Part shown: in pieces, positions 1 to 64,000 of the stretch
Position numbering within the stretch: the first letter of the stretch is position 1
Layout of the letters: each line of letters opens with the position of its first letter
Origin: Pseudomonas sp. KU26590
GTDB lineage: Bacteria; Pseudomonadota; Gammaproteobacteria; Pseudomonadales; Pseudomonadaceae
NCBI RefSeq assembly: GCF_026153515.1
Contig: NZ_CP110644.1
Location: 1,889,501-1,953,500 of the forward strand
Length of the DNA stretch: 64,000 nucleotides
Direction of reading: 5' to 3'
Made by a program: the position numbers and the translations under genes
The notes under the pieces: model-generated
Databases searched by the model: none
Told to the model about the DNA's origin: nothing
Seen by the model: only the letters and a program-made list of their open reading frames with translations

Positions 1-1020
1 AGTTGTAAACCTCACGACGCCATGCCTGCTGACACACCGCATTCATTGTGTTGCTGCCGCTGCGCGCCAGATCGCGGGACAAGCCACGCTCCTACAGTGG
101 ATCTGCGTCGATTCACAAACATCGTGGTGGTGCGGAAGCCGGTTTGCGTCGAGCGCAAAACCGGATTGCGGCCGGACGCAAAGGTGCGGGCACACGCAAA
201 ACCTGTAGGAGCGCGCTTGCCCGCGAACGCGGTGGGTCAGGCAACGTTGATGGCACAGGCAAATCGCATTCGCGGGCAAGCGCGCTCCTACAGTAGATCT
301 GCGGCGACCGCGAGATCGTGGGCATCCGCAACACCGGTTTGCGGCCGAACGCAAAGGCGCAGGCACACGCACACGCACACGCACACGCACACGCAAAACC
401 TGTAGGAGCGTGGCTTGTCCCGCGATCGGCTGCGAAGCAGTTGTAAACCTCACGACGCCATGCCTGCTGACACACCGCATTCATTGTGTTGCTGCCGCTG
501 CGCGCCAGATCGCGGGACAAGCCACGCTCCCACAGTGGATCTGCGTCGATTCACAAACATCGTGGTGGTGCGGAAGCCGGTTTGCGGCGAACGCAAAACC
601 GGTTTGCGGCCGGACGCAAAGGCGCAGGCACACGCAAAACCTGTAGGAGCGCGCTTGCCCGCGAACGCGGTGGGTCAGGCAACGTTGATGGCACAGGCAG
701 ATCGCATTCGCGGGCAAGCGCGCTCCTACAGTAGATCTGCGGCGACCGCGAGATCGTGGGCATCCGCAACACCGGTTTGCGGCGAACGCAAAGGCGCAGG
801 CACACGCAAAACCTGTAGGAGCGTGGCTTGTCCCGCGATCGGCTGCGAAGCAGTCGCAAACCTCACGACGCCATGCCTGCTGACACACCGCATTCATTTT
901 GTTGCTGCCGCTGCGCGCCAGATCGCGGGACAAGCCACGCTCCTACAGTGGATCTGCGTCGATTCACAAACATCGTGGTGGTGCGGAAGCCGGTTTGCGG
1001 CGAACGCAAAATCCAACGGC
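1..1020. repeat. Tandem REP-bearing repeat array (about 2.4 units of 413-438 bp)
   Basis: A unit starting AGTTGTAAACCTCACGACGC at 1 recurs at 439 and, slightly changed, at 852. Each unit holds two palindromic REP pairs: one with arms GTAGGAGCGCGCTTGCCCGCG (203-293 and 641-731) and one with arms GTAGGAGCGTGGCTTGTCCCGCG (about 400-535 and 813-948). The first two units differ in length mainly through a microsatellite at 364-393. The arginine-rich open frames here lie inside the repeats and are not credible genes. I see no other gene in 1-1152. Confidence 0.9.
364..393. repeat. CACACG hexanucleotide microsatellite (5 copies)
   Basis: Five perfect CACACG copies. The matching sites in the same large repeat (near 189, 629 and 801) have one copy, so this site has gained about 24 bp, which accounts for most of the unit-length difference. 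It looks like replication slippage in non-coding DNA. Confidence 0.85.
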
Positions 1021-1152
1021 CTGATCTAATCCTGTTGGCGTCAGCTTGCTGGCGAATGCGGTGGGTCGGTACATGTTCAGGAGGGGTTCAGCGCTGGCTG
1101 CGTATGCTCCAAACCGTACCCAACAAGGCGCCTGGCGCTGGAGGACCTGCTC

Positions 1153-1581
1153 ATGCTGACGTTCAACAAGCTCTTTCTGGCGCTGGCGTTTCTTGGCAGC
1201 AGCGCGGCGGCGCAAGCGGCTGATGGCAACGCGGACGTGTCCCGCACCGATTTCGGCAAGAACACCGAACGCGCCGACCGCCTCAACGGCCTGCGTCGCA
1301 GCATTGCCAGCAGCACTCAGGTCGGCAGCTGGAGCCAGACGTTCAGCCAGCAACCTGTGGATGATCCCTACGCCGCCGGCTACGGAAATCTCACCGCCCG
1401 TGTCAACGGTGTGAGCGTGCAAACGGGCACTCTTGCGGCCGCTGACACCCCGCAGATGTCCTTGCCGAGTACGACTAGACTGTTCGAGGCCAGCCCACCG
1501 GTCCGCACGCTGCAGCAACCGTCTTCGCTGAGCTTGAGCGAGAGTCAGCACACTTATTTACCCGTCCACCACGTTTTGTAA
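1153..1581 (+). CDS. Small exported hypothetical protein upstream of phoPQ
   Basis: A 142-residue protein with a clear Sec signal peptide: short N-terminus, hydrophobic stretch at about residues 7-15, and an SSAAAQAAD cleavage region near residue 23. The mature part is hydrophilic and rich in Ser and Thr, with no domain I recognise. A GAGGA ribosome-binding site at 1140-1145 supports the ATG. It lies 143 bp upstream of phoP on the same strand, where P. aeruginosa has oprH. The protein does not look like the OprH beta-barrel, so any PhoP link rests on position only. The product is probably periplasmic. Function unknown. Confidence 0.7.
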   Translation: MLTFNKLFLALAFLGSSAAAQAADGNADVSRTDFGKNTERADRLNGLRRSIASSTQVGSWSQTFSQQPVDDPYAAGYGNLTARVNGVSVQTGTLAAADTPQMSLPSTTRLFEASPPVRTLQQPSSLSLSESQHTYLPVHHVL

Positions 1582-1724
1582 GCCGCCAGCCTGTTTTTCG
1601 CGGTGTCTGGATTGCACAATCGCTGCCGGGCTCGTCACACTGCACGCGCTCGGCAGCGTCGTTGAGAACTCTTTAAGCAAGAGAATCACGAAACGAGGGG
1701 TATGCCTTTGCCTGGGAGAGCGTC

Positions 1725-2402
1725 ATGAAATTGCTGGTTGTCGAAGATGAAGCCCTGCTGCGTCACCACCTGCAGACCCGCCTGACCGAAAGCGGTCACG
1801 TCGTCGAAGCGGTGGGCAACGCTGAGGAAGCGTTGTATCAGGCGGGCCAGTTCAACCACGATCTGGCGGTCATCGACCTGGGCTTGCCGGGTGTCGGCGG
1901 TCTCGACCTGATCCGTCAACTGCGCGTGCAGAACAAGGCGTTCCCGATCCTCATCCTGACCGCGCGCGGCAACTGGCAGGACAAAGTCGAAGGCCTGGCT
2001 GCCGGCGCCGACGACTACGTGGTCAAACCGTTCCAGTTCGAAGAGCTCGAAGCGCGCCTCAACGCCTTGCTGCGACGCTCCAGCGGTTTCACCCACTCCA
2101 CGATCGTCGCCGGCCCGCTGAGCCTGGATCTCAACCGCAAGCAGGCGTCGCTGGATGAACAGCCGCTGGCGCTGACCGCCTACGAATACCGGATTCTCGA
2201 ATACCTCATGCGTCACCACCAGCAAGTGGTGCCCAAAGAGCGCCTGATGGAGCAGCTGTACCCCGATGACGACGAGCGCGATCCGAACGTGATCGAAGTG
2301 CTGGTCGGCCGCCTGCGGCGCAAACTCGAAGGGCCTGCCGGCTTCAAACCGATCGACACCGTGCGCGGCCTGGGCTACCTGTTTACCGAGCGCTGTACAT
2401 GA
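1725..2402 (+). CDS. phoP: Two-component response regulator PhoP
   Basis: OmpR-family response regulator, 225 residues. The receiver has the phospho-acceptor Asp51 (VIDLGLPG) and the conserved Lys101 (DDYVVKPFQ). The C-terminal winged helix carries the usual GRLRRKLE and TVRGLGYLF segments. The sequence closely matches my memory of Pseudomonas PhoP, which controls Mg2+-limitation and cationic-peptide responses such as lipid A modification. The stop overlaps the next start by 4 bp, so it is coupled with the sensor gene. The ATG lies 7-10 bases after a GGGAGAG site. Identification as PhoP rather than another OmpR regulator rests on close resemblance plus the paired PhoQ and dctA synteny. Confidence 0.95.
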   Translation: MKLLVVEDEALLRHHLQTRLTESGHVVEAVGNAEEALYQAGQFNHDLAVIDLGLPGVGGLDLIRQLRVQNKAFPILILTARGNWQDKVEGLAAGADDYVVKPFQFEELEARLNALLRRSSGFTHSTIVAGPLSLDLNRKQASLDEQPLALTAYEYRILEYLMRHHQQVVPKERLMEQLYPDDDERDPNVIEVLVGRLRRKLEGPAGFKPIDTVRGLGYLFTERCT

Positions 2403-3742
2403 TTCGTTCGCTGCGCCTGCGTCTTATGCTGGGCGCCGCGACCCTGGCGGTTATCTTCATGCTGCTGATGCTGCCGGCGCTGCAGAGCGCCTTCAGCCTG
2501 GCGCTGGAAAGCTCCATCGAAAAACGTCTGGCGTCGGACGTCACCACGCTGATCTCCGCCGCCCGCGTCGAAGACGACCACCTGCTGATGCCGGCATTAC
2601 TGCCCGGCGAGCAATTCAGCCTGCCCGACAGCCGCTTGCTCGGCTACATCTATAACCGCGCCGGCAAACTGGTGTGGCGCTCCCGGGCCACCGAAGACGA
2701 AGCCATCGACTACCAGCCGCGCTATGACGGCCGCGGCAACGAGTTCGCCAAGATTCGCCAGCCCAATGGCGAGGAGTTCTTCGTCTATGACGTCGAAATC
2801 AAACTGCTCGGCGGGCGTAACGCGGCTTTCAGCATCGTCGCCTTGCAGCCGGTGCGCGAATACCAGGAAACCATCTCCGGCCTGCGCGAAAAGCTCTACC
2901 TGGGTTTCGGCGGCGCGTTGCTGGTCCTGCTGATTCTGCTGTGGGGCGGGCTGACCTGGGGCCTGCGCGCGCTGCGGGGCATGAGTCAGGAACTCGATCA
3001 GGTCGAGGCCGGCTCCCGGGAAAGCCTCAGCGAAGAACACCCCAGCGAACTGCTGCGCCTGACCGACTCGCTCAACCGCCTGTTGCGCAGCGAACGTGAA
3101 CAACGCACCCGTTACCGCGACTCCCTCGACGATCTGGCCCACAGCCTGAAAACCCCGCTCGCGGTGCTGCAGGGCGTCAGTGAGCAGATCGCCAAACGGC
3201 CGGAGGATCTGGAGCAGGCGCGGATTCTGCAATCGCAGATCGAACGCATGAGCCAGCAGATCAGCTATCAGTTGCAGCGCGCCAGCCTGCGCAAAAGCGG
3301 GCTGGTGCGTTATCACGTGGCCCTCAAACCCGTGGTGCAGAGCCTGTGCAACACGCTGGAAAAGGTCTACCGCGACAAGCGCGTCAACGTGGTCCTCGAC
3401 CTGCCGGACAACGGCCAGGTGCAGATGGAGGAGGGCGCCTTGCTGGAAATGCTCGGCAACCTGCTGGAAAACGCCTACCGCCTGTGTCTCGGCGAGGTTC
3501 GCGTGAGCTGGCGGTCTTCGATGATGGGCGACGAGCTGTGCATCGAAGACGACGGTCCGGGCGTTCCGGAAAGCCAGCGCGCACGGATTCTCGAACGCGG
3601 CGAGCGGCTGGACACGCAAAACGCGGGGCAGGGCATCGGTCTGGCGGTGGTCAAGGACATCATCGAAAGCTACGGCGCGCAGCTGACCCTGGGCGATTCG
3701 GAACTGGGCGGCGCGGCCTTCCGCATTCAGTTCGCCCTCTAA
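2399..3742 (+). CDS. phoQ: Sensor histidine kinase PhoQ
   Basis: Inner-membrane histidine kinase, 447 residues. It has a first membrane helix at about residues 9-30, a periplasmic sensor to about 165, and a second helix at about 168-188. A HAMP-like linker follows, then the H-box with His248 (DDLAHSLKTP), the N-box (MLGNLLENAY) and the G boxes (DDGPGVP, GQGIGLAVV). The SLKTP version of the H-box is typical of PhoQ. The acidic patch EDDHLLMPALLPGEQ in the sensor region fits the divalent-cation or membrane-facing surface known in this family. It overlaps phoP by 4 bp. By homology it senses low Mg2+ and antimicrobial peptides and phosphorylates PhoP. Confidence 0.95.
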   Translation: MIRSLRLRLMLGAATLAVIFMLLMLPALQSAFSLALESSIEKRLASDVTTLISAARVEDDHLLMPALLPGEQFSLPDSRLLGYIYNRAGKLVWRSRATEDEAIDYQPRYDGRGNEFAKIRQPNGEEFFVYDVEIKLLGGRNAAFSIVALQPVREYQETISGLREKLYLGFGGALLVLLILLWGGLTWGLRALRGMSQELDQVEAGSRESLSEEHPSELLRLTDSLNRLLRSEREQRTRYRDSLDDLAHSLKTPLAVLQGVSEQIAKRPEDLEQARILQSQIERMSQQISYQLQRASLRKSGLVRYHVALKPVVQSLCNTLEKVYRDKRVNVVLDLPDNGQVQMEEGALLEMLGNLLENAYRLCLGEVRVSWRSSMMGDELCIEDDGPGVPESQRARILERGERLDTQNAGQGIGLAVVKDIIESYGAQLTLGDSELGGAAFRIQFAL

Positions 3743-3899
3743 CCTGAGCCCCTTCGCACCTCTGTCGAGGCGGATACCCGCCAGTGTGGCGGAGGAATTG
3801 CCAGAAAACGGCGGAAAACCGCCACCTCTTTGAGCCGATGGGTCCACTGCTAACCTGACGGTTCACGGAATCCGGGCCTGTCACACGATTTAACAACTC

Positions 3900-3914
3900 T
3901 GGCACGGTGCTTGC
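3900..3914 (+). promoter_or_regulatory. Sigma-54 (RpoN) promoter of dctA
   Basis: TGGCACGGTGCTTGC matches the -24/-12 RpoN consensus with the correct GG-N10-GC spacing. It lies about 126 bp upstream of the dctA ATG, in the 298-bp gap after phoQ that contains no gene. dctA is classically RpoN-dependent and activated by the DctB/DctD pair, which fits. DctD enhancer sites would lie further upstream; I could not define them by eye. Confidence 0.85.
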
Positions 3915-4040
3915 GATGCACTGGATAGAGGTCTGCCGCGCGCAGCTCGACAAAAACAAATCCCTCCGAGCAGGAGGGTTCGCACTTTAGGCGTCTCTGC
4001 AGCCGGACTGCCGCAGATCGATGCTCTTGAGGAAACTGCA

Positions 4041-5378
4041 ATGACGACTCGTCAGCCCATCTATAAATCCCTCTACGCCCAGGTGATCGTCGCGATCATC
4101 GTCGGTATCGCGCTTGGTCACTGGTACCCCGAAACTGCCGTAACGCTCAAACCGCTGGGTGACGGGTTCATCAAACTGATCAAAATGGTCATCGCGCCGA
4201 TCATCTTCTGCACCGTTGTCAGCGGTATCGCTGGCATGCAGAGCATGAAATCCGTGGGCAAGACCGGCGGCTACGCGCTGCTGTATTTCGAAATCGTCTC
4301 GACCATCTCGCTGATCATCGGCCTGATCGTGGTCAACGTCGTCCAGCCGGGCGCCGGCATGAACATCGACGTGTCCACCCTCGACGCTTCCAAAGTTGCG
4401 GCCTACGTGACCGCCGGTAAAGACCAGAGCATCGTTGGCTTCATCCTCAACGTCATCCCGAACACCATCGTCGGCGCATTCGCCAACGGCGACATCCTGC
4501 AAGTGCTGATGTTCTCGGTGATCTTCGGTTTCGCCCTGCATCGCCTGGGCGCTTACGGCAAGCCGATCCTGGACTTCATTGATCGCTTCGCCCACATCAT
4601 GTTCAACATCATCAACATGATCATGAAGCTCGCCCCGCTGGGCGCGCTGGGTGCCATGGCATTCACCATCGGTGCGTACGGCGTCAGCTCGCTGGTACAA
4701 CTGGGTCAGTTGATGCTGTGCTTCTACATCACTTGCCTGCTGTTCGTGCTGCTGGTGCTGGGCTCCATCGCGAAAGCGCACGGCTTCAGCATCCTCAAGC
4801 TGATCAAGTACATCCGCGAAGAGCTGTTGATCGTGCTGGGTACCTCGTCGTCCGAGTCGGCACTGCCACGCATGCTGATCAAGATGGAGCGTCTGGGCGC
4901 GAAGAAATCTGTAGTAGGTCTGGTGATCCCGACCGGTTACTCGTTCAACCTCGACGGTACCTCGATCTACCTGACCATGGCTGCGGTGTTCATCGCTCAG
5001 GCCACCAACACCCACATGGACATCACCCATCAGGTCACCCTGTTGCTGGTGCTGCTGCTGTCGTCCAAAGGCGCGGCAGGCGTGACCGGTTCCGGCTTCA
5101 TCGTACTGGCCGCGACGCTTTCTGCCGTGGGTACTCTGCCGGTTGCCGGTCTGGCGCTGATCCTGGGCATCGATCGCTTCATGTCCGAAGCCCGCGCCCT
5201 GACCAACCTGTGCGGCAACGCCGTGGCAACCCTGGTTGTTGCCAAGTGGGTCGGTGAGCTGGACGTTCCGCAGATGCAGGCCGAGCTGGCCTCCGGCGGT
5301 CGTGCCATCGACAACACCGCGCCGACCGACGACCTGGGTGTGGCTGAAACTGCGCCGACCCCTGTTGTGCGTTCGTAA
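4041..5378 (+). CDS. dctA: C4-dicarboxylate/proton symporter DctA
   Basis: Inner-membrane transporter of the dicarboxylate/amino-acid:cation symporter family, 445 residues, the usual length. It imports succinate, fumarate and malate. Visible family signatures are the serine-rich reentrant loop ([13 protein letters not shown], about residues 269-281), the [11 protein letters not shown] motif and the second hairpin [13 protein letters not shown]. The final part [25 protein letters not shown] is also characteristic of DctA. The start is supported by GAGGAAACTGCA before the ATG. It is a single-gene transcript: a sigma-54 promoter upstream and a strong terminator downstream. Its position beside phoPQ matches Pseudomonas synteny. 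Confidence 0.97.
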
Positions 5379-5403
5379 CACCCTTTAGCAGTAAAGGTTG
5401 TTG

Positions 5404-5432
5404 AAAAAGCCTGTCTTCGGACGGGCTTTTTT
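5404..5432 (+). terminator. Rho-independent terminator of dctA
   Basis: AAAAGCCTGTC, a TTCG tetraloop and GACGGGCTTTT form an 11-bp stem with one G-U pair, running straight into a T-rich tail. It sits 26 bp after the dctA stop codon. Confidence 0.9.
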
Positions 5433-5484
5433 ATGGGTCTTTTTTGTTGCCGGCCGCTGGCTGTTCGGCAGGCGCAATTTCCCC

Positions 5485-6230
5485 GTGGCAGTGAGCTTGC
5501 TGACGAATGCGGTGGGTCAGGCGAGATGGATGCCACCGGCAAACCGCATTCGCGGGCAAGCGCGCTCCTACATTGGGTCTGCGTCGAACCGGGAAATAGC
5601 GGTGGTACAGAGAACCTGCGTCCAGCGTGTGGGAAAATCTGAAGGCATGCGCATAACCTGTGGGAGCCGGCTTGCTGGCGAAGGCGGTGGGTCAGACGAG
5701 ATGGCCGCCACAGACAGATCGCGTTCGCGGGCAAGCGCGCTCCTACAGTGGATCTGCGTTGGCCGGGATTCGGCGTCATGCGCACAACCTGTGGGAGCCG
5801 GCTTGCTGGCGAATGCGGTGGGTCAGGCGCGATGGACGCCGCAGACAGACCGCGTTCGCGGGCAAGCGCGCTCCTACATTGGGTCTGCGTCGAACCGGGA
5901 AATAGCGGTGGTACGGAGAACCTGCGTCCAGCGTGTGGGAAAACCTGAAGGCCTGCGCCCAACCTGTGGGAGTCAGCTTGCTGACGAATGCGGTGGGTCA
6001 GGCGAGATGGATGCCACAGACAGACCGCGTTCGCGGGCAAGCGCGCTCCTACATTGGGTCTGCGTCGAACCGGGAAATAGCGGTTGTGCGGAGAACCTGC
6101 GTCCAGCGTGTGGGAAAATCTGAAGGCATGCGCCCAACCTGTAGGAGCCGGCTTGCTGGCGAATGCGGTGGGTCAGGCGAGATGGATACCACCGGCAGAC
6201 CGCGTTCGCGGGCAAGCGCGCTCCTACATT
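5485..6230. repeat. Array of five mixed-arm REP pairs
   Basis: Five units start near 5487, 5661, 5793, 5967 and 6142. Each has a left arm of the type GGAGCCGGCTTGCTGGCGAA (or GTGAGCTTGCTGACGAA) and a right arm of the type TTCGCGGGCAAGCGCGCTCC. The two arms come from different REP families, so pairing within a unit is imperfect. Spacers alternate, containing either GAACCGGGAAATAGCGGT or GGCCGGGATTCGGCG, and spacing is 174, 132, 174 and 175 bp. No gene is credible between the dctA terminator and 6243. Confidence 0.88.
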
Positions 6231-6243
6231 GGGTCTGCGGCAA

Positions 6244-6738
6244 TCACTCCACCCGCGTCTCGCCGCTGAACACCAGAATCTCCCGGCAGCGCTTGCACAA
6301 ATACCGGCGTCCCTTGCGCACCAGCTTGTGGCGCTGGGCGGTGAACGGGAAATCGCTTTCCGGGCACGGGCAGCGGTAGATATAGCGGGTCACGCTGCGG
6401 CGCTGGATTTCGTAAGTGTGGCAGCGGTTCGGCGGCAGCTCGTAGACGCCGCGCATGATCAGCTGCCATTCCTCGCCATGGGGCTGGATGGTGTCGCCGA
6501 ACAGTTGATGAGCGACCAGGTGCGCCACCTCGTGGGGGACGGTCTGGCGCAGGAAGTCTTCGCTGTTTTCGAGGTACAGCTGCGGATTGAAGCGCAGCAT
6601 GTTCTCGTGCAGGTGCGCCACGCCTGCCTTTTGGCCGCGCAGTTTGACGCTCACGACCGGGCGCTTGAAGGGGCGTTTGAAGAAATCTTCGGCTTGTTGG
6701 TAGCAGGATTCGACGCGGGTGTTGAGTGGTTCGAGCAT
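6244..6738 (-). CDS. sprT: SprT family zinc metalloprotease-like protein
   Basis: A 164-residue protein with the SprT/Spartan fold. HEVAH (within TVPHEVAHLVAHQLF) is the HExxH zinc-metalloprotease motif, followed by a third histidine in QPHGEEW. The C-terminal zinc ribbon has Cys pairs in YRCPCPES and LCKRCREI. The length is normal for bacterial SprT. Bacterial members are little studied; the eukaryotic relative Spartan removes DNA-protein crosslinks, so that role is only inference here. Monocistronic on the minus strand, with a REP array at its 3' end. Confidence 0.9.
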   Translation of the reverse strand: MLEPLNTRVESCYQQAEDFFKRPFKRPVVSVKLRGQKAGVAHLHENMLRFNPQLYLENSEDFLRQTVPHEVAHLVAHQLFGDTIQPHGEEWQLIMRGVYELPPNRCHTYEIQRRSVTRYIYRCPCPESDFPFTAQRHKLVRKGRRYLCKRCREILVFSGETRVE

Positions 6739-6821
6739 GCTTCATCGGTCTCCAGAGGAGGCGAGTATGCCGCAAAGCGCTTGCCCCGCCAAAACCCAAA
6801 GCGCCGAATGGTCACCGGGTA

Positions 6822-7424
6822 CTAACTGGTGAATTCCGGCCCCATGCCGACGCCCCACAGCACCACCGTAAACGCCATGATTGCCACCAACACCACTAGC
6901 CCGACCGCCAGCACCGAGCTTGAGAACATGAAGCCTTCGTCCGGGTGTACGTCCATGAACACCGGCAAACCGACGTACAGCAGGTACACCGTGTAGCAGA
7001 CCGCCGCCAGCCCGACCATCATTCCCAGCCACATGTGCGGGTACAGCGCGGCCAGCCCGCCGAGGAACAGCGGCGTCGCCGTGTAGGTCGCGAAGGCCAC
7101 GCAGCGCGCCAGGCTGGGTGTTGCATCATAGGTGCGCGCCATCCAGTGGATAAACCCGCCCATGACGCCGACCCCGGCAAGCATGGCGATGTAGGACATC
7201 AGCGCCATCCACACCGCGCTGTCGCTGGTCAGCATGACCGGCGCGCGTTCGCTGATCTGCCAGCCCACCTGCGTCGTGCCGATGTACGCCGACACCGCCG
7301 GGATCGCCGCCAGGATCAGCGTATGGGTGAGGTACAGGTGGCCGATGCTTTCTTCACCTTCGCCCCGTATCTGTTGCCATTCCTGATCGGGGTGGGTGAA
7401 CAGCCCCAAGACGTGATGGATCAT
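6822..7424 (-). CDS. Yip1 family inner-membrane protein
   Basis: About 200 residues. The chosen start (MIHHVLGLFTHPDQEW) has a GGGAG site eight bases upstream. The open frame extends 26 codons further upstream, but that part is Trp/Gly-rich and unconvincing. The N-terminal P-x-x-E-W segment followed by five hydrophobic helices (about residues 30-50, 68-90, 105-125, 130-152 and 172-195) is the Yip1/YIPF pattern common in pseudomonads. No enzyme motif. Function unknown, possibly membrane organisation. It stands alone between sprT and ttcA on the minus strand. Confidence 0.75.
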   Translation of the reverse strand: MIHHVLGLFTHPDQEWQQIRGEGEESIGHLYLTHTLILAAIPAVSAYIGTTQVGWQISERAPVMLTSDSAVWMALMSYIAMLAGVGVMGGFIHWMARTYDATPSLARCVAFATYTATPLFLGGLAALYPHMWLGMMVGLAAVCYTVYLLYVGLPVFMDVHPDEGFMFSSSVLAVGLVVLVAIMAFTVVLWGVGMGPEFTS

Positions 7425-7654
7425 GTCCGTTACTCCCGTGAAGTGTGCCGCCGCTTCCAACGAAGCGCCTGACCGCCAGATGCCGCCAGGACAAGGCCAC
7501 AATCGATCAAGGGAACTGGCTGCGACCTCTCAGGCCAGTATAGAAAGCTGAGCACCCGAAAACCGGATGCCTTAGAGCGATTGAGGTGTTCAAGCGCGCT
7601 GCTAATAGCGGTTGGTAATCAGCCGCCCACTCAAACAGATGCACGAGTGGGCTT

Positions 7655-7745
7655 TTGTAGGAGCCGGCTTGCTGGCGAACCTGGCAGGGCAGACACTTTT
7701 TTGTCGACTGGACGCGCGAATTCGCCAGCAAGCCGGCTCCTACAG
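7655..7745. repeat. REP palindrome pair (GCCGGCTTGCTGGC family)
   Basis: TGTAGGAGCCGGCTTGCTGG near 7657 and its reverse complement ending near 7744 flank a spacer of about 40 bp. It lies in the divergent gap between the Yip1-like gene and ttcA (7425-7851), which holds no other recognisable feature. Confidence 0.9.
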
Positions 7746-7851
7746 CGGGGAGCCTCACGATGGCTATGCATTACCCAACCTGCGCTTTTTGCGTAAAATG
7801 CCGACCCTTTCCCCACGTCTCTTCACACCACAGCGAGCGGACACCAGCGCC

Positions 7852-8676
7852 ATGGGCAGCCTTTCAGTCAATCAGAACAAACTGCAGAAGCGTCTGCGTC
7901 GGCTCGCGGGCGAAGCAGTGGCCGACTACAACATGATTGAAGACGGCGACAAGGTGATGGTCTGCCTGTCCGGCGGCAAGGACAGTTACACCCTGCTGGA
8001 TGTGCTGCTGCATATGCAGAAAGTCGCGCCGATCCATTTCGATATCGTCGCGGTGAACATGGACCAGAAACAGCCGGGTTTCCCCGAGCACGTGCTGCCG
8101 GCGTACCTGAAGCAGCTGGGCGTGGAGTATCACATCGTCGAGAAAGACACCTATTCGCTGGTCAAAGAGTTGGTGCCCGAGGGCCGGACGACGTGCTCGC
8201 TGTGTTCGCGGCTGCGCCGGGGCACGCTGTATACCTTTGCGGATGAAATCGGCGCGACCAAGATGGCGCTGGGTCACCACCGCGACGACATCATCGAGAC
8301 GTTTTTCCTGAACATGTTTTTCCAGGGCAGCATCAAGGCCATGCCGCCCAAGCTGCGCGCCGACGATGGCCGCAACGTGGTGATCCGTCCGCTGGCGTAT
8401 TGCGCCGAGAAGGACATTCAGGCGTACTCGGACATCAAGCAATTCCCGATCATCCCGTGCAACCTGTGCGGTTCCCAGGAAAACCTGCAGCGTCAGGTAG
8501 TCAAGGACATGCTGCAGGACTGGGACCGCAAAACCCCGGGCCGCTCCGACATGATTTTCCGCAGCTTGCAGAACGTCCAGCCGTCGCAACTGGCGGACCG
8601 CAACCTGTTCGACTTCACCAACCTGCGCATCGACGAAACCGCTGCCTCGCGGTTTGTGAATGTGGTGAATGTGTAA
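7852..8676 (+). CDS. ttcA: tRNA 2-thiocytidine(32) synthetase TtcA
   Basis: A 274-residue enzyme, the normal TtcA size from this start. The open frame continues upstream, with another ATG at 7799, but that part overlaps repeat-derived sequence. The PP-loop ATPase motif SGGKDS is at residues 40-45. The [4Fe-4S]-binding Cys pairs are CSLC (115/118) and CNLC (203/206). TtcA adenylates and then thiolates cytidine 32 in certain tRNAs, using an iron-sulfur cluster. [17 protein letters not shown] is a typical family segment. Transcribed alone, with a REP element downstream. Confidence 0.95.
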
Positions 8677-8692
8677 AACCTTTCGCTGTCCC

Positions 8693-8797
8693 CTGTAGGA
8701 GCGCGCTTGGTCTGGGCCGCATCCGGACGATTGCGGAGTGTCAGTCGCCAAATATGAACCTGATCCACCGCAATCGCGGGCAAGCGCGCTCCTACAG
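8693..8797. repeat. REP palindrome pair
   Basis: CTGTAGGAGCGCGCTTGGTC at the left and a right arm ending GCGCGCTCCTACAG. The left arm is the variant ending TTGGTCTGGGCCGCATCCGGACGA, also seen at 9946-9975 and 23154-23190. It lies between two convergent genes and may help end transcription. Confidence 0.85.
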
Positions 8798-8847
8798 TTG
8801 ACTTGCGTCGGATGAGGTTGATGCGTTCACCCTCAATCACGCATCTG

Positions 8848-9765
8848 TCAGAGCCCCACATCCGGCAACACCGGCTTGTTCGCCAACGCGGTCTTCATCA
8901 ATTTCTCGACATATTCCCGATCACTGTCCGGCAGCGCCAGGCGCGGTGGGCGGGTGAGAGCGCTGCCGCGTTCCATGATTGCTTCGCAGAGCTTGATGCA
9001 CTGCACCAGGTCCGGACGCGCGTCCAGGTGCAGCAGCGGCATGAACCACTCATACAGCGCCATCGCTTCAGCAAAACGCCCGGCCTTGGCCAGACGGAAC
9101 AACGTCTCGCCCTCTTTCGGGAAGGCGTTTGACATCCCCGACACCCAGCCCACCGCGCCCACCGCAACGCTTTCCACCAACACATCATCAAGCCCGGCAA
9201 ACAGCACGAAACGATCGCCGACTTCGTTGCGCACGTCGATGAATCGGTTGGTGTTCCCCGACGAATCCTTGAAACACACGATGGTGTCGCAGTCTGCCAG
9301 GGAGATAAGGATGTCCGGCGTGACGTCGTTCTTGTAGATCGGCGGGTTGTTGTAAACCATCATCGGCAGGTCGGTGGCGGCGGCCACGGTGCGGAAGTGC
9401 GTGGCGGTCTCGAAGGGTTTGGCCGAGTACACCAGCGCCGGCATCAGCATGATCCCGTCAGCGCCGGCTTTCTGCACTTGCTTGGCGACAGCGCTGGCGT
9501 TGGCGCTGGTGAACTCGGCAATGCCCGAAATCACCGGCACGCGCCCGGCCGAGGCGTCTTTGGCGGCTTCCACCAGGCTGATCTTTTCAGCGACGCTCAG
9601 GGAGGTGTTCTCGCCCACGGTCCCGCAGATCACCAGCCCCGACACGCCATCGCGCACCAGGTTGGAAATGACCTTGTGGGTTGCCTCCAGATTGAGGGAA
9701 AAATCGGCGTTGAATTGCGTGGTAACGGCAGGGAAGACCCCGCTCCAGGATACGGACTGGCTCAT
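8848..9765 (-). CDS. lhpC: Pyrroline-4-hydroxy-2-carboxylate deaminase LhpC (DapA/NAL family)
   Basis: A 305-residue aldolase-fold enzyme of the dihydrodipicolinate synthase/N-acetylneuraminate lyase family. The Schiff-base lysine is Lys166 (VCFKDSSG), the conserved Tyr is Tyr138 (VYNNPP), and the GTVGEN segment is at residues 48-53. Family membership alone would allow dihydrodipicolinate synthase, but the gene sits at the end of a hydroxyproline block ordered as in P. aeruginosa. Deamination of Δ1-pyrroline-4-hydroxy-2-carboxylate to 2-oxoglutarate semialdehyde is therefore the best call. GGAGTCA precedes the start, and a GTATAC palindrome lies 28-37 bp upstream. Confidence 0.85.
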   Translation of the reverse strand: MSQSVSWSGVFPAVTTQFNADFSLNLEATHKVISNLVRDGVSGLVICGTVGENTSLSVAEKISLVEAAKDASAGRVPVISGIAEFTSANASAVAKQVQKAGADGIMLMPALVYSAKPFETATHFRTVAAATDLPMMVYNNPPIYKNDVTPDILISLADCDTIVCFKDSSGNTNRFIDVRNEVGDRFVLFAGLDDVLVESVAVGAVGWVSGMSNAFPKEGETLFRLAKAGRFAEAMALYEWFMPLLHLDARPDLVQCIKLCEAIMERGSALTRPPRLALPDSDREYVEKLMKTALANKPVLPDVGL

Positions 9766-9790
9766 GATTGACTCCTGATTGAGTAAAGGT

Positions 9791-9804
9791 ATTTCGTATA
9801 CGTT
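9791..9804. promoter_or_regulatory. Candidate GntR/FCD operator upstream of lhpC
   Basis: ATTTCGTATACGTT is centred on the palindrome CGTATACG. The same ATTTCGTATACG occurs upstream of the binding-protein gene (16434), and a related site lies before the GntR gene (22351). FCD-type GntR regulators often bind TNGTATACNA-like sites. Role inferred. Confidence 0.6.
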
Positions 9805-9870
9805 CTGTTTTGAGCGGATTACGCCCGGTTATTGCTGCGTTTAACCGTTATTTCAGGATCCCCCCGATCC

Positions 9871-9975
9871 CTGTAGGAGCGCGCTTGCCCGCGAATGCGG
9901 TGTGTCTGCGATGAATGTTTTGACTGATACAACTCATTCGTCCGGATGCGGCCCAGACCAAGCGCGCTCCTACAG
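9871..9975. repeat. REP palindrome pair
   Basis: CTGTAGGAGCGCGCTTGCCC at the left, and a right arm of the TTGGTCTGGGCCGCATCCGGACGA variant ending CGCGCTCCTACAG. It is a mixed-arm pair between lhpC and the proline-racemase homologue, which are both on the minus strand. Confidence 0.85.
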
Positions 9976-10011
9976 GGTTTTTGCATTCATTCAGAAAAAT
10001 CGGCGCAGCAT

Positions 10012-11049
10012 TTACAACTTCAACCCCACCGGCCAGGTGTCACTCAGCTTGTACCCCTCCGGCCACGGGTCGCTCGGGTCGAGCATGTGCTGGTGCGTGC
10101 CGGTGATCCACGCCCGCCCGGACAAGCTCGGAATGATCGCCTTGCGCCCGGCCACGTCGGTCTCGCTCTGGATCTTGCAGTGGAACTCCGAACCAATGAT
10201 CGAACGCCCGATAAACCGGTCGCCCACCTTCAGCTGACCTTTGGCATGCAACACCGCCAGCCGCGCCGAACACCCGGTGCCGCAGGGCGAGCGGTCGATC
10301 TTGCCGGGACGGATCACCACCGCGTTCGCCGCATTGGCCACACCGCCGTCAAAGTTGACCGGCGCGGCGATCTGGCAAAACGAAATGTGATTCCAGTCAC
10401 TGTTCAATGGATGGCTGAACCCCAATTGCTCGTTGGCCGCCTTGGTGATTTTCAGGCCGGTTTCCACCAGGTCCTTCGCCTCATCGGCGGTCAGGGAAAA
10501 GCCCAGCTTCACCGAATCGACGATGGCGAAACTGTCGCCGCCATAGGCGGTATCGACTTGAACCGAACCCAGCCCCGGCACCTCGATCCACACGTCCAGC
10601 TGATCGGCGAACGAAGGGTGGTTGTGCACCTCGACGCTCGTCACCTTGCCGTCGCGGCACTGCGCAATCGCCTCGATCAGGCCACCGGGGGCCTCAAGAA
10701 TCAGGCGGGTTTCCGGCTCGGTCATCGGCAGGATTCCGCTGTCCAGCAGCACCGTCGCCACGCACAGGGAATTGGAGCCGGACATCGGCGGCACGTCGGC
10801 CGGTTCCATGATGATCCAGCCCATCTGCGCTTTCGGGTGCTTGGGCGGTACCAGCAGATTGACGTGGCGGAACACCCCGCCGCGCGGCTCGTTGAGCATG
10901 AAATTGCGCAGCACGTTGTCCTTCTCGATCCAGCGCGACTGCTCCCAGATCGTGTCCCCCGGCGGCGGCGCAACCCCGCCGACAATCACATCGCCCACCT
11001 CACCCTCGGCGTGACAACTGACCACATGAATCACTTTCGATGAGCGCAT
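10012..11049 (-). CDS. Proline racemase family protein with Ser/Cys active site (hydroxyproline epimerase or 3-hydroxyproline dehydratase type)
   Basis: A 345-residue member of the proline racemase/hydroxyproline epimerase superfamily. Racemases use two cysteines. Here the first site is Ser90 (MSGSNSLC) instead of MCGHG, while the second, Cys256 (DRSPCGTGC), is kept. Superfamily members with an altered residue pair are known to epimerise 4-hydroxyproline and/or dehydrate trans-3-hydroxyproline, so both reactions are plausible. A separate Cys/Cys epimerase (lhpA) is present 10 kb away, which favours dehydration or a different isomer for this one. It lies between lhpC and the transporter genes on the same strand and corresponds by order to the homologue beside lhpC in P. 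aeruginosa. Confidence 0.85.
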
Positions 11050-11154
11050 GACCTAAGGCCCTCCTGTAAAAATACGGTGAATCCAATGCATCTGTGAATC
11101 TGCCGGACCTTCCGGATCCGCTGAACCTGACAAATTCGCTCAATCTGACCCGAT

Positions 11155-11378
11155 CTGTAGGAGCCGGCTTGCTGGCGAACGCGTTGTGTCATCTACCATC
11201 GCGTTGAATGACCCACCCGGTTCGCCAGCAAGCCGGCTCCTACAAATGTGCGACGTCAGCCACCAACGCGTTGAATGACCCACCCGGTTCGCCAGCAAGC
11301 CGGCTCCTACAAATGTGCGACGTCAGCCACCACCGCGTCGAATGACCCACCCGGTTCGCCAGCAAGCCGGCGCCGACG
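11155..11378. repeat. REP pair with a threefold 67-bp direct repeat
   Basis: A left arm GTAGGAGCCGGCTTGCTGGC at about 11157, then three right arms beginning TTCGCCAGCAAGCCGGC at 11221, 11288 and 11355. The repeat period is exactly 67 bp, and the spacer is AATGTGCGACGTCAGCCACC. This fills the 348-bp gap between the racemase homologue and the ABC ATPase. The third arm has decayed (CGGCGCCGACGG). Confidence 0.9.
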
Positions 11379-11397
11379 GTTTTCTCATTCGCAGGCT

Positions 11398-12120
11398 CTA
11401 GTTGATTGATCGCAAAAAATCCGCCGTCTCCGGCCGTTGCGGGTTGCCGATCACTTGATCTGGCGTGCCGATCTCGTGCACCAGCCCGTTGCGGAAAAAC
11501 GCCACGCGGTCCGACACATCCCGGGCGAAACGGATTTCGTGGGTCACCAGAATCATCGTCATGCCGTCCTCGGCCAGCATGCGCATGGTGTCCAGCACCT
11601 CGCCCACCAGCTGCGGGTCGAGGGCAGACGTGGCTTCGTCGAAGAGCATGTAATCGGGCGACATCGCCAACGCCCGGGCAATCGCCATGCGCTGTTGCTG
11701 ACCGCCCGACAGCTTGCCGGGAAACACCTTGAGCTTGTCGCCCAGGCCCACATGGGTCAGTTGCTTGACCGCCAGCGCCTCGGCTTCGGCCTTGCTTTTG
11801 CCCAGCACGGTGCGCGGGGCGAGCATGACGTTTTCCAGCACCGTCAGATGGGGGAACGCGTTCCACTGCTGAAAGACAATGCCGATCCTCTGCCGCAGCT
11901 TGTTGATGTCTGTGTCCCGCGCATGCACCTCGGTGCCGTCGACGCGAATGCTGCCGCTCTTGATCGATTCCAGCCCGTTGATGCACATCAGCAGCGTCGA
12001 CTTGCCCGAGCCCGAACCGCCGATGATCGACACCACTTCGCCCTTGTTCACCTGCAGGCTCACGCCCTTGATGACCTCAAGCTCGCCGAATGACTTGTGC
12101 ACGTTGTCGATCTCAATCAT
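11398..12120 (-). CDS. Amino-acid ABC transporter ATP-binding protein
   Basis: A 240-residue ATPase of the polar amino-acid uptake (HisP/GlnQ) type. Walker A GGSGSGKST is at residues 34-42, followed by a Q-loop (VFQQWNAFPHLTV), the signature LSGGQQQR, Walker B (MLFDEATSALD) and an H-loop (VTHE). It overlaps the upstream permease gene by 8 bp, completing a permease-permease-ATPase set. The binding protein is encoded upstream in the same direction, beyond lhpI. The context points to uptake of hydroxyproline or related imino acids. The substrate cannot be read from the ATPase itself. Confidence 0.93.
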   Translation of the reverse strand: MIEIDNVHKSFGELEVIKGVSLQVNKGEVVSIIGGSGSGKSTLLMCINGLESIKSGSIRVDGTEVHARDTDINKLRQRIGIVFQQWNAFPHLTVLENVMLAPRTVLGKSKAEAEALAVKQLTHVGLGDKLKVFPGKLSGGQQQRMAIARALAMSPDYMLFDEATSALDPQLVGEVLDTMRMLAEDGMTMILVTHEIRFARDVSDRVAFFRNGLVHEIGTPDQVIGNPQRPETADFLRSIN

Positions 12121-12763
12121 TTTCCTGCCACCTCGTTTCCAGCCGGGCGCCTAAACGGGCGACCACCAGACTCATGACGTAATAAATCAGGCCGGCGATG
12201 CACAGCACCAACAGCGGCTCCTGAATGCGCGTGACGATGGTTTGCGAGGCGCGCAGCAGTTCGACGATGCCGATCCACATCACCAGCGCGGTGTCCTTCA
12301 TCACCCCAAGGAGCAGGTTGATCCAGCCGGGAAACGCCACGCGGGTGGCCATCGGCATGACGATCTGGCGCAAGTCCTGCCAGTAGGTCAGGCCCAGCGA
12401 ACGGCTGGCGCGGCGCAAGGTGAGCGGCACCGACAACACGCCGCTGCGCACAATCTCCGTGCAGTACGCGGTGACGTACAAACCCAGCACCACACAGGCG
12501 ACGGCGAAGGCGCTCCAGTTCAGACCGACGATGCTTTTCAGCGCGTTGAACAGCACAAACTGAATCAGCAACGGCACGCTGCGAAACACGTCCAGCAGCC
12601 AGGCCAGCGGGATCGTGCTGCGCGGCAGCAGGGCGCGGGCCATGCCGCAGACCACCCCGGCCAGCGTGCCGATGATCATCGACACCACGGTCAGCAAAAT
12701 CGTGACCCAGGCCCCTTGAAGCATGAATTGCAGGTCATTCCAGCTAAACGTGCTCTCGAACAT
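12113..12763 (-). CDS. Amino-acid ABC transporter permease (HisM/HisQ type), first membrane-distal copy
   Basis: A 216-residue membrane protein with about five helices. The permease signature EAA-like loop is visible as TLRRASRSLGLTYWQDLRQIVMP, where the RSLGL core contacts the ATPase. I chose the ATG at 12763 because GAGGAG ends six bases before it; an in-frame ATG at 12769 sits inside that site's spacing. It lies 10 bp downstream of a second, homologous permease gene and overlaps the ATPase gene by 8 bp. Both permeases probably form a heterodimer for hydroxyproline uptake. Confidence 0.9.
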   Translation of the reverse strand: MFESTFSWNDLQFMLQGAWVTILLTVVSMIIGTLAGVVCGMARALLPRSTIPLAWLLDVFRSVPLLIQFVLFNALKSIVGLNWSAFAVACVVLGLYVTAYCTEIVRSGVLSVPLTLRRASRSLGLTYWQDLRQIVMPMATRVAFPGWINLLLGVMKDTALVMWIGIVELLRASQTIVTRIQEPLLVLCIAGLIYYVMSLVVARLGARLETRWQEND

Positions 12764-12773
12764 GCTCATCTCC

Positions 12774-13439
12774 TCAGTACCGGAACAGCCGCCAGGACAG
12801 CAGCCGGGCAACGGCCACGATCAGCTTGGCGATCAGGTAATAGAGCACCGCCGCAATGGCGAAGAATTCAAAGGTGCGGAAGGTCTTGACGTTGTAATCC
12901 TGGGTCACGCCGGTGAGGTCGTTGTTGAGGCCGACGATCACCCCCATCGAGGTCATCAGCACGGCCCAGACCATCTGGTTGGTCAGCGGATAGAAAACGA
13001 TGCGCAGCAACTGCGGAATGACGATCAGCCGATAGGCCTGAGGTGCGCTCATGCCCAGTGAACGGGCGGCGCGCAATTGGGTGTCGGGCACGGCCTTCAG
13101 ACCGCCACGGAAGTTCTCCGCCAGATAGCCCGCGTTGTTAATCGTGATGCCGGCGAGCAACGCCGCCCACGAGCTGATGTGCAGGCCAAACGAGCCCAGG
13201 CCGAAATACAGGATGTACACCTGAAACAGCGACGGCGTGTTGCGCGCGATGGAAATCCAGGTCGCGGCAAAGCCCCGGAACAGACGGTTTTTGCCCTGGC
13301 GCATGAACACCAGAAACAGCGCGATGGTGACGCCGAGGATCATCGACAGCGCGGCGGTTTCGAAGGTCACCCACGCGCCGTCGAGCATGTCGGGCAGGGC
13401 CTTGAACGCCGCGCGCCAGTGGAAGTTGTAGTCAAACAT
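12774..13439 (-). CDS. Amino-acid ABC transporter permease (HisM/HisQ type), second copy
   Basis: A 221-residue membrane protein, homologous to the next gene downstream. It shows the EAA-like loop TQLRAARSLGMSAPQAYRLIVIP and about five hydrophobic helices. The start MFDYNFHWRAAF has GGAGG nine bases upstream (GGAGGCCAGCCCCC). The gene overlaps the end of the aconitase-X gene by 8 bp, so dehydratase and transporter are translated from one message. By homology it forms the membrane channel together with the 12113-12763 product. Confidence 0.9.
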   Translation of the reverse strand: MFDYNFHWRAAFKALPDMLDGAWVTFETAALSMILGVTIALFLVFMRQGKNRLFRGFAATWISIARNTPSLFQVYILYFGLGSFGLHISSWAALLAGITINNAGYLAENFRGGLKAVPDTQLRAARSLGMSAPQAYRLIVIPQLLRIVFYPLTNQMVWAVLMTSMGVIVGLNNDLTGVTQDYNVKTFRTFEFFAIAAVLYYLIAKLIVAVARLLSWRLFRY

Positions 13440-15204
13440 GGGGGCTGGCCTCCACAACGGCGGCGGCCTGCAACCAGGCCGGCAAGCGCCCGCTGGCGAC
13501 CCCAGTGATGGCGCTGTCGACGCACTCGGCCAGGCTGGCGAAATGCACGGGACGCCCCACCAGCCCGGGGGCGTAGTGCGCGTATTTGCCGGAGTTGGTC
13601 ATCAGGTGGCGCGCGGTCGGCGGGATGACCGGCTCGCCGAGCATGCACCAGCAGGTGTCGGTGACGAACTGCACGCCGAAGCGCTCCAGCGTCTCGATAT
13701 AACCGGCCTGCTGCGCGCGCTCCAGGGTGGCGCGGCCGCAGGTGATCACGATCGCCACGTTTTCATGCTTGCGCTGGCTGCCGCACAGCTGGGCCAGCGT
13801 CGCGCATTCGCTCAGGGAAAAATGCGGATTGCCCAGTGTCACCGCGTCCACTTCGGGCGTCTGTGCGCTGTTCAACTCACGCCAGCTGTGCAGCAAGTCC
13901 GCCGGGCTGACGCTCAGGGTTTTCTCCGGCGCGTGCCCGTCCAGGGCGAGTTCGGCGGTGGTGGCTTCGGGCGTCACGCCGGCGATATGAAACATCGGCG
14001 CAGCGGAGGTGGTGGCGAACGCGGCGCCAAACGCCTTGAGGTCATCCAGCGTCGGCGCCTTGTGCTCAAGGCCGCAGATCACCGGGATCGCAGCGCCGCA
14101 CAGCAGCCCGACGTGATAACCGAGCAGCGGGTAGAAACTGTCGTCGAGGCCGTCCAGTGCAGGGACGTCGATGCGCAGGGTCGCCAGCCGTTGTTGTGTC
14201 AGGTGGCAGCCGATCTTCGGCGCGCGGCCGGTGAGGGCGATGCAGATGTCGAGGTAGTCGGGGTACTTCAGGGTGCGCGCGCCGATCACGCTGTTGGCGT
14301 ACACCACCGCGTTGGACTCGGCCCAGACGATTTGCTCGCCCAGCTCCGGCGCGCTGTCCAGCAGGTACGGCGCGCAGGTAAAACTCACGCGCGCGCCCAT
14401 CTCCAGATACGCATCGCCCAGCTGACTGGCCGGCTCGCCGAGGGCCGGATCAACACCCAGTTCACGCCAGCGTCGCTTGTCCACGGAGATGGAATTGAGG
14501 GTGGTGGGCACGCGCACCTTGGCGCCCCAGGCCACCAGTTGCCGGGCGAAACGCAGGCTGGCCGGCCCGGTGTAGATGCAGCCGTCGATGTGCGCCTGGG
14601 TGATGTCCAGCAGTTCGGTCGCGCCTTGCAGCTCGGCCATGCGCAGGATGATGCCCATCGCCACCTGCGCGGCTTTGCCGTAGGCGCCGTCGAGAAAGCC
14701 CTGGTCGGTTTCGGTCAGGGTGATCTTGCTGATTGAGCGAGGTGCCGACGAGGCTTTGTAATCGCGAGGGAGTGGCGGTGGTGGGCTGGCAAAGCCGCTG
14801 ACGCGGTCATCCTCGACCCGCACGAAAGCAACCTCACCCAGCGCGGCAAAACCCGCTTCGCCGAGGCTGATGACGGGGATCGAATGGCCGAACATCTGCT
14901 CGGCGATCAGCACGCCGAGGGTGAGGATGTCTTCCACGCGCTCGAAGACCAATGCGGCGGGCGCGTGGCCGTTGAGGATCAGTTCCAGCAACACGCTGCT
15001 GCCGGTACAGGAACCGCGCCCGCTGGGAATGGCCAGCACCCGGCCGTTGATGAACTGGCCGCTGAGGGGGTGATGACGGTCGATCACTTCACCGGTAAAC
15101 GGCTCGACCCCGCCCCAGAAACTCAGGCCCACGTCGGCGTACAACAACTCACCCTGAGCGCTGCCGGAAACGAGACAGCGCCCGTTCAACGAGACTTCAG
15201 ACAT
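13432..15204 (-). CDS. lhpI: cis-3-hydroxy-L-proline dehydratase, aconitase-X family (fused small and large domains)
   Basis: A 590-residue protein. The N-terminal part (about residues 1-140, with PSGRGSCTGSS) is the swivelling DUF126-type small domain of aconitase X. The rest (from about residue 170, containing DITQAHIDGCIYTGPASLRFA and cysteine-bearing FTCAPYLL) is the DUF521 large domain. In this family the fused bacterial form dehydrates cis-3-hydroxy-L-proline to Δ1-pyrroline-2-carboxylate, using an iron-sulfur centre. The start has AGGAG seven bases upstream; the open frame runs further 5' only through repeat DNA. The gene overlaps the permease gene by 8 bp. The gene name follows the Pseudomonas/Azospirillum usage as I recall it. 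Confidence 0.88.
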   Translation of the reverse strand: MSEVSLNGRCLVSGSAQGELLYADVGLSFWGGVEPFTGEVIDRHHPLSGQFINGRVLAIPSGRGSCTGSSVLLELILNGHAPAALVFERVEDILTLGVLIAEQMFGHSIPVISLGEAGFAALGEVAFVRVEDDRVSGFASPPPPLPRDYKASSAPRSISKITLTETDQGFLDGAYGKAAQVAMGIILRMAELQGATELLDITQAHIDGCIYTGPASLRFARQLVAWGAKVRVPTTLNSISVDKRRWRELGVDPALGEPASQLGDAYLEMGARVSFTCAPYLLDSAPELGEQIVWAESNAVVYANSVIGARTLKYPDYLDICIALTGRAPKIGCHLTQQRLATLRIDVPALDGLDDSFYPLLGYHVGLLCGAAIPVICGLEHKAPTLDDLKAFGAAFATTSAAPMFHIAGVTPEATTAELALDGHAPEKTLSVSPADLLHSWRELNSAQTPEVDAVTLGNPHFSLSECATLAQLCGSQRKHENVAIVITCGRATLERAQQAGYIETLERFGVQFVTDTCWCMLGEPVIPPTARHLMTNSGKYAHYAPGLVGRPVHFASLAECVDSAITGVASGRLPAWLQAAAVVEASPHV

Positions 15205-15244
15205 CGTGGGCTCCTGAGTGAATGAACCGGTTCTGGGGATGACG

Positions 15245-15400
15245 CCGATGATCGTTCCCACGCTCCGCGTGGTAATGCCGCTTTTGTTTGATCGTTCCCA
15301 CGCTCCGCGTGGTAACGCCGCTTTCAACGCTCCGCGTTGCGCTTTTCTGACGCAGAGCGTCAGGCCCTGCATTACCACGCAGAGCGTGGGAACGATCAGC
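15245..15400. repeat. GATCGTTCCCACGCTCCGCG repeat cluster
   Basis: GATCGTTCCCACGCTCCGCGTGG-type units occur at about 15250 and 15290, with the inverted form GCATTACCACGCAGAGCGTG near 15371-15399. This is a repeat family distinct from the GTAGGAG REPs. It lies in the 376-bp gap between lhpI and the binding-protein gene. Confidence 0.8.
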
Positions 15401-15420
15401 AGGGCGCGGGACGATCACCT

Positions 15421-15557
15421 GGTAGGAGCGTGGCTTGTCCCGCGATCTGCCGGGAACCGGCAGCAAACCGGAAAACGCGGTGTGTCAGATCCAGCGGGTT
15501 GCCGGGTTTCACGACGGGTTCCCCGCCAATCGCTGGACAAGCCACGCTCCTACAAGG
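15421..15557. repeat. REP palindrome pair (GCGTGGCTTGTCCCGCG family)
   Basis: GGTAGGAGCGTGGCTTGTCC at 15420 and the right arm TGGACAAGCCACGCTCCTAC ending near 15555. It is the same arm type as the second REP pair of the 1-1020 array. No gene is recognised in 15205-15580. Confidence 0.85.
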
Positions 15558-15580
15558 TCCGCGCCCTCTGATCGTCCCCC

Positions 15581-16390
15581 TCAGTAATAGACGCCCGGCA
15601 CAGTCAGGTCCACCGGCTTGCCGCCCACCCACTTTTCATACAGCTCGGCATAGCGACCCGAGCGCACTTGCTGGTTTACGAACAGGTTCAGGTAGTGAAT
15701 CAGCCCGTACTCGTTGCGCTTCGCCGCAAGAGAAACATAGTCGATGGTGTAGGGCGCATTACCCGCAACCTTCAGGCCTTTGTATTTGCCGGATTTGAGC
15801 GTGGCGGCGGCGACGGTGTTGGTCACCACCGACGCTTTGATGTGGCCCTGGGCGACGGCGAGGATGGTGTCGTTCTGGGTCTGGTACGCGCGGAAACTGC
15901 CGCTGCCCCATTTCTTCTGGTCCTTCTCCAGCGCGATCGCTTCGAACGTGCCGCTGGTGTTGCCGACATCCTTGCCCTTGAGGTCGTCGTAGCTGTTGAT
16001 GCCGGCGTCGTCGCGGGTCAGCACCACCATCTGGAAGGCGAAATACGGGATGGTCATCGCCACCGTTTTCGCCCGCTCCAGAGTGTCCGAGGTCGACGCC
16101 ACGATCACGTCGGCACGGCCTGAAACCAGCGCAGGAATGCGGTCCGGAAACGGCGTTTCCACCACCTCGGCCGTCACGCCCAGCACCTTCGCCAGGTCGT
16201 TGCAGTAATCGACGTCAAATCCGACCGGGTTGTTCTTGTCATCACGGGACCCCATCGGCGGGAAGTCCAGCGTCACGGCGCAGCGCAGCTTGCCGGAGTC
16301 GATGATGTCATCGAGCTTGTCGGCCAACGCGGTGTTGATAGAAGCGCCCATGACGGCGAGGAGGGCGACGGCGACAGCTTGGTTTTTCAT
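15581..16390 (-). CDS. Periplasmic amino-acid-binding protein of an ABC importer
   Basis: A 269-residue extracytoplasmic solute-binding protein of family 3. A signal peptide (MKNQAVAVALLAVMGASI, cut after ALA near residue 23) precedes the mature start DKLDDIIDSGKLRCAV. Family segments include PPMGSRD, GFDVDYCNDLAKVLG and the ADVIVASTSDTLERAK region. A GAGG site precedes the chosen ATG; the frame continues upstream without a credible start. It is the probable binding partner for the two permeases and ATPase downstream. A GTATAC operator-like palindrome lies 44 bp upstream, suggesting substrate-linked control. Confidence 0.9.
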   Translation of the reverse strand: MKNQAVAVALLAVMGASINTALADKLDDIIDSGKLRCAVTLDFPPMGSRDDKNNPVGFDVDYCNDLAKVLGVTAEVVETPFPDRIPALVSGRADVIVASTSDTLERAKTVAMTIPYFAFQMVVLTRDDAGINSYDDLKGKDVGNTSGTFEAIALEKDQKKWGSGSFRAYQTQNDTILAVAQGHIKASVVTNTVAAATLKSGKYKGLKVAGNAPYTIDYVSLAAKRNEYGLIHYLNLFVNQQVRSGRYAELYEKWVGGKPVDLTVPGVYY

Positions 16391-16433
16391 AGAAGCCTCG
16401 GTGCGTGCAGATGGAGAAACGGTCGGATAAGTA

Positions 16434-16449
16434 ATTTCGTATACGATAT
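16434..16449. promoter_or_regulatory. Candidate GntR/FCD operator upstream of the binding-protein gene
   Basis: ATTTCGTATACGATAT shares its first 12 bases with the site upstream of lhpC at 9791. Its centre CGTATACG is a perfect palindrome. It lies 44-59 bp before the ATG of the minus-strand gene. The regulator encoded at 21635 is the likely binder (inference). Confidence 0.6.
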
Positions 16450-16654
16450 TTGATATGCACGCAGCGTGCCTGTTTTGCCAGTACGGCGTGGAAGGCTCTG
16501 GATCAGCGTAGTGGGTCATTGCAGCGTGATTTGAGCGAGGCGAGGGGTGTTACATAAAGGAGCATGAATGCGCGGCGTGCTTCATTGATGCACGTTGCGG
16601 TGCGGCAAAGACGCAGATTGCGCCGTACCGCAATCATCCAGCGGGACTGCAATC

Positions 16655-16800
16655 ATTGTAGGACCGGCTTCAGCCGGGAAAGCGTCAGTCGCCACACTGC
16701 AAAAACTACAGCGCACACACAGGCCTCTTCCCGGCTAAAGCCAGTCCTACAAAGGCACCGCGATCATCCAGTGGCATTGGATAAAGCCGGTCCTACAAAA
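16655..16800. repeat. REP elements (GTAGGACCGGCTTCAGCCGG family)
   Basis: TTGTAGGACCGGCTTCAGCC at 16656 pairs with an inverted arm CTTCCCGGCTAAAGCCAGTCC around 16727-16748, with a further partial arm AAGCCGGTCCTACAAAA near 16784-16800. This family also occurs at 21295-21525. The 16391-16806 gap otherwise holds only the operator-like palindrome at 16434. Confidence 0.85.
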
Positions 16801-16806
16801 CCGCGT

Positions 16807-17568
16807 TCACTCAGCTATTTTCCGCGAATCCCGATACTCACTCGGCGACGCGCCGGTCAGCGCTTTGAACTGGCGGCTGAACGCGCTGTGATCGGTGTAC
16901 CCGCAGCGCAGGGCGATCTCGGTGATCGACAGGTCTTCCTGCAACAACCGCGACGCTTCACCCAGCCGCGCCTTGTGAATCATCTGCCGTGGCGTGAGCT
17001 GGAAGATGCGCTTGCAGTGCCGCTCCAGCTGGGCGATGGACAGCCCGGCGATGGCGGTCAGTTGCTCAAGGGTGATGGGCCGCGAGAAGTGTTCGCGAAT
17101 GTACGCGTCCACCTCGACCAGCTTTTGATACGCCGGATGGGTCGTCTGGAGGATTTGCAGATCCCGGGAAATACCCGCCAGCCCGATGATTGCGCCGTGC
17201 CGATCGCGCAGGGCGATCTTGTGGGTCAGGCACCAGATCGGCTGATTGCCGTAATAAAGGTGCAGCTCCAGCTGATCGCTCAGTTGCCTGCCATCGGCCA
17301 GCACGCGGCGGTCCTGGGCGGTGTACAACGGCCCGAAGCGCGCGGGGAATACGTCCTCGGCGGTCAGCCCGACGATCTGGCTTTTTTCCTTGAAGCCGCA
17401 GCGCTGCACCAGCGTCTGGTTGACCAGTGCATAGCGGGCCTGGGCGTCCTTGACGAAAAACACCACACCGGGAATCGCATCAAACAGCGGCGCGACCAAT
17501 TCCAGGCTGGCGAGCAACTGATCGAGGTCGTGCAAGGGCGCGGTGGGGATGAGGTCGATCATGTTCAC
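16807..17568 (-). CDS. lhpR: AraC-family regulator with N-terminal PAS domain (LhpR-like)
   Basis: A 253-residue protein. Residues about 25-140 form a PAS-like sensor (LFDAIPGVVFFVKDAQARYALVNQ; DRHGAIIGLAGISRDL). Residues about 155-250 form the AraC DNA-binding domain, with two helix-turn-helix units (LEQLTAIAGLSIAQLERHCKRIF; ITEIALRCGYTDHSAFSRQFK). It sits between the binding-protein gene and the lhp dehydrogenase operon on the same strand. This is the position of LhpR, the hydroxyproline-responsive activator of P. aeruginosa. The name is inferred from that position and architecture. Confidence 0.82.
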   Translation of the reverse strand: MNMIDLIPTAPLHDLDQLLASLELVAPLFDAIPGVVFFVKDAQARYALVNQTLVQRCGFKEKSQIVGLTAEDVFPARFGPLYTAQDRRVLADGRQLSDQLELHLYYGNQPIWCLTHKIALRDRHGAIIGLAGISRDLQILQTTHPAYQKLVEVDAYIREHFSRPITLEQLTAIAGLSIAQLERHCKRIFQLTPRQMIHKARLGEASRLLQEDLSITEIALRCGYTDHSAFSRQFKALTGASPSEYRDSRKIAE

Positions 17569-17637
17569 GGGCGTGCTAGCCGGCTGGAAGACGGGATTGA
17601 TGATGCGGCATCTTCCGTACGACGCCTAGCCGAGACA

Positions 17638-18915
17638 TCAACTCACCTCAACAGATTCGCCTTCATCCAGACACGCGAGCGTCGAGATCCGTGCCGGGCT
17701 AAAGGGTGGGCGCAACAACGGGGGTTCCCAGCCGAACAGTGTCTGCCCCGCCGTTGCGCAGATGCGCCCCTGACACGCGCCCATCCCGCAGCGGGTGGCG
17801 AGTTTGGCGCTGGTCCAACTGCCATGTTTCGCCAGGTCCGCGTAACGCACGTCCTCACAGCGACAGACCAGCGTTTCCGGCATCGCCAGGAGTTTCAGCG
17901 CAGGATTCAGACTGAACGCCTTGTTCAGCCGATCTGCAAATTCCTGCCAGCGCTGCCGCTCAGCCCACAAGCCTCGCGCTTTGTCCCGTTCGCCCACCGC
18001 CACCAGCCCGGCAATACGGCCCTCGACCAGCGCCAGTTCGCTGCCGCCGAAACCGGTGCATTCACCCGCTGCGAAGTGATCGGCCAGACTCGTCGCCTGC
18101 CAGTCATCCACCACGATGGCCTGATCCCGCACGGTACAGCCCAGTGCTTGGGCGATCTCGACGTTGGGCACCAGACTGAAACCGCAAGCCAGACGCTCGC
18201 AGGCCAGCTCCTCAATTGTGTCACCCACCTGAACACGCACGCCCTCAAGCCGATCCGTGCCCAGCGCGGCCAGGACATGGGCCGACGTTCGATAGGCGGC
18301 ACTCGCCAGGGTGATCGCCTGAATCGCCTTGTTCGGCCAGCGCCACAGCCCGGCGGCAAATCCGGCGACGGCGCTCAAGGGCGCCTGCTCGGCGACGCGC
18401 ACGACCTCCGCGCCATGCTTTTGCGCAGTCGCCGACGACGCCAGCAACAGCGGGCCAGTCCCGGCGATGACGATGCGTTCGTCTTTCACCTGCAGGCCGC
18501 CTTTGATCAGCGCCTGCAAGCCGCCGGCGCCGGTGACACCCGGCAGTGTCCAGCCGGGGAAGGGCAGCAGCCGCTCCCGCGCGCCGGTGCACAGAATCAG
18601 TCTGTCGTAACCCAAGATCCAGCCGCGCTCGGCGTCCTCCAGCAGCAGTCTTTTCGAACCCGCCAGCGCGACCACCTTGCAGCCGCTGTGCAGGCGAACG
18701 TTGCTCAAACCCTGCAACTGCGCACGCATGTGCCGGGCCTGTTTCGGCACCTGAGCATGTGGGCCGTCGCGCCAGATCTGCCCACCCGGCAGCGGGTTGT
18801 CGTCGAGGAGGGCGATGCTCAACCCGCGAGGCGCCGCCGCCAGGGCTGCCGCCATGCCAGCCGGACCAGCACCGATGATCAGCAGATCGACATGCTCGGT
18901 CATTTTCATGGTCAT
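17638..18915 (-). CDS. lhpE: D-hydroxyproline dehydrogenase, NAD(P)/FAD-binding alpha subunit with [2Fe-2S] domain
   Basis: A 425-residue flavoprotein of the HcnB/opine-oxidase-A type. The N-terminal dinucleotide fold is GAGPAGMAA (about residues 15-23), and a second nucleotide motif is IAGTGPLLL. The C-terminal part has four cysteines in CRCEDV and CGMGACQGRIC, a BFD-like iron-sulfur domain. With the small ferredoxin-like and DAO-like subunits encoded just upstream it forms a heterotrimeric dehydrogenase, which oxidises cis-4-hydroxy-D-proline to the pyrroline. It overlaps lhpF by 4 bp. In-frame ATGs at 18909 and 18903 are alternative starts. Confidence 0.9.
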   Translation of the reverse strand: MTMKMTEHVDLLIIGAGPAGMAAALAAAPRGLSIALLDDNPLPGGQIWRDGPHAQVPKQARHMRAQLQGLSNVRLHSGCKVVALAGSKRLLLEDAERGWILGYDRLILCTGARERLLPFPGWTLPGVTGAGGLQALIKGGLQVKDERIVIAGTGPLLLASSATAQKHGAEVVRVAEQAPLSAVAGFAAGLWRWPNKAIQAITLASAAYRTSAHVLAALGTDRLEGVRVQVGDTIEELACERLACGFSLVPNVEIAQALGCTVRDQAIVVDDWQATSLADHFAAGECTGFGGSELALVEGRIAGLVAVGERDKARGLWAERQRWQEFADRLNKAFSLNPALKLLAMPETLVCRCEDVRYADLAKHGSWTSAKLATRCGMGACQGRICATAGQTLFGWEPPLLRPPFSPARISTLACLDEGESVEVS

Positions 18916-19148
18916 GGCTGTGTCTCGACCTGCATGCCGTCACGGCAGATCGTCTGGCAGGCCAGCCGGCGCAGGCCGTCGATGCTCACCCGGCATTCCT
19001 GACAGATGCCCATGCCACACAAGGGCGCACGACGCTGGCCGCTGACCGACGTTCGGCTGCAGCGATCGCCGCTCGACATCAGCGCGGCGGCCACCGTGGT
19101 GCCTTGGGCGAAGCGAAAGGGCTGACCATCGATGCTCAATTCAGGCAT
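18912..19148 (-). CDS. lhpF: D-hydroxyproline dehydrogenase, small [2Fe-2S] gamma subunit
   Basis: A 78-residue plant-type ferredoxin-like protein, matching the HcnA/opine-oxidase-C type. Conserved cysteines are in PLCGMGICQEC and in the final LACQT segment. The start [11 protein letters not shown] overlaps the end of lhpB by 8 bp, and the stop overlaps lhpE by 4 bp; the open frame extends further upstream only as a shadow of lhpB. It should carry electrons within the LhpBEF complex. The normal first Cys of the cluster appears as Cys32 in GDRCSRTS. Confidence 0.88.
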   Translation of the reverse strand: MPELSIDGQPFRFAQGTTVAAALMSSGDRCSRTSVSGQRRAPLCGMGICQECRVSIDGLRRLACQTICRDGMQVETQP

Positions 19149-20277
19149 GGGCGCGGGCTCCGATAAAGCGTTGCGGCAGATAGGGTTCCAGGTCGAGGGG
19201 TGGGGCGGTGCGCAGCATTTGCGCGGCGAGCAGGCGGGCGGTGCCGGTTGCCGTGGTGACGCCGAGGCCTTCGTGCCCGACCGCCAGCCACAGACCGGGC
19301 TGATGCGGGTGCTCGCCAATCAGCGGCTGACCGTCGGGGCTGGCGGAGCGAAAGCCGGTCCAGCTGCGAAGGCCATTCATGTCCCCCAGGCCGGGGAGGA
19401 AATCCATCGCCCGGCGCAGCATCCTCCCGAGCATGGCGGCGTCGACCTCCGGGTTGTGGTTGTCGAACTGCCGCGATGACCCGATGAACAGCTGGCCGGT
19501 CGGGCGCTGCTGCACATTGAACGCTACCGACGGGCCGTTGCCCTTGTGGGCGCTGGTGACGTAGCCCAACTCAACCAGCGTGTGGGTGATCTGCGCGGGG
19601 TAACGGTCGGTGATCAACAGGTGGCCTTTCTTCGCTTGCAACGGTAAATCAGGACAGAGTTCGCGGGCGTAGATGCCGCTGGCCAACACGACGGCCGGGG
19701 CTTGCAGCCATTCACCACTCGCCAGCCGCACACGATTGCCCTGGACTTCCACGACTTCGGCCTGACGCTGAACCACCCGGGAAGACTGCCGCTGCAACAG
19801 CCAGCGGGCGGCGTTGGGCGCGTACAGAATACCGTCGCCACTGACCTTCAATGCGCCGAGCAGGCCAGATCGCAAGGACGGCTCGGCGTTCGCCAGTTCG
19901 GCGCCGGACAGCAACTCGCACGCCAGTCCGTATTCGCTTAACGCCGCATGCTTGCGCTCGGCTTCGGCCATTTCTTCCTCGTTGCAGGCCAGCCACAGGG
20001 TGCCGTTGGTACGCATTGCGCAGTCGTCCGGCATCTGCGGCGTCAATTCGCGCCAGGCCCTGACCGAATATTCCCCCAGCGCCAGCTCGGCAGCGCTATG
20101 GTCCAGCACCACCAGATGGCCCATTCCCGCAGCAGTCGCGGCGGGGCGCTGACAATCCAGCACCAGCACATGCAAACCTTGGGACGCCAGCTCCTCCGCA
20201 CACGCAGCGCCGACGATGCCGCCACCGATGACGATCACATCAGCGGCATGGCCTTGCAGCGTCGGTGCTTCAGTCAT
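19141..20277 (-). CDS. lhpB: D-hydroxyproline dehydrogenase, DAO-type FAD beta subunit
   Basis: A 378-residue FAD oxidoreductase of the D-amino-acid oxidase/HcnC family. The Rossmann motif [15 protein letters not shown] is at about residues 15-29. C-terminal family segments are [17 protein letters not shown] and [15 protein letters not shown], which bind FAD and close the active site. In the lhp system this subunit holds the imino-acid substrate and passes electrons to the other two subunits. It overlaps lhpA by 4 bp upstream and lhpF by 8 bp downstream, so the four genes form one tightly coupled operon. Confidence 0.92.
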
Positions 20278-21224
20278 GAGCGAATGCCCCAGGCGAATGG
20301 ATCTTCGTCGTCCAGCAGCAAAGTGGCCTCGGCGCTGATGTAGGCGCGGCCGCGAATGGTCGGCACGATGCGGTCGCCCGTCTGCCGCTCGCCGTGTTCC
20401 CAGACGAAACTGCCTTCAAATTGACTGCCGATCACGCTGGCCTGTTGCCACAGTGTATTGGGCTGAAGTTTGCCGTCCGCCGCCAGGCACGCCAGTTTGG
20501 CGCTGGTGCCGGTGCCGCAGGGCGAGCGGTCGTAGGCTTTGCCGGGGCAGAGCACGAAGTTTCGGCTGTCGGCGTGGTCGTCGTCGGCGAACAGCTCGAT
20601 GTGGTCGATGACGCCGCCGTCTTCACCGCGAATGCCCTGGCTTTCCAGCGCCTGCCGGACCTTCCAGGTGTAATCGGTGAGGGCGTCGAGGTTGTCGGCG
20701 GCGACGCTCAGGCCGTGGTCGGCGATCAGGAAAAACCAGTTGCCGCCCCAGGCGATGTCGCCGGTCACGCTGCCCAGTTCAGGCACCTCGACGACGAACT
20801 GTTTGCGGTAGCGGTAGGAGGGCACGTTGTCGACGCTGACCGAGCGGTCGTCGTGCAGCGTGGCCTGAACCGTGCCGACCGGGGTTTCGATGCGGTGCAC
20901 GCCGGGGCCGATCTTGCCCAGATGCGCCAGCGACACCACAAGCCCGATGGTGCCGTGGCCGCACATGCCCAGGTAGCCGCTGTTGTTGAAAAAGATCACC
21001 CCGGCGCAGGCCTCGGGATCGACCGGCTCACACAACAGCGCACCCACCAGCACATCGCTGCCACGCGGTTCGAGCACCGTCGTCGCCCGCCAGTCATCGA
21101 ACTGTTCAGCCAGAAGCTGACGCCTCTCAGCCATGCTGCCCCGCCCAAGATCGGGAAACCCGTCGAGCACCAGCCGCGTCGGCTCGCCGCCGGTGTGAGA
21201 ATCGAGGATCTGGATGCGTTTCAT
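20274..21224 (-). CDS. lhpA: 4-hydroxyproline 2-epimerase
   Basis: A 316-residue proline racemase-fold enzyme with both catalytic cysteines: Cys88 (MCGHGTIG) and Cys236 ([10 protein letters not shown]). It interconverts trans-4-hydroxy-L-proline and cis-4-hydroxy-D-proline, the first step of the pathway. I chose the start [15 protein letters not shown] because GGGGAATAC precedes it and homologues begin there; the frame has 15 further upstream codons. First gene of the lhpA-lhpB-lhpF-lhpE operon. A REP cluster lies between it and the GntR gene. Confidence 0.93.
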
Positions 21225-21293
21225 GTATTCCCCTGTCGGACTGTGTCTGGAACTGGCTATTGCGTACACCCGATGTCACTGGCTACCCCGATC

Positions 21294-21525
21294 CCTGTAG
21301 GACCGCCTCCAGCCGGGAAAGCGTTGGTCGCCACGTTGCAAGTTTTGCGGTGTTAACGCTGGCCTCTTACCAGCTAAAGCCAGCCCCACAAAAACCGCTG
21401 CGTACACCCGATGTGCTACCCCGATCCCTGTAGGACCGGCTTCAGCCGGGAAGGCGTCGGTCGTCACGCTGCAAGATTTATGGTGTTCACACTGGCCTCT
21501 TCCCGGCTAAAGCCGGTCCCGCAGA
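21294..21525. repeat. Two REP pairs (GTAGGACCGGCTTCAGCCGG family)
   Basis: Left arms CTGTAGGACC at 21296 and 21430, with right arms GGCTAAAGCC-type at 21371 and 21508. The two pairs also share the lead-in GCGTACACCCGATGT (21263 and 21403), so about 140 bp has been duplicated in tandem. This occupies the gap 21225-21634 between lhpA and the GntR gene. Confidence 0.88.
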
Positions 21526-21634
21526 GATCAGCACGGCGCGGTCACGATTGCATGTCAGGGTGCCGCGAACGACGACCGGGGTCTTGACCGATTTCACCCT
21601 CGTCAATGACGAAATCGGCACAGTGGCCCGTCGC

Positions 21635-22318
21635 TCAGATCTCGCTGAGAACCGCGTGGGGCAGGTGGGCGTAGAGGGTTCGGCAGACGCCGATGATGTG
21701 GTGCTCGATCAGTTCGGCGGCTTTGTCCACGTCACGATCGGCACAGGCGTTGAGGATCTCGCGGTGTTCCAGGTCGGCGCGCTCTTTGCCCTCGTCGAAG
21801 CTCATCTGCACCCGCAGGTAGCGTTCAACCTTGTCGTGGATCGAACGAATCATGTTCAGCAAAAACGGCCGCTGCGCCGCTTCATACAGACAGGTGTGGA
21901 ACGCCCAGTTCAGCTCGGCCCAGCGCCCGATGTCGTCGTCGCGCATGAACTCGTCACAGATGGCCCGGGCCCGATCCAGCTGAGCAGTGGTCATTCTCGG
22001 CACGGCGAGGCGGATGGCTTGCACTTCCAGCAGCACCCTAACTTCGAAAATCTGCGCCAGCTCCGGCTCGGAAATCCGCGTGACCACGGCACCTTTGTTG
22101 CGCTGGAACTGCACCAGCCCTTCGGCTTCCAGACGCTTGAGGGCTTCACGCACGGGGATCTTGCTGACGTTGAACACGCGGGCGATGTCGTCCTGACGAA
22201 TCGGTTCGTCCTCGGCGAACTGGCCGGAAATGATCGACTCGCGCAGGTGCTTGGCAATCACCTCGGACGCGGAGGGCGCGACACCGAGGTTGGGGGCGTC
22301 AGGAAGCAGAAAAGGCAC
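21635..22318 (-). CDS. GntR-family transcriptional regulator, FCD (FadR/VanR) subfamily
   Basis: A 227-residue regulator. The N-terminal winged helix (residues about 18-80) contains QDDIARVFNVSKIPVREALKRLEAEGLVQ, a textbook GntR recognition segment. The C-terminal FCD effector domain has the metal/ligand residues seen as D, H and H in ELNWAFHTCLYEAA and EHREILNACADRD. It is the first gene 5' of the lhp block on the minus strand. A GTATAC palindrome 35 bp upstream fits autoregulation. The same motif lies upstream of lhpC and of the binding-protein gene. The effector is probably hydroxyproline or a pathway intermediate (inference). Confidence 0.9.
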   Translation of the reverse strand: MPFLLPDAPNLGVAPSASEVIAKHLRESIISGQFAEDEPIRQDDIARVFNVSKIPVREALKRLEAEGLVQFQRNKGAVVTRISEPELAQIFEVRVLLEVQAIRLAVPRMTTAQLDRARAICDEFMRDDDIGRWAELNWAFHTCLYEAAQRPFLLNMIRSIHDKVERYLRVQMSFDEGKERADLEHREILNACADRDVDKAAELIEHHIIGVCRTLYAHLPHAVLSEI

Positions 22319-22346
22319 GCGAATGACTCGAAAGGGGCGGATGCCG

Positions 22347-22362
22347 AATATTGTATACGACC
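22347..22362. promoter_or_regulatory. Candidate autoregulatory operator of the GntR gene
   Basis: AATATTGTATACGACC. The GTATAC core (22353-22358) and the flanking CG match the two sites at 9791 and 16434 when read on the other strand (TCGTATACAATAT). It sits 29-44 bp upstream of the GntR start. Confidence 0.6.
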
Positions 22363-22408
22363 TCCGATTTGTTACGCGCTGTGTCTTTTCTGTCCGCCGG
22401 CTAAACGA

Positions 22409-23080
22409 TCAATGGTTGGCGGTGTACGACAGCATCATCGACAGCTGACACATCGGCCGGCCGCTGTCCGCATGCCACTGATTGAACGCCGCTTGCACCG
22501 CCGCCTGATCGCGCTGACTGCTGGGCACCCGATCGACGATCTTCTGCGCATTGAGCGCAGCTACCACGTCATTGCTGGGGATAAAGGTGTCCTTGCCGAC
22601 CATCCGCAGAAAACGCGGCGACGACAACCCGCCCATCTGATTGCCGTGCTTGAACAGGTAACGCCACAACCCGACGATATCGGTGACCGGCCATTCGGCG
22701 ATGAAATTGCCGAAGCTGCCGTGTTCGTGGGCGATGTCGAGGATCAACTGCGCGTTGCGCGGCACGCTCTTGAGCTTGCCCAGGTGGCGGATGATCCGCG
22801 CGTCCTGCATCAGGCGTTCAAGGTGATCGCCGCCCATCAGCGTGACCTTTTCCGGATCGAAGCCGAAGAAGGCCTGCTCGAAAGCCGGCCATTTGGCGTC
22901 CACCAGGCTGTGCTTGAGGCCAGCACGAAACACCCGTAGCGCCATGGTCGACAGGTAACGGTCGTCGCTGAGGGCTTTCAGTTTTTTCGGCGTGGCGGGG
23001 GTCGGCAAATGCGCCTCGAGGGCGGCGACGGAACCAAAGCGGTTGAGACAGTATTCATGGAGCCATTTGTAGTCTTGCAT
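22409..23080 (-). CDS. DNA-3-methyladenine glycosylase I family protein
   Basis: A 223-residue protein resembling the Tag family of base-excision glycosylases. Similar segments are LRVFRAGLKHSLVDAKWPAFEQAFFGFDPEKV, LMQDARIIRHLGKLKSV and the Trp/Phe-rich WPVTDIVGLWRYL. The start MQDYKWLHEYC has GGAGAGGG just upstream; the longer open frame runs into a REP element. I do not see the full set of Tag zinc ligands, so this may be a Tag-like branch rather than the classic enzyme. Monocistronic. Confidence 0.75.
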   Translation of the reverse strand: MQDYKWLHEYCLNRFGSVAALEAHLPTPATPKKLKALSDDRYLSTMALRVFRAGLKHSLVDAKWPAFEQAFFGFDPEKVTLMGGDHLERLMQDARIIRHLGKLKSVPRNAQLILDIAHEHGSFGNFIAEWPVTDIVGLWRYLFKHGNQMGGLSSPRFLRMVGKDTFIPSNDVVAALNAQKIVDRVPSSQRDQAAVQAAFNQWHADSGRPMCQLSMMLSYTANH

Positions 23081-23153
23081 GCCCTCTCCAAAACAAAATT
23101 CATGTACGCGATTGCTGACCAAAACCCGTTGCCGAATGTTGACGCCGTTCCCC

Positions 23154-23272
23154 TGTAGGAGCGCGCTTGGTCTGGGCCGCATCCGGACGAATCGTTGCGT
23201 CAGTCGATAACGACGTCTCAGACAGATCGCAATCGACCGGATGCAACCCAGACCAGGCGCGCCCCTACAGCG
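23154..23272. repeat. REP palindrome pair (CGCGCTTGGTCTGGGCCGCATCCGG variant)
   Basis: The left arm CTGTAGGAGCGCGCTTGGTC at 23154 and an inverted arm ending GCGCGCCCCTACAG at 23271. Unlike 8693 and 9871, both arms here are of the long variant (TCTGGGCCGCATCCGGACGA and TCGACCGGATGCAACCCAGA). It lies between the glycosylase and wrbA. Confidence 0.85.
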
Positions 23273-23338
23273 CCCTGTGTTTGACCCGGTTTGAGCAAGG
23301 GGTTCCAGCAATCGCGCGCGAGCGACACCTTGGGCGTT

Positions 23339-24294
<956 letters not shown>

Positions 24295-24429
24295 TTGCGG
24301 GTCGCATCTTGCCTGAGGTGGCGGCTATTCTACCCGCGTCACGGTAACGACCGGTAACACGCGGTGAGCGATGCGCAGCCGGCGTCGCGTCTCTCTAGAA
24401 AGAAAGAGCATCCAGAAGGAAACAGCATC

Positions 24430-24897
24430 ATGGCAAGGCGATTGGCAGCGGCGGCAGCACTGATTGGAAGTCTGTTGCTCAGCGGGTGCGGCGTGGACCT
24501 GGGCACGGACCAGAACGGCGAAAAAGTCGCCAGCAGCCGCGTCGACAAACACTGGCTGGTGGTCAATTACTGGGCCGAATGGTGCGGCCCGTGCCGAACT
24601 GAAATCCCCGAACTGAACAAGTTATCCGAGCAGGTCAAAGACCAGAACGTCAGCGTGTTCGGCGTCAACTTCGACAACCTCCAGGGCGAAGACCTGAAAA
24701 GCGCTAGCAAGGCGCTGGGCATCACCTTCACCGTGCTGGCCCAAGACCCCGCCGATCACTACGACCTGCCGAAAAGCGAAGCCCTGCCGGTGACCTACAT
24801 CATCGACGACAAGGGCAAAGTGCGTGAGCAATTGATGGGCGAACAGACGGCGGAGGGGGTGGTGCAGAAGCTGACGGAGTTGAAGGGGAAGGGCTGA
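24430..24897 (+). CDS. TlpA-like thioredoxin-fold lipoprotein
   Basis: A 155-residue protein. A lipoprotein signal peptide ends in the lipobox LLSGCG, so the mature N-terminus is an acylated Cys at about residue 21. The thioredoxin active site WCGPC is in NYWAEWCGPCRTEIPELN, and LPVTYIIDDKGKV supplies the cis-proline loop. This is a periplasmic membrane-tethered thiol-disulfide protein of the TlpA/ResA type. Its partner is unknown. AGAAGGAAAC precedes the chosen ATG. Divergent from arsC. Confidence 0.92.
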   Translation: MARRLAAAAALIGSLLLSGCGVDLGTDQNGEKVASSRVDKHWLVVNYWAEWCGPCRTEIPELNKLSEQVKDQNVSVFGVNFDNLQGEDLKSASKALGITFTVLAQDPADHYDLPKSEALPVTYIIDDKGKVREQLMGEQTAEGVVQKLTELKGKG

Positions 24898-24941
24898 GGC
24901 AGATCAAGTCAGCTTAGTTGCGCCACGGCATTGCTCGCTGA

Positions 24942-25454
24942 TTAACACTCATCGGCCAGAAGCGCCCAGCGCTCGTGATCGCACCACACTCCGGCGATCT
25001 GAAGGTATTTCGGGGAGAACCCCTCTTTCCGAAATCCGAGACGTTTGACCAGCGCGATTGAACGCACATTTTCAGGTTGAATATTGGCCTCAATACGGTG
25101 AAGACCCAGCTCTTCAAAGGCATACCTCGTCGTCAGTTCTACCGCCCGGGACATTCTTCCCGTCCCGGCAAACGAGACCATGCCCCAGTAGCTGAGGTAG
25201 GCGTTCTGAAAGCCTTTATAGAAAATCTAGCTCAGGTTTGTCACTCCAACAATCTGACCCGATTCTCTGTCGCGAGCCAGTAGCCCAACGCTAGCGCCTG
25301 TGGTTTGAGCGGAATACCACTCCTCGAACCCTGAAGCGGTTGTGAAGGGCTGTACCCAACGACCGTGGTAATCCGGGCTTTCTCGATTCGCGTGTAGAAG
25401 CTCGTCTAGATCGGTGCGTGTTACCCGGGCGAGCTTAACGTTTGACATTTCCAT
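24942..25454 (-). pseudogene. GNAT N-acetyltransferase (RimJ/RimL-like) with an internal amber codon
   Basis: Two open stretches, 25454-25227 and 25181-24942, are in the same reading frame. Joined, they would give about 170 residues of a GNAT acetyltransferase. The only break is a TAG as codon 76, in ...VGVTNLS-stop-IFYKGFQNAYLSYWG..., where relatives usually have Glu, so GAG to TAG is the simple explanation. The acetyl-CoA half follows (ATGRMSRAVELTT as GTGRMSRAVELTT; ANIQPENVRSIALVKRLGF). There is no frameshift. The gene is either dead or read by suppression. It lies at the left edge of the accessory region, beside the IS3 element. Confidence 0.85.
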
Positions 25455-25655
25455 ACTATTCTCTCGTTACTTGCTTTCCCGATGGCTCTCCGGATTGCTG
25501 ACGCTTTTGTCCCCGGGGTCATGTGTGCTGCCAACCTGTGATTTTATGATGAAGACGAAACCACACTGAGTCCAGTCAGACCCCCGGTGTCAGGATAGTT
25601 GTCGCCTCTCCGGTTTTTCCTAAAAAAGTATATCGGGGGCGGAAAGAGACTGGTC

Positions 25656-26159
25656 GTGCCGTACTATTCACCTGAACGCAGAGCCGCATTACTCAAAATG
25701 CTGCTTCCCCCGCTGAACCTGTCGATGGCCGAGGTTTCCCGGCGCGAAGGGGTCAGCGAAATGTCTTTGTCCAACTGGCGCAAACAGCTCAGTTCTGAAG
25801 GAAGTGCAGTGTCCGAAAACAAGCCGTTGACCGAGAACTGGTCAGCCGAAACCAAGTTTGCTGTCGTGCTTGAAGCCGCCGGTTTGTCCGAGATCGACCT
25901 GGGTGAATACTGCCGCCGCAAAGGCCTTTACCCCGAGCAAATCACGGCCTGGCGACAAGCCTTCATCACCGGCCAGAAATCGGAAAAGGCCCTGCAAAAA
26001 GAAGAACGAGACCAGGCGCGCAAAGACAAGAAACGCATCCAGGAACTTGAGCGCGAACTGCGCCGCAAAGACAAGGCGCTCGCTGAAACAGCCGCGTTAT
26101 TGGTGCTGCGAAAAAAGCTCAACGACTACTGGGGAACGACCGACGACGAGGCCAACTAA
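25656..26159 (+). CDS. IS3-family transposase OrfA
   Basis: A 167-residue product from the GTG at 25656 (GGAAAGAG upstream). It carries two helix-turn-helix-like segments (MAEVSRREGVSEMSLSNWRKQL; IDLGEYCRRKGLYPEQITAWRQAF) and then a charged coiled coil (about residues 125-160, KEERDQARKDKKRIQELERELRRKDKAL) for multimerisation. An A-AAA-AAG slippery heptamer lies at 26111-26117 in the OrfA frame. A -1 slip there enters a stop-free frame leading into OrfB. Without slipping, translation stops at 26157. Confidence 0.9.
   Translation: MPYYSPERRAALLKMLLPPLNLSMAEVSRREGVSEMSLSNWRKQLSSEGSAVSENKPLTENWSAETKFAVVLEAAGLSEIDLGEYCRRKGLYPEQITAWRQAFITGQKSEKALQKEERDQARKDKKRIQELERELRRKDKALAETAALLVLRKKLNDYWGTTDDEAN
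26111..26117 (+). promoter_or_regulatory. Programmed -1 frameshift site (A AAA AAG)
   Basis: In the OrfA frame the codons are CGA AAA AAG CTC, so AAAAAAG is phased exactly as a -1 slippery heptamer. After the slip, reading continues GCT CAA CGA CTA CTG and stays open into OrfB. This is the standard means of making the OrfAB transposase in IS3-family elements. Confidence 0.75.
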
Positions 26160-26185
26160 CGTCTCTGCCAGAGCGGCAGTTACTC

Positions 26186-27211
26186 GTGGCCTGGCTGGGC
26201 GAAGCGGTCGCGGCGGGAGCCAGAAAAATCAGGGCCTGTCGGGAAGTTGGTCTGTCGCTGCGCACCTTGCAACGGTGGACTCAAACAGACGCTATCCAGA
26301 CCGACGCCCGTACGACGGTCACACGGCCAACGCCACGAAATGCGCTGACCGAGGCAGAGCGACAGGCCATTGTGACGCTGTGTAACAGCCCGCAGTATGC
26401 CCACTTGCCGCCAAGCCAGATCGTGCCGCGCCTGGCCGATCAAGGGCGCTATCTGGCGTCGGAGGCGACGATCTATCGTGTCTTGCGAGCGACGGGGCAA
26501 CAGCAACATCGAGGCCGTAGTCAGCGCCCCAGACGGTACGCCGCACCAACGACGCATGCGGCCAAAGCGCCGAACCAAGTGTGGTCGTGGGACATCACGT
26601 ACCTGCCGTCGCCGATACGCGGCCAGTTTTATTACCTCTATCTGATCGAGGATATTTACAGCCGCAAGGCCGTGGGCTGGGAAGTCTATGAGGCGGAAAG
26701 TGGCGAGAAAGCCGCTGCGCTGCTGCAACGCAGCGTGATCGGTGAGCAGTGTTTACAAGACCCGCTGGTGCTGCACTCGGATAACGGCGCGCCGATGAAA
26801 TCGGTGACACTGCTGAGCAAAATGTACGACCTGGGTATCACCCCGTCACGTGGCCGACCGCGTGTCAGCAACGACAATCCGTACTCGGAGTCGTTGTTTA
26901 GAACACTGAAATACTGCCCGCAATGGCCGCAGGATGGTTTTGCCAGTTTGGACGCCGCACGCAGCTGGGTGAGGGACTTCATACGGTGGTACAACAACGA
27001 GCACCGACATAGCCGTATCCGGTTCGTCACACCGGCTGAGCGGCATCGAGGACTGGATCATAAAGTCTTGGCCCAGCGACATGAGCTGTACGAACGAGCC
27101 AAGGAAAAAAGACCGGAACGGTGGTCAGGCCGGACGCGTAACTGGGAACCGATCGGCACCGTGCTGCTGAATCCGGATCGAGAGCAACAGGTCGAGAAAA
27201 GAGCAGCATAG
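26186..27211 (+). CDS. IS3-family transposase OrfB (DDE integrase core)
   Basis: A 341-residue catalytic part from the GTG at 26186; the functional protein is probably the OrfAB fusion. The DDE triad is visible: Asp in WSWDITYLPS, Asp in VLHSDNGAPM, Glu in NPYSESLFRTLKY. The N-terminal helix-turn-helix (ACREVGLSLRTLQRW) and the C-terminal RHRGLDHKVLAQR region are typical of the family. The frame looks intact, so the element may still be active. Confidence 0.93.
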   Translation: MAWLGEAVAAGARKIRACREVGLSLRTLQRWTQTDAIQTDARTTVTRPTPRNALTEAERQAIVTLCNSPQYAHLPPSQIVPRLADQGRYLASEATIYRVLRATGQQQHRGRSQRPRRYAAPTTHAAKAPNQVWSWDITYLPSPIRGQFYYLYLIEDIYSRKAVGWEVYEAESGEKAAALLQRSVIGEQCLQDPLVLHSDNGAPMKSVTLLSKMYDLGITPSRGRPRVSNDNPYSESLFRTLKYCPQWPQDGFASLDAARSWVRDFIRWYNNEHRHSRIRFVTPAERHRGLDHKVLAQRHELYERAKEKRPERWSGRTRNWEPIGTVLLNPDREQQVEKRAA

Positions 27212-27233
27212 TTAGACGGTGACGCGACAACTA

Positions 27234-27579
27234 CCTTGAAAAACGCCGCTTCCTGCCAAACGCAATCGCTCGCTGCGGATAGGACTACCCAAGAAACTTT
27301 CCGAATGAGTTCAGTATCGTTGCCAGCTCGTCTAGTTCCTACTAGATGTCAGCAGGGTAAAAAAGTCCATAATGAGGTCATCTAATTGGTTTCTTGGCCT
27401 CAATTTCACCGATGATGAGTCGAGCGAATTTTTGGGTTGGACAAGTTGATGCTCAAGCCCCCTCTGGTCGAAGGCTCATCAAGAGTCAAAAAATGGGCGC
27501 TGCGGCAGGGATTGTAAGACATGGATGCACTGCTGATTCACCATCGTACGAAGTGGATTTTCGCTTCGAGCGTTGGACG
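27234..27579. other. Gene-free stretch between the IS3 element and the LysR gene
   Basis: 346 bp of lower GC than the flanks. I see no convincing gene, palindrome or RNA. A 69-codon frame at 27394-27603 lacks a good ribosome-binding site and overlaps the LysR 3' end, so I do not call it. Confidence 0.6.
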
Positions 27580-28563
27580 TTAGCTTGGACGCGCATCAGA
27601 TAAATCGGCTCCTTTTTTCAGATGTGGAGATTGAGCAGATGAGTGTCTCTTATCTATCGCTGCCAGTCGGACATCAACTAACGCTGCCTGCTCCCGCAAT
27701 GCATCTTCAAACAAGCTCACCAGTGGAGATGCCGGGCGGTACAGGGGCTTTACGAGGCTGACTGTGAACGGTATTGATGCTGTGAACTGCCTGATTTCCA
27801 AGCCTTGCCCAACGAATTCAAGTGCGGTCAACGGGTTGACGATGGCCAAACCGACGTGCTCACGAACCATCGCGCAGACTGACGCTGCACTGTGGGTATC
27901 CAGCACCATCTGCCGCTCCACCTGAGCCTGAAGGAATATTTCGTCGATCTGCTGTCTGTAGCTGTCAAGGTTAGACAAGCTGACGAATGGCTGGGAGTCG
28001 AAGTCCTTAGGTTCCAATGTATGTTTCTCCAGAAGTGGGTGACCTACCGGCAAGACGCAAACTTCATCAACGACCATCAAGGGTACTAACTCTGTCCCTG
28101 GGGGAGCCGTTGCCGCTTCAGTCAGCCCAAGGTCATAGCGCTGAGCCGACAGCCATTCTTCCAGCAATGGTGATTCTTGCGGCGTGATACTCATGCTGGC
28201 TTTAGGGAACTGTGCGAAGAAGCGCTGGCAGGCTCTAGGCAGCAAGGATTGAGAGAACACCGGTAGGCATGCGATCGACAACTGCCCGTGCTCGAACTCC
28301 CTCAACGACGCCGCTGCATTCAGAATCCGCCCCAAGCCAAAGTAGGCTCGTTGCACCTCTTCGAAAAGAGAAAGGGCTTGAGCCGTAGGTCGCAAACGAC
28401 CACGCACGCGATCGAACAGTTTAAGTTGGGTCAACTGCTCGAAGCGAGCCAGCTCCCGGCTCACAGTAGGCTGGGAGGTATGCAGCATCGCAGCGGCTTC
28501 TGTCACGCTGCCTGAAGTCATGACTGCTCGGAAAACCTCTATGTGGCGCAACGTGGCTGACAT
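27580..28563 (-). CDS. LysR-family regulator, divergent from the N-hydroxylase operon
   Basis: A 327-residue LysR-type regulator. The winged helix at residues 1-60 includes SGSVTEAAAMLHTSQPTVSRELARFEQ. The effector domain resembles the LysR/NocR-OccR group that senses basic amino acids or opines (VLPVGHPLLEKH, VREHVGLAIVNPLTA). It is transcribed away from an operon that includes a lysA-like gene, just as lysR and lysA are divergent in E. coli. A TGATA-N6-TATCA dyad lies in the 155-bp gap. A sensor of lysine, diaminopimelate or a derived product is therefore plausible (inference). Confidence 0.9.
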   Translation of the reverse strand: MSATLRHIEVFRAVMTSGSVTEAAAMLHTSQPTVSRELARFEQLTQLKLFDRVRGRLRPTAQALSLFEEVQRAYFGLGRILNAAASLREFEHGQLSIACLPVFSQSLLPRACQRFFAQFPKASMSITPQESPLLEEWLSAQRYDLGLTEAATAPPGTELVPLMVVDEVCVLPVGHPLLEKHTLEPKDFDSQPFVSLSNLDSYRQQIDEIFLQAQVERQMVLDTHSAASVCAMVREHVGLAIVNPLTALEFVGQGLEIRQFTASIPFTVSLVKPLYRPASPLVSLFEDALREQAALVDVRLAAIDKRHSSAQSPHLKKGADLSDARPS

Positions 28564-28583
28564 GAGCTGGAACTCGCGGATTC

Positions 28584-28599
28584 TGATAATCCCATATCA
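28584..28599. promoter_or_regulatory. Candidate LysR-type operator (TGATA-N6-TATCA)
   Basis: TGATAATCCCATATCA is a perfect 5-bp inverted repeat with a 6-bp centre, lying 20 bp upstream of the LysR gene and 120 bp upstream of the divergent operon. Its T-N14-A spacing fits the general LysR dyad layout. Assignment is by position only. Confidence 0.5.
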
Positions 28600-28718
28600 T
28601 AAATGAATAGAGTTGGTGAATATTGATATTTTATGGGGGATTTGTCTTTCTCCATCATGCCGCCTACCGCGCGATAGCACAGTCGATGCACACGCGCTAA
28701 CCAAGGTAGGGAAGACCG

Positions 28719-30002
28719 ATGGACAATCAAGTATTCGATGCCCTAGGAGTAGGTGCGGGTCCGTTCAATCTCAGCGTTGCAGCGCTTCTTCATCCGATAA
28801 AAACTGTTCGTAATTGCTTTCTCGAAAAGCAGACCGAATTTTCTTGGCACGCCGGGATGCTTTTACCAGACACAACTGTTCAGAACAGTTTCCTCAAAGA
28901 TCTCGTCAGCTTTGCTGATCCAACAAGCGCCTTTTCTTTCCTGGCTTTTCTTCATGAACACAAGCGCCTCTACCAGTATGTGAACGCTGGTTTTCAAAGA
29001 ACTGCTCGCCGAGAGTTCAACCAATATCTGCAGTGGGCGGCCCGATGCCTACCAGCGGTGCAGTGGGGCGAAGAGGTGAAAATGGTGAAGTCCCATTCTT
29101 TGGGATTTGAGGTTTTCACTGAAACTCATACATACATCGCCCGCAACTTGATTGTCGGCACCGGACCGCGTCCATCGGTACCTGTCATGGCAAGACCTTT
29201 CTTGGGGGAGCAGGTCTTTCATAGCAGCGACTACCTGTTCAATCGACAGTCGCTGAGTGGACGACGGATTGCGGTCATCGGCGGTGGCCAAAGCGGGGCT
29301 GAAATCGTACTCGATCTGCTGGGACAGAGCGAAACACCCAGCGAAATCGTCTGGTTGAGTTCGCGTCCGAATCTTGCTCCGCTAGATGAGTCTCACTTTG
29401 CCAATGAGCTGTTTACCCCTGCCTATGTGGAATATTTTTGGAGTTTGGAGAAATCAAAAAAACACCAGTTGCTCGCGCAACATACGTTAACGAGTGACGG
29501 TATTTCTCCAGAGACCCTGGAAGCGCTTTATCAAAGACTCTACCAACTTCGATTCGTAGATCACGGCGCACCCTGTCGATTGATGCACTCACGCAGAGTA
29601 GAAAACATAAGGCCTGCCGACGGCGCATATCTACTGGATGTAAGAGAATTGGACACCGAACGCACGGAGGTTCTTGGTGTAGAGCGCATTGTATTGGCCA
29701 CGGGGTACAGACAAGACGCTGTACCTGCAGTCCTGGAAAACTTACTGGATGACATCGAGTTTTCAGACGATGAACCGGTCGTTCACCTGGACTTTTCGCT
29801 CGGGTACCGGGGGGCTGGGAAGATTTTTTTGCTCAATGCCGCTAGGCACAGCCACGGAGTCAGTGAGCCGAATTTGTCTTTGAATTCTTGGCGTGCTGCC
29901 ACCATCGTCAACGCTATCGTTGGCTATGAGCACTATGCGAGCCCTCATACTCATTCAATGCTTGAGCTCGGACATTTCACCAATAGAGTAGGCGTTTCCT
30001 GA
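28719..30002 (+). CDS. L-lysine/L-ornithine N-monooxygenase family protein (IucD/PvdA-like)
   Basis: A 427-residue flavin-dependent N-hydroxylase. The FAD motif GAGPFNLSVAALL is at residues 11-23, with FSWHAGMLLPDTTVQNSFLKDLVSFADPTS, the family hallmark, at about residues 41-70. The NADPH motif GGGQSGAE and the ATGY motif (VLATGYRQDA) are present. Such enzymes add one oxygen to the side-chain amine of lysine or ornithine, normally as the first step toward a hydroxamate siderophore. Here no acyltransferase, NIS synthetase or NRPS accompanies it. It overlaps the EamA gene by 1 bp and heads a three-gene operon. I cannot decide lysine versus ornithine from sequence; the lysA-like gene favours lysine. 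Confidence 0.9.
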   Translation: MDNQVFDALGVGAGPFNLSVAALLHPIKTVRNCFLEKQTEFSWHAGMLLPDTTVQNSFLKDLVSFADPTSAFSFLAFLHEHKRLYQYVNAGFQRTARREFNQYLQWAARCLPAVQWGEEVKMVKSHSLGFEVFTETHTYIARNLIVGTGPRPSVPVMARPFLGEQVFHSSDYLFNRQSLSGRRIAVIGGGQSGAEIVLDLLGQSETPSEIVWLSSRPNLAPLDESHFANELFTPAYVEYFWSLEKSKKHQLLAQHTLTSDGISPETLEALYQRLYQLRFVDHGAPCRLMHSRRVENIRPADGAYLLDVRELDTERTEVLGVERIVLATGYRQDAVPAVLENLLDDIEFSDDEPVVHLDFSLGYRGAGKIFLLNAARHSHGVSEPNLSLNSWRAATIVNAIVGYEHYASPHTHSMLELGHFTNRVGVS

Positions 30003-30877
30003 TGGCCCCTTACTTATATGTCTTGGCGGCCGCTTTTTTATGGGGGACTTCGTTCGTCGCCGGAAAAATGGCCTTTGGCGTGGCTGATGCCCCGCTCATT
30101 GTTTTAGCGCGCTTTACGATGGCAAGCATTTTCTGGCTGCCGGTATTTCGCTCAGCTCTTGGCAGTATTCCCCGGGCAAGATGGGGAGCGCTGTTGCTGC
30201 TGTCATTTTTGATGATTCCAGCAACCTTCCTGCTGCAGTTCATCGGGCTGCGATACACAAGTGCTACCAGCGCAACGCTGATGATCGGCTTTGAACCCTT
30301 GATGGTGATGCTGTTCGGGTGGTTGATCTGGCGAGAGCAGATGACCTTGCTCAACCTAATGCTTGCTGCTGTCGCCTTGATAGGCGTTCTGCTGGTGATG
30401 GGCTGGCCTGATGGAGCCAACTTCGTGGGCTGCCTCCTGGTCTTGATCTCGACGGTGGTGGTTGCTATCTGGGTTCGTTGGTCAAAGAGTTGGATGCAGG
30501 GGCTTTCGGTCAATGCCTTTACTGCGCTGACAACTGTGTCAGGGACCGTAATGCTCATTCCGTTTGCCTTGCTCATGACTAACGATTGGCAGGTCAACTT
30601 TTCCTCTCAAGGGGTTGCAGCGTTGCTCTACCTGGGCATTGGTTGCAGTTTGGGGGCTGGCTGGCTTTGGAACATGGGGATCCGGTCTATTCCAGCAGAC
30701 TCAGGCGGCATGTTTTTAGCGCTGGAGCCTGTTTTCGGAGTCATATTTGCGGTCGCTCTTCTGTATGAACCCTTGAGCACAACAACCCTTGCGGGTATCG
30801 GTCTCGTTGTGCTCCCGGTGTTTGTTATCTCTTTCCTGCCTGTGCTTCAGGCACGCCGTTCACCTGAGGCTTGCTGA
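30002..30877 (+). CDS. EamA/DMT-superfamily exporter
   Basis: A 291-residue membrane protein with ten predicted helices and two EamA repeats (residues about 5-135 and 145-280). It begins with the family-typical ALLWGTSF-like segment (LAAAFLWGTSFVAGKMAF). Members export amino acids and small metabolites (RhtA, YdcZ-like). It overlaps the N-hydroxylase stop by one base (TGATG) and is followed one base later by the LysA-like gene. Export of the pathway's product or intermediate is the natural guess. Confidence 0.9.
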   Translation: MAPYLYVLAAAFLWGTSFVAGKMAFGVADAPLIVLARFTMASIFWLPVFRSALGSIPRARWGALLLLSFLMIPATFLLQFIGLRYTSATSATLMIGFEPLMVMLFGWLIWREQMTLLNLMLAAVALIGVLLVMGWPDGANFVGCLLVLISTVVVAIWVRWSKSWMQGLSVNAFTALTTVSGTVMLIPFALLMTNDWQVNFSSQGVAALLYLGIGCSLGAGWLWNMGIRSIPADSGGMFLALEPVFGVIFAVALLYEPLSTTTLAGIGLVVLPVFVISFLPVLQARRSPEAC

Positions 30878-30878
30878 T

Positions 30879-32117
30879 ATGAAATCATTCTCCGATAGTC
30901 TTTTATCTAAACTGGCGGCTCAATATGGCACCCCTTTGTGGGTTTACGACGGCCAGATGATCCAAGAGCGTATTAAGCAGTTAGCTGCCTTCGATACCGT
31001 TCGCTTTGCTCAGAAGGCCTGCTCCAATCTTCATATCCTGAAATTGATACGCGACGCCGGGGCGCTGGTGGATGCAGTGTCGCTCGGCGAAATTGAGCGT
31101 GCGCTACTTGCCGGTTTCGCCGCCGGGACTGCGCAGGGAGCTTCCGGCGTCGTATTCACTGCCGACGTTTTTGATCGAGCTACAATACAGCGAGTGGTCG
31201 AGGCGCAAGTGGAAGTTAATGTTGGTTCACTCGACATGCTACGTCAGTTGGGACCGCTTTCACCCGGCCACCGCGTATGGCTACGTATCAATCCAGGCTT
31301 CGGTCATGGGCACAGTCGCAAGACCAACACCGGCGGCGAAAACAGCAAACATGGGATATGGCATACCCAGTTGGATGAAGCGCTGACTCTGGTCCGTAGC
31401 TTCAATCTGCATCTTGTCGGTCTGCACATGCACATCGGTTCGGGCGTTGATTACCAGCATCTGAATCAGGTCTGCAGCACTATGGCGGAACTGATAGTCG
31501 GCATGGATCATGACATTGAAGCCATATCAGCCGGAGGAGGCTTGTCAGTCCCATACCGTCCGGGCGAACAACCAGTCAATGCTGATCACTACTTTGCCCA
31601 GTGGGATTACGCCAGGAGGCAAATTGAGCGCCATCTAGGGCACCCGGTGCGCCTTGAAATCGAGCCAGGACGCTTTCTGGTTGCCGATGCTGGTGTACTC
31701 GTGTCAGAGGTACGCGCAACCAAACAGATGGGCAGCAACCACTTCACGCTGGTTGATGCGGGATTTAATGATCTGATGCGCCCCTCGCTTTACGGCAGCT
31801 ATCACGAAATTTCTTTGATTTCCTCACGTGATAGGCCATTACCCATTCAGGAGACCGTGGTTGCGGGTCCTCTTTGCGAGTCGGGTGACGTTTTCACTCA
31901 GTCAGAGGGAGGGATAGTGGAGTCACGGCTGTTACCCGTTGCTCAGGTAGGTGACTATCTAGTGCTGCATGATACGGGGGCTTACGGCGCATCTATGTCC
32001 TCAAACTACAACAGCCGGACCCATGCGGCTGAAGTGTTGGTTTATGGCGATGAGGAGCGCCTGATCAGAAAACGCCAGCCATTAAGTGCCTTATTGGAGC
32101 TTGAAGAAGGCAGTTAA
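30879..32117 (+). CDS. Diaminopimelate decarboxylase-like PLP enzyme
   Basis: A 412-residue fold-III PLP decarboxylase of the short E. coli LysA type. The PLP lysine is in FAQKACSNLHIL (about residue 50). HIGSG, EPGRFLVADAGVL and the substrate-specific GPLCESGDVF are all kept, as is LHDTGAYGASMSSNYNSR near the end. These are diaminopimelate decarboxylase signatures, not ornithine decarboxylase ones. A pseudomonad already needs a housekeeping lysA, so this is probably a second copy giving lysine, or decarboxylating a related diamino acid, for the pathway. Start chosen one base after the EamA stop. Confidence 0.88.
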   Translation: MKSFSDSLLSKLAAQYGTPLWVYDGQMIQERIKQLAAFDTVRFAQKACSNLHILKLIRDAGALVDAVSLGEIERALLAGFAAGTAQGASGVVFTADVFDRATIQRVVEAQVEVNVGSLDMLRQLGPLSPGHRVWLRINPGFGHGHSRKTNTGGENSKHGIWHTQLDEALTLVRSFNLHLVGLHMHIGSGVDYQHLNQVCSTMAELIVGMDHDIEAISAGGGLSVPYRPGEQPVNADHYFAQWDYARRQIERHLGHPVRLEIEPGRFLVADAGVLVSEVRATKQMGSNHFTLVDAGFNDLMRPSLYGSYHEISLISSRDRPLPIQETVVAGPLCESGDVFTQSEGGIVESRLLPVAQVGDYLVLHDTGAYGASMSSNYNSRTHAAEVLVYGDEERLIRKRQPLSALLELEEGS

Positions 32118-32270
32118 GCGCGTAAGGCAGTAATACGATCGTCAGCACCGTTGTGATAGACAGCCTTTCAGCGAATCCTCAGTGCCAGCTTTTTACTGAC
32201 GATTCGCTTCTGGAGGCCCGAAGGACGTTTTTCAAGAAAGCCGTTCCCAGGGCGATGATGTCTGTATTGG

Positions 32271-33230
32271 CTAGAGATCCAGAACCAGTAGAGCTGATAA
32301 ACTTCTTGAACAGCAAAGCGTCATTTGGTTGCCCAACGCTCGTTCTGCGTCACTTAGCACCATGTCCAGGTGTTCCGGCTGACCCGATAGAACCCCGGTG
32401 ATGCAAGCGCCGCACATGCCCTGCTCGCAGGAAACGGGCACATCTACCCCTGCGTCGATCAGTACGTTAGCGATGGAACGATCCTTCGGAATTCGATAGA
32501 CCGCGCCAGTGGATTTCAGCTCTATTTCGAATGCGCCCAGGTTGTACTGAGCAACCAATGGGGCTGCCGAAAATGCCTCTTTGTGAACGCAATCGGCCGC
32601 CCAGCCGAGCTGGCTGACTCGGCCCTCTACATGATTCATAAACTCGCCAGGGCCGCACAGGTAAACGCGTTGGCCAGGGCCAGGATGACTCAGTTCCTCT
32701 GGTAAATACTGGCGAGGACTACGGCCGGCATCGCTATGATGGAGGTGAACGTGGGTCTTGCCATAAAGCATTTCCAGTCGTTCTCTGAAGGCAACGTCCG
32801 CTGCTGTGCGGGTGTAGTAGTGCAGCGAGAATGATAGCTGCTTGCTGAATAACTCTGCCGCCATCGACGCCAACGGCGTAATGCCAATTCCCGCAGCGAT
32901 CAGCACATAGTGCTCGGCAGGCTTGAGGGTAAAAAGGTTGCGCGGTTGCGAGATTTCCAGTTCGTCGCCTTCAGCCAGGTATTCATGTATGAACAACGAC
33001 CCGCCACGCGACCTTGGTTCTCGCTTGATACACAACTCATAGTGGTCTTTGATGAAGGGTGCGCTGGCGATGGAGTACTGTCGAATCAAGCCGCTGGGTA
33101 GAAACACGTCAATGTGTGCCCCAGCCTCAAAAGGTGGTAGCGTGTCACCCGGCATAGGCTCAAGACGAACACCTATGTTCGATAAGCCTTGCGCTGTCTT
33201 ACGAGCCACTCTGACCCTTTGTCGTGTCAT
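32271..33230 (-). CDS. Class IA oxygenase reductase (VanB/phthalate dioxygenase reductase type)
   Basis: A 319-residue electron-transfer protein. It has an N-terminal FMN-binding barrel (RQYSIASAP), an NADH domain (LIAAGIGITPLASM; VYLCGPGEFM) and a C-terminal plant-type [2Fe-2S] domain with cysteines in CEQGMCGAC and LCCSRS. The order FMN-NADH-2Fe2S is that of class IA reductases that feed Rieske oxygenases. GAGGAG precedes the start. It lies 10 bp downstream of the Rieske oxygenase gene, so the two form an enzyme pair. It is convergent with the lysA-like gene. Confidence 0.93.
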   Translation of the reverse strand: MTRQRVRVARKTAQGLSNIGVRLEPMPGDTLPPFEAGAHIDVFLPSGLIRQYSIASAPFIKDHYELCIKREPRSRGGSLFIHEYLAEGDELEISQPRNLFTLKPAEHYVLIAAGIGITPLASMAAELFSKQLSFSLHYYTRTAADVAFRERLEMLYGKTHVHLHHSDAGRSPRQYLPEELSHPGPGQRVYLCGPGEFMNHVEGRVSQLGWAADCVHKEAFSAAPLVAQYNLGAFEIELKSTGAVYRIPKDRSIANVLIDAGVDVPVSCEQGMCGACITGVLSGQPEHLDMVLSDAERALGNQMTLCCSRSLSALLVLDL

Positions 33231-33240
33231 GACTAGCTCC

Positions 33241-34287
33241 TCAACTCAAAAAGAATTGGCTAAGGCCTTGGCTCCGCAGACCTCTGCGATAAGCAATGGA
33301 GCTCATATCGGCGGGGATATGAACTTCTAGCGTCGGATCAAGCGGTAGGCGTTCCGGTTTCTGCGACTCGACAATCAGGCGGTCTTCTTCGAATACGCGC
33401 AGGTTGAATGCGTATACGTCTTTCACCGAGAGTTCTTTGTCGAAGTTCCGTGCTATTGGGGCAAACATCCGTGTCACCTTTGCTGAGACCGGGGACGCGG
33501 CGTTCATGATCACCAAGCGTCCATCCTCTGGAAAGTGGACGGTAAGCGTTGCAGTGAACGGCAGGTGTACTTCGAAATGGCGCAACCAGTTAAAGCCTTC
33601 AGGTGCTTTGCCATCTACCCCGATGGGATAGTTGCCCACGGTACTTCGGTAGTGGGCCTCGAAGCCTTTCGCCGTTTCTACAGGACGATAAGGGGTGATT
33701 TCCGTGTTGTTGGGATCACCGAAGGTGTCAGTGTGAACAAAGCCGAAGTGCGCTACATCGAGGAATCCCTCCAACTGGCGCCCTGCGAATGCCTGGATAT
33801 CGATAGTCGGGCAAATTATCTGCTGAAACTCCGGCTCATCCCAATGCGGCATATTCGGAATGTCGACAACGTCATCCTGCGGGTCGAGACAGGTCCAGAT
33901 TAGGCCGTAGCGCTCAACTGTCGGATAGGTGTAGAGCTGCATACGAGTAGGAATGGCAGTATTTGGGCTGGCGGGCACTTTATTGCAACGACCGCCATTA
34001 CCGAAACGCAGACCATGGTAGGGACAGATCACCCCTTGCCCATCGCTTTTCCCCATGCTTAACGGCACGCCACGGTGTGGGCAAACATCCCGCGCCACGA
34101 TCAACTCATCGCCTATTCGATAAATCACTAACGGCTCGTCCAGCAACATGGCTTTGATCGGCTCCGCACCCACAGCAAGGCTCTGTGCGATGGGATACCA
34201 GTGCGCGGCCAGAATACGCCAGTCGCTTTCTATGAATGTGCAGTTCAGTGGGAGTGTCCGGTCTTTTATCATTTTGATAAGTCTCAT
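33241..34287 (-). CDS. Rieske non-heme iron oxygenase (VanA-like)
   Basis: A 348-residue oxygenase component. The Rieske [2Fe-2S] ligands are in CPHRG and CPYHG (about residues 69-92). The catalytic iron site appears in EGFLDVAHFGFVH, with the usual D-x2-H-x4-H spacing. The nearest kinds I know are vanillate O-demethylase-like oxygenases, but the group also includes N-oxygenases such as PrnD. The substrate cannot be read from sequence. It is an operon with its reductase, and divergent from a LysR gene. An alternative start lies five codons in (ATG at 34272). Confidence 0.9.
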   Translation of the reverse strand: MRLIKMIKDRTLPLNCTFIESDWRILAAHWYPIAQSLAVGAEPIKAMLLDEPLVIYRIGDELIVARDVCPHRGVPLSMGKSDGQGVICPYHGLRFGNGGRCNKVPASPNTAIPTRMQLYTYPTVERYGLIWTCLDPQDDVVDIPNMPHWDEPEFQQIICPTIDIQAFAGRQLEGFLDVAHFGFVHTDTFGDPNNTEITPYRPVETAKGFEAHYRSTVGNYPIGVDGKAPEGFNWLRHFEVHLPFTATLTVHFPEDGRLVIMNAASPVSAKVTRMFAPIARNFDKELSVKDVYAFNLRVFEEDRLIVESQKPERLPLDPTLEVHIPADMSSIAYRRGLRSQGLSQFFLS

Positions 34288-34408
34288 CAGTTGCTGTGCA
34301 CGGTCCGATTCAAAGCGGTCTGAGGCGCTTTAGCGATGGACTTTAGAAGGCCCACGTGATGAACTCAAACACCGTTTTTTCACTATCGCGGTGCAAAAAA
34401 GACAACGC

Positions 34409-35329
34409 ATGTTTCCCTTCTCTCGCTTTACCCGATACTTCATGGAAGTCGTTAACCATCGCAGCATTCGACGGGCTGCCGAGGTACTGCATGTATCGGC
34501 ATCAGCCATCGATCGACAAATTCTGAAGGTGGAGCAAGAGCTCGGAGTGCCGCTATTCGAGCGCTTGCCAAGTGGCTTGAGGCTCACAGCGGCAGGCGAA
34601 CTTCTGTTGTCCAATACCCGCCACTGGCAGAAAGACTACGTCCGTACCCGCGAGCAAATCGACGAGATGCAGGGGTTGCGCAGAGGTCATGTAGAGATCG
34701 GACTGATTGATGCGCTGAGCGAAGGTATCGTCGTGCAGGCCGTTTCAGTGTTAATGAAGCAATACCCTGGTCTGACCTTCGGGATGAAGGTGGCCGACAA
34801 CCAGAAAGTAGCGCAGATGATCGCGTCAGCTGAGGTCGATTTCGGCTTCGTACTGGATGCGGAGAGCAACGCAGAGTTGGCCGTCAGTGCCAGTACCGAA
34901 ATCAAAATGGGCATTGCCATGCCGATCACCCATCCACTGGCAGGCAAGAAAAACATTCGGCTCAGCGAGACACAGCATGAAACCGTCATATTCCCGGCCG
35001 AGCCCTTGGTCGTGCACAAGCATGTAAGAGCGCTGCACAGCCTGTTGCATCTTGATGTCAGGCAGAGAGTCGCCTGCAACGACTTACGCATGATGCGTTC
35101 GCTGATTCGCCAAGGTGTGGGTATCGGCATGCTGTCATGGCTTGATGTCGCCAGTGAGGTGGCAGAAGGCACCATTGCATTCGTGCCGCTGACAGGCATC
35201 CATGTGAGTCATCCGGTGCTGTCTATTTGCGTTGCGCCACATCGACAGCTGTCCAAAGCAGCGCTGTTGGCGCTGGGGGATTTGACCGAAAGAATTAAGA
35301 GTCTGGCGATGCTTCAGGCGAACAATTGA
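34409..35329 (+). CDS. LysR-family regulator divergent from the Rieske oxygenase
   Basis: A 306-residue regulator from the ATG at 34409; a GTG at 34391 would add six residues. The winged helix is atypical but clear (NHRSIRRAAEVLHVSASAIDRQILKVEQELG), and is of the kind with DRQI in place of SRQI. The effector domain carries GHVEIGLIDALSEG and MRSLIRQGVGIGMLSW. It shares only a short 120-bp gap with the oxygenase operon and so probably controls it. It is distinct from the LysR protein at 27580. Confidence 0.88.
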   Translation: MFPFSRFTRYFMEVVNHRSIRRAAEVLHVSASAIDRQILKVEQELGVPLFERLPSGLRLTAAGELLLSNTRHWQKDYVRTREQIDEMQGLRRGHVEIGLIDALSEGIVVQAVSVLMKQYPGLTFGMKVADNQKVAQMIASAEVDFGFVLDAESNAELAVSASTEIKMGIAMPITHPLAGKKNIRLSETQHETVIFPAEPLVVHKHVRALHSLLHLDVRQRVACNDLRMMRSLIRQGVGIGMLSWLDVASEVAEGTIAFVPLTGIHVSHPVLSICVAPHRQLSKAALLALGDLTERIKSLAMLQANN

Positions 35330-35423
35330 TCGGGTGACGGCCAGTTTGAGGTATTTGCATTGGAGATGATCGCTATATATTTAATAACATAGCAAATGAT
35401 GTCAGCCAGCAGAGGAACAGGCC

Positions 35424-36083
35424 GTGAGTGCACCATCTAAAGAGGCTGTCGGTTTAGCCTATAGCATCGAGGCCATGTGCCACGCGCAGGCCATGACCTG
35501 GGAAGCTATTCGTTTGCTGTCGATGCGTATCCAGCCAGGGATGCGGGAGTCCGAAGCAAGAGAACTTGGCAAAGAGGTTCTCGCGCAGCTTGAAATGCAG
35601 CGTATCTGGCATCCGTTACTGGTTCGTTTCGGTGTCAATACGCTCAAGACGTTCAAGCAGCGCTCCGAGGTTGACCCGGTTCTGGGCGAAAACGATATTT
35701 TTTTCATTGATATGGGCGCTGTCTGGCAGGGACACGAGGGCGATGCGGGTGAAACCTTCACTGCAGGGGATGATCCGGAAATGAAGGCCTGCGCCGCAGC
35801 GGCCAAAACCTTGTTCGACCGGATTCAAGCGCGTTGGAAAAATGATCGCATCGCAGGACTTGAACTGTACCGATACGCCGAGCAACAGGCGAAGGACATG
35901 GGCTGGCAGTTAAACCTCAGTATCAAGGGCCACCGCGTGAGCGATTTTCCACATGCCATTCACCGTGGCGGCGACCTGGGTGATCTGGAGCATTGTCCGA
36001 ATGCTGGATTGTGGATTCTGGAGATCCAGATTGCCCATCCAAGCAAGCCCTATGGCGCATTCTATGAAGACCTGCTTGCTTAA
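35424..36083 (+). CDS. M24 (methionine aminopeptidase/creatinase fold) family protein
   Basis: A 219-residue pita-bread-fold protein from a GTG start with AGAGGAAC upstream. Two metal aspartates are visible in FFIDMGAVWQGHEGDAGETF, a histidine in KGHRVSDFPHAIH, and a glutamate in LWILEIQIAHP. It is shorter than methionine aminopeptidase or prolidase and resembles stand-alone M24 hydrolases of unknown substrate. AT-rich upstream DNA, and 27 bp ahead of a cyclotransferase-like gene, so perhaps an operon. A role in amide or peptide hydrolysis for the neighbouring pathway is only a guess. Confidence 0.8.
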   Translation: MSAPSKEAVGLAYSIEAMCHAQAMTWEAIRLLSMRIQPGMRESEARELGKEVLAQLEMQRIWHPLLVRFGVNTLKTFKQRSEVDPVLGENDIFFIDMGAVWQGHEGDAGETFTAGDDPEMKACAAAAKTLFDRIQARWKNDRIAGLELYRYAEQQAKDMGWQLNLSIKGHRVSDFPHAIHRGGDLGDLEHCPNAGLWILEIQIAHPSKPYGAFYEDLLA

Positions 36084-36110
36084 CTATTTGTGTCCAATGA
36101 AGAGAGATCA

Positions 36111-36464
36111 ATGAACGATTCCACTGCATGTCCCGTGCTTTTGTTTTCCTACGGCACGCTGCAAGACAAAGCGGTCCAGATTGCGAACTTTGGTCGTGAA
36201 CTGATCGGCCATGCCGACCATATGCTCGGCTATTCGCAATCCTGGGTCGAAATCACAGACGCCGAGGTGCTGGCGGCGAGTGGTAAGACTCACCATCCGA
36301 TCATCGCGCCCAGTCTTAATGTCGAGGACCAGGTGGCGGGGACCGTATTCCAGATTACGGAGCTAGAGCTTGCAGCTGCTGACGCCTATGAAGTGGCGGA
36401 TTACAAAAGGGTGTCGGTGGCATTGGCATCGGGATTGAAGGCTTGGGTATACATCCAGGCGTAA
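36111..36464 (+). CDS. Gamma-glutamylcyclotransferase (AIG2-like) family protein
   Basis: A 117-residue protein with the GGCT substrate-loop motif LLFSYGTLQDK near the N-terminus. The conserved acidic residue comes in ITELELAAADAYE, and a YKRVSVAL strand follows as in AIG2/YtfP proteins. AGAGAG lies seven bases upstream of the chosen ATG; an in-frame GTG at 36090 is less likely. GGCT enzymes release 5-oxoproline from gamma-glutamyl amines, while YtfP-type members have uncertain roles. It follows the M24 gene on the same strand. Confidence 0.82.
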   Translation: MNDSTACPVLLFSYGTLQDKAVQIANFGRELIGHADHMLGYSQSWVEITDAEVLAASGKTHHPIIAPSLNVEDQVAGTVFQITELELAAADAYEVADYKRVSVALASGLKAWVYIQA

Positions 36465-36555
36465 TTCTTAAGCGCTATGGTTGCATTCACCCTACGCGCT
36501 TCCTGATTATGACGAGCAGCTTTTAAGTTCTCCTCGATAAAAAGGTAATCGGTCA

Positions 36556-36984
36556 ATGAAGGTCAGTGCACGCAACGTTTTCAAGGGTACGGTCAGTGAA
36601 GTTCAGAATGGCACCGTCAATGCTGAAGTGGTGCTGACCCTCGCCGGCGGCGAAACATTAGTGGCTGTGGTCACTTTAGCAAGCATCAAGAGCTTGGGTA
36701 TTGCGGTCGGCAAGGAAGCCATTGCGCTGATAAAGGCACCTTGGGTAATGCTAATGACTGAGTCCAGCGATATTCGCCTTTCAGCGCGTAATTGCCTGGA
36801 AGGGAAGGTCAGCCGAGTCAGCGAGGGTTCGGTCAACTCCGAAGTGGTTGTTCAATTGTCGGGAGGCACGGAGGTGTTTTCCATTGTCACCCGCGAAGCG
36901 GTCGACGAGCTGGGACTTAAGCCTGGTGTCAGTGCCACGGCAGTGATTAAGGCATCTCACGTCGTGCTGGGTGTACCCGCCTGA
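36556..36984 (+). CDS. Molybdenum-pterin binding (Mop/TOBE) protein with two domains
   Basis: A 142-residue di-Mop molbindin. Two homologous TOBE domains occupy residues about 2-67 and 73-138: the first begins SARNVFKGTVSEVQNG and the second SARNCLEGKVSRVSEG, and each ends in A-x-I-K-A-x-x-V. Such proteins bind molybdate or tungstate oxyanions in the cytoplasm as a buffer. No modABC gene is in the window. It is followed by a 12-bp stem-loop at 36992-37023. Confidence 0.92.
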   Translation: MKVSARNVFKGTVSEVQNGTVNAEVVLTLAGGETLVAVVTLASIKSLGIAVGKEAIALIKAPWVMLMTESSDIRLSARNCLEGKVSRVSEGSVNSEVVVQLSGGTEVFSIVTREAVDELGLKPGVSATAVIKASHVVLGVPA

Positions 36985-36991
36985 TTGTCTG

Positions 36992-37023
36992 TGATTCGCC
37001 GGTTTACCCGTACCGGTGAATCA
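36992..37023 (+). terminator. Stem-loop after the molbindin gene
   Basis: TGATTCGCCGGT, an 8-base loop and ACCGGTGAATCA pair over 12 bp with one G-U pair. There is no clear T-run after it, so it is a weak or Rho-assisted terminator. The rest of the 36985-37300 gap shows nothing I recognise. Confidence 0.55.
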
Positions 37024-37300
37024 ACTCCCCTTAATACGTGGTTTCGGTTTTCTGATGCCTTGTTGCGGCGCTCATCGAGAGCGTCGATGCACCACGAGCG
37101 ACATCCTTCCATTCCCGTAGAGCTCACGTTCACACGGTGACTCTTGCCCGGTTAGCACCCGTGCTCCTTGAGGTGTGCATCGTCTCGGCAACGGTCTCTG
37201 AACACATTGATTTCAGGCAAGAAATCAACAGGCTGTTGTCGCAATGCCTTTCGCTATGTTGTTATCTATATAGCGATCAATTGAGCTGAGCAGGATTTTG

Positions 37301-37567
37301 ATGAGTGACAGAAGCTACCCGTACAGCGCATGGCTGCTGACACGGAATTTCCAGTTGCTGGAAGTCGAACTCGTGGGCCAAGGATTTGCTAACAGCGCAT
37401 ATGACCGCACTGATAAAGGCCGTAACTACCACGTTGACGAGCTTTTCCTCACGAAGGCTGAAGCCGTTGCTTTCGGTGAGGCCAAGCTTGCAGCGCTTGC
37501 CGGGGAGCTGGAGAGACGTCAGGAAGGACTGCTAAAGCGACGGTTGGAGTTGCAGAGGTGCAAATGA
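37301..37567 (+). CDS. Hypothetical 88-residue protein
   Basis: Starts at an ATG preceded by AGGA six bases upstream. The N-terminal half is beta-like (YSAWLLTRNFQLLEVELVGQG) and the C-terminal half is a charged helix (EAVAFGEAKLAALAGELERRQEGLLKRRLELQRCK) that could form a coiled coil. No known domain. Its stop overlaps, as ATGA, a 28-codon frame at 37564-37650. Low-GC accessory surroundings suggest a transferred gene. Confidence 0.6.
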   Translation: MSDRSYPYSAWLLTRNFQLLEVELVGQGFANSAYDRTDKGRNYHVDELFLTKAEAVAFGEAKLAALAGELERRQEGLLKRRLELQRCK

Positions 37568-37650
37568 AATTCGCTTTCTCAGAGGCCGTCTGGTCCGGGT
37601 CGATAGCCGCCTATCGTGAAGGGCTGCGATCGACCCGCAGCCGTCTGTGA
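37564..37650 (+). CDS. Possible coupled 28-residue peptide
   Basis: An ATG overlapping the previous stop opens a 28-residue frame (MKFAFSEAVWSGSIAAYREG...), ending TGA at 37648. The ATGA junction is the only positive evidence; a peptide this short could be chance. Confidence 0.25.
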   Translation: MKFAFSEAVWSGSIAAYREGLRSTRSRL

Positions 37651-37684
37651 GGAGACAGAACATGGTTTCGCTGCGCTTGGTCAT

Positions 37685-38200
37685 TTAGTCACGATGTTTG
37701 AGGCCGATTGAGGCGTGGCAATTTCGCGATTCGATACTTCCTTGTCTGTAAGGCCAGCACGCACGTTCTTTCATGCTCGGCGACTGCCGGACGATCGTCA
37801 GCTTCGGTTTCTGCGGAGCCTCTGGCCGTGGCGAAAGATCGGAGTTAACTCGAAAAGCGACCACATTGTCAGCGCCTCTAGGAATGAAGTTCTGATCATT
37901 GAAAACCGTTTGCCTAGGCGCATTGTCTGGTAAGCGGATTTCCGATGATGCTCGAAGCCATGATGAATCGAGGTCCTGCCTCGGCGGCGTCGGATTTACG
38001 ACAGTCAGTTGTTCTTCTCGTCCAGTCGGGCTCTCCGTCCGCTTGTATGCCGAGTCGAAGCTTGGGGCACGGCCAATCAACTGAAGTGTGGCTACCGTCC
38101 CCAAGCTCGCGATTAGCAGACAGATCGTCATATAGAGGACGTTATGTTTGTGATGCCCTCGGATGATTCGCTCAGGGGCATCGCTGATGTCGGCTTTCAT
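37685..38200 (-). CDS. Hypothetical single-pass membrane protein
   Basis: 171 residues from the ATG at 38200, chosen for its GGAGAATGG site; the frame extends 29 codons further upstream. One hydrophobic helix lies at about residues 21-44 (VLYMTICLLIASLGTVATLQLI), with a short basic cytoplasmic N-terminus and a long polar, proline-rich extracytoplasmic part. No recognised domain. It lies alone in the accessory region, opposite in strand to the recombinase. Confidence 0.6.
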   Translation of the reverse strand: MKADISDAPERIIRGHHKHNVLYMTICLLIASLGTVATLQLIGRAPSFDSAYKRTESPTGREEQLTVVNPTPPRQDLDSSWLRASSEIRLPDNAPRQTVFNDQNFIPRGADNVVAFRVNSDLSPRPEAPQKPKLTIVRQSPSMKERACWPYRQGSIESRNCHASIGLKHRD

Positions 38201-38383
38201 ATCCATTCTCCGACACGTCCTTGAAGACCTAGAATCGTCCATTTTCTTAGGCGCTCTGCTAGCAAGAGCACTGGTTTGCGGATGCAACGGATTCTCGGCC
38301 GGATTGCATCATATCAAGCGCGATGCGCACCGAAGGTCTCTAGCCAACAGCGACCAGTCATGACGGTGTGTAGTGTATTTCCG

Positions 38384-38713
38384 TTACGTCGACTTGACCG
38401 ATACAACTTCCACGTAGCGGTATTTCCTCCTGGCTGCCTTTGTGGCTTCCTGTTCCGCCAGTAGAGTACTCAGGGTATCGGCCTCATGTAGGATTTCATA
38501 GGTCTTGCCTTCAAACTCGTTGCTTACCCGGAGTGTAACCAGCAGCCTCGGGGTGAAGGTCTTGGCAGGCTTCTTTTTTGCCGCCTTTGAGATGGGCGCA
38601 GCAATAATTTCCGCCTCGACCTCTGTCAAGGATGGCGGGCTTACTCGCGCGGATATGTGAACGTTCCCGAACAACGCTTGACGCATCTCTTCTTCGGTCA
38701 TTTCTCTGTCCAT
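38384..38713 (-). CDS. Hypothetical 109-residue basic protein
   Basis: A soluble protein with an acidic N-terminus (MDREMTEEEMRQALFG), a lysine-rich middle (SKAAKKKPAKTF) and a beta-like C-terminal half (PRLLVTLRVSNEFEGKTYEILHEA). Such proteins are often found on plasmids and integrative elements, but I cannot name the family. It lies 195 bp upstream of the recombinase gene on the opposite strand. Confidence 0.55.
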   Translation of the reverse strand: MDREMTEEEMRQALFGNVHISARVSPPSLTEVEAEIIAAPISKAAKKKPAKTFTPRLLVTLRVSNEFEGKTYEILHEADTLSTLLAEQEATKAARRKYRYVEVVSVKST

Positions 38714-38908
38714 GTGACTTCTCAGAGTTTCATAGTAAAACCGACGGGATTCTACCAGCTAGTCCTGGCCAAAAAGTGGCTGCCATGGGGATTCGAACAG
38801 ATACGAAATCCGTATACAGCCAAGGCTAGCTAATTCGATTGGATACTCCGCATCTTTTACGATCGGACTCAGCAATCCTTGAACCTCCTACAGATAGGAG
38901 GCTTTTCC

Positions 38909-39529
38909 ATGAAAACTGTAAAACCAACGAATAGCTTACCGTGGAACAAGGGGAAGCTAGTCGGTCAGAAGTCGCCACTGCGCCTGCGAGACATCTGGGG
39001 CATCCGTATCAGGCTGGAGCTTGCCGCGAAGGTTAGGGACCTAGCACTCTTCGATCTGGCGATCGATAGCAAGCTGCGAGCATGCGACCTGACCAAGCTG
39101 CGAGTTCGAGATGTCGCGCACGGAGCCAATGTATCTTCACGTGCCATCATCATGCAGCAAAAAACTCACCGACCTGTGCAGTTTGAAATCACGGCTCAGA
39201 CCCGAGCAGCCCTCGACGCGTGGTTGAAACAAGCGCGGCTGAAGAATGAAGACTACCTTTTCCCTAGTCGCCAAGGTGCATCTCCACATTTATCTACGCG
39301 TCAATACGCGCGGATCGTGAAATCCTGGGTAGCGTCCATCGACCTTGACCCCGTGTCATATGGGACCCACTCAATGCGGCGGACCAAGGCATCGTTGATA
39401 TATCGTCGAACCAAAAATATCCGGGCTGTACAGATACTACTGGGCCACACGAAGCTGGAAAGCACCGTCAGGTATCTCGGTATTGAAGTAGACGACGCGC
39501 TTGAGATGGCAGAGCAAACAGAGGTATGA
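38909..39529 (+). CDS. Compact tyrosine recombinase/integrase (catalytic domain only)
   Basis: A 206-residue recombinase. The catalytic residues can be placed: Arg57 (KLRACDLTKLR), a Lys at about residue 85, HSMR at 154-157, His180 (LLGHTKLE) and the nucleophile Tyr189 (VRYLGI). It lacks the usual N-terminal core-binding domain, so it is about half the size of a phage integrase. GGAGG lies eight bases upstream of the start. Compact recombinases of this kind are common beside islands in pseudomonads. It may have mobilised the adjacent McrBC region, but I found no paired att repeats. Confidence 0.9.
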   Translation: MKTVKPTNSLPWNKGKLVGQKSPLRLRDIWGIRIRLELAAKVRDLALFDLAIDSKLRACDLTKLRVRDVAHGANVSSRAIIMQQKTHRPVQFEITAQTRAALDAWLKQARLKNEDYLFPSRQGASPHLSTRQYARIVKSWVASIDLDPVSYGTHSMRRTKASLIYRRTKNIRAVQILLGHTKLESTVRYLGIEVDDALEMAEQTEV

Positions 39530-39572
39530 CTAGACAAGGACGGTGGTGTCAACCGCTGCCGTCCTTGAAGAG

Positions 39573-39779
39573 CTACCCCCTGAAGCTATCTACGATCTCG
39601 TGTAGCGTTATCCAAGGAAACTCGGACTCCGACCGATGGTCTGGGCAGCGCTCGGTGTGTAGAAACTCCTGTTCCGCATCCATCAACCGCTGTTCTTCCA
39701 AACAACCACGGCAGACCAGTTTACCGTCTGCAATCTGAAACGAAGAGTTCCACTGAAGTAGCTTGTGCTCTATATCCAT
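39573..39779 (-). CDS. Small Cys/His-rich hypothetical protein
   Basis: 68 residues with a possible zinc site: CRGC (residues 23-26) plus HTERCPDH (about 41-48). Convergent with the recombinase gene. No known family recognised. The start MDIEHKLLQWNSSF is plausible. It could be a small regulator or an antitoxin-like protein, but nothing supports either. Confidence 0.55.
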   Translation of the reverse strand: MDIEHKLLQWNSSFQIADGKLVCRGCLEEQRLMDAEQEFLHTERCPDHRSESEFPWITLHEIVDSFRG

Positions 39780-39956
39780 GGCGCCATCCTCTCGCTCCGG
39801 TGAACCTCTTCAACGTACTCTTTTGCAGCGGTGTGTAAACGCTCAATCGGGTTACCTCGTTTGAGGGGGGGCTCTACAGAGTGGCGGCTGACGGCCAATC
39901 GTTGCCTGTCGCCGCCACCGGCAGCTTTTGGCCGTTAGCAGCCCTTAATGGAGGTC

Positions 39957-40008
39957 TGCTTCGGGTCGAAAGCGGCAAGCCACGACCGGCCGCTTTCGAC
40001 CCAAAGCA
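39957..40008. repeat. Inverted repeat with CGACCCAAAGC core
   Basis: TGCTTCGGGTCGAAAGCGGC and its near-complement GGCCGCTTTCGACCCAAAGC face each other across a short loop. A related half, ATTCGACCCAAAGCGGCCGC, occurs at 44485. It lies in the 39780-40166 gap, between the 3' end of mcrC and the 5' end of the Cys/His-rich gene. No gene is seen in that gap. Confidence 0.65.
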
Positions 40009-40166
40009 GTCGGTCAGCAGAGACAGAAACCGGCCAGAAACAGTCTCAGCAATAAGGGAGTCAGAGGCAGGCGACAATTTCAGTTGCACATACCCGTGGT
40101 CTGCTCCCGACTTGTTAAGTCCGATAGGCTGTCCAGAGAGAGTAAGCTCCCCTGTCATGCAAAAAC

Positions 40167-41435
40167 TCAAGATGGGGCCCGCTCCCAATCCCCTCTGACA
40201 CCCACCAGTTGATCATTCAATAGGTCGAATGGCACCACCTGAAGCGTAACTCCACCAAACTCAAACGGCACCAGCGCCTCTTGAAATGCAGCCCGTTTCG
40301 GATAAATCAGCATCATGTCGCCGCTTACGCCTAAGTAAGTCTTTCCGTAAGCATACATTTGATAAAAATCACTCTGTCGCAAACCGTATTTGTTACCGCG
40401 ATCAGAGGCGTTCAAGAGCTTCCACTTAGTATCCAGCACCCAGGTTTTCTCTGCCTTAGTGATTAGAAAGTCCGGCCGTAACTCGAACATTTTTTCCCCA
40501 CCCTGTTCGCACAAGTGGTGACGCCGAGCCTGGTTCTCGATTTGCGCACCTGGCGCCAATGCACTCTTCAACCAGGCCCCCACGTAGTGTTCAAAGAGTT
40601 TCTCCATGGGAAACAGCAAACTGATGCCATGCCACTTCCCCGCAACAGCCATAGGCATTTGCTGTCTGAGGATCAACTCGCACCATGGGCGAATCGGTTG
40701 GTAGTGAGTCATCAGGCGATCAGTACGCCAGGCTTTGAAGTCGGCCTTGAGGTCGCGGCTGAGGGGGACTTCGTTGAACTGCTCACGCAGCTCATGGGCG
40801 AGGCGCCAATTGGCGGGGTGTTGTGTGGTTTTGCATACCAGATGCAACGCATTCTGGAGCAGACGGTTTTCGGCACGGTCTGCGCTAAACAGGTCGTGGC
40901 GAATCTGGAAATGGTGCTGGCGCCCAGGGGGCTGGCGTAGTTGAGCAACGACGTTGAGTTGGCCCCGTAAATAGCTTTGCTCCTCCTCTACCCTCCGATA
41001 GTCGAAGCGCACTCCGCGTTTGATCAGGTGGTCGAGGTGCGCGAGAAATTGGCCGATTACCCATTCGGTCAGTGGTGACTTGAAATCCGAAATGGAGGTC
41101 GGGCCAAGTTCCCGGGTGGGTAGTTTCAACGCCCGCTGTAGCATCTTGCGCAGCAACTGGCGGCTCTCGTCCAGGCAATCGGTTCGGTCGGTGTTTTTGG
41201 GTAGGATCTCTATGCGCGTGCCGCAAGGTGTCTCGACGACGCCAACGTAGCTGTCAAGCTTCAGCCAGCGCCGCCCCTCGACCTGAACCAAGGTGGAGCC
41301 TGCCTTGGTGAAGGACGCGTTTATCTTGCATAGCCAATCGAACGCGCTCGCACTGATGCAGGCGCGGTCAAGGCTGTTCTCTACCTCATCGGTTGTCAGC
41401 CGCGCGTATTCGCGCACGACGATATTTTTGATCAC
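40167..41435 (-). CDS. mcrC: McrC-like nuclease subunit of a type IV restriction system
   Basis: A 422-residue protein. The N-terminal DUF2357-like part contains EYARLTTDEVE and GVVETPCGTRIEILPK, the region that contacts McrB. The C-terminal PD-(D/E)xK nuclease is visible as LRPDFLI (Asp322) and VLDTKWK (Asp335, Lys337). McrC both stimulates McrB GTP hydrolysis and cuts DNA carrying modified bases. It overlaps mcrB by 4 bp, the usual pairing. Nothing in the catalytic residues looks damaged. Confidence 0.92.
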   Translation of the reverse strand: MIKNIVVREYARLTTDEVENSLDRACISASAFDWLCKINASFTKAGSTLVQVEGRRWLKLDSYVGVVETPCGTRIEILPKNTDRTDCLDESRQLLRKMLQRALKLPTRELGPTSISDFKSPLTEWVIGQFLAHLDHLIKRGVRFDYRRVEEEQSYLRGQLNVVAQLRQPPGRQHHFQIRHDLFSADRAENRLLQNALHLVCKTTQHPANWRLAHELREQFNEVPLSRDLKADFKAWRTDRLMTHYQPIRPWCELILRQQMPMAVAGKWHGISLLFPMEKLFEHYVGAWLKSALAPGAQIENQARRHHLCEQGGEKMFELRPDFLITKAEKTWVLDTKWKLLNASDRGNKYGLRQSDFYQMYAYGKTYLGVSGDMMLIYPKRAAFQEALVPFEFGGVTLQVVPFDLLNDQLVGVRGDWERAPS

Positions 41436-43507
41436 GACAAGGCACCGACGTTATCCTCAGTTACCTTTGCAGGCGATTCTGCCTCTACGCGGATAATCCC
41501 CCGGAAGGCCGTTATACGGGCAAAGGCATGCCTGTTGATTTCCCAACTCCCGCCCTCACTGGGCAACTCGACAGTGGTACCGAACAGGTCGCTTATGTCC
41601 CGCGACTTTCTCTGCACAAAACGCTCATCTTCGTGCTTGTTGTGATCGTTGAGGACCCACTGGATGCGCTGCCAATCTTCGAAAAAATACTCTTGTAGCA
41701 AAGGCAACACTTGTGTGCGGAAGATGCTCGCCAGTTGCGGGAGAGTTGAATCATTGGTCAGGGCCATGAAGTAGGCATGCCCTAGGCAGTGGTCGCGGTC
41801 GAGCAGTACCTCAATACGCTCGTTCATGACTCGTAGCAAATGACCGATATTAATGCCTGCAACATTGATCCCATCAAGCAGTTCCGGCTCGGGCGGCATT
41901 TCAGTGAATGAGAAGCGGCGGCGTAGGGCGATATCGAGACCGGCGAGCGACCGGTCGGTGGTGTTCATGGTACCGATCAGGTAGACGTTATCCGGCACGC
42001 CAAACGGCAACTTGGAATAAGGCAAGTTGACCCGCAACGCCTCCGCGGCACCAATACGCTTGGAAGACTCGATCAGGGTGATTAGCTCACCAAAGATCCG
42101 CGAAACATTGCCCCGGTTGATCTCATCAATGATTAACACATGGGGCAAGGGTGTTGCCGCCTCGAAATTCCCTGCGAGAGGCTTGGCACCTTCCGAGTCG
42201 AGGTAGCTCAGCAGGCTGCCCCAGTTAATGCGCTCCAGTTGATAGACCGTCTTTTGGGTCAACCTGCGACCAGCGTTGATAGGCAATATCGAGAGGTTGA
42301 GATCGCGGTACAGCCAGTGCACCGAGCGCACATGATTGTAGTTACTCTCGATGCCGGCCGGCGTGCCTGGGTCGTAGCGGTAGTCGCTGGTAATTACACC
42401 CACCGCAGCGATGGAGGTTGCTGAGTGGAGGCAAACCACCACGTCGCCTTTCTTCATGTCCTTCTCGAAATAGCTCAGGGTGCCTTGGTTACCCTCGCGT
42501 AGGCCCCTGAAGTATTCGTTGCGTTCGGGTTCATTCAAAGACCCGGTCGCTCCCCACCCGATGCGCATCTCGCCGTGGTCCAGGCAATAGGTTTTGGAGC
42601 GGTTGTTGCCCGAGCCATCAATTGAAACCTTCCATACCCTGGCGGTGGGCGAAATCTCGATATCGAGCAGTTCGGGTTGCCCTGCCGCTGCTTCGCATAC
42701 ACGTTTGAAAACACCAGCTTCGATGGTGTAACCAAGGCCGCCTTCCACGATGTCGGCGCGCAGTCCCTCGACGAAGTCTTCATAGCTGAAACTTTGGTGG
42801 AAGGTGACAAAGTTGATTTGCCCGTTGGCAACGAATTCATCAAAACGGCGTTTCAGGTCTGACCTTTTTTGGGTCTTATCCGCAAGGACTTCCGGTGCCA
42901 GGATCTGCAATGCAGCATTGACAGTGTGGAAGGTTTTACCGGTGCCGGGCGGACCAAAGAGTATCTGGTTAAGGGGGATATCTGCGTTGACTACACTGGC
43001 TGCTGGCTGCTGGTTGGGAGGAGGCATTTCATCGTCCATGATCTGAGTGGTAGGATATTCATCCGGCCATTTACCGGTGCGTCTCGTAGAGGGTAAAGCC
43101 TTCGTAAAGCTGCTTTCCTGGAGACGTATACGTGTAGCCGGCAGTAGGGTTTCCCATTCGGAATCGCGAGCATCGGCGGTGACGCGGCGCGAGAAACTGA
43201 TGTTCAAGCCCGAGCCATTAGGTACCACCCAAGCGAAGCAGGCCTCGGCGCGGCCTCCGCCGCTGCGAATGCCAAGGCGGATCTGGCCATCTCCAATGGT
43301 CCAGAAATCCAGGCCCAAGTCGTGGGCATCGAGTACGAAATGGGCAAAACTTTCTTGCGCCTCTTGCGGCCAACCTGATGCTTCGAGGGCCCTCAGCTTG
43401 TTACTTCGCTGAAAATGCTTGAGCACATATGCCAGCGGTAAATCCCTATGCATGACCACGGTGCTTCCTTGGGTGATATCAAAACGCTTCACACTAAGCT
43501 TGGGCAC
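41432..43507 (-). CDS. mcrB: McrB-like AAA+ GTPase with inserted EVE/PUA-like domain
   Basis: A 691-residue motor subunit from a GTG start. An N-terminal domain (residues about 1-135) holds FAHFVLDAHDLGLDFWTIGD and is not the E. coli DUF3578 reader as I know it. Walker A GPPGTGKT is at residues 185-192, Walker B VLIIDEINRG at 457-466, and the McrB signature MNTTDRSLAGLD at 514-525, followed by RRRFSF. Between Walker A and B, residues about 282-432 form an extra block: WKVSIDGS, RIGWGATG, MKKGDVVVCLHSATSIAAVGVI, LERINWGSL. It looks like an EVE/PUA modified-base reader. Paired with mcrC by a 4-bp overlap. Confidence 0.9.
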   Translation of the reverse strand: MPKLSVKRFDITQGSTVVMHRDLPLAYVLKHFQRSNKLRALEASGWPQEAQESFAHFVLDAHDLGLDFWTIGDGQIRLGIRSGGGRAEACFAWVVPNGSGLNISFSRRVTADARDSEWETLLPATRIRLQESSFTKALPSTRRTGKWPDEYPTTQIMDDEMPPPNQQPAASVVNADIPLNQILFGPPGTGKTFHTVNAALQILAPEVLADKTQKRSDLKRRFDEFVANGQINFVTFHQSFSYEDFVEGLRADIVEGGLGYTIEAGVFKRVCEAAAGQPELLDIEISPTARVWKVSIDGSGNNRSKTYCLDHGEMRIGWGATGSLNEPERNEYFRGLREGNQGTLSYFEKDMKKGDVVVCLHSATSIAAVGVITSDYRYDPGTPAGIESNYNHVRSVHWLYRDLNLSILPINAGRRLTQKTVYQLERINWGSLLSYLDSEGAKPLAGNFEAATPLPHVLIIDEINRGNVSRIFGELITLIESSKRIGAAEALRVNLPYSKLPFGVPDNVYLIGTMNTTDRSLAGLDIALRRRFSFTEMPPEPELLDGINVAGINIGHLLRVMNERIEVLLDRDHCLGHAYFMALTNDSTLPQLASIFRTQVLPLLQEYFFEDWQRIQWVLNDHNKHEDERFVQRKSRDISDLFGTTVELPSEGGSWEINRHAFARITAFRGIIRVEAESPAKVTEDNVGALS

Positions 43508-43829
43508 CTAGCTTGTCTATAACCTGAGAAATTGGGAGGGGGTAATCTTGTTCGAATCACGATTATGTCTACACGGCGCTACAGCCCTCGAATTGAATGG
43601 GCGATGCTTTCTCCTGGTAGCAGGTAATGTCCACCGTCTTCTTCTGGCCGAATGCGGCCGACTGCGTGACATTCGGGGTATCTACCCCGACCGTCTGGCG
43701 TACCTTCGCTACAGCCAACCGACGCTCTTAAGCTAACGACATCCCCTTTATTCGCTGGAAACCCAAATTCCGCTTTTCTGCCGCAAAGCCAATAAATAGG
43801 ATTGATCCCACTGGAAAGGAGTGCGCTTT
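43508..43829. other. Divergent gap between mcrB and the GST gene
   Basis: 322 bp with no convincing gene. It must hold the promoters of both flanking genes. A 62-codon frame at 43548-43736 has no ribosome-binding site and a composition unlike its neighbours. Confidence 0.6.
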
Positions 43830-44441
43830 ATGAAACTGATTGGAATGCTGGACTCCCCCTATGTTCGCCGTGTGGCGATTTCGCTGGAGGTCATGGGTGT
43901 GTCGTTCGAGCACGCAGCGCTTTCGGTATTCAGCGAGTACGAAGCGTTTGGTGCGATCAACCCGGTGGTGAAGGCACCGAGTTTGGTGCTGGATGACGGT
44001 AGCGTGTTGATGGATTCGACGCTGATCATCGACTACTTCGAGGCGCTCAGCCCGGCTAAGCAAAAATTGATGCCACACCAGGCCTTGCCTCTGGCGGCAT
44101 CGCTGCGGATCCTGGGGCTGGCGTTGGCAGCCTGCGAAAAAGCAGTGCAGATCGTTTACGAATACAAACTGCGGCCTGAGGAAAAACGACATCAGCCCTG
44201 GCTGGAGCGGGTAACCCAGCAGTTGTTGGCTGCTTGTCGCGCATGGGATGCCCTAATGTCGGGACAGCAACCGGTTGCGCCAGATAGCCCGGGGCAGGTC
44301 GACATCACCAGCGCCGTCGCTTGGTCGTTCATTCAGTTGATGGTCGCTGATGTGGTCAGGGCGGATGCGTTCCCGGCGTTGCAGGCACATGCGGCACGCT
44401 GGGAAGCTACCGAGCTATTTAAACGCTACCCCCAAGGTTGA
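43830..44441 (+). CDS. Glutathione S-transferase family protein
   Basis: A 203-residue GST. The thioredoxin-fold N-terminus MKLIGMLDSPYVRRVAISL carries the active-site Ser9, with the cis-proline in VKAPSLVLDDGSVLMDS and the glutathione gamma-glutamyl site in VLMDSTLIIDY. The helical C-terminal domain runs from about residue 85. AGGAG lies eight bases upstream of the chosen ATG; the open frame adds three codons 5'. The substrate is not predictable. A small repeat remnant follows at 44448. Confidence 0.92.
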   Translation: MKLIGMLDSPYVRRVAISLEVMGVSFEHAALSVFSEYEAFGAINPVVKAPSLVLDDGSVLMDSTLIIDYFEALSPAKQKLMPHQALPLAASLRILGLALAACEKAVQIVYEYKLRPEEKRHQPWLERVTQQLLAACRAWDALMSGQQPVAPDSPGQVDITSAVAWSFIQLMVADVVRADAFPALQAHAARWEATELFKRYPQG

Positions 44442-44447
44442 TTGCCC

Positions 44448-44470
44448 AACCCAGAGCGGCAGGGCGGTCG
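44448..44470. repeat. 23-bp copy of the 5' coding region of the downstream ABC exporter gene
   Basis: CAACCCAGAGCGGCAGGGCG plus the next three bases (GTC) recurs exactly at 47943-47965, where it encodes STQSGRAV of the exporter. The flanks differ. It lies 7 bp after the GST stop codon. Confidence 0.6.
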
Positions 44471-44634
44471 GCTCGATCGCTGAATTCGACCCAAAGCGGC
44501 CGCTAGCCTGTTCGTAGCGCTAAACCCAAAGACGAGTTCAGCGTCTCAAACGCCCCACGAAATCAGCAGCACACGCTTACCACACCAGAACTTCACACAG
44601 ATCAAAGAGGTCACATCGCTAGTCCAGACGAGTG

Positions 44635-45153
44635 ATGCGTATGAGCCTCTTAGAGCAGGAAATGCAGGACCGTGAATACCCCGTAGCCGAGGACATGACG
44701 CTGCAGCGCAAAGTCTGGAGGTTCCAGAGGGTTGGCTGGTTCGTGCTGATGGCGATTGTCATTCTGACATTGCTCGGCTTGTTTTCCAGAGGCCCGCTCA
44801 GCACGCTCGAAACGGTGAGTGAGCAGGGTGATCTGACGGTGCAGTACGAGCGTTTCCACCGAGCTGGCGGGACCAATCCAATGATCGTTCAGGCCACGGG
44901 GCAGCCGGGCAAAGAGGTCACTCTGTCGATTGGCAAGCCTATGCTGGATGGCTTCAGCATCGAGTCTATCCAGCCGCAGCCGGTCAGCTCCATGGGCAGT
45001 CCCCAAGGTTTGAGTTTTACTTTCCCCACCGACAAGAGCGGTCACGTCACGCTCTTCATCTCATGGCGCAGCAACGGCATCGGGTTGTTTAAAAGTCAGA
45101 TCAGTGTCGTGGGCGGCGGCCACATTCCCGTCACTCAGTTCATCTACCCATAG
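44635..45153 (+). CDS. Hypothetical membrane protein upstream of the DUF421 gene
   Basis: About 172 residues, with ATG alternatives at 44635 and 44641 and a GTG at 44632. One membrane helix lies at about residues 34-52 (VGWFVLMAIVILTLLGLF). The extracytoplasmic C-terminal part is beta-rich (GDLTVQYERFHRAGGTNPMIVQATG; GHVTLFISWRSNGIGLF) and includes a C-terminal IPVTQFIYP. It lies 7 bp upstream of the YetF-like gene and the two are surely co-transcribed. This protein/YetF pairing recurs in pseudomonads as I recall. Function unknown. Confidence 0.75.
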   Translation: MRMSLLEQEMQDREYPVAEDMTLQRKVWRFQRVGWFVLMAIVILTLLGLFSRGPLSTLETVSEQGDLTVQYERFHRAGGTNPMIVQATGQPGKEVTLSIGKPMLDGFSIESIQPQPVSSMGSPQGLSFTFPTDKSGHVTLFISWRSNGIGLFKSQISVVGGGHIPVTQFIYP

Positions 45154-45160
45154 GTGCTCA

Positions 45161-45601
45161 ATGGATGCCGTACTACGCACGGGTGCGATTTATTTGGCAC
45201 TGATGGTGCTCTTCAAGATTTCTGGCCGACGATCATTGGGCGAACTGACGTCGTTTGATTTCGTGCTGCTGATGGTCATTGGCGAAGCCACCCAGCAGGC
45301 GCTGCTGGGCGATGACTTCTCCGTAACCAATGCGATTCTGGTCATTGTGACCTTGATGGTGATCGACATCGGACTTTCCCTCGTCAAGCGACGCTCCAAA
45401 CGCCTGGCCAAGCTGATCGATGGGGGCCCGACGATCATCGTTGAAAACGGTGCTTTCCTGCGTCATCGCATGCACGAGGCCCGCGTTCAGGAAGACGACA
45501 TCCTGGAGGCCGCAAGGATAGAGCAGGGCTTCGAACGAGTGGAGCAGATCAAGTACGCGATCCTGGAGCGAAACGGCAAGATCTCGATCATTCCTGCCTG
45601 A
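45161..45601 (+). CDS. YetF/YcaP-type DUF421 membrane protein
   Basis: 146 residues. Two to three N-terminal helices (about residues 7-25, 33-48, 57-75) are followed by the DUF421 cytoplasmic domain: SKRLAKLIDGGPTIIVENGAF, then EDDILEAARIEQGFERVEQIKYAILERNGKISIIP. The KISIIP ending is characteristic. Start MDAVLRTGAIYLA with AGGTG upstream. The family function is not established. In a two-gene operon with the preceding membrane protein. Confidence 0.92.
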   Translation: MDAVLRTGAIYLALMVLFKISGRRSLGELTSFDFVLLMVIGEATQQALLGDDFSVTNAILVIVTLMVIDIGLSLVKRRSKRLAKLIDGGPTIIVENGAFLRHRMHEARVQEDDILEAARIEQGFERVEQIKYAILERNGKISIIPA

Positions 45602-45878
45602 TCGTCTGCCCCGACACGGCCTGATGGGGGTGCCACCCAGCTTCGCAAACAGCTTGGTCAGCAGGGGCTTGCCAAGGCTGGATATCAGATCTGGCCGTTG
45701 CTCCCTCCGCGTAGCTCGTTTGAAACACACCTCGCAAGCGTAGCCCCTATTACTGAACAATTTCAGCGAGTTGACGGCCATTTATTCAGCCAGACCGATA
45801 AAGTTTTTTTCGCTCAAGACGATATGAATGGCAAGGTGCCATGGAGGAGGCCCGTCACGCATTTCGAGTTTGTACCAC

Positions 45879-47183
45879 ATGCCCAATTTTTTACTTCTTC
45901 GCCGTGATCGTCGCGCCCTGAAGCAACTGCTGACGTCGATCATGAGCGGCGAAAATCCTGAGGTCGCCCAGTGCAAAGAAGGTCCAGCAGTTCTGGATGC
46001 CTGGCGCTTGATCCAGTCCTCCAATGAACAATACCAATCGCGCATAGGCCAGCTCGAAAGAGAGCTTGAGGATGCCCGCGAGTTGCTCCGCGAATCGGCA
46101 GCCTCCGCGTCAGCCCATGAGATCAGGTTCGATCTGGTCAATCTCGCGTCCAGTGAAGGTCTTTGGGACATGGAGGTCGTGGCCGGCGATCCGGTTAACC
46201 CCGGAAATCGCTTTTGGTGGTCGCAGCAGTTTCGCAGCCTTTTGGGATTCAAGGACGAAAGAGATTTTCCAAACGTGCTCGCCAGTTGGGCGGATCGGCT
46301 CCATCCGCAGGACAAGCAGGCAACACTCGACGCCTTCGCTCGCCACCTCAACGACAAGTCCGGAATGACTCCCTACAAAGTCAAAAATCGGCTCGCCATG
46401 AAAGACGGTTCGTATCGCTGGTTTTACGCACAGGGTGAGACACTCCGAGACGAGCGAGGCACGCCAGTCCGGGTCGCTGGCTCGCTTCGGGATATCCATG
46501 ACCAACTGGAGCGGGATCAGGAGCACGACGTCATCATCACGAGATTCGAGCTGGCGCGGGAAATGCTCTCGGATGGGCTTTGGGATATGGAGGTCATTGC
46601 CGGAGACCCGGTAAACCCTAAAAACCCGTTCTGGTGGTCACCTCAGTTCCGTCGGTTGCTGGGTTTCGAAACGGTTGAGGAGTTTCCAGATGTGTTGGAC
46701 AGCTGGGCATCCAGATTACACCCGGATGACAAGGACAGAAGCCTCAGCGCTTTCGGGGCCCATTTGAATGACAGATCTGGCAAGACACCTTTTGATATCG
46801 AGTACCGGCTGAGGATGAAAAGCGGCGAATATCGGTGGTTTCGTGCGCGAGGCCAGACCAGGCGTGATCCCGCCGGCTCGCCTCTGCGAGTAGTCGGTGC
46901 TTTGGTGGACGTCAACTTGCAGCACGAGCAGGAAGTGCTGAGGGAAACAGAGGTCAAGCATCAGCAAACGCTTGAGCACAACATCGCTCAGTTGTCCCAG
47001 ATCGTGGGGACGATCCAGAGCATCGCCAGCCAGACCAACCTTTTAGCCCTGAATGCGGCTATTGAGGCTGCACGTGCGGGGGAGGCGGGTCGGGGCTTCG
47101 CAGTGGTTGCCGACGAGGTTCGCAAGTTGGCAACGCGCACCACTGAAGCCACTGAGCAGGCAGCCGGCATGATTGCCCGCTAG
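45879..47183 (+). CDS. BdlA-like soluble chemoreceptor with tandem PAS domains
   Basis: 434 residues, no membrane helix. A short coiled coil (about residues 40-80) leads into two PAS_3 domains (about 90-215 and 217-345). They are near-duplicates: both contain GLWDMEVxAGDPVNP and FWWSxQFRxLLGF. A short methyl-accepting module follows, with the conserved hairpin tip [35 protein letters not shown], but its descending helix ends after about 30 residues. Two-PAS soluble receptors like this include BdlA, a P. aeruginosa biofilm-dispersion factor. Conserved Trp residues hint at haem or flavin sensing, unproven. The start is the ATG at 45879; the frame extends 17 codons upstream. Confidence 0.88.
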
Positions 47184-47287
47184 ACCCCACTTCCTTCAAC
47201 CCCCTGGTTCCTTGAATCAGGTCGAGGTCCGAAAAACAGTAGTTCGGAAGAAGACTCTCCAACGCAAACGCCCTGGGATCGGCAGGA

Positions 47288-47665
47288 TCACTGCCGATTT
47301 ATCGCCAAGGCTAATGCGCGCCGACAAATTGTCCCTATATCCATGGAATGCCAAGGTTTAGGGATGAAAAGTGGAGCATATCCAGACTCCAGGATTTGTT
47401 GCCCTCGTCCCCCGGAGGACAAGATCACAGGGATGCGGGGCCAGTGCGCTTGCACCCGATTTGCCAGCCCGATACCGCTCAGCCCACCCGGCATATGGAT
47501 GTCGGACAGGATGAGATCTGCCCCTCCCGAGGTCTCGCACAACCAGTCCCAAGCGTCGTCGCCCGTCTCTGCTGTTACGACCTCGAAGCCTTCCGTCTCT
47601 AAAATTTCATGGATTAAACTGCGGATGAGCCAGTCATCTTCCACCACTAATACGGTTGATAACAC
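47288..47665 (-). CDS. Stand-alone receiver-domain response regulator
   Basis: 125 residues, receiver only, with no output domain. The acidic pair is in VEDDWLIRS, the phospho-acceptor in LILSDIHMPGG (about residue 54) and the Lys in PLFIPKPW. It starts at GTG. This type resembles CheY-like or Sma0114-like receivers that end phosphorelays. Convergent with the chemoreceptor gene, 105 bp apart, which would suit a shared pathway, though nothing proves it. Confidence 0.88.
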   Translation of the reverse strand: MLSTVLVVEDDWLIRSLIHEILETEGFEVVTAETGDDAWDWLCETSGGADLILSDIHMPGGLSGIGLANRVQAHWPRIPVILSSGGRGQQILESGYAPLFIPKPWHSMDIGTICRRALALAINRQ

Positions 47666-47911
47666 TGTGATGTGCCCATGCTTGTTTGTCGTAAAGTTGG
47701 ACTAGGCCAGTGTCTGGGGGTTCCCACTTCCCATATAGCCTTAGTTCAGGTGTGTTTGCACGTTTATACCGCTCTAATTGAGTGGGGTATCGTTCTATGC
47801 AAAGCCTGAATCGCCCTTGATTATCTGGATAGCTATCAATAATACCGGCGGAGCGTGGCGAACTAGCCGGTACAATCCCCTGTCGCTGACCACCCGGAGC
47901 CTGCGCCTTTA

Positions 47912-49723
47912 ATGTCGTTGTTCAATCGTTTGACTGCATTTTCAACCCAGAGCGGCAGGGCGGTCAGCCTTGTCTGGGCGACGTCCCGCCCCTTGTTCAG
48001 CGGCTTGGTCGTGGCAACGCTGATCGCCGGCATTTTGCCCGCACTTGCCGCCTGGATCGGCCAGCAGATCGTCGATGCGGTGGTTCAGGCGATGCAGATC
48101 CATGGCACTGGCAGCCAGGCGCCGGTATGGCCTGTCCTGCGTTACGTGTTGGCCGAGGCGGGCGTATTGGCGTTGCTGGCCGCGGCGCAACGGGCGCTTT
48201 CAATGCAGCAAGCGCTGCTGCGGGTGCAGTTGGGGCAGAAGGTCAACCTGATGATCCTCGAAAAAGCCCAGACCCTTTCGCTGCTGCAGTTCGAAGACTC
48301 GGCCTTTTACGACAAGTTGGTGCGCGTGCGCCGGGATGCATCGACCCGGCCACTGGGCCTCGTCACAAAAGGGCTGGGGCTTACGCAAAACCTCATCTCG
48401 CTGGTCAGCTTCGCGGTGCTGCTGGTGCATTTTTCTCCTTGGGCGCTGCTGATCCTGGTGCTTGGCGCGCTGCCGGTGTTCTTCGCCGAGACGCATTTTT
48501 CCGGTAATGCCTTCCGCCTGTTCCAGCGTCGCGCCCCGGAAACCCGCCATCAAAATTACCTGGAAGCCTTGCTGTCCCATGAGTCGCACACCAAAGAAGT
48601 GAAGCTGTTCGGCATGGCGCCGTTGTTGCTGCAACGCTATCGCGACAATTTCACGCGCCTGTACGCCGAAGACCGCCGACTCACCGTGCGGCGCGACGCC
48701 TGGGGCTTTGTCCTCGGGCTATTGGGCACTGCCGCGTTCTACGTGGCCTACGCCTGGGTGGTCATGGACACCGTGCGCGGCCAGACCACGCTGGGGCAGA
48801 TGACGATGTACCTGGTGCTGTTCAAGCAAGGCCAGGTCGCCATCACTGCCAGCCTCAGTGCGATTGCCGGGTTGTACGAGGACGGCCTGTACCTGTCTGA
48901 CCTCTACGAATACCTTGGCGTGCCGGTGGCACCCAGACGCGGCACGCTGAAGGCCGGTGCACGCCCAGGCGACGGCCTGCGCTGCGAGCGCTTGGGGTTC
49001 CGCTACCCGGGTGCCGCGCAGCCCACGCTCAGCGACATCAGCCTGCACCTGACGCCTGGCATGAGCCTGGCGCTGGTGGGCGAAAACGGCTCGGGCAAAA
49101 CCACATTGATCAAACTGCTGACCCGACTCTATACGCCTGACGAAGGCCGGATCCTGCTGGACGGCAGCGATTTGCAGGACTGGGACGGACAGGCCTTGCA
49201 GCAGCGCATCGGGGTGATCTTTCAGGACTACATCCGTTACCAGATGACGGTCGGGGAAAACCTTGGTGTGGGTGACGTCGACGCGTTCGATGACCAGGAC
49301 CGTTGGCGCGATGCGGCCACTCAAGGAATCGCCGCCGAATTCATCGAACGCTTGAGCAACGGCTATCACACACAGTTGGGGCGCTGGTTCGCCGGTGGGC
49401 AGGAATTGTCCGGTGGGCAATGGCAAAAGCTGGCGCTGTCGCGAGCCTACATGCGCCGTGAGGCCGACCTGCTGATTCTGGACGAACCGACGGCCGCCCT
49501 CGACGCTGCGGCCGAGGCTGCCGTATTCGAGCACTTTCGCGAGTACGCCAAGGGGCGCATGACGTTGCTGATTTCCCACCGATTCTCCAGCGTGCGCAAC
49601 GCCGATCACATCATCGTGCTGGATCAGGGCCGGATTCTGGAACAAGGCACCCACGCGCAACTGACGGCGGGCGCCGGGCGCTATGCCAGCCTGTTCGACA
49701 TCCAGGCGCGTGGGTATCGGTAA
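47912..49723 (+). CDS. ABC exporter, fused membrane and ATPase domains
   Basis: 603 residues. The N-terminal exporter membrane domain (residues about 20-330) has six helices. The C-terminal ATPase has Walker A GENGSGKTTL, a Q-loop FQDYIRYQMTVGENLG, the signature LSGGQWQKLALSRAY, Walker B LLILDEPTAALD and the H-loop LLISHRFSSVR. It probably works as a homodimer. Related exporters carry lipids, peptides or microcins; no substrate gene adjoins it. A 23-bp copy of its codons 12-19 region occurs after the GST gene. Confidence 0.93.
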   Translation: MSLFNRLTAFSTQSGRAVSLVWATSRPLFSGLVVATLIAGILPALAAWIGQQIVDAVVQAMQIHGTGSQAPVWPVLRYVLAEAGVLALLAAAQRALSMQQALLRVQLGQKVNLMILEKAQTLSLLQFEDSAFYDKLVRVRRDASTRPLGLVTKGLGLTQNLISLVSFAVLLVHFSPWALLILVLGALPVFFAETHFSGNAFRLFQRRAPETRHQNYLEALLSHESHTKEVKLFGMAPLLLQRYRDNFTRLYAEDRRLTVRRDAWGFVLGLLGTAAFYVAYAWVVMDTVRGQTTLGQMTMYLVLFKQGQVAITASLSAIAGLYEDGLYLSDLYEYLGVPVAPRRGTLKAGARPGDGLRCERLGFRYPGAAQPTLSDISLHLTPGMSLALVGENGSGKTTLIKLLTRLYTPDEGRILLDGSDLQDWDGQALQQRIGVIFQDYIRYQMTVGENLGVGDVDAFDDQDRWRDAATQGIAAEFIERLSNGYHTQLGRWFAGGQELSGGQWQKLALSRAYMRREADLLILDEPTAALDAAAEAAVFEHFREYAKGRMTLLISHRFSSVRNADHIIVLDQGRILEQGTHAQLTAGAGRYASLFDIQARGYR

Positions 49724-49769
49724 CGGCACGGCTACGTCTTGCGCCCGGAGCCGGCAATCGTCGTGAGGG

Positions 49770-49955
49770 TTATTTCGTCGTGGGGCCACGATGCCCGGCC
49801 AGAGCGCGACGCAGGCGGAAGTTATCCACCCCCAGCGAGATGAGCAGCACGCCGCTCAGCACCGAAAACGCGTCATCGCCCAGATAATGCAGGATCGCCC
49901 ACGCGAGCAGCGAAACACCCAGGGCGCAAATCAGCAGCAGGACAGAATCTCTCAT
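49770..49955 (-). CDS. Small two-helix membrane protein
   Basis: 61 residues with two hydrophobic helices (VLLLICALGVSLLAWAILHYLG and FSVLSGVLLISLGVDNFRL) and a basic tail. Its start overlaps the stop of the upstream 71-residue protein by 4 bp, so they are coupled. No known family recognised. Confidence 0.6.
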   Translation of the reverse strand: MRDSVLLLICALGVSLLAWAILHYLGDDAFSVLSGVLLISLGVDNFRLRRALAGHRGPTTK

Positions 49956-50167
49956 GCGGTCTGCTGCCAGTGTCGATCCAACATCTTCCCCGGGTGGTCC
50001 GAATCAATGATTTCCATGACGGTGACCCTGGAACCAAATTTGTCGATCTGGGTTGCCAGGGCTGTGGCGGTCGCAAGCGCAGTGGTTGCGTTGGCGAATA
50101 GCGTTTCCGGGGCGGCAAGCCCGAGCGCATCCATGTTTTCTTTGAAGTACCGGTAAAGCTCGGACAT
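49952..50167 (-). CDS. Hypothetical 71-residue protein
   Basis: Begins MSELYRYFKENMDALGLAAPETLF and contains an alanine/threonine-rich helix (ANATTALATATALATQIDKFG). Probably a soluble helical protein. GGAAGACAACAG precedes the ATG. Coupled to the small membrane protein by a 4-bp overlap. Function unknown. Confidence 0.6.
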   Translation of the reverse strand: MSELYRYFKENMDALGLAAPETLFANATTALATATALATQIDKFGSRVTVMEIIDSDHPGKMLDRHWQQTA

Positions 50168-50450
50168 CTGTTGTCTTCCTTGGCAAAGTGGTTATTGCAC
50201 AACCCGCAGGCGGTCTCGATCGGTCGGGTTGCTATCGTAGTCACCCGGAATGGGTGTGTCCAAAATACATACACGCCCTTGGTAGCCACATTCGCTTTTC
50301 TCTAAACCTCACGCCACAATAAGTCTTCGACCACCGCCCCTTGCACAAAACCGTCCCTGCACTATGGTTCTGCCTTAGGTAGTAACGCGACCGAACCCCG
50401 ATGGGTTGCTTTAGGCGCTTTCGAGCGATGGCATCTTATCGGGGGTTTAC

Positions 50451-51578
50451 ATGCAAGAAGCGACACGGTTTCACGCGCTGGACAGCCTGCGCGGTATCTG
50501 CGCAATCGCGGTTGTCCTCTATCACACCCATCTCGTCGGCAGTATCACGGAGTGGACCTTCTTCTCCAACGCCGACCTGTTCGTCGAGTTTTTCTTTGTC
50601 CTCAGCGGCTTCGTCATGGCGCACGCCTACGGCAGCAAGGGCCAACTGGACGTCAGCCACTTCCTGATTTCGCGCACTTTCCGCCTGTTACCTCTGCATG
50701 TGTTCATGCTCGCGGTATTCATCGGCCTGGAATGCCTCAAGTACGCCGCCTACAAACAGGGTTTTTCCTTCAATCAGACACCCTTTACCGGCGCATACGC
50801 CCCGTCGCAGATCCTGCCCAATCTCCTGCTGCTGCACAGCTGGACGCACCTGACGGAAAACATGTCATTCAACACGGCGGCCTGGAGCATCAGCATCGAG
50901 TACTGGACCTACATGGTCTTCGCCGCAACCCTGTTCATGGCTGCTACTCGTCGATACCTGCTGTGGACAGTTCTTGCGGTCGGCGGATTTGCTCTGCTTT
51001 ACCGCCAGATCGATGTACTGACCGTCTACGCGCAAAAAGGCTTGGGCTGTTTCTTTGCCGGTGCGTTGGCTTACGCCGTTTTCAACCGCCTAAGACGCTG
51101 GATTGCGCCTGGCTTTGCATTGCTCAGCGTGTTGGAAGCCCTGGCAGTAATCGCCATCTGGTGGGTGCTGACCTCTGAGTTGCCGCAAAAGATATTGGCG
51201 GCCAGCGCGGTGTTCTGCGTGACCATCGTGCTGTTTGCCTTTGATGGCGGGGCGTTGTCCCGCGTGCTCAAGCATGAATGCTTCGCTCGTCTGGGGCGGT
51301 GGTCCTACTCGATCTACCTGACCCATCTGGCCGTGCTGTTCTTCGTGATTTCGGCGTTTATGGTGGTGCAGAAAAAAACCGGCTTTGAAGCCGCGCCGAT
51401 GCTGAGCAATATCCGCTACCTGGACACCGGGCATGTCTGGCTGAATAACCTGGTGCTACTGCTTATTCTTGCGGTGGTCGTGACGATTTCCAGCGCGACT
51501 TATCACTATGTCGAGCTAAGAGGGCAAAGGGTGGGCAAGCAGTTGTTGCGGCGCAGGATGGCGATGCCCGTGGGCTGA
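50451..51578 (+). CDS. Acyltransferase 3 (OafA/YrhL-type) membrane protein
   Basis: 375 residues with about ten helices. The catalytic His is in LDSLRGICAIAVVLYHTHLVG, and the second motif is FFFVLSGFVMAHAYGSK. FSYSIYLTHLAVLFFV-type sequence (WSYSIYLTHLAVLFF) marks the end of the core. It moves O-acetyl or other acyl groups to surface polysaccharide or lipid. Its 3' end, together with 27 bp of a META-gene end beyond it, recurs at 56013 as a non-functional copy. Confidence 0.92.
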   Translation: MQEATRFHALDSLRGICAIAVVLYHTHLVGSITEWTFFSNADLFVEFFFVLSGFVMAHAYGSKGQLDVSHFLISRTFRLLPLHVFMLAVFIGLECLKYAAYKQGFSFNQTPFTGAYAPSQILPNLLLLHSWTHLTENMSFNTAAWSISIEYWTYMVFAATLFMAATRRYLLWTVLAVGGFALLYRQIDVLTVYAQKGLGCFFAGALAYAVFNRLRRWIAPGFALLSVLEALAVIAIWWVLTSELPQKILAASAVFCVTIVLFAFDGGALSRVLKHECFARLGRWSYSIYLTHLAVLFFVISAFMVVQKKTGFEAAPMLSNIRYLDTGHVWLNNLVLLLILAVVVTISSATYHYVELRGQRVGKQLLRRRMAMPVG

Positions 51579-51612
51579 CGCGGTCAGTCCTCCCCCAGCC
51601 AGAACCGCAACG
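51500..51612. repeat. 113-bp direct repeat, left copy (acyltransferase 3' end plus META-gene remnant)
   Basis: Aligns without gaps to 56013-56125 at about 79 percent identity. Here the acyltransferase end is intact (stop 51576-51578), and the next 27 bp on the minus strand encode the last residues of a META-type lipoprotein (RFWLGED-stop), with nothing of the gene beyond. It marks the left edge of the katB-ankB-kinase segment. Confidence 0.85.
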
Positions 51613-51761
51613 AATACGGCGCTTGCCGAACCGGCCAAGCCAGTCGCCTCACGTCAATATTTTTAAATTTATCAAACACATAGTCAGAACTAATTCAGCA
51701 TTCGCGGGCTCTAGCCGTAGGCTTTCACTCTCAGAACAACCAAAAACAGAGAGAGTCCGCG

Positions 51762-53288
51762 ATGTATTTACCCCGCTCCCCTATCGCAGCCAGCCTGATT
51801 GGCGCGAGCCTGATGGTCAGTTCTGCCGCGTACGCAGACACCCTGACCCGCGACAACGGCGCCGCCGTCGGCGACAACCAGAACTCCCAGACCGCCGGCC
51901 CAACCGGCCCGGTCCTCCTGCAAGATGTGCAGTTGCTGCAAAAGCTCCAGCGCTTTGATCGTGAACGCATTCCGGAGCGTGTCGTGCATGCTCGCGGTAC
52001 GGGCGTACACGGCGAATTCGTGGCTTCCGACGACGCCTCTGATCTGAGCAAAGCCAAGGTCTTCAGCAAAGGCGAGCACACCCCGGTGTTCGTGCGGTTT
52101 TCAGCCGTTGTCCACGGCAACCACTCCCCTGAAACCCTGCGTGACCCCCGCGGCTTTGCCACCAAGTTCTACACCGCCGACGGCAATTGGGACCTGGTCG
52201 GTAACAACTTCCCGACGTTTTTCATCCGCGACGCGATCAAGTTCCCGGACATGGTCCACGCCTTCAAGCCTGACCCGCGCACCAACCTGGATGACGACTC
52301 CCGACGTTTCGACTTCTTCTCCCACGTCCCGGAAGCCACGCGGACGTTGACCTTGCTGTACTCCAACGAAGGCACGCCCGCCAGCTATCGCACCATGGAT
52401 GGCAACGGCGTACATGCCTACAAACTGGTGAACGCCAAGGGCGAAGTCAACTATGTGAAGTTTCACTGGAAGAGTCTGCAGGGCCTGAAGAACCTCGATC
52501 CCAAGCAGGTCGCTGAAGTGCAATCCAAGGACTACAGCCACCTGACCCACGATCTGGTTGCCGCTATCAACAAGGGCGATTTTCCGAAGTGGGACCTGTA
52601 CGTCCAGGTGGTCAAGCCTGAAGACCTGGCGAAGTTCGACTTCGACCCGCTGGACGCCACCAAGATCTGGCCAAATATCCCCGAGCGCAAAATCGGCCAG
52701 ATGGTCCTGAACAAGAATGTGGATAACTACTTCCAGGAAACCGAGCAGGTCGCCATGGCGCCAGCCAACGTGGTGCCGGGTATCGAGCCTTCGGAAGATC
52801 GCCTGCTGCAGGGCCGGGTATTTTCCTACGCGGACACCCAGCTCTATCGCGTGGGCCCTAACGTGTTGAGCCTCCCGATCAACGCGCCACGGGTCAAGGT
52901 CAACAACGGCAACCAGGACGGCCCGCTCAACACTGGCCACACCACCACCGGCGTGAACTACGAGCCAAGCCGACTCAATCCGCGTCCAGCGGCTGAAGAA
53001 GCGCGCTACAGCCAGCTGCCACTGTCCGGCAGCACACAGCAGGCCAAGATCCAGAAAGAGCAAAACTTCAAGCAGGCGGGCGACTTGTACCGTTCCTACA
53101 GCGAGAAGGACCGCAAGGATCTGATCCAGAGTTTTGGTGAATCCCTGGCGACCACCGATACCGAAAGCAAGAACATCATGCTGTCGTTCCTCTACAAGGC
53201 GGATCCGGAATACGGCACCGGCGTGACCAAGGTTGCCAATGGCGATCTGGCCAAGGTCAAGCAACTGGCCGCTGCACTGAAAGACTGA
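51762..53288 (+). CDS. katB: Periplasmic catalase KatB (clade of monofunctional heme catalases)
   Basis: 508 residues. A signal peptide ends after SSAAYA near residue 25, so the enzyme is exported. Catalytic residues are the distal His in RVVHARGTGVHGEF, an Asn in the GNNFPTFFIRD segment, and the proximal heme Tyr in RVFSYADTQLYR. It degrades H2O2. In P. aeruginosa katB is peroxide-inducible (OxyR) and followed by ankB, as here. A 10-bp stem-loop separates the two genes. Confidence 0.95.
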   Translation: MYLPRSPIAASLIGASLMVSSAAYADTLTRDNGAAVGDNQNSQTAGPTGPVLLQDVQLLQKLQRFDRERIPERVVHARGTGVHGEFVASDDASDLSKAKVFSKGEHTPVFVRFSAVVHGNHSPETLRDPRGFATKFYTADGNWDLVGNNFPTFFIRDAIKFPDMVHAFKPDPRTNLDDDSRRFDFFSHVPEATRTLTLLYSNEGTPASYRTMDGNGVHAYKLVNAKGEVNYVKFHWKSLQGLKNLDPKQVAEVQSKDYSHLTHDLVAAINKGDFPKWDLYVQVVKPEDLAKFDFDPLDATKIWPNIPERKIGQMVLNKNVDNYFQETEQVAMAPANVVPGIEPSEDRLLQGRVFSYADTQLYRVGPNVLSLPINAPRVKVNNGNQDGPLNTGHTTTGVNYEPSRLNPRPAAEEARYSQLPLSGSTQQAKIQKEQNFKQAGDLYRSYSEKDRKDLIQSFGESLATTDTESKNIMLSFLYKADPEYGTGVTKVANGDLAKVKQLAAALKD

Positions 53289-53295
53289 CCGACCA

Positions 53296-53324
53296 CCTCG
53301 GCCCGTTTGCACGGCGGGCCGAGG
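53296..53324 (+). terminator. Stem-loop between katB and ankB
   Basis: CCTCGGCCCG and CGGGCCGAGG form a perfect 10-bp stem with a 9-base loop, followed by CTTTA. The T-run is short, so partial termination or mRNA protection is more likely than a full stop. Confidence 0.6.
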
Positions 53325-53358
53325 CTTTAGGAGGACATGACCTTTTGGAGGACAACAC

Positions 53359-53913
53359 ATGCGCAGAACCTTTTATGCGCTGTTGCTGTGTCTAACGGCG
53401 GGCGTGGTCGACGCCGGCCCGTCAGATACCGGCAGCACTGCCGATACCCAGGCACAACTTAAAGAGCTGTTTTTTCAGGCCGCCCGAGACGGACGCCAGG
53501 ACATGCTCAACGAGTTCATCAATGCCAAATTCGACCTGAACGTACAGGACGAAAAAGGCTATACCGCCCTCATTCTCGCCGCTTACCACGGCCAGCAACC
53601 TACCGTCACCCAACTGTTGAACGCGGGCGCGGATCCCTGCGCCAAGGATCTAAGGGGCAACACGGCATTGATGGGGGCGATCTTCAAAGGCGAACTCAGC
53701 ATCGCTCGGCAACTGGTCGCCGCTAACTGTGCGCTCGATCAACGCAATAACGCGGGTCAGACGGCGGCCATGTACGCGGCGTTGTTCCATCGCAAGGATG
53801 TTCTTGACGCACTGGCCGCCAAAGGCGCGGATCTCAATGCGACGGACGCCATGGGCAACCGGGTGCAAAACCTGGAGCGCGGCGAGTTTCAGCCGTTGCC
53901 GGCGACCAGATGA
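53359..53913 (+). CDS. ankB: Ankyrin-repeat protein AnkB
   Basis: 184 residues. A signal-peptide-like N-terminus (MRRTFYALLLCLTAGVVDA) precedes about four ankyrin repeats (residues about 45-165: QDEKGYTALILAAYHGQQPTVTQLL, DLRGNTALMGAIFKGELSIARQLV, NNAGQTAAMYAALFHRKDVLDALA). In P. aeruginosa AnkB helps optimal KatB activity in the periplasm. GGAGGACAACAC precedes the start. Second gene of katB-ankB. Confidence 0.93.
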   Translation: MRRTFYALLLCLTAGVVDAGPSDTGSTADTQAQLKELFFQAARDGRQDMLNEFINAKFDLNVQDEKGYTALILAAYHGQQPTVTQLLNAGADPCAKDLRGNTALMGAIFKGELSIARQLVAANCALDQRNNAGQTAAMYAALFHRKDVLDALAAKGADLNATDAMGNRVQNLERGEFQPLPATR

Positions 53914-53942
53914 CTGCTCGCAGGCTCTAAAGGTGAGTGTCT

Positions 53943-55916
53943 TCAGCTCGGCGTGAGTAATTGCTGAGTCAGCAGCTTGAGATGTTTCATAGCGAAAGGT
54001 TTGAGCAGCAATTCAGTCTGGCCGCTTTTCAAGGCGATCGCAGGGATGCTGTTTTCGGCGAAACCGGAGATGAACAAGACCTTGAGCGTGGGTCGCGCAT
54101 CCAGCGCGGCTACGGCTAATTCATCGCCACTCATGCCGCCCGCCAGACCGATATCGGTGATGAGCAAACTGACATCAGGCAGTCGCTCTAGCTGCTGTAG
54201 CGCCTGCGCAGCGGTGGCAGCCTTGGCGACCTGGTAGCCCATGTCCAACAATGTTTCGCTGATCAGATCGCGGATGGCGTCCTCATCGTCGACCACCAAT
54301 ATGGACCCGCTCAGCGTGTGAGCCTTGTCCTCCGCCGCCGCTGGCGAGACGACGCCGGGTGCCGGTGCCTGGCCTTGATGCAAGGGCAGAAACAGGTTCA
54401 CCGTAGTGCCTTTACCGACCTGCGATTCAATCTGGACGTCCCCGGACGATTGTCGGGCAAAGCCGTGGACCATCGAAAGCCCCAGGCCAGTGCCTGAACC
54501 CAGTGGCTTGGTCGTGAAGAACGGATCGAATGCACGTTCGAGCACGCTGCGCGGCATACCTGTGCCGGAATCCCTGACACTGAAGCGTGCATATCCACCT
54601 GCGCTGAGTGTCCCGGTTGCTTGCGCCGGCTCGATGCGCACAGCGGTGACCTCAATCTGTAGCCGGCCACCTTGGGGCATGGCGTCGCGCGCATTGATGC
54701 ACAGGTTCAATAGCGCGTTTTCCAACTGATGCGCGTCGCACAAGCACAGCACCGCGTCCTTGCCCGCCAGTACCTCCAGCTCTATACGAGGGGTCAGCGT
54801 CCTGCTGATCAGGTCCTCCATTTCCTGAACCAGCAAGGCCGGATCGATTACCGTACTTGCCAGCGTCTGGCGCCTTGCATAGGCCAACAGACGATGGGTG
54901 AGGGAGGCGGCGCGATCGGATGCAGTGCGGGCCAGTCCAACGTACCGTGGAAGTTCACCGTGCTTACCTTGAGCAAGTCGTTGTTCGAGCATGTCCAGGC
55001 TACTGGTGATCACCGTCAGCAGGTTATTGAAGTCGTGCGCCAAACCGCCGGTCAACTGACCGACCGCCTCCATTTTTTGACTTTGCTGTAATTGCGACCT
55101 GACCTCTTCGAACGCTTCCTCGCGTTCTTTTTGAAGAGAGATGTCACGGGCTACCGCGAAGTAATGCCCCTCGCGACGCGCAATTCGCCAGTTCAGGTGC
55201 AATAGCGTTCCATTGCTGCGGGGACCCTGGCTATCGAGCTCAGCTACCGGCACCTCGCTGAGTCTGCGCAAGGCATCGGACAGCTGCGAAGGCGAGATAA
55301 AGCTGAAAAATGCCCCGTCTTTGAGTGCATGTTCAGCGTGTCCCGTCTCGATTTGCCAGGAGGGATTCATCGCAACGACTTCGCCGTGTTCGGACAGCAT
55401 GCAGATCAGGTCGGGGGAGACATTCCAGATGCCATCCCGCTCCAGGGTGCGTCGCTCAACTTCAAACTCCAGATGATCATTGAGATCGGAAAGCGCGTTC
55501 AAGCTCTTCTGGAACAATGCGCAGATGACTGACATGCCGAAGGTCACCAATGCGAAGCTCGCGCTGCTGGCCCAGGTCGAAAACCCATCGCTGAAACCGA
55601 TCTCGCCGATGAAAAAATATTGCGCAGCGAGAACCGCCAGCACGCACCCAAAAGCGGATGGTCCGACCCCGAAGCAGAACCCGACGAACATCAGTCCGGG
55701 AATGAAAAACAGGTAGGGCAGGGCGGTGAAGGGAAGCAGCGAGCGAAGCGCGCAACACAGCGTAACGATCAAGAGTGCGCCCGCATAACGAGCCGGTTTG
55801 CTCCGCCGAGCGCGGGCAAAGCGTCGAACTGACTCAAGGCGCGATGACAAAATACTGATCAAGTGGGCTCCATGGGTCAGCTCCGGACGCTCGGGTACGC
55901 TAAGGCAGTACAGCAT
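53943..55916 (-). CDS. Hybrid sensor histidine kinase with PAS and C-terminal receiver
   Basis: 657 residues. The N-terminal membrane part (about residues 45-140) has three to four helices, resembling the DUF4118 domain of KdpD. A PAS domain (about 160-270) follows, then HisKA with the His in LTGGLAHDFNNLLTV and HATPase (NLCINARDAM; SGTGMPRSVLERAFDPFFTTKPLGSGTGLG). The C-terminal receiver has Asp in LLITDIGLAGG and Lys in LLLKPFAM. This class often works without a dedicated partner gene. Convergent with ankB. It is the right-hand member of the segment bounded by the 113-bp repeat. Confidence 0.93.
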   Translation of the reverse strand: MLYCLSVPERPELTHGAHLISILSSRLESVRRFARARRSKPARYAGALLIVTLCCALRSLLPFTALPYLFFIPGLMFVGFCFGVGPSAFGCVLAVLAAQYFFIGEIGFSDGFSTWASSASFALVTFGMSVICALFQKSLNALSDLNDHLEFEVERRTLERDGIWNVSPDLICMLSEHGEVVAMNPSWQIETGHAEHALKDGAFFSFISPSQLSDALRRLSEVPVAELDSQGPRSNGTLLHLNWRIARREGHYFAVARDISLQKEREEAFEEVRSQLQQSQKMEAVGQLTGGLAHDFNNLLTVITSSLDMLEQRLAQGKHGELPRYVGLARTASDRAASLTHRLLAYARRQTLASTVIDPALLVQEMEDLISRTLTPRIELEVLAGKDAVLCLCDAHQLENALLNLCINARDAMPQGGRLQIEVTAVRIEPAQATGTLSAGGYARFSVRDSGTGMPRSVLERAFDPFFTTKPLGSGTGLGLSMVHGFARQSSGDVQIESQVGKGTTVNLFLPLHQGQAPAPGVVSPAAAEDKAHTLSGSILVVDDEDAIRDLISETLLDMGYQVAKAATAAQALQQLERLPDVSLLITDIGLAGGMSGDELAVAALDARPTLKVLFISGFAENSIPAIALKSGQTELLLKPFAMKHLKLLTQQLLTPS

Positions 55917-56012
55917 AAAAGGGAGGGACTGCGATGTAAGGCTTATCGGCCAACGCGCGGGCTGCTTGAGTGGCCTATGGCATCCGTCTCTATGAGCAGT
56001 GGGCCACTCGGA

Positions 56013-56125
56013 TTATCACTATGGCGAGCTTAGAAGGCAGGCTGTGGGCGAGCAGCAGTTGTCGCGCAAGATGGCAATGCCCGCGGGCCGACGGACTCAG
56101 CCCTCTTCCAGCCAGAACCGCAGCG
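56013..56125. repeat. 113-bp direct repeat, right copy (acyltransferase remnant plus META-gene 3' end)
   Basis: The partner of 51500-51612. On the plus strand it encodes a degenerate acyltransferase C-terminus (HYGELRRQAVGEQQLSRKMAMPAG) whose stop has changed to CGA at 56089-56091. On the minus strand it is the real end of the META lipoprotein gene. No acyltransferase sequence precedes it. Confidence 0.85.
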
Positions 56126-56501
56126 GTTTGCCCTGGGCAGGCCAGAGCCGCAATTGCTCGATGGGCGACACATCCCACCGCTGCACCTTGCCCATCGCTT
56201 CAAGGAAGCGATGTTCCTGCTCCATCAGCGCCGGCGCGCACAGTTTGCGGGTGCTGCCGACCGGTCCGAAGGTGATGGCATCGCCCTGCAACTGGTACGA
56301 CGCAAACCAGTGGTTGCAGCCGGCATTGCCGTAGGCGCGGCCGTCGTTGCCCAGGGTCATGGTCAGGTGGCTGTTGTCGATCAACGGCCGTTCACCGATC
56401 CATTCCAGCACGTAGCCGTGGTCTTGCTTGAGAGCAGGGGCTTCGGTGGCGCATCCCGCCAGCAGTGTGGCCGCCAGCAGTGTCAGCAAAAGCGGTTTCA
56501 T
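56097..56501 (-). CDS. META/HslJ-domain lipoprotein
   Basis: 134 residues. A lipoprotein signal ends in LLAGCAT (acylated Cys17). The META domain shows TMTLGNDGRAYGNAGCNHWFASY, ITFGPVGSTRKLC and QEHRFLEAM, the HslJ pattern. Such proteins sit in the outer membrane, and roles in heat or antibiotic stress have been proposed. Its start overlaps the stop of the zinc-ribbon gene by 4 bp. Its last nine codons recur as a remnant at 51586-51612. Confidence 0.92.
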   Translation of the reverse strand: MKPLLLTLLAATLLAGCATEAPALKQDHGYVLEWIGERPLIDNSHLTMTLGNDGRAYGNAGCNHWFASYQLQGDAITFGPVGSTRKLCAPALMEQEHRFLEAMGKVQRWDVSPIEQLRLWPAQGKPLRFWLEEG

Positions 56502-56935
56502 GCGGCTTTCTTTGCGCAGGCAGGGCAGAGGTGGTTCTCGCCAACGACCTTCCAGCCCAGCTCCTCGATGCGCGCGGTGGCGGCAGGCTTGAGAGCTTTT
56601 TTGCCGTCCTTGCCATCGACCATGAACTCGATGTCGCGCTCTTTGCCGCAGTCGTTGCAGTTGACTTTCCACTGATGGATCGCCAGCTCGGTGAACGCCG
56701 GGCCGTTGGCAACGGCCACCCACTGACCGGTCGGGTTGATCAGGTGGCGGACTTTTTCCACGTTCAGGCGCATGAACAGCTCTTTGCTGCCTTTGACGGT
56801 GACCAGCAGCACGTCCTCGGGCTTGATCGAGCCGCCGTTGCCGGTCACTTGATAGCGACCGACCGCCAGGCTGCGGCATTCGATCAAGGTGTGTTGCGGG
56901 GTGAGCATGCTGTAACGGAAATCGTGTTCGGCCAT
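56498..56935 (-). CDS. Conserved hypothetical protein with C-terminal zinc ribbon
   Basis: 145 residues from MAEHDFRYSML; the open frame adds eight codons upstream. Two CxxC pairs, CNDC (about residue 92) and CPAC (near the C-terminus), could bind zinc. The N-terminal half is beta-rich (IKPEDVLLVTVKGSKELFMRLNVEKVRHLINPTGQWVAVA). Conserved among pseudomonads beside ldhA as I recall. Function unknown. Coupled to the META gene by a 4-bp overlap. Confidence 0.8.
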   Translation of the reverse strand: MAEHDFRYSMLTPQHTLIECRSLAVGRYQVTGNGGSIKPEDVLLVTVKGSKELFMRLNVEKVRHLINPTGQWVAVANGPAFTELAIHQWKVNCNDCGKERDIEFMVDGKDGKKALKPAATARIEELGWKVVGENHLCPACAKKAA

Positions 56936-57020
56936 GGGGGTCTCCAAATAGGCGCGCATGCTAACACTTTAGAGGATGAATTCTCGCGTCCGACGACCCT
57001 GTAACCGGCAGCACGCGTGC

Positions 57021-58007
57021 TTACTGCACCAGATTCTGCGGGCTGCCCGCTGCCCAATGGATGATGTTATCCAGCGTCGTCTGGGCGATGGCGCCGAGGG
57101 CTTCTTTGGTCAGAAACGCCTGATGGGCGGTGATTATCACATTGGGGAACGTCAGCAGGCGCGCCAGCACATCGTCCTGCAGCGGCAGGTCCGAGCGGTC
57201 CTCGAAAAACAGCTGCGCTTCCTCTTCATAAACGTCCAGCCCGAGGTAGCCCAGTTGGCCGCTCTTGAGTGCGTCGATCAGCGCCGGCGTGTTCACCAGC
57301 GCGCCGCGACCGGTATTGATCAGCATCGCGCCGCGCTGCATGCGCGTCAGCGAGTCCGGGTTGATCAGGTGCCGGGTGTGATCATTGAGCGGGCAATGCA
57401 GGCTGATGATCTGCGCTTCGGCGAGCAGGTCGTCGAGGGGCAGATAGCGGGCGCCCAGTGCTTCAACCAGCGGGTTCGGGTAGGGATCGTAGGCCAGCAG
57501 TCGGCAGCCGAAGCCCGCCATGATCCGCGCGAACGTCGCACCGATCTGCCCGGTGCCGACCACGCCGACGGTCTTGCCCACCAGATCGAAACCGGTCAGG
57601 CCGTGCAGGCTGAAGTCGCCGTCGCGGGTGCGGTTGTAGGCGCGGTGCAGATGGCGGTTGAGCGAGAGGATCAACGCCACCGCGTGTTCGGCGACGGCAT
57701 GGGGCGAGTAGGCCGGCACCCGGACGACGCTGAGGCCCAGCCGCTTGGCGACGGCGAGGTCGACGTGATTGAAACCGGCCGAGCGCAGCGCGATGAGTCG
57801 GGTGCCGCCTGCGGCCAGTTGCTCCAGGACCGGCGCGCTCAGGTCGTCGTTGATGAAGGCACAGACCACCTCGTACTGATCGGCCAGCGCCACGGTGTCC
57901 AGCGTCAACCGCGCGGGCTGGAAATGCAGATCGATGTCCGGCGCGACCTGCGCGCCAAGAAAGCTCTCGCGGTCGTAGGTCTGGCTGCTGAAGATAAGCG
58001 TGCGCAT
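57021..58007 (-). CDS. ldhA: Fermentative D-lactate dehydrogenase LdhA
   Basis: 328 residues, D-2-hydroxyacid dehydrogenase family. The NAD motif GVVGTGQIGATFARI (residues about 155-169) is followed by the catalytic Arg (in MLINTGRGALVNT), Glu and the acid-base His in VIITAHQAFLTKEA. The profile matches NADH-dependent LdhA, which reduces pyruvate to D-lactate. AAAGGAGC lies before the start MRTLIFSSQTYDRE; the frame extends 23 codons upstream. It sits next to gacS, as in P. aeruginosa. Confidence 0.94.
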   Translation of the reverse strand: MRTLIFSSQTYDRESFLGAQVAPDIDLHFQPARLTLDTVALADQYEVVCAFINDDLSAPVLEQLAAGGTRLIALRSAGFNHVDLAVAKRLGLSVVRVPAYSPHAVAEHAVALILSLNRHLHRAYNRTRDGDFSLHGLTGFDLVGKTVGVVGTGQIGATFARIMAGFGCRLLAYDPYPNPLVEALGARYLPLDDLLAEAQIISLHCPLNDHTRHLINPDSLTRMQRGAMLINTGRGALVNTPALIDALKSGQLGYLGLDVYEEEAQLFFEDRSDLPLQDDVLARLLTFPNVIITAHQAFLTKEALGAIAQTTLDNIIHWAAGSPQNLVQ

Positions 58008-58077
58008 GGGTGCTCCTTTATAGATGGGCCTGGAGTGTCGCATCGAACGTGGGTGTTGGGCCTGACGCCAATCCACC

Positions 58078-58165
58078 GTAGGAGCCGGCTTGCTGGCGAA
58101 CGGGATCGGTCAGCGCCATCAATTTAGCCTGACCCACCGCGTTCGCCAGCAAGCCGGCGTCTACA
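58078..58165. repeat. REP palindrome pair (GCCGGCTTGCTGGC family)
   Basis: CGTAGGAGCCGGCTTGCTGG at 58078 and GTTCGCCAGCAAGCCGGCGT ending near 58162. It lies between gacS and ldhA, which are both on the minus strand. Confidence 0.88.
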
Positions 58166-58218
58166 GGTCATGCGGCACTGCAGCTTATCCACCACAGAAC
58201 AAAGGCCTTAGACCCAGA

Positions 58219-60972
58219 TCAAGCCGTCACACGCGCCTCGGTTTCCAGTCGGCTGATGGCCTTCTCCAATTCATCCAGTGCCTTGTCGCTGTCCGCCGAT
58301 TCTTGCTTGAGCAGGGTTTCACTGCGCTGACACGCCGCGCGCAATTGCGGGACGCCGCAGTAACGGGTGGCGCCGTGGAGGCGGTGGACGCGTTCGATCA
58401 GCGCGACGTTATCCTTGGCCTCGCGGGCAGTGAGGATGGCTTCGCGGTCGGTGGCGAGGGAAGCCAGCAGCATCGCCAGCATGTCCGCGGCCAGGTCGGC
58501 TTTGCCCGCCGCCAGCCGCAGCCCTTCTTCGTGATCGAGCACCTGCAGATTGATGCCGCCCTGGGCGATTTCGACGTGCCGTTCCGGCGCCTGATTGCGC
58601 AGCGCCAGCCCGGTCCACTTCAGCACCACCTGCGCCAGTTGACGCTCGCTGATCGGCTTGGTCAGGTAATCGTCCATGCCGCTCTGCAACAGCGCGCGCT
58701 TCTCGTTGGCCATAGCGTGGGCGGTGAGGGCGACGATGGGCAGCGACGTGGCCTGACGCTCGCTCTCCCAGCTGCGAATTTCTTCGGTGGCCTGACGCCC
58801 GTCCATGCCCGGCATCTGCACGTCCATCAGCACCAGATCGAAGGGTTCATCCTGCACCGCTTGCACCGCGGCATAACCACTGTCGACGGCCTTGACCCTG
58901 GCACCCATGTCTTCGAGCAAGGTCTGCACCAGCAAAAGATTGGCCGGGTTGTCGTCCACGCAGAGAATGCGCGGCGGCCGGCTCGACAGCGGCTCCTGCA
59001 CCTCGTTGCGCAGTTGCTTGGGCTGGATCAGCTCCGACAGCGCGCGGCGCAATTTGCGCGTACACGCCGGCTTGGCCTGCAACTGGTTATAGGCGTCGGG
59101 CACGGAAAGTTGATACAGCGCCTGCTCGGTGGTCGGGCACAGCACCAGCACTTTGCAGTTGAGGTTTTCCAGGTCCCAGATCTGCTGGCGCAGGCGCTCG
59201 GGCGGCAGCTCGTGGGCGGTCACGCCGAGCACGGCCATGTCGATGGCGTGGGGCGTCTGATGCACCACCGTCACGCCATTGATGAGGTTTTCCAGGTTGT
59301 TGAAGACCATCGGCTGCAGGCCGCAGTCTTCCAGTTGATGTTCCAGCGCCTGGCGCGACAGATCGTGATGCTCCAGCACCGCCACGCGACGGCCCAGCAG
59401 CGGCGGGGCGGGCAGGTCTTCGAGGTCGTCGCGGGTTTTCGGCAGCGTCAGGCTGATCCAGAACTCCGAGCCTTCACCCGGCGTGCTCTGGACGCCGATC
59501 TCGCCGCCCATCTGCTCGACCAGCCGCTTGGAAATCACCAGCCCCAGCCCGGTGCCGCCCGAGTGCCGCGACAGGGAATTGTCTGCCTGGCTGAACGCCT
59601 GAAACAGCGCGCGCACGTCCTGGCTGGACAGGCCGATGCCGGTGTCCTGCACGCTGATGCGCAGTTGCACGGTGGTGTCGTGTTCCTCCTCCAGCATCGC
59701 CCGCGCCACGATGGTGCCCTCGCGGGTGAACTTGATGGCGTTGCTGACGAGGTTGGTCAGGATCTGCCGCAGCCGCAACGGATCGCCCACCAGCGACAGC
59801 GGCGTGTCGCGATAGACCAGACTTACCAGTTCCAGCTGTTTGGCGTGGGCGGCGGGGGCGAGGATGGTCAGGGTGTCCTGCAACAAGTCGCGCAGGTTGA
59901 ACGGAATCGCGTCGAGGACCAGCTTGCCGGCCTCGATCTTCGAGAAATCCAGAATCTCATTGATGATGCTCAACAGGTTGTCGGCGGATTTTTCGATGGT
60001 GCCCAGGTAATCGTACTGACGCGGCGTCAGCTCGCTTTTCTGCAACAGGTGGGTGAACCCGAGGATGCCGTTGAGCGGCGTCCGGATCTCATGGCTCATG
60101 TTCGCCAGAAACTCGGACTTGATCCGGCTGGCCTCCAGGGCTTCTTTGCGCGCCAGGTCCAGCTCGATGTTCTGAATCTCGATGGTTTCCAGGTTCTGGC
60201 GCACGTCTTCGGTGGCCTGCTCGATGCTGTGCTGTAATTCTTCCTGGGCGTTCTGCAACGTCGCCGCCATGCGGTTGATGCCCGAACCCAGCTCATCCAG
60301 CTCGTAACTGCCCATGGGCGGCAGTCGCGCTTCCAGATTGCCGTCCTTGAGTTGCGCGACGACGTGTTTGATCTGGGTGATCGGGCCGTTGATGGTGCGG
60401 CTCATGCGCAGCGACAGCATGGCGGTCAGACCGAGGCCAAGGACAATCAGTATGAGGCTGGCGAACAGGCTGCGATAACCGCGCAACAGCGTGCCGTTGT
60501 GCGACAGCTCCAGCTCGACCCAACCGAGCAGGCGATCGGCTTCGGCGGGAACCACATCGCCGGTCAGATGACGGCTGCGCCCGAACACCGGCATCAGATA
60601 GCGCGTGGCGTCGTTTTCCGAGCGCTGCAGCATGTGCGTGCTGTTGCCGACGGGGGCCTGGTTGATCATGCTCGGCCCGGCGTGGGCCAACATCGCGCGG
60701 CCGGCATCAAGGAACGACACCGCGCGCACGTCGGCCTGTTCCAGCACTTGGCCGGCGATGCGTTCTAGCATCGGCTGGTCGCCACTGGCCAGCGCGCCGG
60801 CGGACAGCGGCGCCAGCTCGTTGGCAATCATCTCGCCACGCTTTAGCAGCTGAGTCTGCAACTCGGTCAGCTGCATCCAGGTGAAATACCCGCCCAGCAG
60901 CGCCGCCATCAGGCAGGCCGGCAGCAGGGTCAGCAGCATGACGCGGCCTTTGATGCCCACTTTTTTCAGCAC
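58219..60972 (-). CDS. gacS: Hybrid sensor kinase GacS
   Basis: 917 residues from the GTG at 60972 (GGAGAAGAAGT upstream), the exact length known for fluorescens-group GacS. An N-terminal helix (residues 10-32), periplasmic sensor, second helix (about 168-190) and HAMP are followed by HisKA with His294 ([10 protein letters not shown]), HATPase, a receiver with Asp in [13 protein letters not shown] and an Hpt with His in [10 protein letters not shown]. It phosphorylates GacA, switching on Rsm sRNAs and secondary metabolism. The reading frame is intact, worth noting because gac mutants arise often. An inactive IS lies about 90 bp upstream of a region that should hold its promoter. Confidence 0.97.
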
Positions 60973-61259
60973 ACTTCTTCTCCACCAACCCGGCACGAAT
61001 TCAGGCAATTGCTGCGCCAACGCAGCGTGTGACGCGCAATCACTGCGCAGTGTAGTCATTTGCGCTTCGATCGGGTGGGCCGGATGCCTGTGCATGGGTG
61101 TCCGATGGCTGCGCACTGCTGTCGGATGGCTGCTGATCCGTCGTCGAATCTGGATGCCACGGCTGTCGTGGAACGCGTAATTGGATGGACTCGCCCAGGC
61201 CGAGGCGTCAATGCGCCACGGTGGCAGTCTAAACAGCCAACGACAGCGAGGGCGAGTCC

Positions 61260-62362
61260 ATGAAAAAGCATACGACGGTTAATCAGTCTCTGTCTTCATC
61301 CGATCTCCCGGCATGCACCACCGTGGCGATTGATCTTGCCAAGCGGGTCTTTCAGATCGCTGGTGAAGATGCCTTGGGCCAGGTGCTCTATGAGGAGCGG
61401 ATCAAGTCACGAGAAGCCTTCTACGCATTTTTGTGCAAGCTCGAACCGCACGTTATCGTTCTCATGGAAACCGGTCCGGGCGCTCAAGCCTGGGCGCGGC
61501 AGCTGCAAGATCAGGGCAATCTGGCACGCATACTTCCAGCCGGGCGCGTCGCTGATCATCGCAGCGGCGCCAAGAATGATCGCAACATGCGCTCGCAATA
61601 TTGCGCGCGGGCCGCGACAGCAGAATTTCGGCAGTGCCCATCAAAAGTGCCGCGGAGTTGGCCATGCAGGCATTGCACCGTATTCGCCAAGGTTACGTGC
61701 GTCGGCGCACAGCAGTGGGTAACCAGATGCGCGGTTTGCTGCTCGAGCACGGCGTCGCCATGGCGCAAGGCGAGGTGGCGATCAGCCAGAAAGTACCTCG
61801 GGTACTGGAAGACGCTACCCAGCCGTTGCCGGAGATGTTGCGCGAACTGATCGACGAGTTGCTGGGCGAATGGCGCCATTTGGGCGAGCGAGTCAGTGTA
61901 TTGACCGGGCGTCTGGAGGTTGCTGCGAAACGGGACAAGACCGCCGTGCGGCTGATGACCATACGCGGTGTCGGGCCGATCATTGCCACCGCGATAGTAG
62001 CCAAGCAAACCCGGCCTGAGCGATTCGCTGACGCGCGCATGTTTGCGGCCTACTTCGGCCTGGTGCCCGATCAAAACAGCTCAGGAGAGCGGGTTCGCCT
62101 GGGTCGAATGACCAAGCGTGGTGATGGGTACATCCGCAGCCTGGCGATACAGGGTGCTCATGCAGTGTTGAGGCAGCTGCGGCACGACTCCGAGCAGCCG
62201 GATGACCGTCGGCTGTTGCAGTGGCTGAGCCGTCTGGGAAGCAAAAAAGCCGCCGTACGGCTGGCGAACCGCAACCTGCGCATCATCTGGTCGCTTTTAC
62301 AGAATGATCAGACTTATCGTCGTGAGCCGTCCAATAGGCAGGCGGCGGCGATGAGTCACTGA
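61260..62362 (+). pseudogene. IS110/IS1111-type transposase disrupted by a one-base deletion
   Basis: Frame 1 (from 61260) gives the N-terminal RuvC-like part: AIDLAKRVFQ (first Asp), LMETGPGAQ (Glu) and GAKNDRN. The frame then breaks. The second frame (from about 61587) continues ALAILRAGRDSRISAVPIK and includes the transposase_20 segment TIRGVGPIIATAIVAK and FAAYFGLVPDQNSSGE. Relatives read NDRNDA here. CGCAACATGCG in place of CGCAACGATGCG shows loss of one G near 61586, inside the catalytic NDxxD motif. The product should be inactive. Confidence 0.85.
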
Positions 62363-62600
62363 TCCAAAGCGTTCTGCCACCGGGGCGCAAAAGCGCTCCT
62401 GCCCCTGCTAGAAAACATTGACCCCAGGTAAGACCGTCGCGGATAGATGCCTTGGCTCCTACTGGCCCTTGAGGCCTGACTGTAATAGGCATACCGCGAG
62501 CTCAACCAATGTTGGCCAGAAGCCCAGAGCGGCTTCCTCGAACAGGCCTTATACATAGATGCAACCGGGTGGCGGTGTTGAAAAGCGGGTAGACAGTGGA
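62363..62600 (+). ncRNA. Possible guide (bridge/seek) RNA region of the IS1111-type element
   Basis: 238 bp of non-coding DNA between the transposase stop and the right inverted repeat. IS1111-group elements encode their target-choosing RNA in this position. I cannot fold it reliably by eye, so the RNA is inferred from location only. Confidence 0.35.
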
Positions 62601-62612
62601 GGCGAGTCCATA

Positions 62613-62715
62613 CATAGGAGCCGGCTTGCTGGCGAACCCACTGGGTCAGTCGACATCTTCTTTTCAGATCCACCGCGTTCGTCCGATCGCGGCCCGCAGC
62701 AAGCCGGCTCCTACG
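62613..62715. repeat. REP pair at the right edge of the IS
   Basis: TAGGAGCCGGCTTGCTGGCG at 62615 and an inverted arm CAGCAAGCCGGCTCCTACGG ending at 62716. The right arm carries an insertion (TCCGATCGCGGCCCG). Confidence 0.8.
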
Positions 62716-62720
62716 GATTT

Positions 62721-62801
62721 TGTGTACGCCGTAAATTGCCTGCGTTGCCGAGATCCAGCGGATTGTGTACGCCGAAGATTGCCTGCGTTGCCGAGATCCA
62801 A
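62721..62801. repeat. Tandem 43-bp direct repeat (two copies)
   Basis: TGTGTACGCCGTAAATTGCC... at 62721 and TGTGTACGCCGAAGATTGCC... at 62764, both ending TTGCCGAGATCCA. They differ at two or three positions and sit between two REP pairs. Confidence 0.85.
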
Positions 62802-62892
62802 TGTAGGAGCGCGCTTGCCCGCGAAGGCATTCTGCCTGTGACGAATCGATTGCCTGACCCACCGCCTTCGCGGGCAAGCGCGCTCCTACAGT
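62802..62892. repeat. REP pair (GCGCGCTTGCCCGCG family)
   Basis: TGTAGGAGCGCGCTTGCCCG at 62803 and CGGGCAAGCGCGCTCCTACA ending at 62891. It lies 105 bp upstream of pirR. Confidence 0.88.
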
Positions 62893-62996
62893 TCATTCTG
62901 GTATACGCAATATGCCCATCGCTCCGCCAGGCCAGCATTGCTCCGCCGCGCGCAATCTTGAATAATCCGCGTCTTGAGAATCAGTCGCAGACGCCA

Positions 62997-63743
62997 ATGA
63001 ATCCCGCCAGCATCCACCGCCCTCACATACTTGCCATCGAGGACGATGTCGTGCTCGGCGCTTTTGTCCACGATCAGCTCGATCGCTGCGGGTTTCAGGT
63101 GACCTGGTGCCAGAACGGCGCCGAAGGGCTGGCCTGCGCGCAACGCGAGCCGTTCGATGTCGTGCTCATGGACATCCTCTTGCCGGGGATGAACGGCCTC
63201 GACATCCTCACCCATCTGCGCCGTCGTCACACCGTGCCGATCATCCTCATGTCCGCCCTGGGCGCCGAGGCCGACCGCATCACCGGCTTCCAGAACGGCG
63301 CCGACGATTACCTGCCCAAACCCTTCAGCGTCGATGAACTGCGCGTGCGCATCGAGGCGATCCTGCGCAGGGTGGATTTGGAAAGACGCTTCCACGCCCT
63401 CACGGCGAGCGAGCCCGAGGCCAGCACCGAGAAACCCGAAGAAGACGGTCTGACCTTCGATGAGGGCCGCTGCGACGTTTCCTTCGCGGGCACCCCGGCG
63501 CAATTGACCGGCAGCGAATACCGCCTGCTGGAAACCCTGTGGCGCAACCCCGAAGACGTCCTCAGCAAGGCCTTCCTTTATCAGCACGTTTTGCAGCGCG
63601 GCTATTCCCAGCACGACCGCAGCCTGGACATGCACATCAGCCAGATTCGCCGCAAGCTCAAGGCCGTCGGCTATCAGGCGCGGCAGCTGCGCACGGTCTG
63701 GGGCAAGGGCTACGTGCTGACAGCGGCGGTGCTGGATGGCTGA
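62997..63743 (+). CDS. pirR: OmpR-family response regulator (PirR-like)
   Basis: 248 residues from the ATG at 62997 (MNPASIHRPHIL). The receiver has DD in AIEDDVV, Asp in VVLMDILLPGMNG (about residue 60) and Lys in DYLPKPFSV. The winged helix ends SQIRRKLKAVG...TVWGKGYVL. A Glu/Pro linker (ASEPEASTEKPEED) joins them. It follows gacS divergently and precedes a sensor kinase, the position of pirR (ferric-enterobactin/iron response) in P. aeruginosa. The name rests on that order, and homology to other OmpR regulators is also high. Confidence 0.72.
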   Translation: MNPASIHRPHILAIEDDVVLGAFVHDQLDRCGFQVTWCQNGAEGLACAQREPFDVVLMDILLPGMNGLDILTHLRRRHTVPIILMSALGAEADRITGFQNGADDYLPKPFSVDELRVRIEAILRRVDLERRFHALTASEPEASTEKPEEDGLTFDEGRCDVSFAGTPAQLTGSEYRLLETLWRNPEDVLSKAFLYQHVLQRGYSQHDRSLDMHISQIRRKLKAVGYQARQLRTVWGKGYVLTAAVLDG

Positions 63744-63751
63744 GGTGTTGA

Positions 63752-64000
63752 ATGGTTGAGCCACGCAAAAGACTGCCCGGCCGGCATTCGCTGTTCTGGA
63801 AACTGGCCGTCCTGCTGGTCGGTTTCTGCCTGTTGATGATCTGGCTCAGTTGGTATTGGGGTCGCTACATCGAGACCCGTAACGCCTATCTGAACGCCGA
63901 GGCCCATCAGGTAATGAACGACTATGCGGCGCAGGCCGAACGAGCGTGGAGCAGGGGCGGCCAGGGCGGCATCGACGAATGGCTGAAGCAGGTCCGTCAG
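63752..64000 (+). CDS. pirS: Sensor histidine kinase (PirS-like), 5' part, runs off the window
   Basis: 83 codons visible from ATG 63752, 8 bp after the pirR stop. The N-terminus has a basic start (MVEPRKRLPGRHSLFWK) and a membrane helix (about residues 18-36, LAVLLVGFCLLMIWLSWYW). A periplasmic helix region begins at YIETRNAYLNAEAHQ. No kinase domain is reached. Naming is by pairing with pirR and position. Confidence 0.7.
   Translation, partial: MVEPRKRLPGRHSLFWKLAVLLVGFCLLMIWLSWYWGRYIETRNAYLNAEAHQVMNDYAAQAERAWSRGGQGGIDEWLKQVRQ

Follow-up and report, generated by a model that had tools for sequence, protein, structure and literature searches.

Genes and control region of the locus

The window, a 64,000-nucleotide stretch of the genome of Pseudomonas sp. 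KU26590, carries two gene units that lie side by side (Table 1). Unit 1 (27580-32117) consists of a lysR gene divergent from nhx-eamA-lysA, in which nhx and eamA overlap by 1 bp and eamA and lysA are separated by a 1-bp gap. Unit 2 holds a Rieske oxygenase gene, its reductase gene and a second lysR. The seven open reading frames, with their strands, overlaps and gaps, are as an earlier note on this DNA had described them, in agreement with the open reading frame list and with the Pfam and NCBIfam profile searches from which the families were assigned. The lower-GC block of that note was also recovered, with a GC content of 0.52-0.56 over 27-44 kb compared to 0.58-0.67 over 0-25 kb of the window.

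Table 1. Features of the two gene units, in positions of the window
Feature	Coordinates	Strand	Remarks
lysR (E. coli-type LysR, lysA activator family)	27580-28563	-	NCBIfam PRK11013, 507 bits (cut-off 288)
Divergent control region	28564-28718		Homologous to the spacer of lysR-lysA pairs in other pseudomonads
nhx (flavin N-hydroxylase, IucD-like branch, probably L-lysine)	28719-30002	+	427 aa; PF13434
eamA (DMT-family exporter)	30002-30877	+	291 aa; PF00892, 129 bits, two stretches
lysA (E. coli-type diaminopimelate decarboxylase, second genomic copy)	30879-32117	+	412 aa; TIGR01048, 1knw match
Reductase	32271-33230	-	Open reading frame as previously described
Rieske oxygenase	33241-34287	-	Open reading frame as previously described
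Second lysR	34391-35329	+	Open reading frame as previously described

NHX contains the Lys_Orn_oxgnase domain (PF13434) of the SidA/IucD/PvdA flavin N-hydroxylases, with a score of 383 bits (cut-off 21.3). Two EamA repeats were found in EamA, and a search for a solved structure with sequence similarity to this protein returned none. The cluster LysA matched TIGR01048 over its full length with 405 bits (cut-off 298), and 1knw with 587 bits over 401 residues. Its start was placed at the ATG at 30879, which is the homologous start; the longest open reading frame begins at a TTG at 30789. A second lysA above the TIGR01048 cut-off is present in the genome (G000:C1:240698-241912), and it is 34% identical to the cluster copy, which is thus distinct from the housekeeping gene.

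The absence of siderophore-building genes near nhx that the earlier note had pointed out extends to the whole 6.18-Mb genome for two families, as neither the NIS synthetase (PF04183) nor the IucB-type acyltransferase (PF13523) gave a match. No NRPS was seen among the neighbours of unit 1 or in the related locus of P. avellanae, and a family search of the neighbours of nhx, together with the P. avellanae locus, revealed no MetRS-like enzyme.

The spacer between lysR and nhx aligned with the three closest lysR-lysA spacers with local scores of 57-67, while the maxima of 200 shuffles were 16-19. It contains the motif ATATC-N26-GATATTTTAT at 28594-28634. Exact copies of this motif are present in both spacers of the lysR-nhx type and in 19 of the 29 examined between lysR and lysA; one of these 29 (L032) does not exceed its own shuffles. 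For E. coli LysR, the available text of PMC5002191 gives diaminopimelate (DAP) as the inducer and ATATC-n5-GATAT as the predicted box. The LysR-box consensus alone was rejected as evidence, since at three or fewer mismatches the window contains 94 copies, a number not above chance (85 expected). By the spacer alignments, the control region that precedes nhx shares its origin with the one between lysR and lysA in other pseudomonads, which puts nhx-eamA between the lysA promoter and lysA. What the earlier reading overlooked, on this sequence comparison, is that lysR and lysA form a pair of the E. coli type, and that two genes lie between the control region of this pair and lysA.

Recurrence and probable loss of nhx-eamA

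In P. avellanae, all four genes of unit 1 are intact and in the same order, at 84-89% identity (84-86% for the nhx/eamA/lysA trio, with eamA at 86%, and 89% for lysR), and the flanking genes differ. By this order and by the 84-86% identity, the trio is more than a chance adjacency. Close homologues of nhx and eamA were also paired on seven other contigs by exact equality of contig size. This pairing is indirect, was made with the best 120 rows per protein, and represents each cluster by its longest contig, so that non-matches weigh little. Seven of the 11 closest nhx rows equalled an eamA match in contig size, compared to 1 of 109 other rows used as a control (one of which, P0077, has no size value), and three of the 11 equalled a lysA match, compared to none of the 109. 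The sole control match, at 4618 bases, joins two proteins from different sources and is probably due to chance. No equal size in the other lists was found for P0094 (4566 bases) and P0347 (36309 bases). Recurrence of the trio as a unit, for which the earlier note had proposed a neighbourhood search, is thus supported by the P. avellanae locus and by the paired contigs elsewhere. In Thioclava litoralis, EamA and LysA lie on contigs of equal size, with no close nhx among the best 120.

The module is rare. The only one of 398 sampled Pseudomonas genomes with nhx was the source genome itself, and across the class (E ≤ 1e-100) the gene was found in 2 of 369 genomes, these being the source genome and one with a 40% match outside the clade. 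Among 51 pattern-matched stretches of genome contigs, one, from P. avellanae, encoded a relative; a scan of viral contigs for nhx gave eight pattern matches and no relative. EamA was found across the phylum (E ≤ 1e-45) in 4 of 398 genomes, the source genome and three distant ones whose neighbouring open reading frames matched neither nhx nor lysA. In a Pasteurellaceae-type family (E ≤ 1e-60) it was found in 2 of 121, with no nhx alongside by eye. Among 38 relatives besides the source genome, none had a closer lysA at E ≤ 1e-190; the inspection covered 29 of the 75 lysA loci outside the source genome, and the search for eamA covered 22 selected genomes. Relatives do occur in the plant-associated P. 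syringae group, and the clusters for the three proteins have 65, 66 and 69 member sequences. Among the titles and abstract openings listed in a literature search, none describes the nhx-eamA-lysA trio, a negative that is weak as evidence, and the available text of the P. avellanae hazelnut genome paper (PMC4492584) contains neither "hydroxylase" nor "diaminopimelate".

Three related genomes (G333, G070 and G079) have lysR-lysA alone, together with a peptide upstream of lysA that resembles the last 12 codons of eamA. This peptide is better read as a relic of eamA, for two reasons: an eamA product encoded on a 2907-base contig, P0123, has PLLQARRVQETC as its end, and the LysA from a contig of the same size splits off earlier than the group (SH-aLRT 89 and 96 in a quick tree). 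The relic reading draws on these 12 codons, on simple shuffles and on a tree rooted at its midpoint. The nhx-eamA pair was probably lost in these three lineages, which kept lysR-lysA, and its insertion into a G333-like ancestor is less likely given the C-terminal end of P0123 and the early-branching LysA. The locus is an example of two biosynthetic genes that lie downstream of the promoter of an amino-acid gene and that sister lineages have probably lost again.

Substrate of NHX and proposed pathway

NHX residues K60, N229 and S387 are the counterparts of SidA K107, N293 and S469, to which the available text of PMC8009421, and also that of PMC7347517, assigns a substrate-binding role; the positions were mapped through an alignment with DesB and the DesB-SidA correspondences given in the former. 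The fourth SidA position, N323, is S259 in NHX, and IucD differs there as well. The diamine enzymes DesB, DfoA and FbsI differ from NHX at the K, N and S positions. NHX carries the SDGI motif of IucD, and the FLKDLV motif is likewise common to both. In a tree of 138 N-hydroxylase rows, built by a quick method with rows of 370 aa or fewer left out, groups were formed by the ornithine-type enzymes (SH-aLRT 99), by the diamine enzymes (100), and by the other 131 rows, IucD and NHX among them (96), within which the branch order is not fixed. The row labelled MbtG_9nns in the alignment and tree is titled EtcB, an ornithine N5-monooxygenase. Because NHX falls in the IucD-like grouping and has three of the four substrate positions, which the diamine enzymes lack, its predicted substrate is most likely L-lysine.

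Unit 1 may be a four-gene module responsive to DAP and lysine through which lysine is made, N-hydroxylated and exported, a proposal for which we find the case evenly balanced. LysR would be expected to sense diaminopimelate, as in E. coli, and to drive the operon from the old lysA promoter; the divergent PRK11013-family LysR and the conserved spacer are both present, as in a LysR-controlled lysA regulon. LysA would decarboxylate meso-DAP to L-lysine, NHX with FAD, NAD(P)H and O2 would convert the side-chain amine of lysine to N6-hydroxylysine, and EamA would export N6-hydroxylysine, either free or after an unlinked step. The sequence supports the existence of the module, the order and control region of its genes, and the probable loss of nhx-eamA; we infer its substrate, product, transport and biological role. 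Since the cassette lacks the usual siderophore-building genes, what it releases may be a simple modified amino acid, and an exported hydroxylamino acid would most likely serve as a signal or a small antimetabolite, and not as a complete siderophore. We suggest tentatively, and with more doubt than belief, that this is a minimal, horizontally mobile pathway in which an N-hydroxylase, an exporter and a LysA borrowed from primary metabolism are tied to the DAP sensor of the cell, that N6-hydroxylysine is secreted in free form to act as an antimetabolite or signal, and that a hydroxylase and an exporter of this kind came together independently on a Fusobacterium plasmid. If free N6-hydroxylysine is secreted, the pathway to this metabolite would be very small, and it raises the question of its target and role in the P. 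syringae group. Several observations speak against the proposal. The solved structures nearest to NHX are diamine hydroxylases, and the fourth substrate position is not kept. EamA may be a general exporter, because in Fusobacterium and Pasteurellaceae its relatives occur on their own, and the three lineages without nhx-eamA still keep lysR-lysA. The Thioclava litoralis pairing, the Sinorhizobium pairing described below, the chance-level count of the LysR box and the L032 spacer weigh on the same side.

N6-hydroxylysine could instead be an intermediate for enzymes encoded elsewhere, NRPS or MetRS-like N-N forming, with EamA exporting the finished product or surplus lysine; we regard this as possible, although rather unlikely. 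According to the available text of PMC7347517, the lysine N6-hydroxylases known so far serve siderophore synthesis or the formation of hydrazines. Genes related to nhx adjoin annotated NRPS or adenylation-domain genes (L061, L068 and L069, and L062 by eye) and class I tRNA ligase genes (L067 and L070), and the compound is usually an intermediate, because the Sinorhizobium pairing described below adjoins an adenylation-domain protein and a TonB-dependent receptor. The source genome does contain a cluster with a MetRS-like gene and DAO at about G000:C1:384.6-391.6 kb, 1.5 Mb from nhx, but that cluster has its own N-hydroxylase. The lack of PF04183 and PF13523 matches in the genome, and the recurrence of the module as a self-contained unit with different flanks, also argue against this explanation.

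It is unlikely that NHX acts on diaminopimelate or another amine of the DAP pathway, such that exported N-hydroxy-DAP would inhibit the DAP and lysine enzymes of competitors and the second LysA would be tolerant or supply lysine. The operon does stand behind a LysR-lysA-type control region and carries a duplicate DAP enzyme, and synthetic N-hydroxy-DAP inhibits DAP enzymes. However, NHX groups with the IucD-like enzymes and has their SDGI motif, the cluster LysA resembles the ordinary E. coli LysA, and the literature search gave no match for N-hydroxydiaminopimelate. A diamine such as cadaverine, which would yield a desferrioxamine-type monomer, is an improbable substrate, and was set aside on the K, N and S residues and on the tree, although the solved structures nearest to NHX are diamine hydroxylases; the genome-wide lack of an NIS synthetase also argues against it.

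The Rieske unit and the trio each recur without the other. No Rieske match was found in the 16-kb trio locus of P. avellanae, the Rieske gene and the second lysR occur without the trio in two genomes (G085 and G244, with the reductase also in G085), and none of six wide Rieske loci examined (seven non-own matches) contained nhx, eamA or lysA. By this separate recurrence, units 1 and 2 are independent and the Rieske enzyme would lie outside the pathway, as the earlier note had itself allowed. Its reading that lysine from LysA is N-hydroxylated and exported fits the substrate residues, the tree and the promoter, and its suggestion of further oxidation by the Rieske enzyme is dropped. That the entire low-GC block, Rieske oxygenase and reductase included, forms a single pathway is thus very improbable, despite the adjacency in the window and an R. 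rhizogenes plasmid on which an IucD-like gene adjoins dapA and the genes for a Rieske protein and an FAD-binding oxidoreductase. The R. rhizogenes Rieske protein shows 30% identity, over no more than 167 aa.

Comparison with known systems

NHX belongs to the same flavin N-hydroxylase family as IucD, the L-lysine N6-hydroxylase of aerobactin synthesis, and is 36-41% identical to it, the value varying with the alignment. Unlike iucD, nhx is coupled to lysA and a DMT exporter, and the IucA/IucC-type synthetase and IucB-type acyltransferase of NIS-type hydroxamate siderophore clusters are both unmatched nearby and in the source genome. DesB, DfoA and FbsI have the same fold as NHX and are its best structural matches, but they lack the substrate-binding positions kept in NHX, as mapped from the available text of PMC8009421. 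In contrast to the hydrazine-forming machinery, in which N6-hydroxylysine is used by a MetRS-like enzyme, nhx has no such enzyme adjoining it.

In Sinorhizobium and Rhizobium (S. meliloti Ak57 and R. tropici CIAT 899), an N-hydroxylase (41-43% identity) and an E. coli-type LysA (65-67%) are encoded about 8 kb apart. The S. meliloti cluster is annotated with an adenylation-domain protein, a PPTase, a MATE exporter and a TonB-dependent siderophore receptor, none of which is present in unit 1; the unannotated R. tropici cluster looks similar by eye. Plasmid pSB006A of Fusobacterium vincentii has adjacent hydroxylase and DMT-transporter genes with a 4-bp overlap, and the hydroxylase of the plasmid falls in the same 14-row clade as NHX, on a long branch that makes the placement tentative; unlike in unit 1, no lysR or lysA is listed in that stretch. 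The nhx-eamA pairing on pSB006A appears to be independent, because its EamA groups with other Fusobacterium EamA proteins in a thinned tree (most of P0149-P0202 and rows below 250 aa left out).

Unit 1 has both gene families and the divergent layout in common with the E. coli lysR-lysA pair, as given in the available text of PMC5002191, but with nhx and eamA between the control region and lysA. In the related clusters (L061 and L067-L070), the hydroxylases lie within larger biosynthetic sets, whereas here the hydroxylase, under a regulator of the lysine pathway, is tied to lysine supply and export alone.

Gene content of the low-GC block

All seven genes that the earlier note had placed at 27580-35329 exist, and Pfam and NCBIfam confirm their families. 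They form two units: lysR divergent from nhx-eamA-lysA (unit 1), and the reductase, Rieske oxygenase and second lysR genes (unit 2). The described drop in GC content was also borne out, with values of 0.52-0.56 across 27-44 kb versus 0.58-0.67 in the first 25 kb of the window. An integrase gene followed by McrBC (38879-43507) gives the block the look of a genomic island that carries a defence system. Two ORF pieces immediately ahead of the IS-type transposase genes (24942-25454, minus strand) read by eye as one split GNAT acetyltransferase.

Features in and beside the low-GC block
Feature	Position	Strand	Remark
lysR	27580-28563	-	Pfam/NCBIfam
nhx (flavin N-hydroxylase)	28719-30002	+	Pfam/NCBIfam
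eamA (DMT-family exporter)	30002-30877	+	Pfam/NCBIfam
lysA	30879-32117	+	Pfam/NCBIfam
reductase	32271-33230	-	Pfam/NCBIfam
Rieske oxygenase	33241-34287	-	Pfam/NCBIfam
second lysR (LysR2)	34391-35329	+	Pfam/NCBIfam
IS-type transposase pair	25599-27211		adjoins cluster
phage-integrase gene	38879-39529		adjoins cluster
McrBC pair	40167-43507		after phage-integrase gene

Two separately recurring units

Unit 1 is a module. The nhx gene is rare (1/398 Pseudomonas genomes at E<=1e-120, the one being the window's own), and P. avellanae was its sole named relative in the genome collection searched. The neighbourhood comparison proposed in the earlier note showed that the trio recurs: P. avellanae BPIC 631 carries the same four genes in identical order and orientation (LysR 89%, NHX 84%, EamA 86% and LysA 84% identical) between unrelated flanks. 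Among the matches listed, P. syringae-group protein clusters held 65 (NHX), 66 (EamA) and 69 (LysA) member sequences. These clusters come without genomic context, and exactly equal contig sizes in the three match lists were used as a co-location fingerprint. For the best 11 of the 120 nhx matches listed, 7 equalled the contig size of an eamA match and 3 that of a lysA match, versus 1 and 0 of the remaining 109.

Unit 2 is a neighbour independent of unit 1, as the earlier note had allowed for its Rieske half. At E<=1e-70 the oxygenase was matched in 8/249 Pseudomonas genomes, own counted; nhx, eamA and lysA were absent from all 6 wide Rieske loci examined (of seven non-own matches), and the 16-kb P. 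avellanae locus had no Rieske match. Since the units recur separately, the suggested Rieske oxidation as a pathway step was dropped. One genome (G085) keeps the three genes together (LysR2 and Rieske 84% each, reductase 58%), and another (G244) a Rieske gene (83%) and a LysR2 match spread over two frames. Rieske relatives of 53% identity in G051 and G086 have homologues of two window genes, those at 36556 and 37298, close by, joined in G086 by a homologue of the gene at 35424; unit 2 may therefore reach ~37.6 kb (32271-37567). NdmA and SxtT/SxtDIOX are distant relatives of the oxygenase.

The lysR-lysA base of unit 1

Unit 1 is built on a lysR-lysA pair. Its LysA matches the E. coli type (587 bits to 1knw), and the suggested comparison with housekeeping LysA separated two distinct copies: the genome's other copy above cut-off is 34% identical and has an adjacent gene resembling dapF by eye. 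The first LysR belongs to the PRK11013 family. E. coli-type lysA was found in 76/398 Pseudomonas genomes (E<=1e-140, own counted), and at each of the 29 loci inspected outside the own genome lysR diverged directly from lysA across a 110-154 bp spacer, with nhx and eamA absent.

For E. coli LysR, PMC5002191 gives DAP as inducer and a predicted box, ATATC-n5-GATAT. A scan for this box by itself gave a frequency in the window not above chance, so weight was placed on spacer conservation. The lysR-nhx spacer could be aligned with the lysR-lysA spacers of other Pseudomonas; local scores against the three closest were 57-67 (maxima of 200 shuffles, 16-19), and every shuffle was beaten against 28 of the 29. 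The string ATATC-N26-GATATTTTAT occurs in both nhx spacers and 19/29 lysA spacers. Thus nhx-eamA is flanked upstream by a lysA-type control region and downstream by lysA.

Three genomes (G333, G070, G079) encode LysA 84% identical to the cluster copy, that of G333 being almost identical to P. gingeri LysA; they lack nhx and eamA at the lysA locus, and eamA genome-wide. The last 12 codons upstream of lysA, PLLRVHGLPETC, PLLRAHCLPETC and PLLHARYLPETC respectively, match the P. avellanae eamA tail (PVLQARRLPEAC) at 6/12, 7/12 and 8/12, scores reached by 0/300 shuffles in each (other 26 leaders, p >= 0.053). In the LysA tree, a LysA whose contig size also occurs for eamA branches before this group. 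Because of these leaders and this branching order, nhx-eamA is best read as lost there.

Proposed product and related pairings

In the most economical model, LysA would convert meso-DAP to lysine, NHX would convert lysine to N6-hydroxylysine, EamA would export it, and unit 1 would be induced through LysR at high DAP. As the earlier note had observed more locally, NIS synthetase (PF04183) and IucB-type acyltransferase (PF13523) had 0 matches in the whole genome; the classical aerobactin-type route is therefore absent. The product may be free N6-hydroxylysine or a form of it that is modified elsewhere; for the latter, a MetRS-like/DAO/N-hydroxylase cluster 1.5 Mb away might act as partner, but that cluster carries its own hydroxylase. 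The genome has four N-hydroxylase family matches. The distant cluster (G000:C1:384557-391583; 4558-11584 of extracted locus L088) comprises genes for an ornithine-cyclodeaminase family protein and a PLP-dependent synthase, an N-hydroxylase gene in divergent orientation, and genes for a DAO-family oxidase and a MetRS-like protein, a set reminiscent of SbnA/SbnB (2,3-diaminopropionate) and hydrazine-forming enzymes.

The arrangement of the nhx-eamA-lysA module is new and its parts are known; a search covering part of the literature found no description of the trio. On Fusobacterium vincentii pSB006A (locus L057, 1336-3470), a small plasmid, flavin N-hydroxylase and DMT exporter genes overlap by 4 bp, with lysA not among the genes listed. 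This hydroxylase family needs O2, and Fusobacterium is known as an anaerobic genus. The plasmid EamA groups with other Fusobacterium EamA and its NHX joins the clade of the window NHX on a long branch; because of this difference, hydroxylase and exporter tentatively seem to have been paired more than once. Three other Fusobacterium records have EamA with no detectable nhx, and Pasteurellaceae-type EamA genes stand alone, so the family is not restricted to a hydroxylase-partner role.

On Rhizobium rhizogenes pC5.7b (locus L070, 5159-12396), an IucD-like hydroxylase adjoins a Rieske gene, a FAD-binding oxidoreductase, a class I tRNA ligase and dapA, which makes this a further lysine-linked N-oxygenation cluster. 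S. meliloti Ak57 and R. tropici CIAT 899 each carry NHX (41-43%) and LysA (65-67%) relatives ~8 kb apart, and LysA/N-hydroxylase coupling therefore exists elsewhere. The Ak57 stretch is annotated with an adenylation-domain protein, PPTase, MATE exporter and TonB-dependent siderophore receptor, and that of CIAT 899, which carries no annotation, resembles it by eye; there the coupling looks like one that serves siderophore synthesis.
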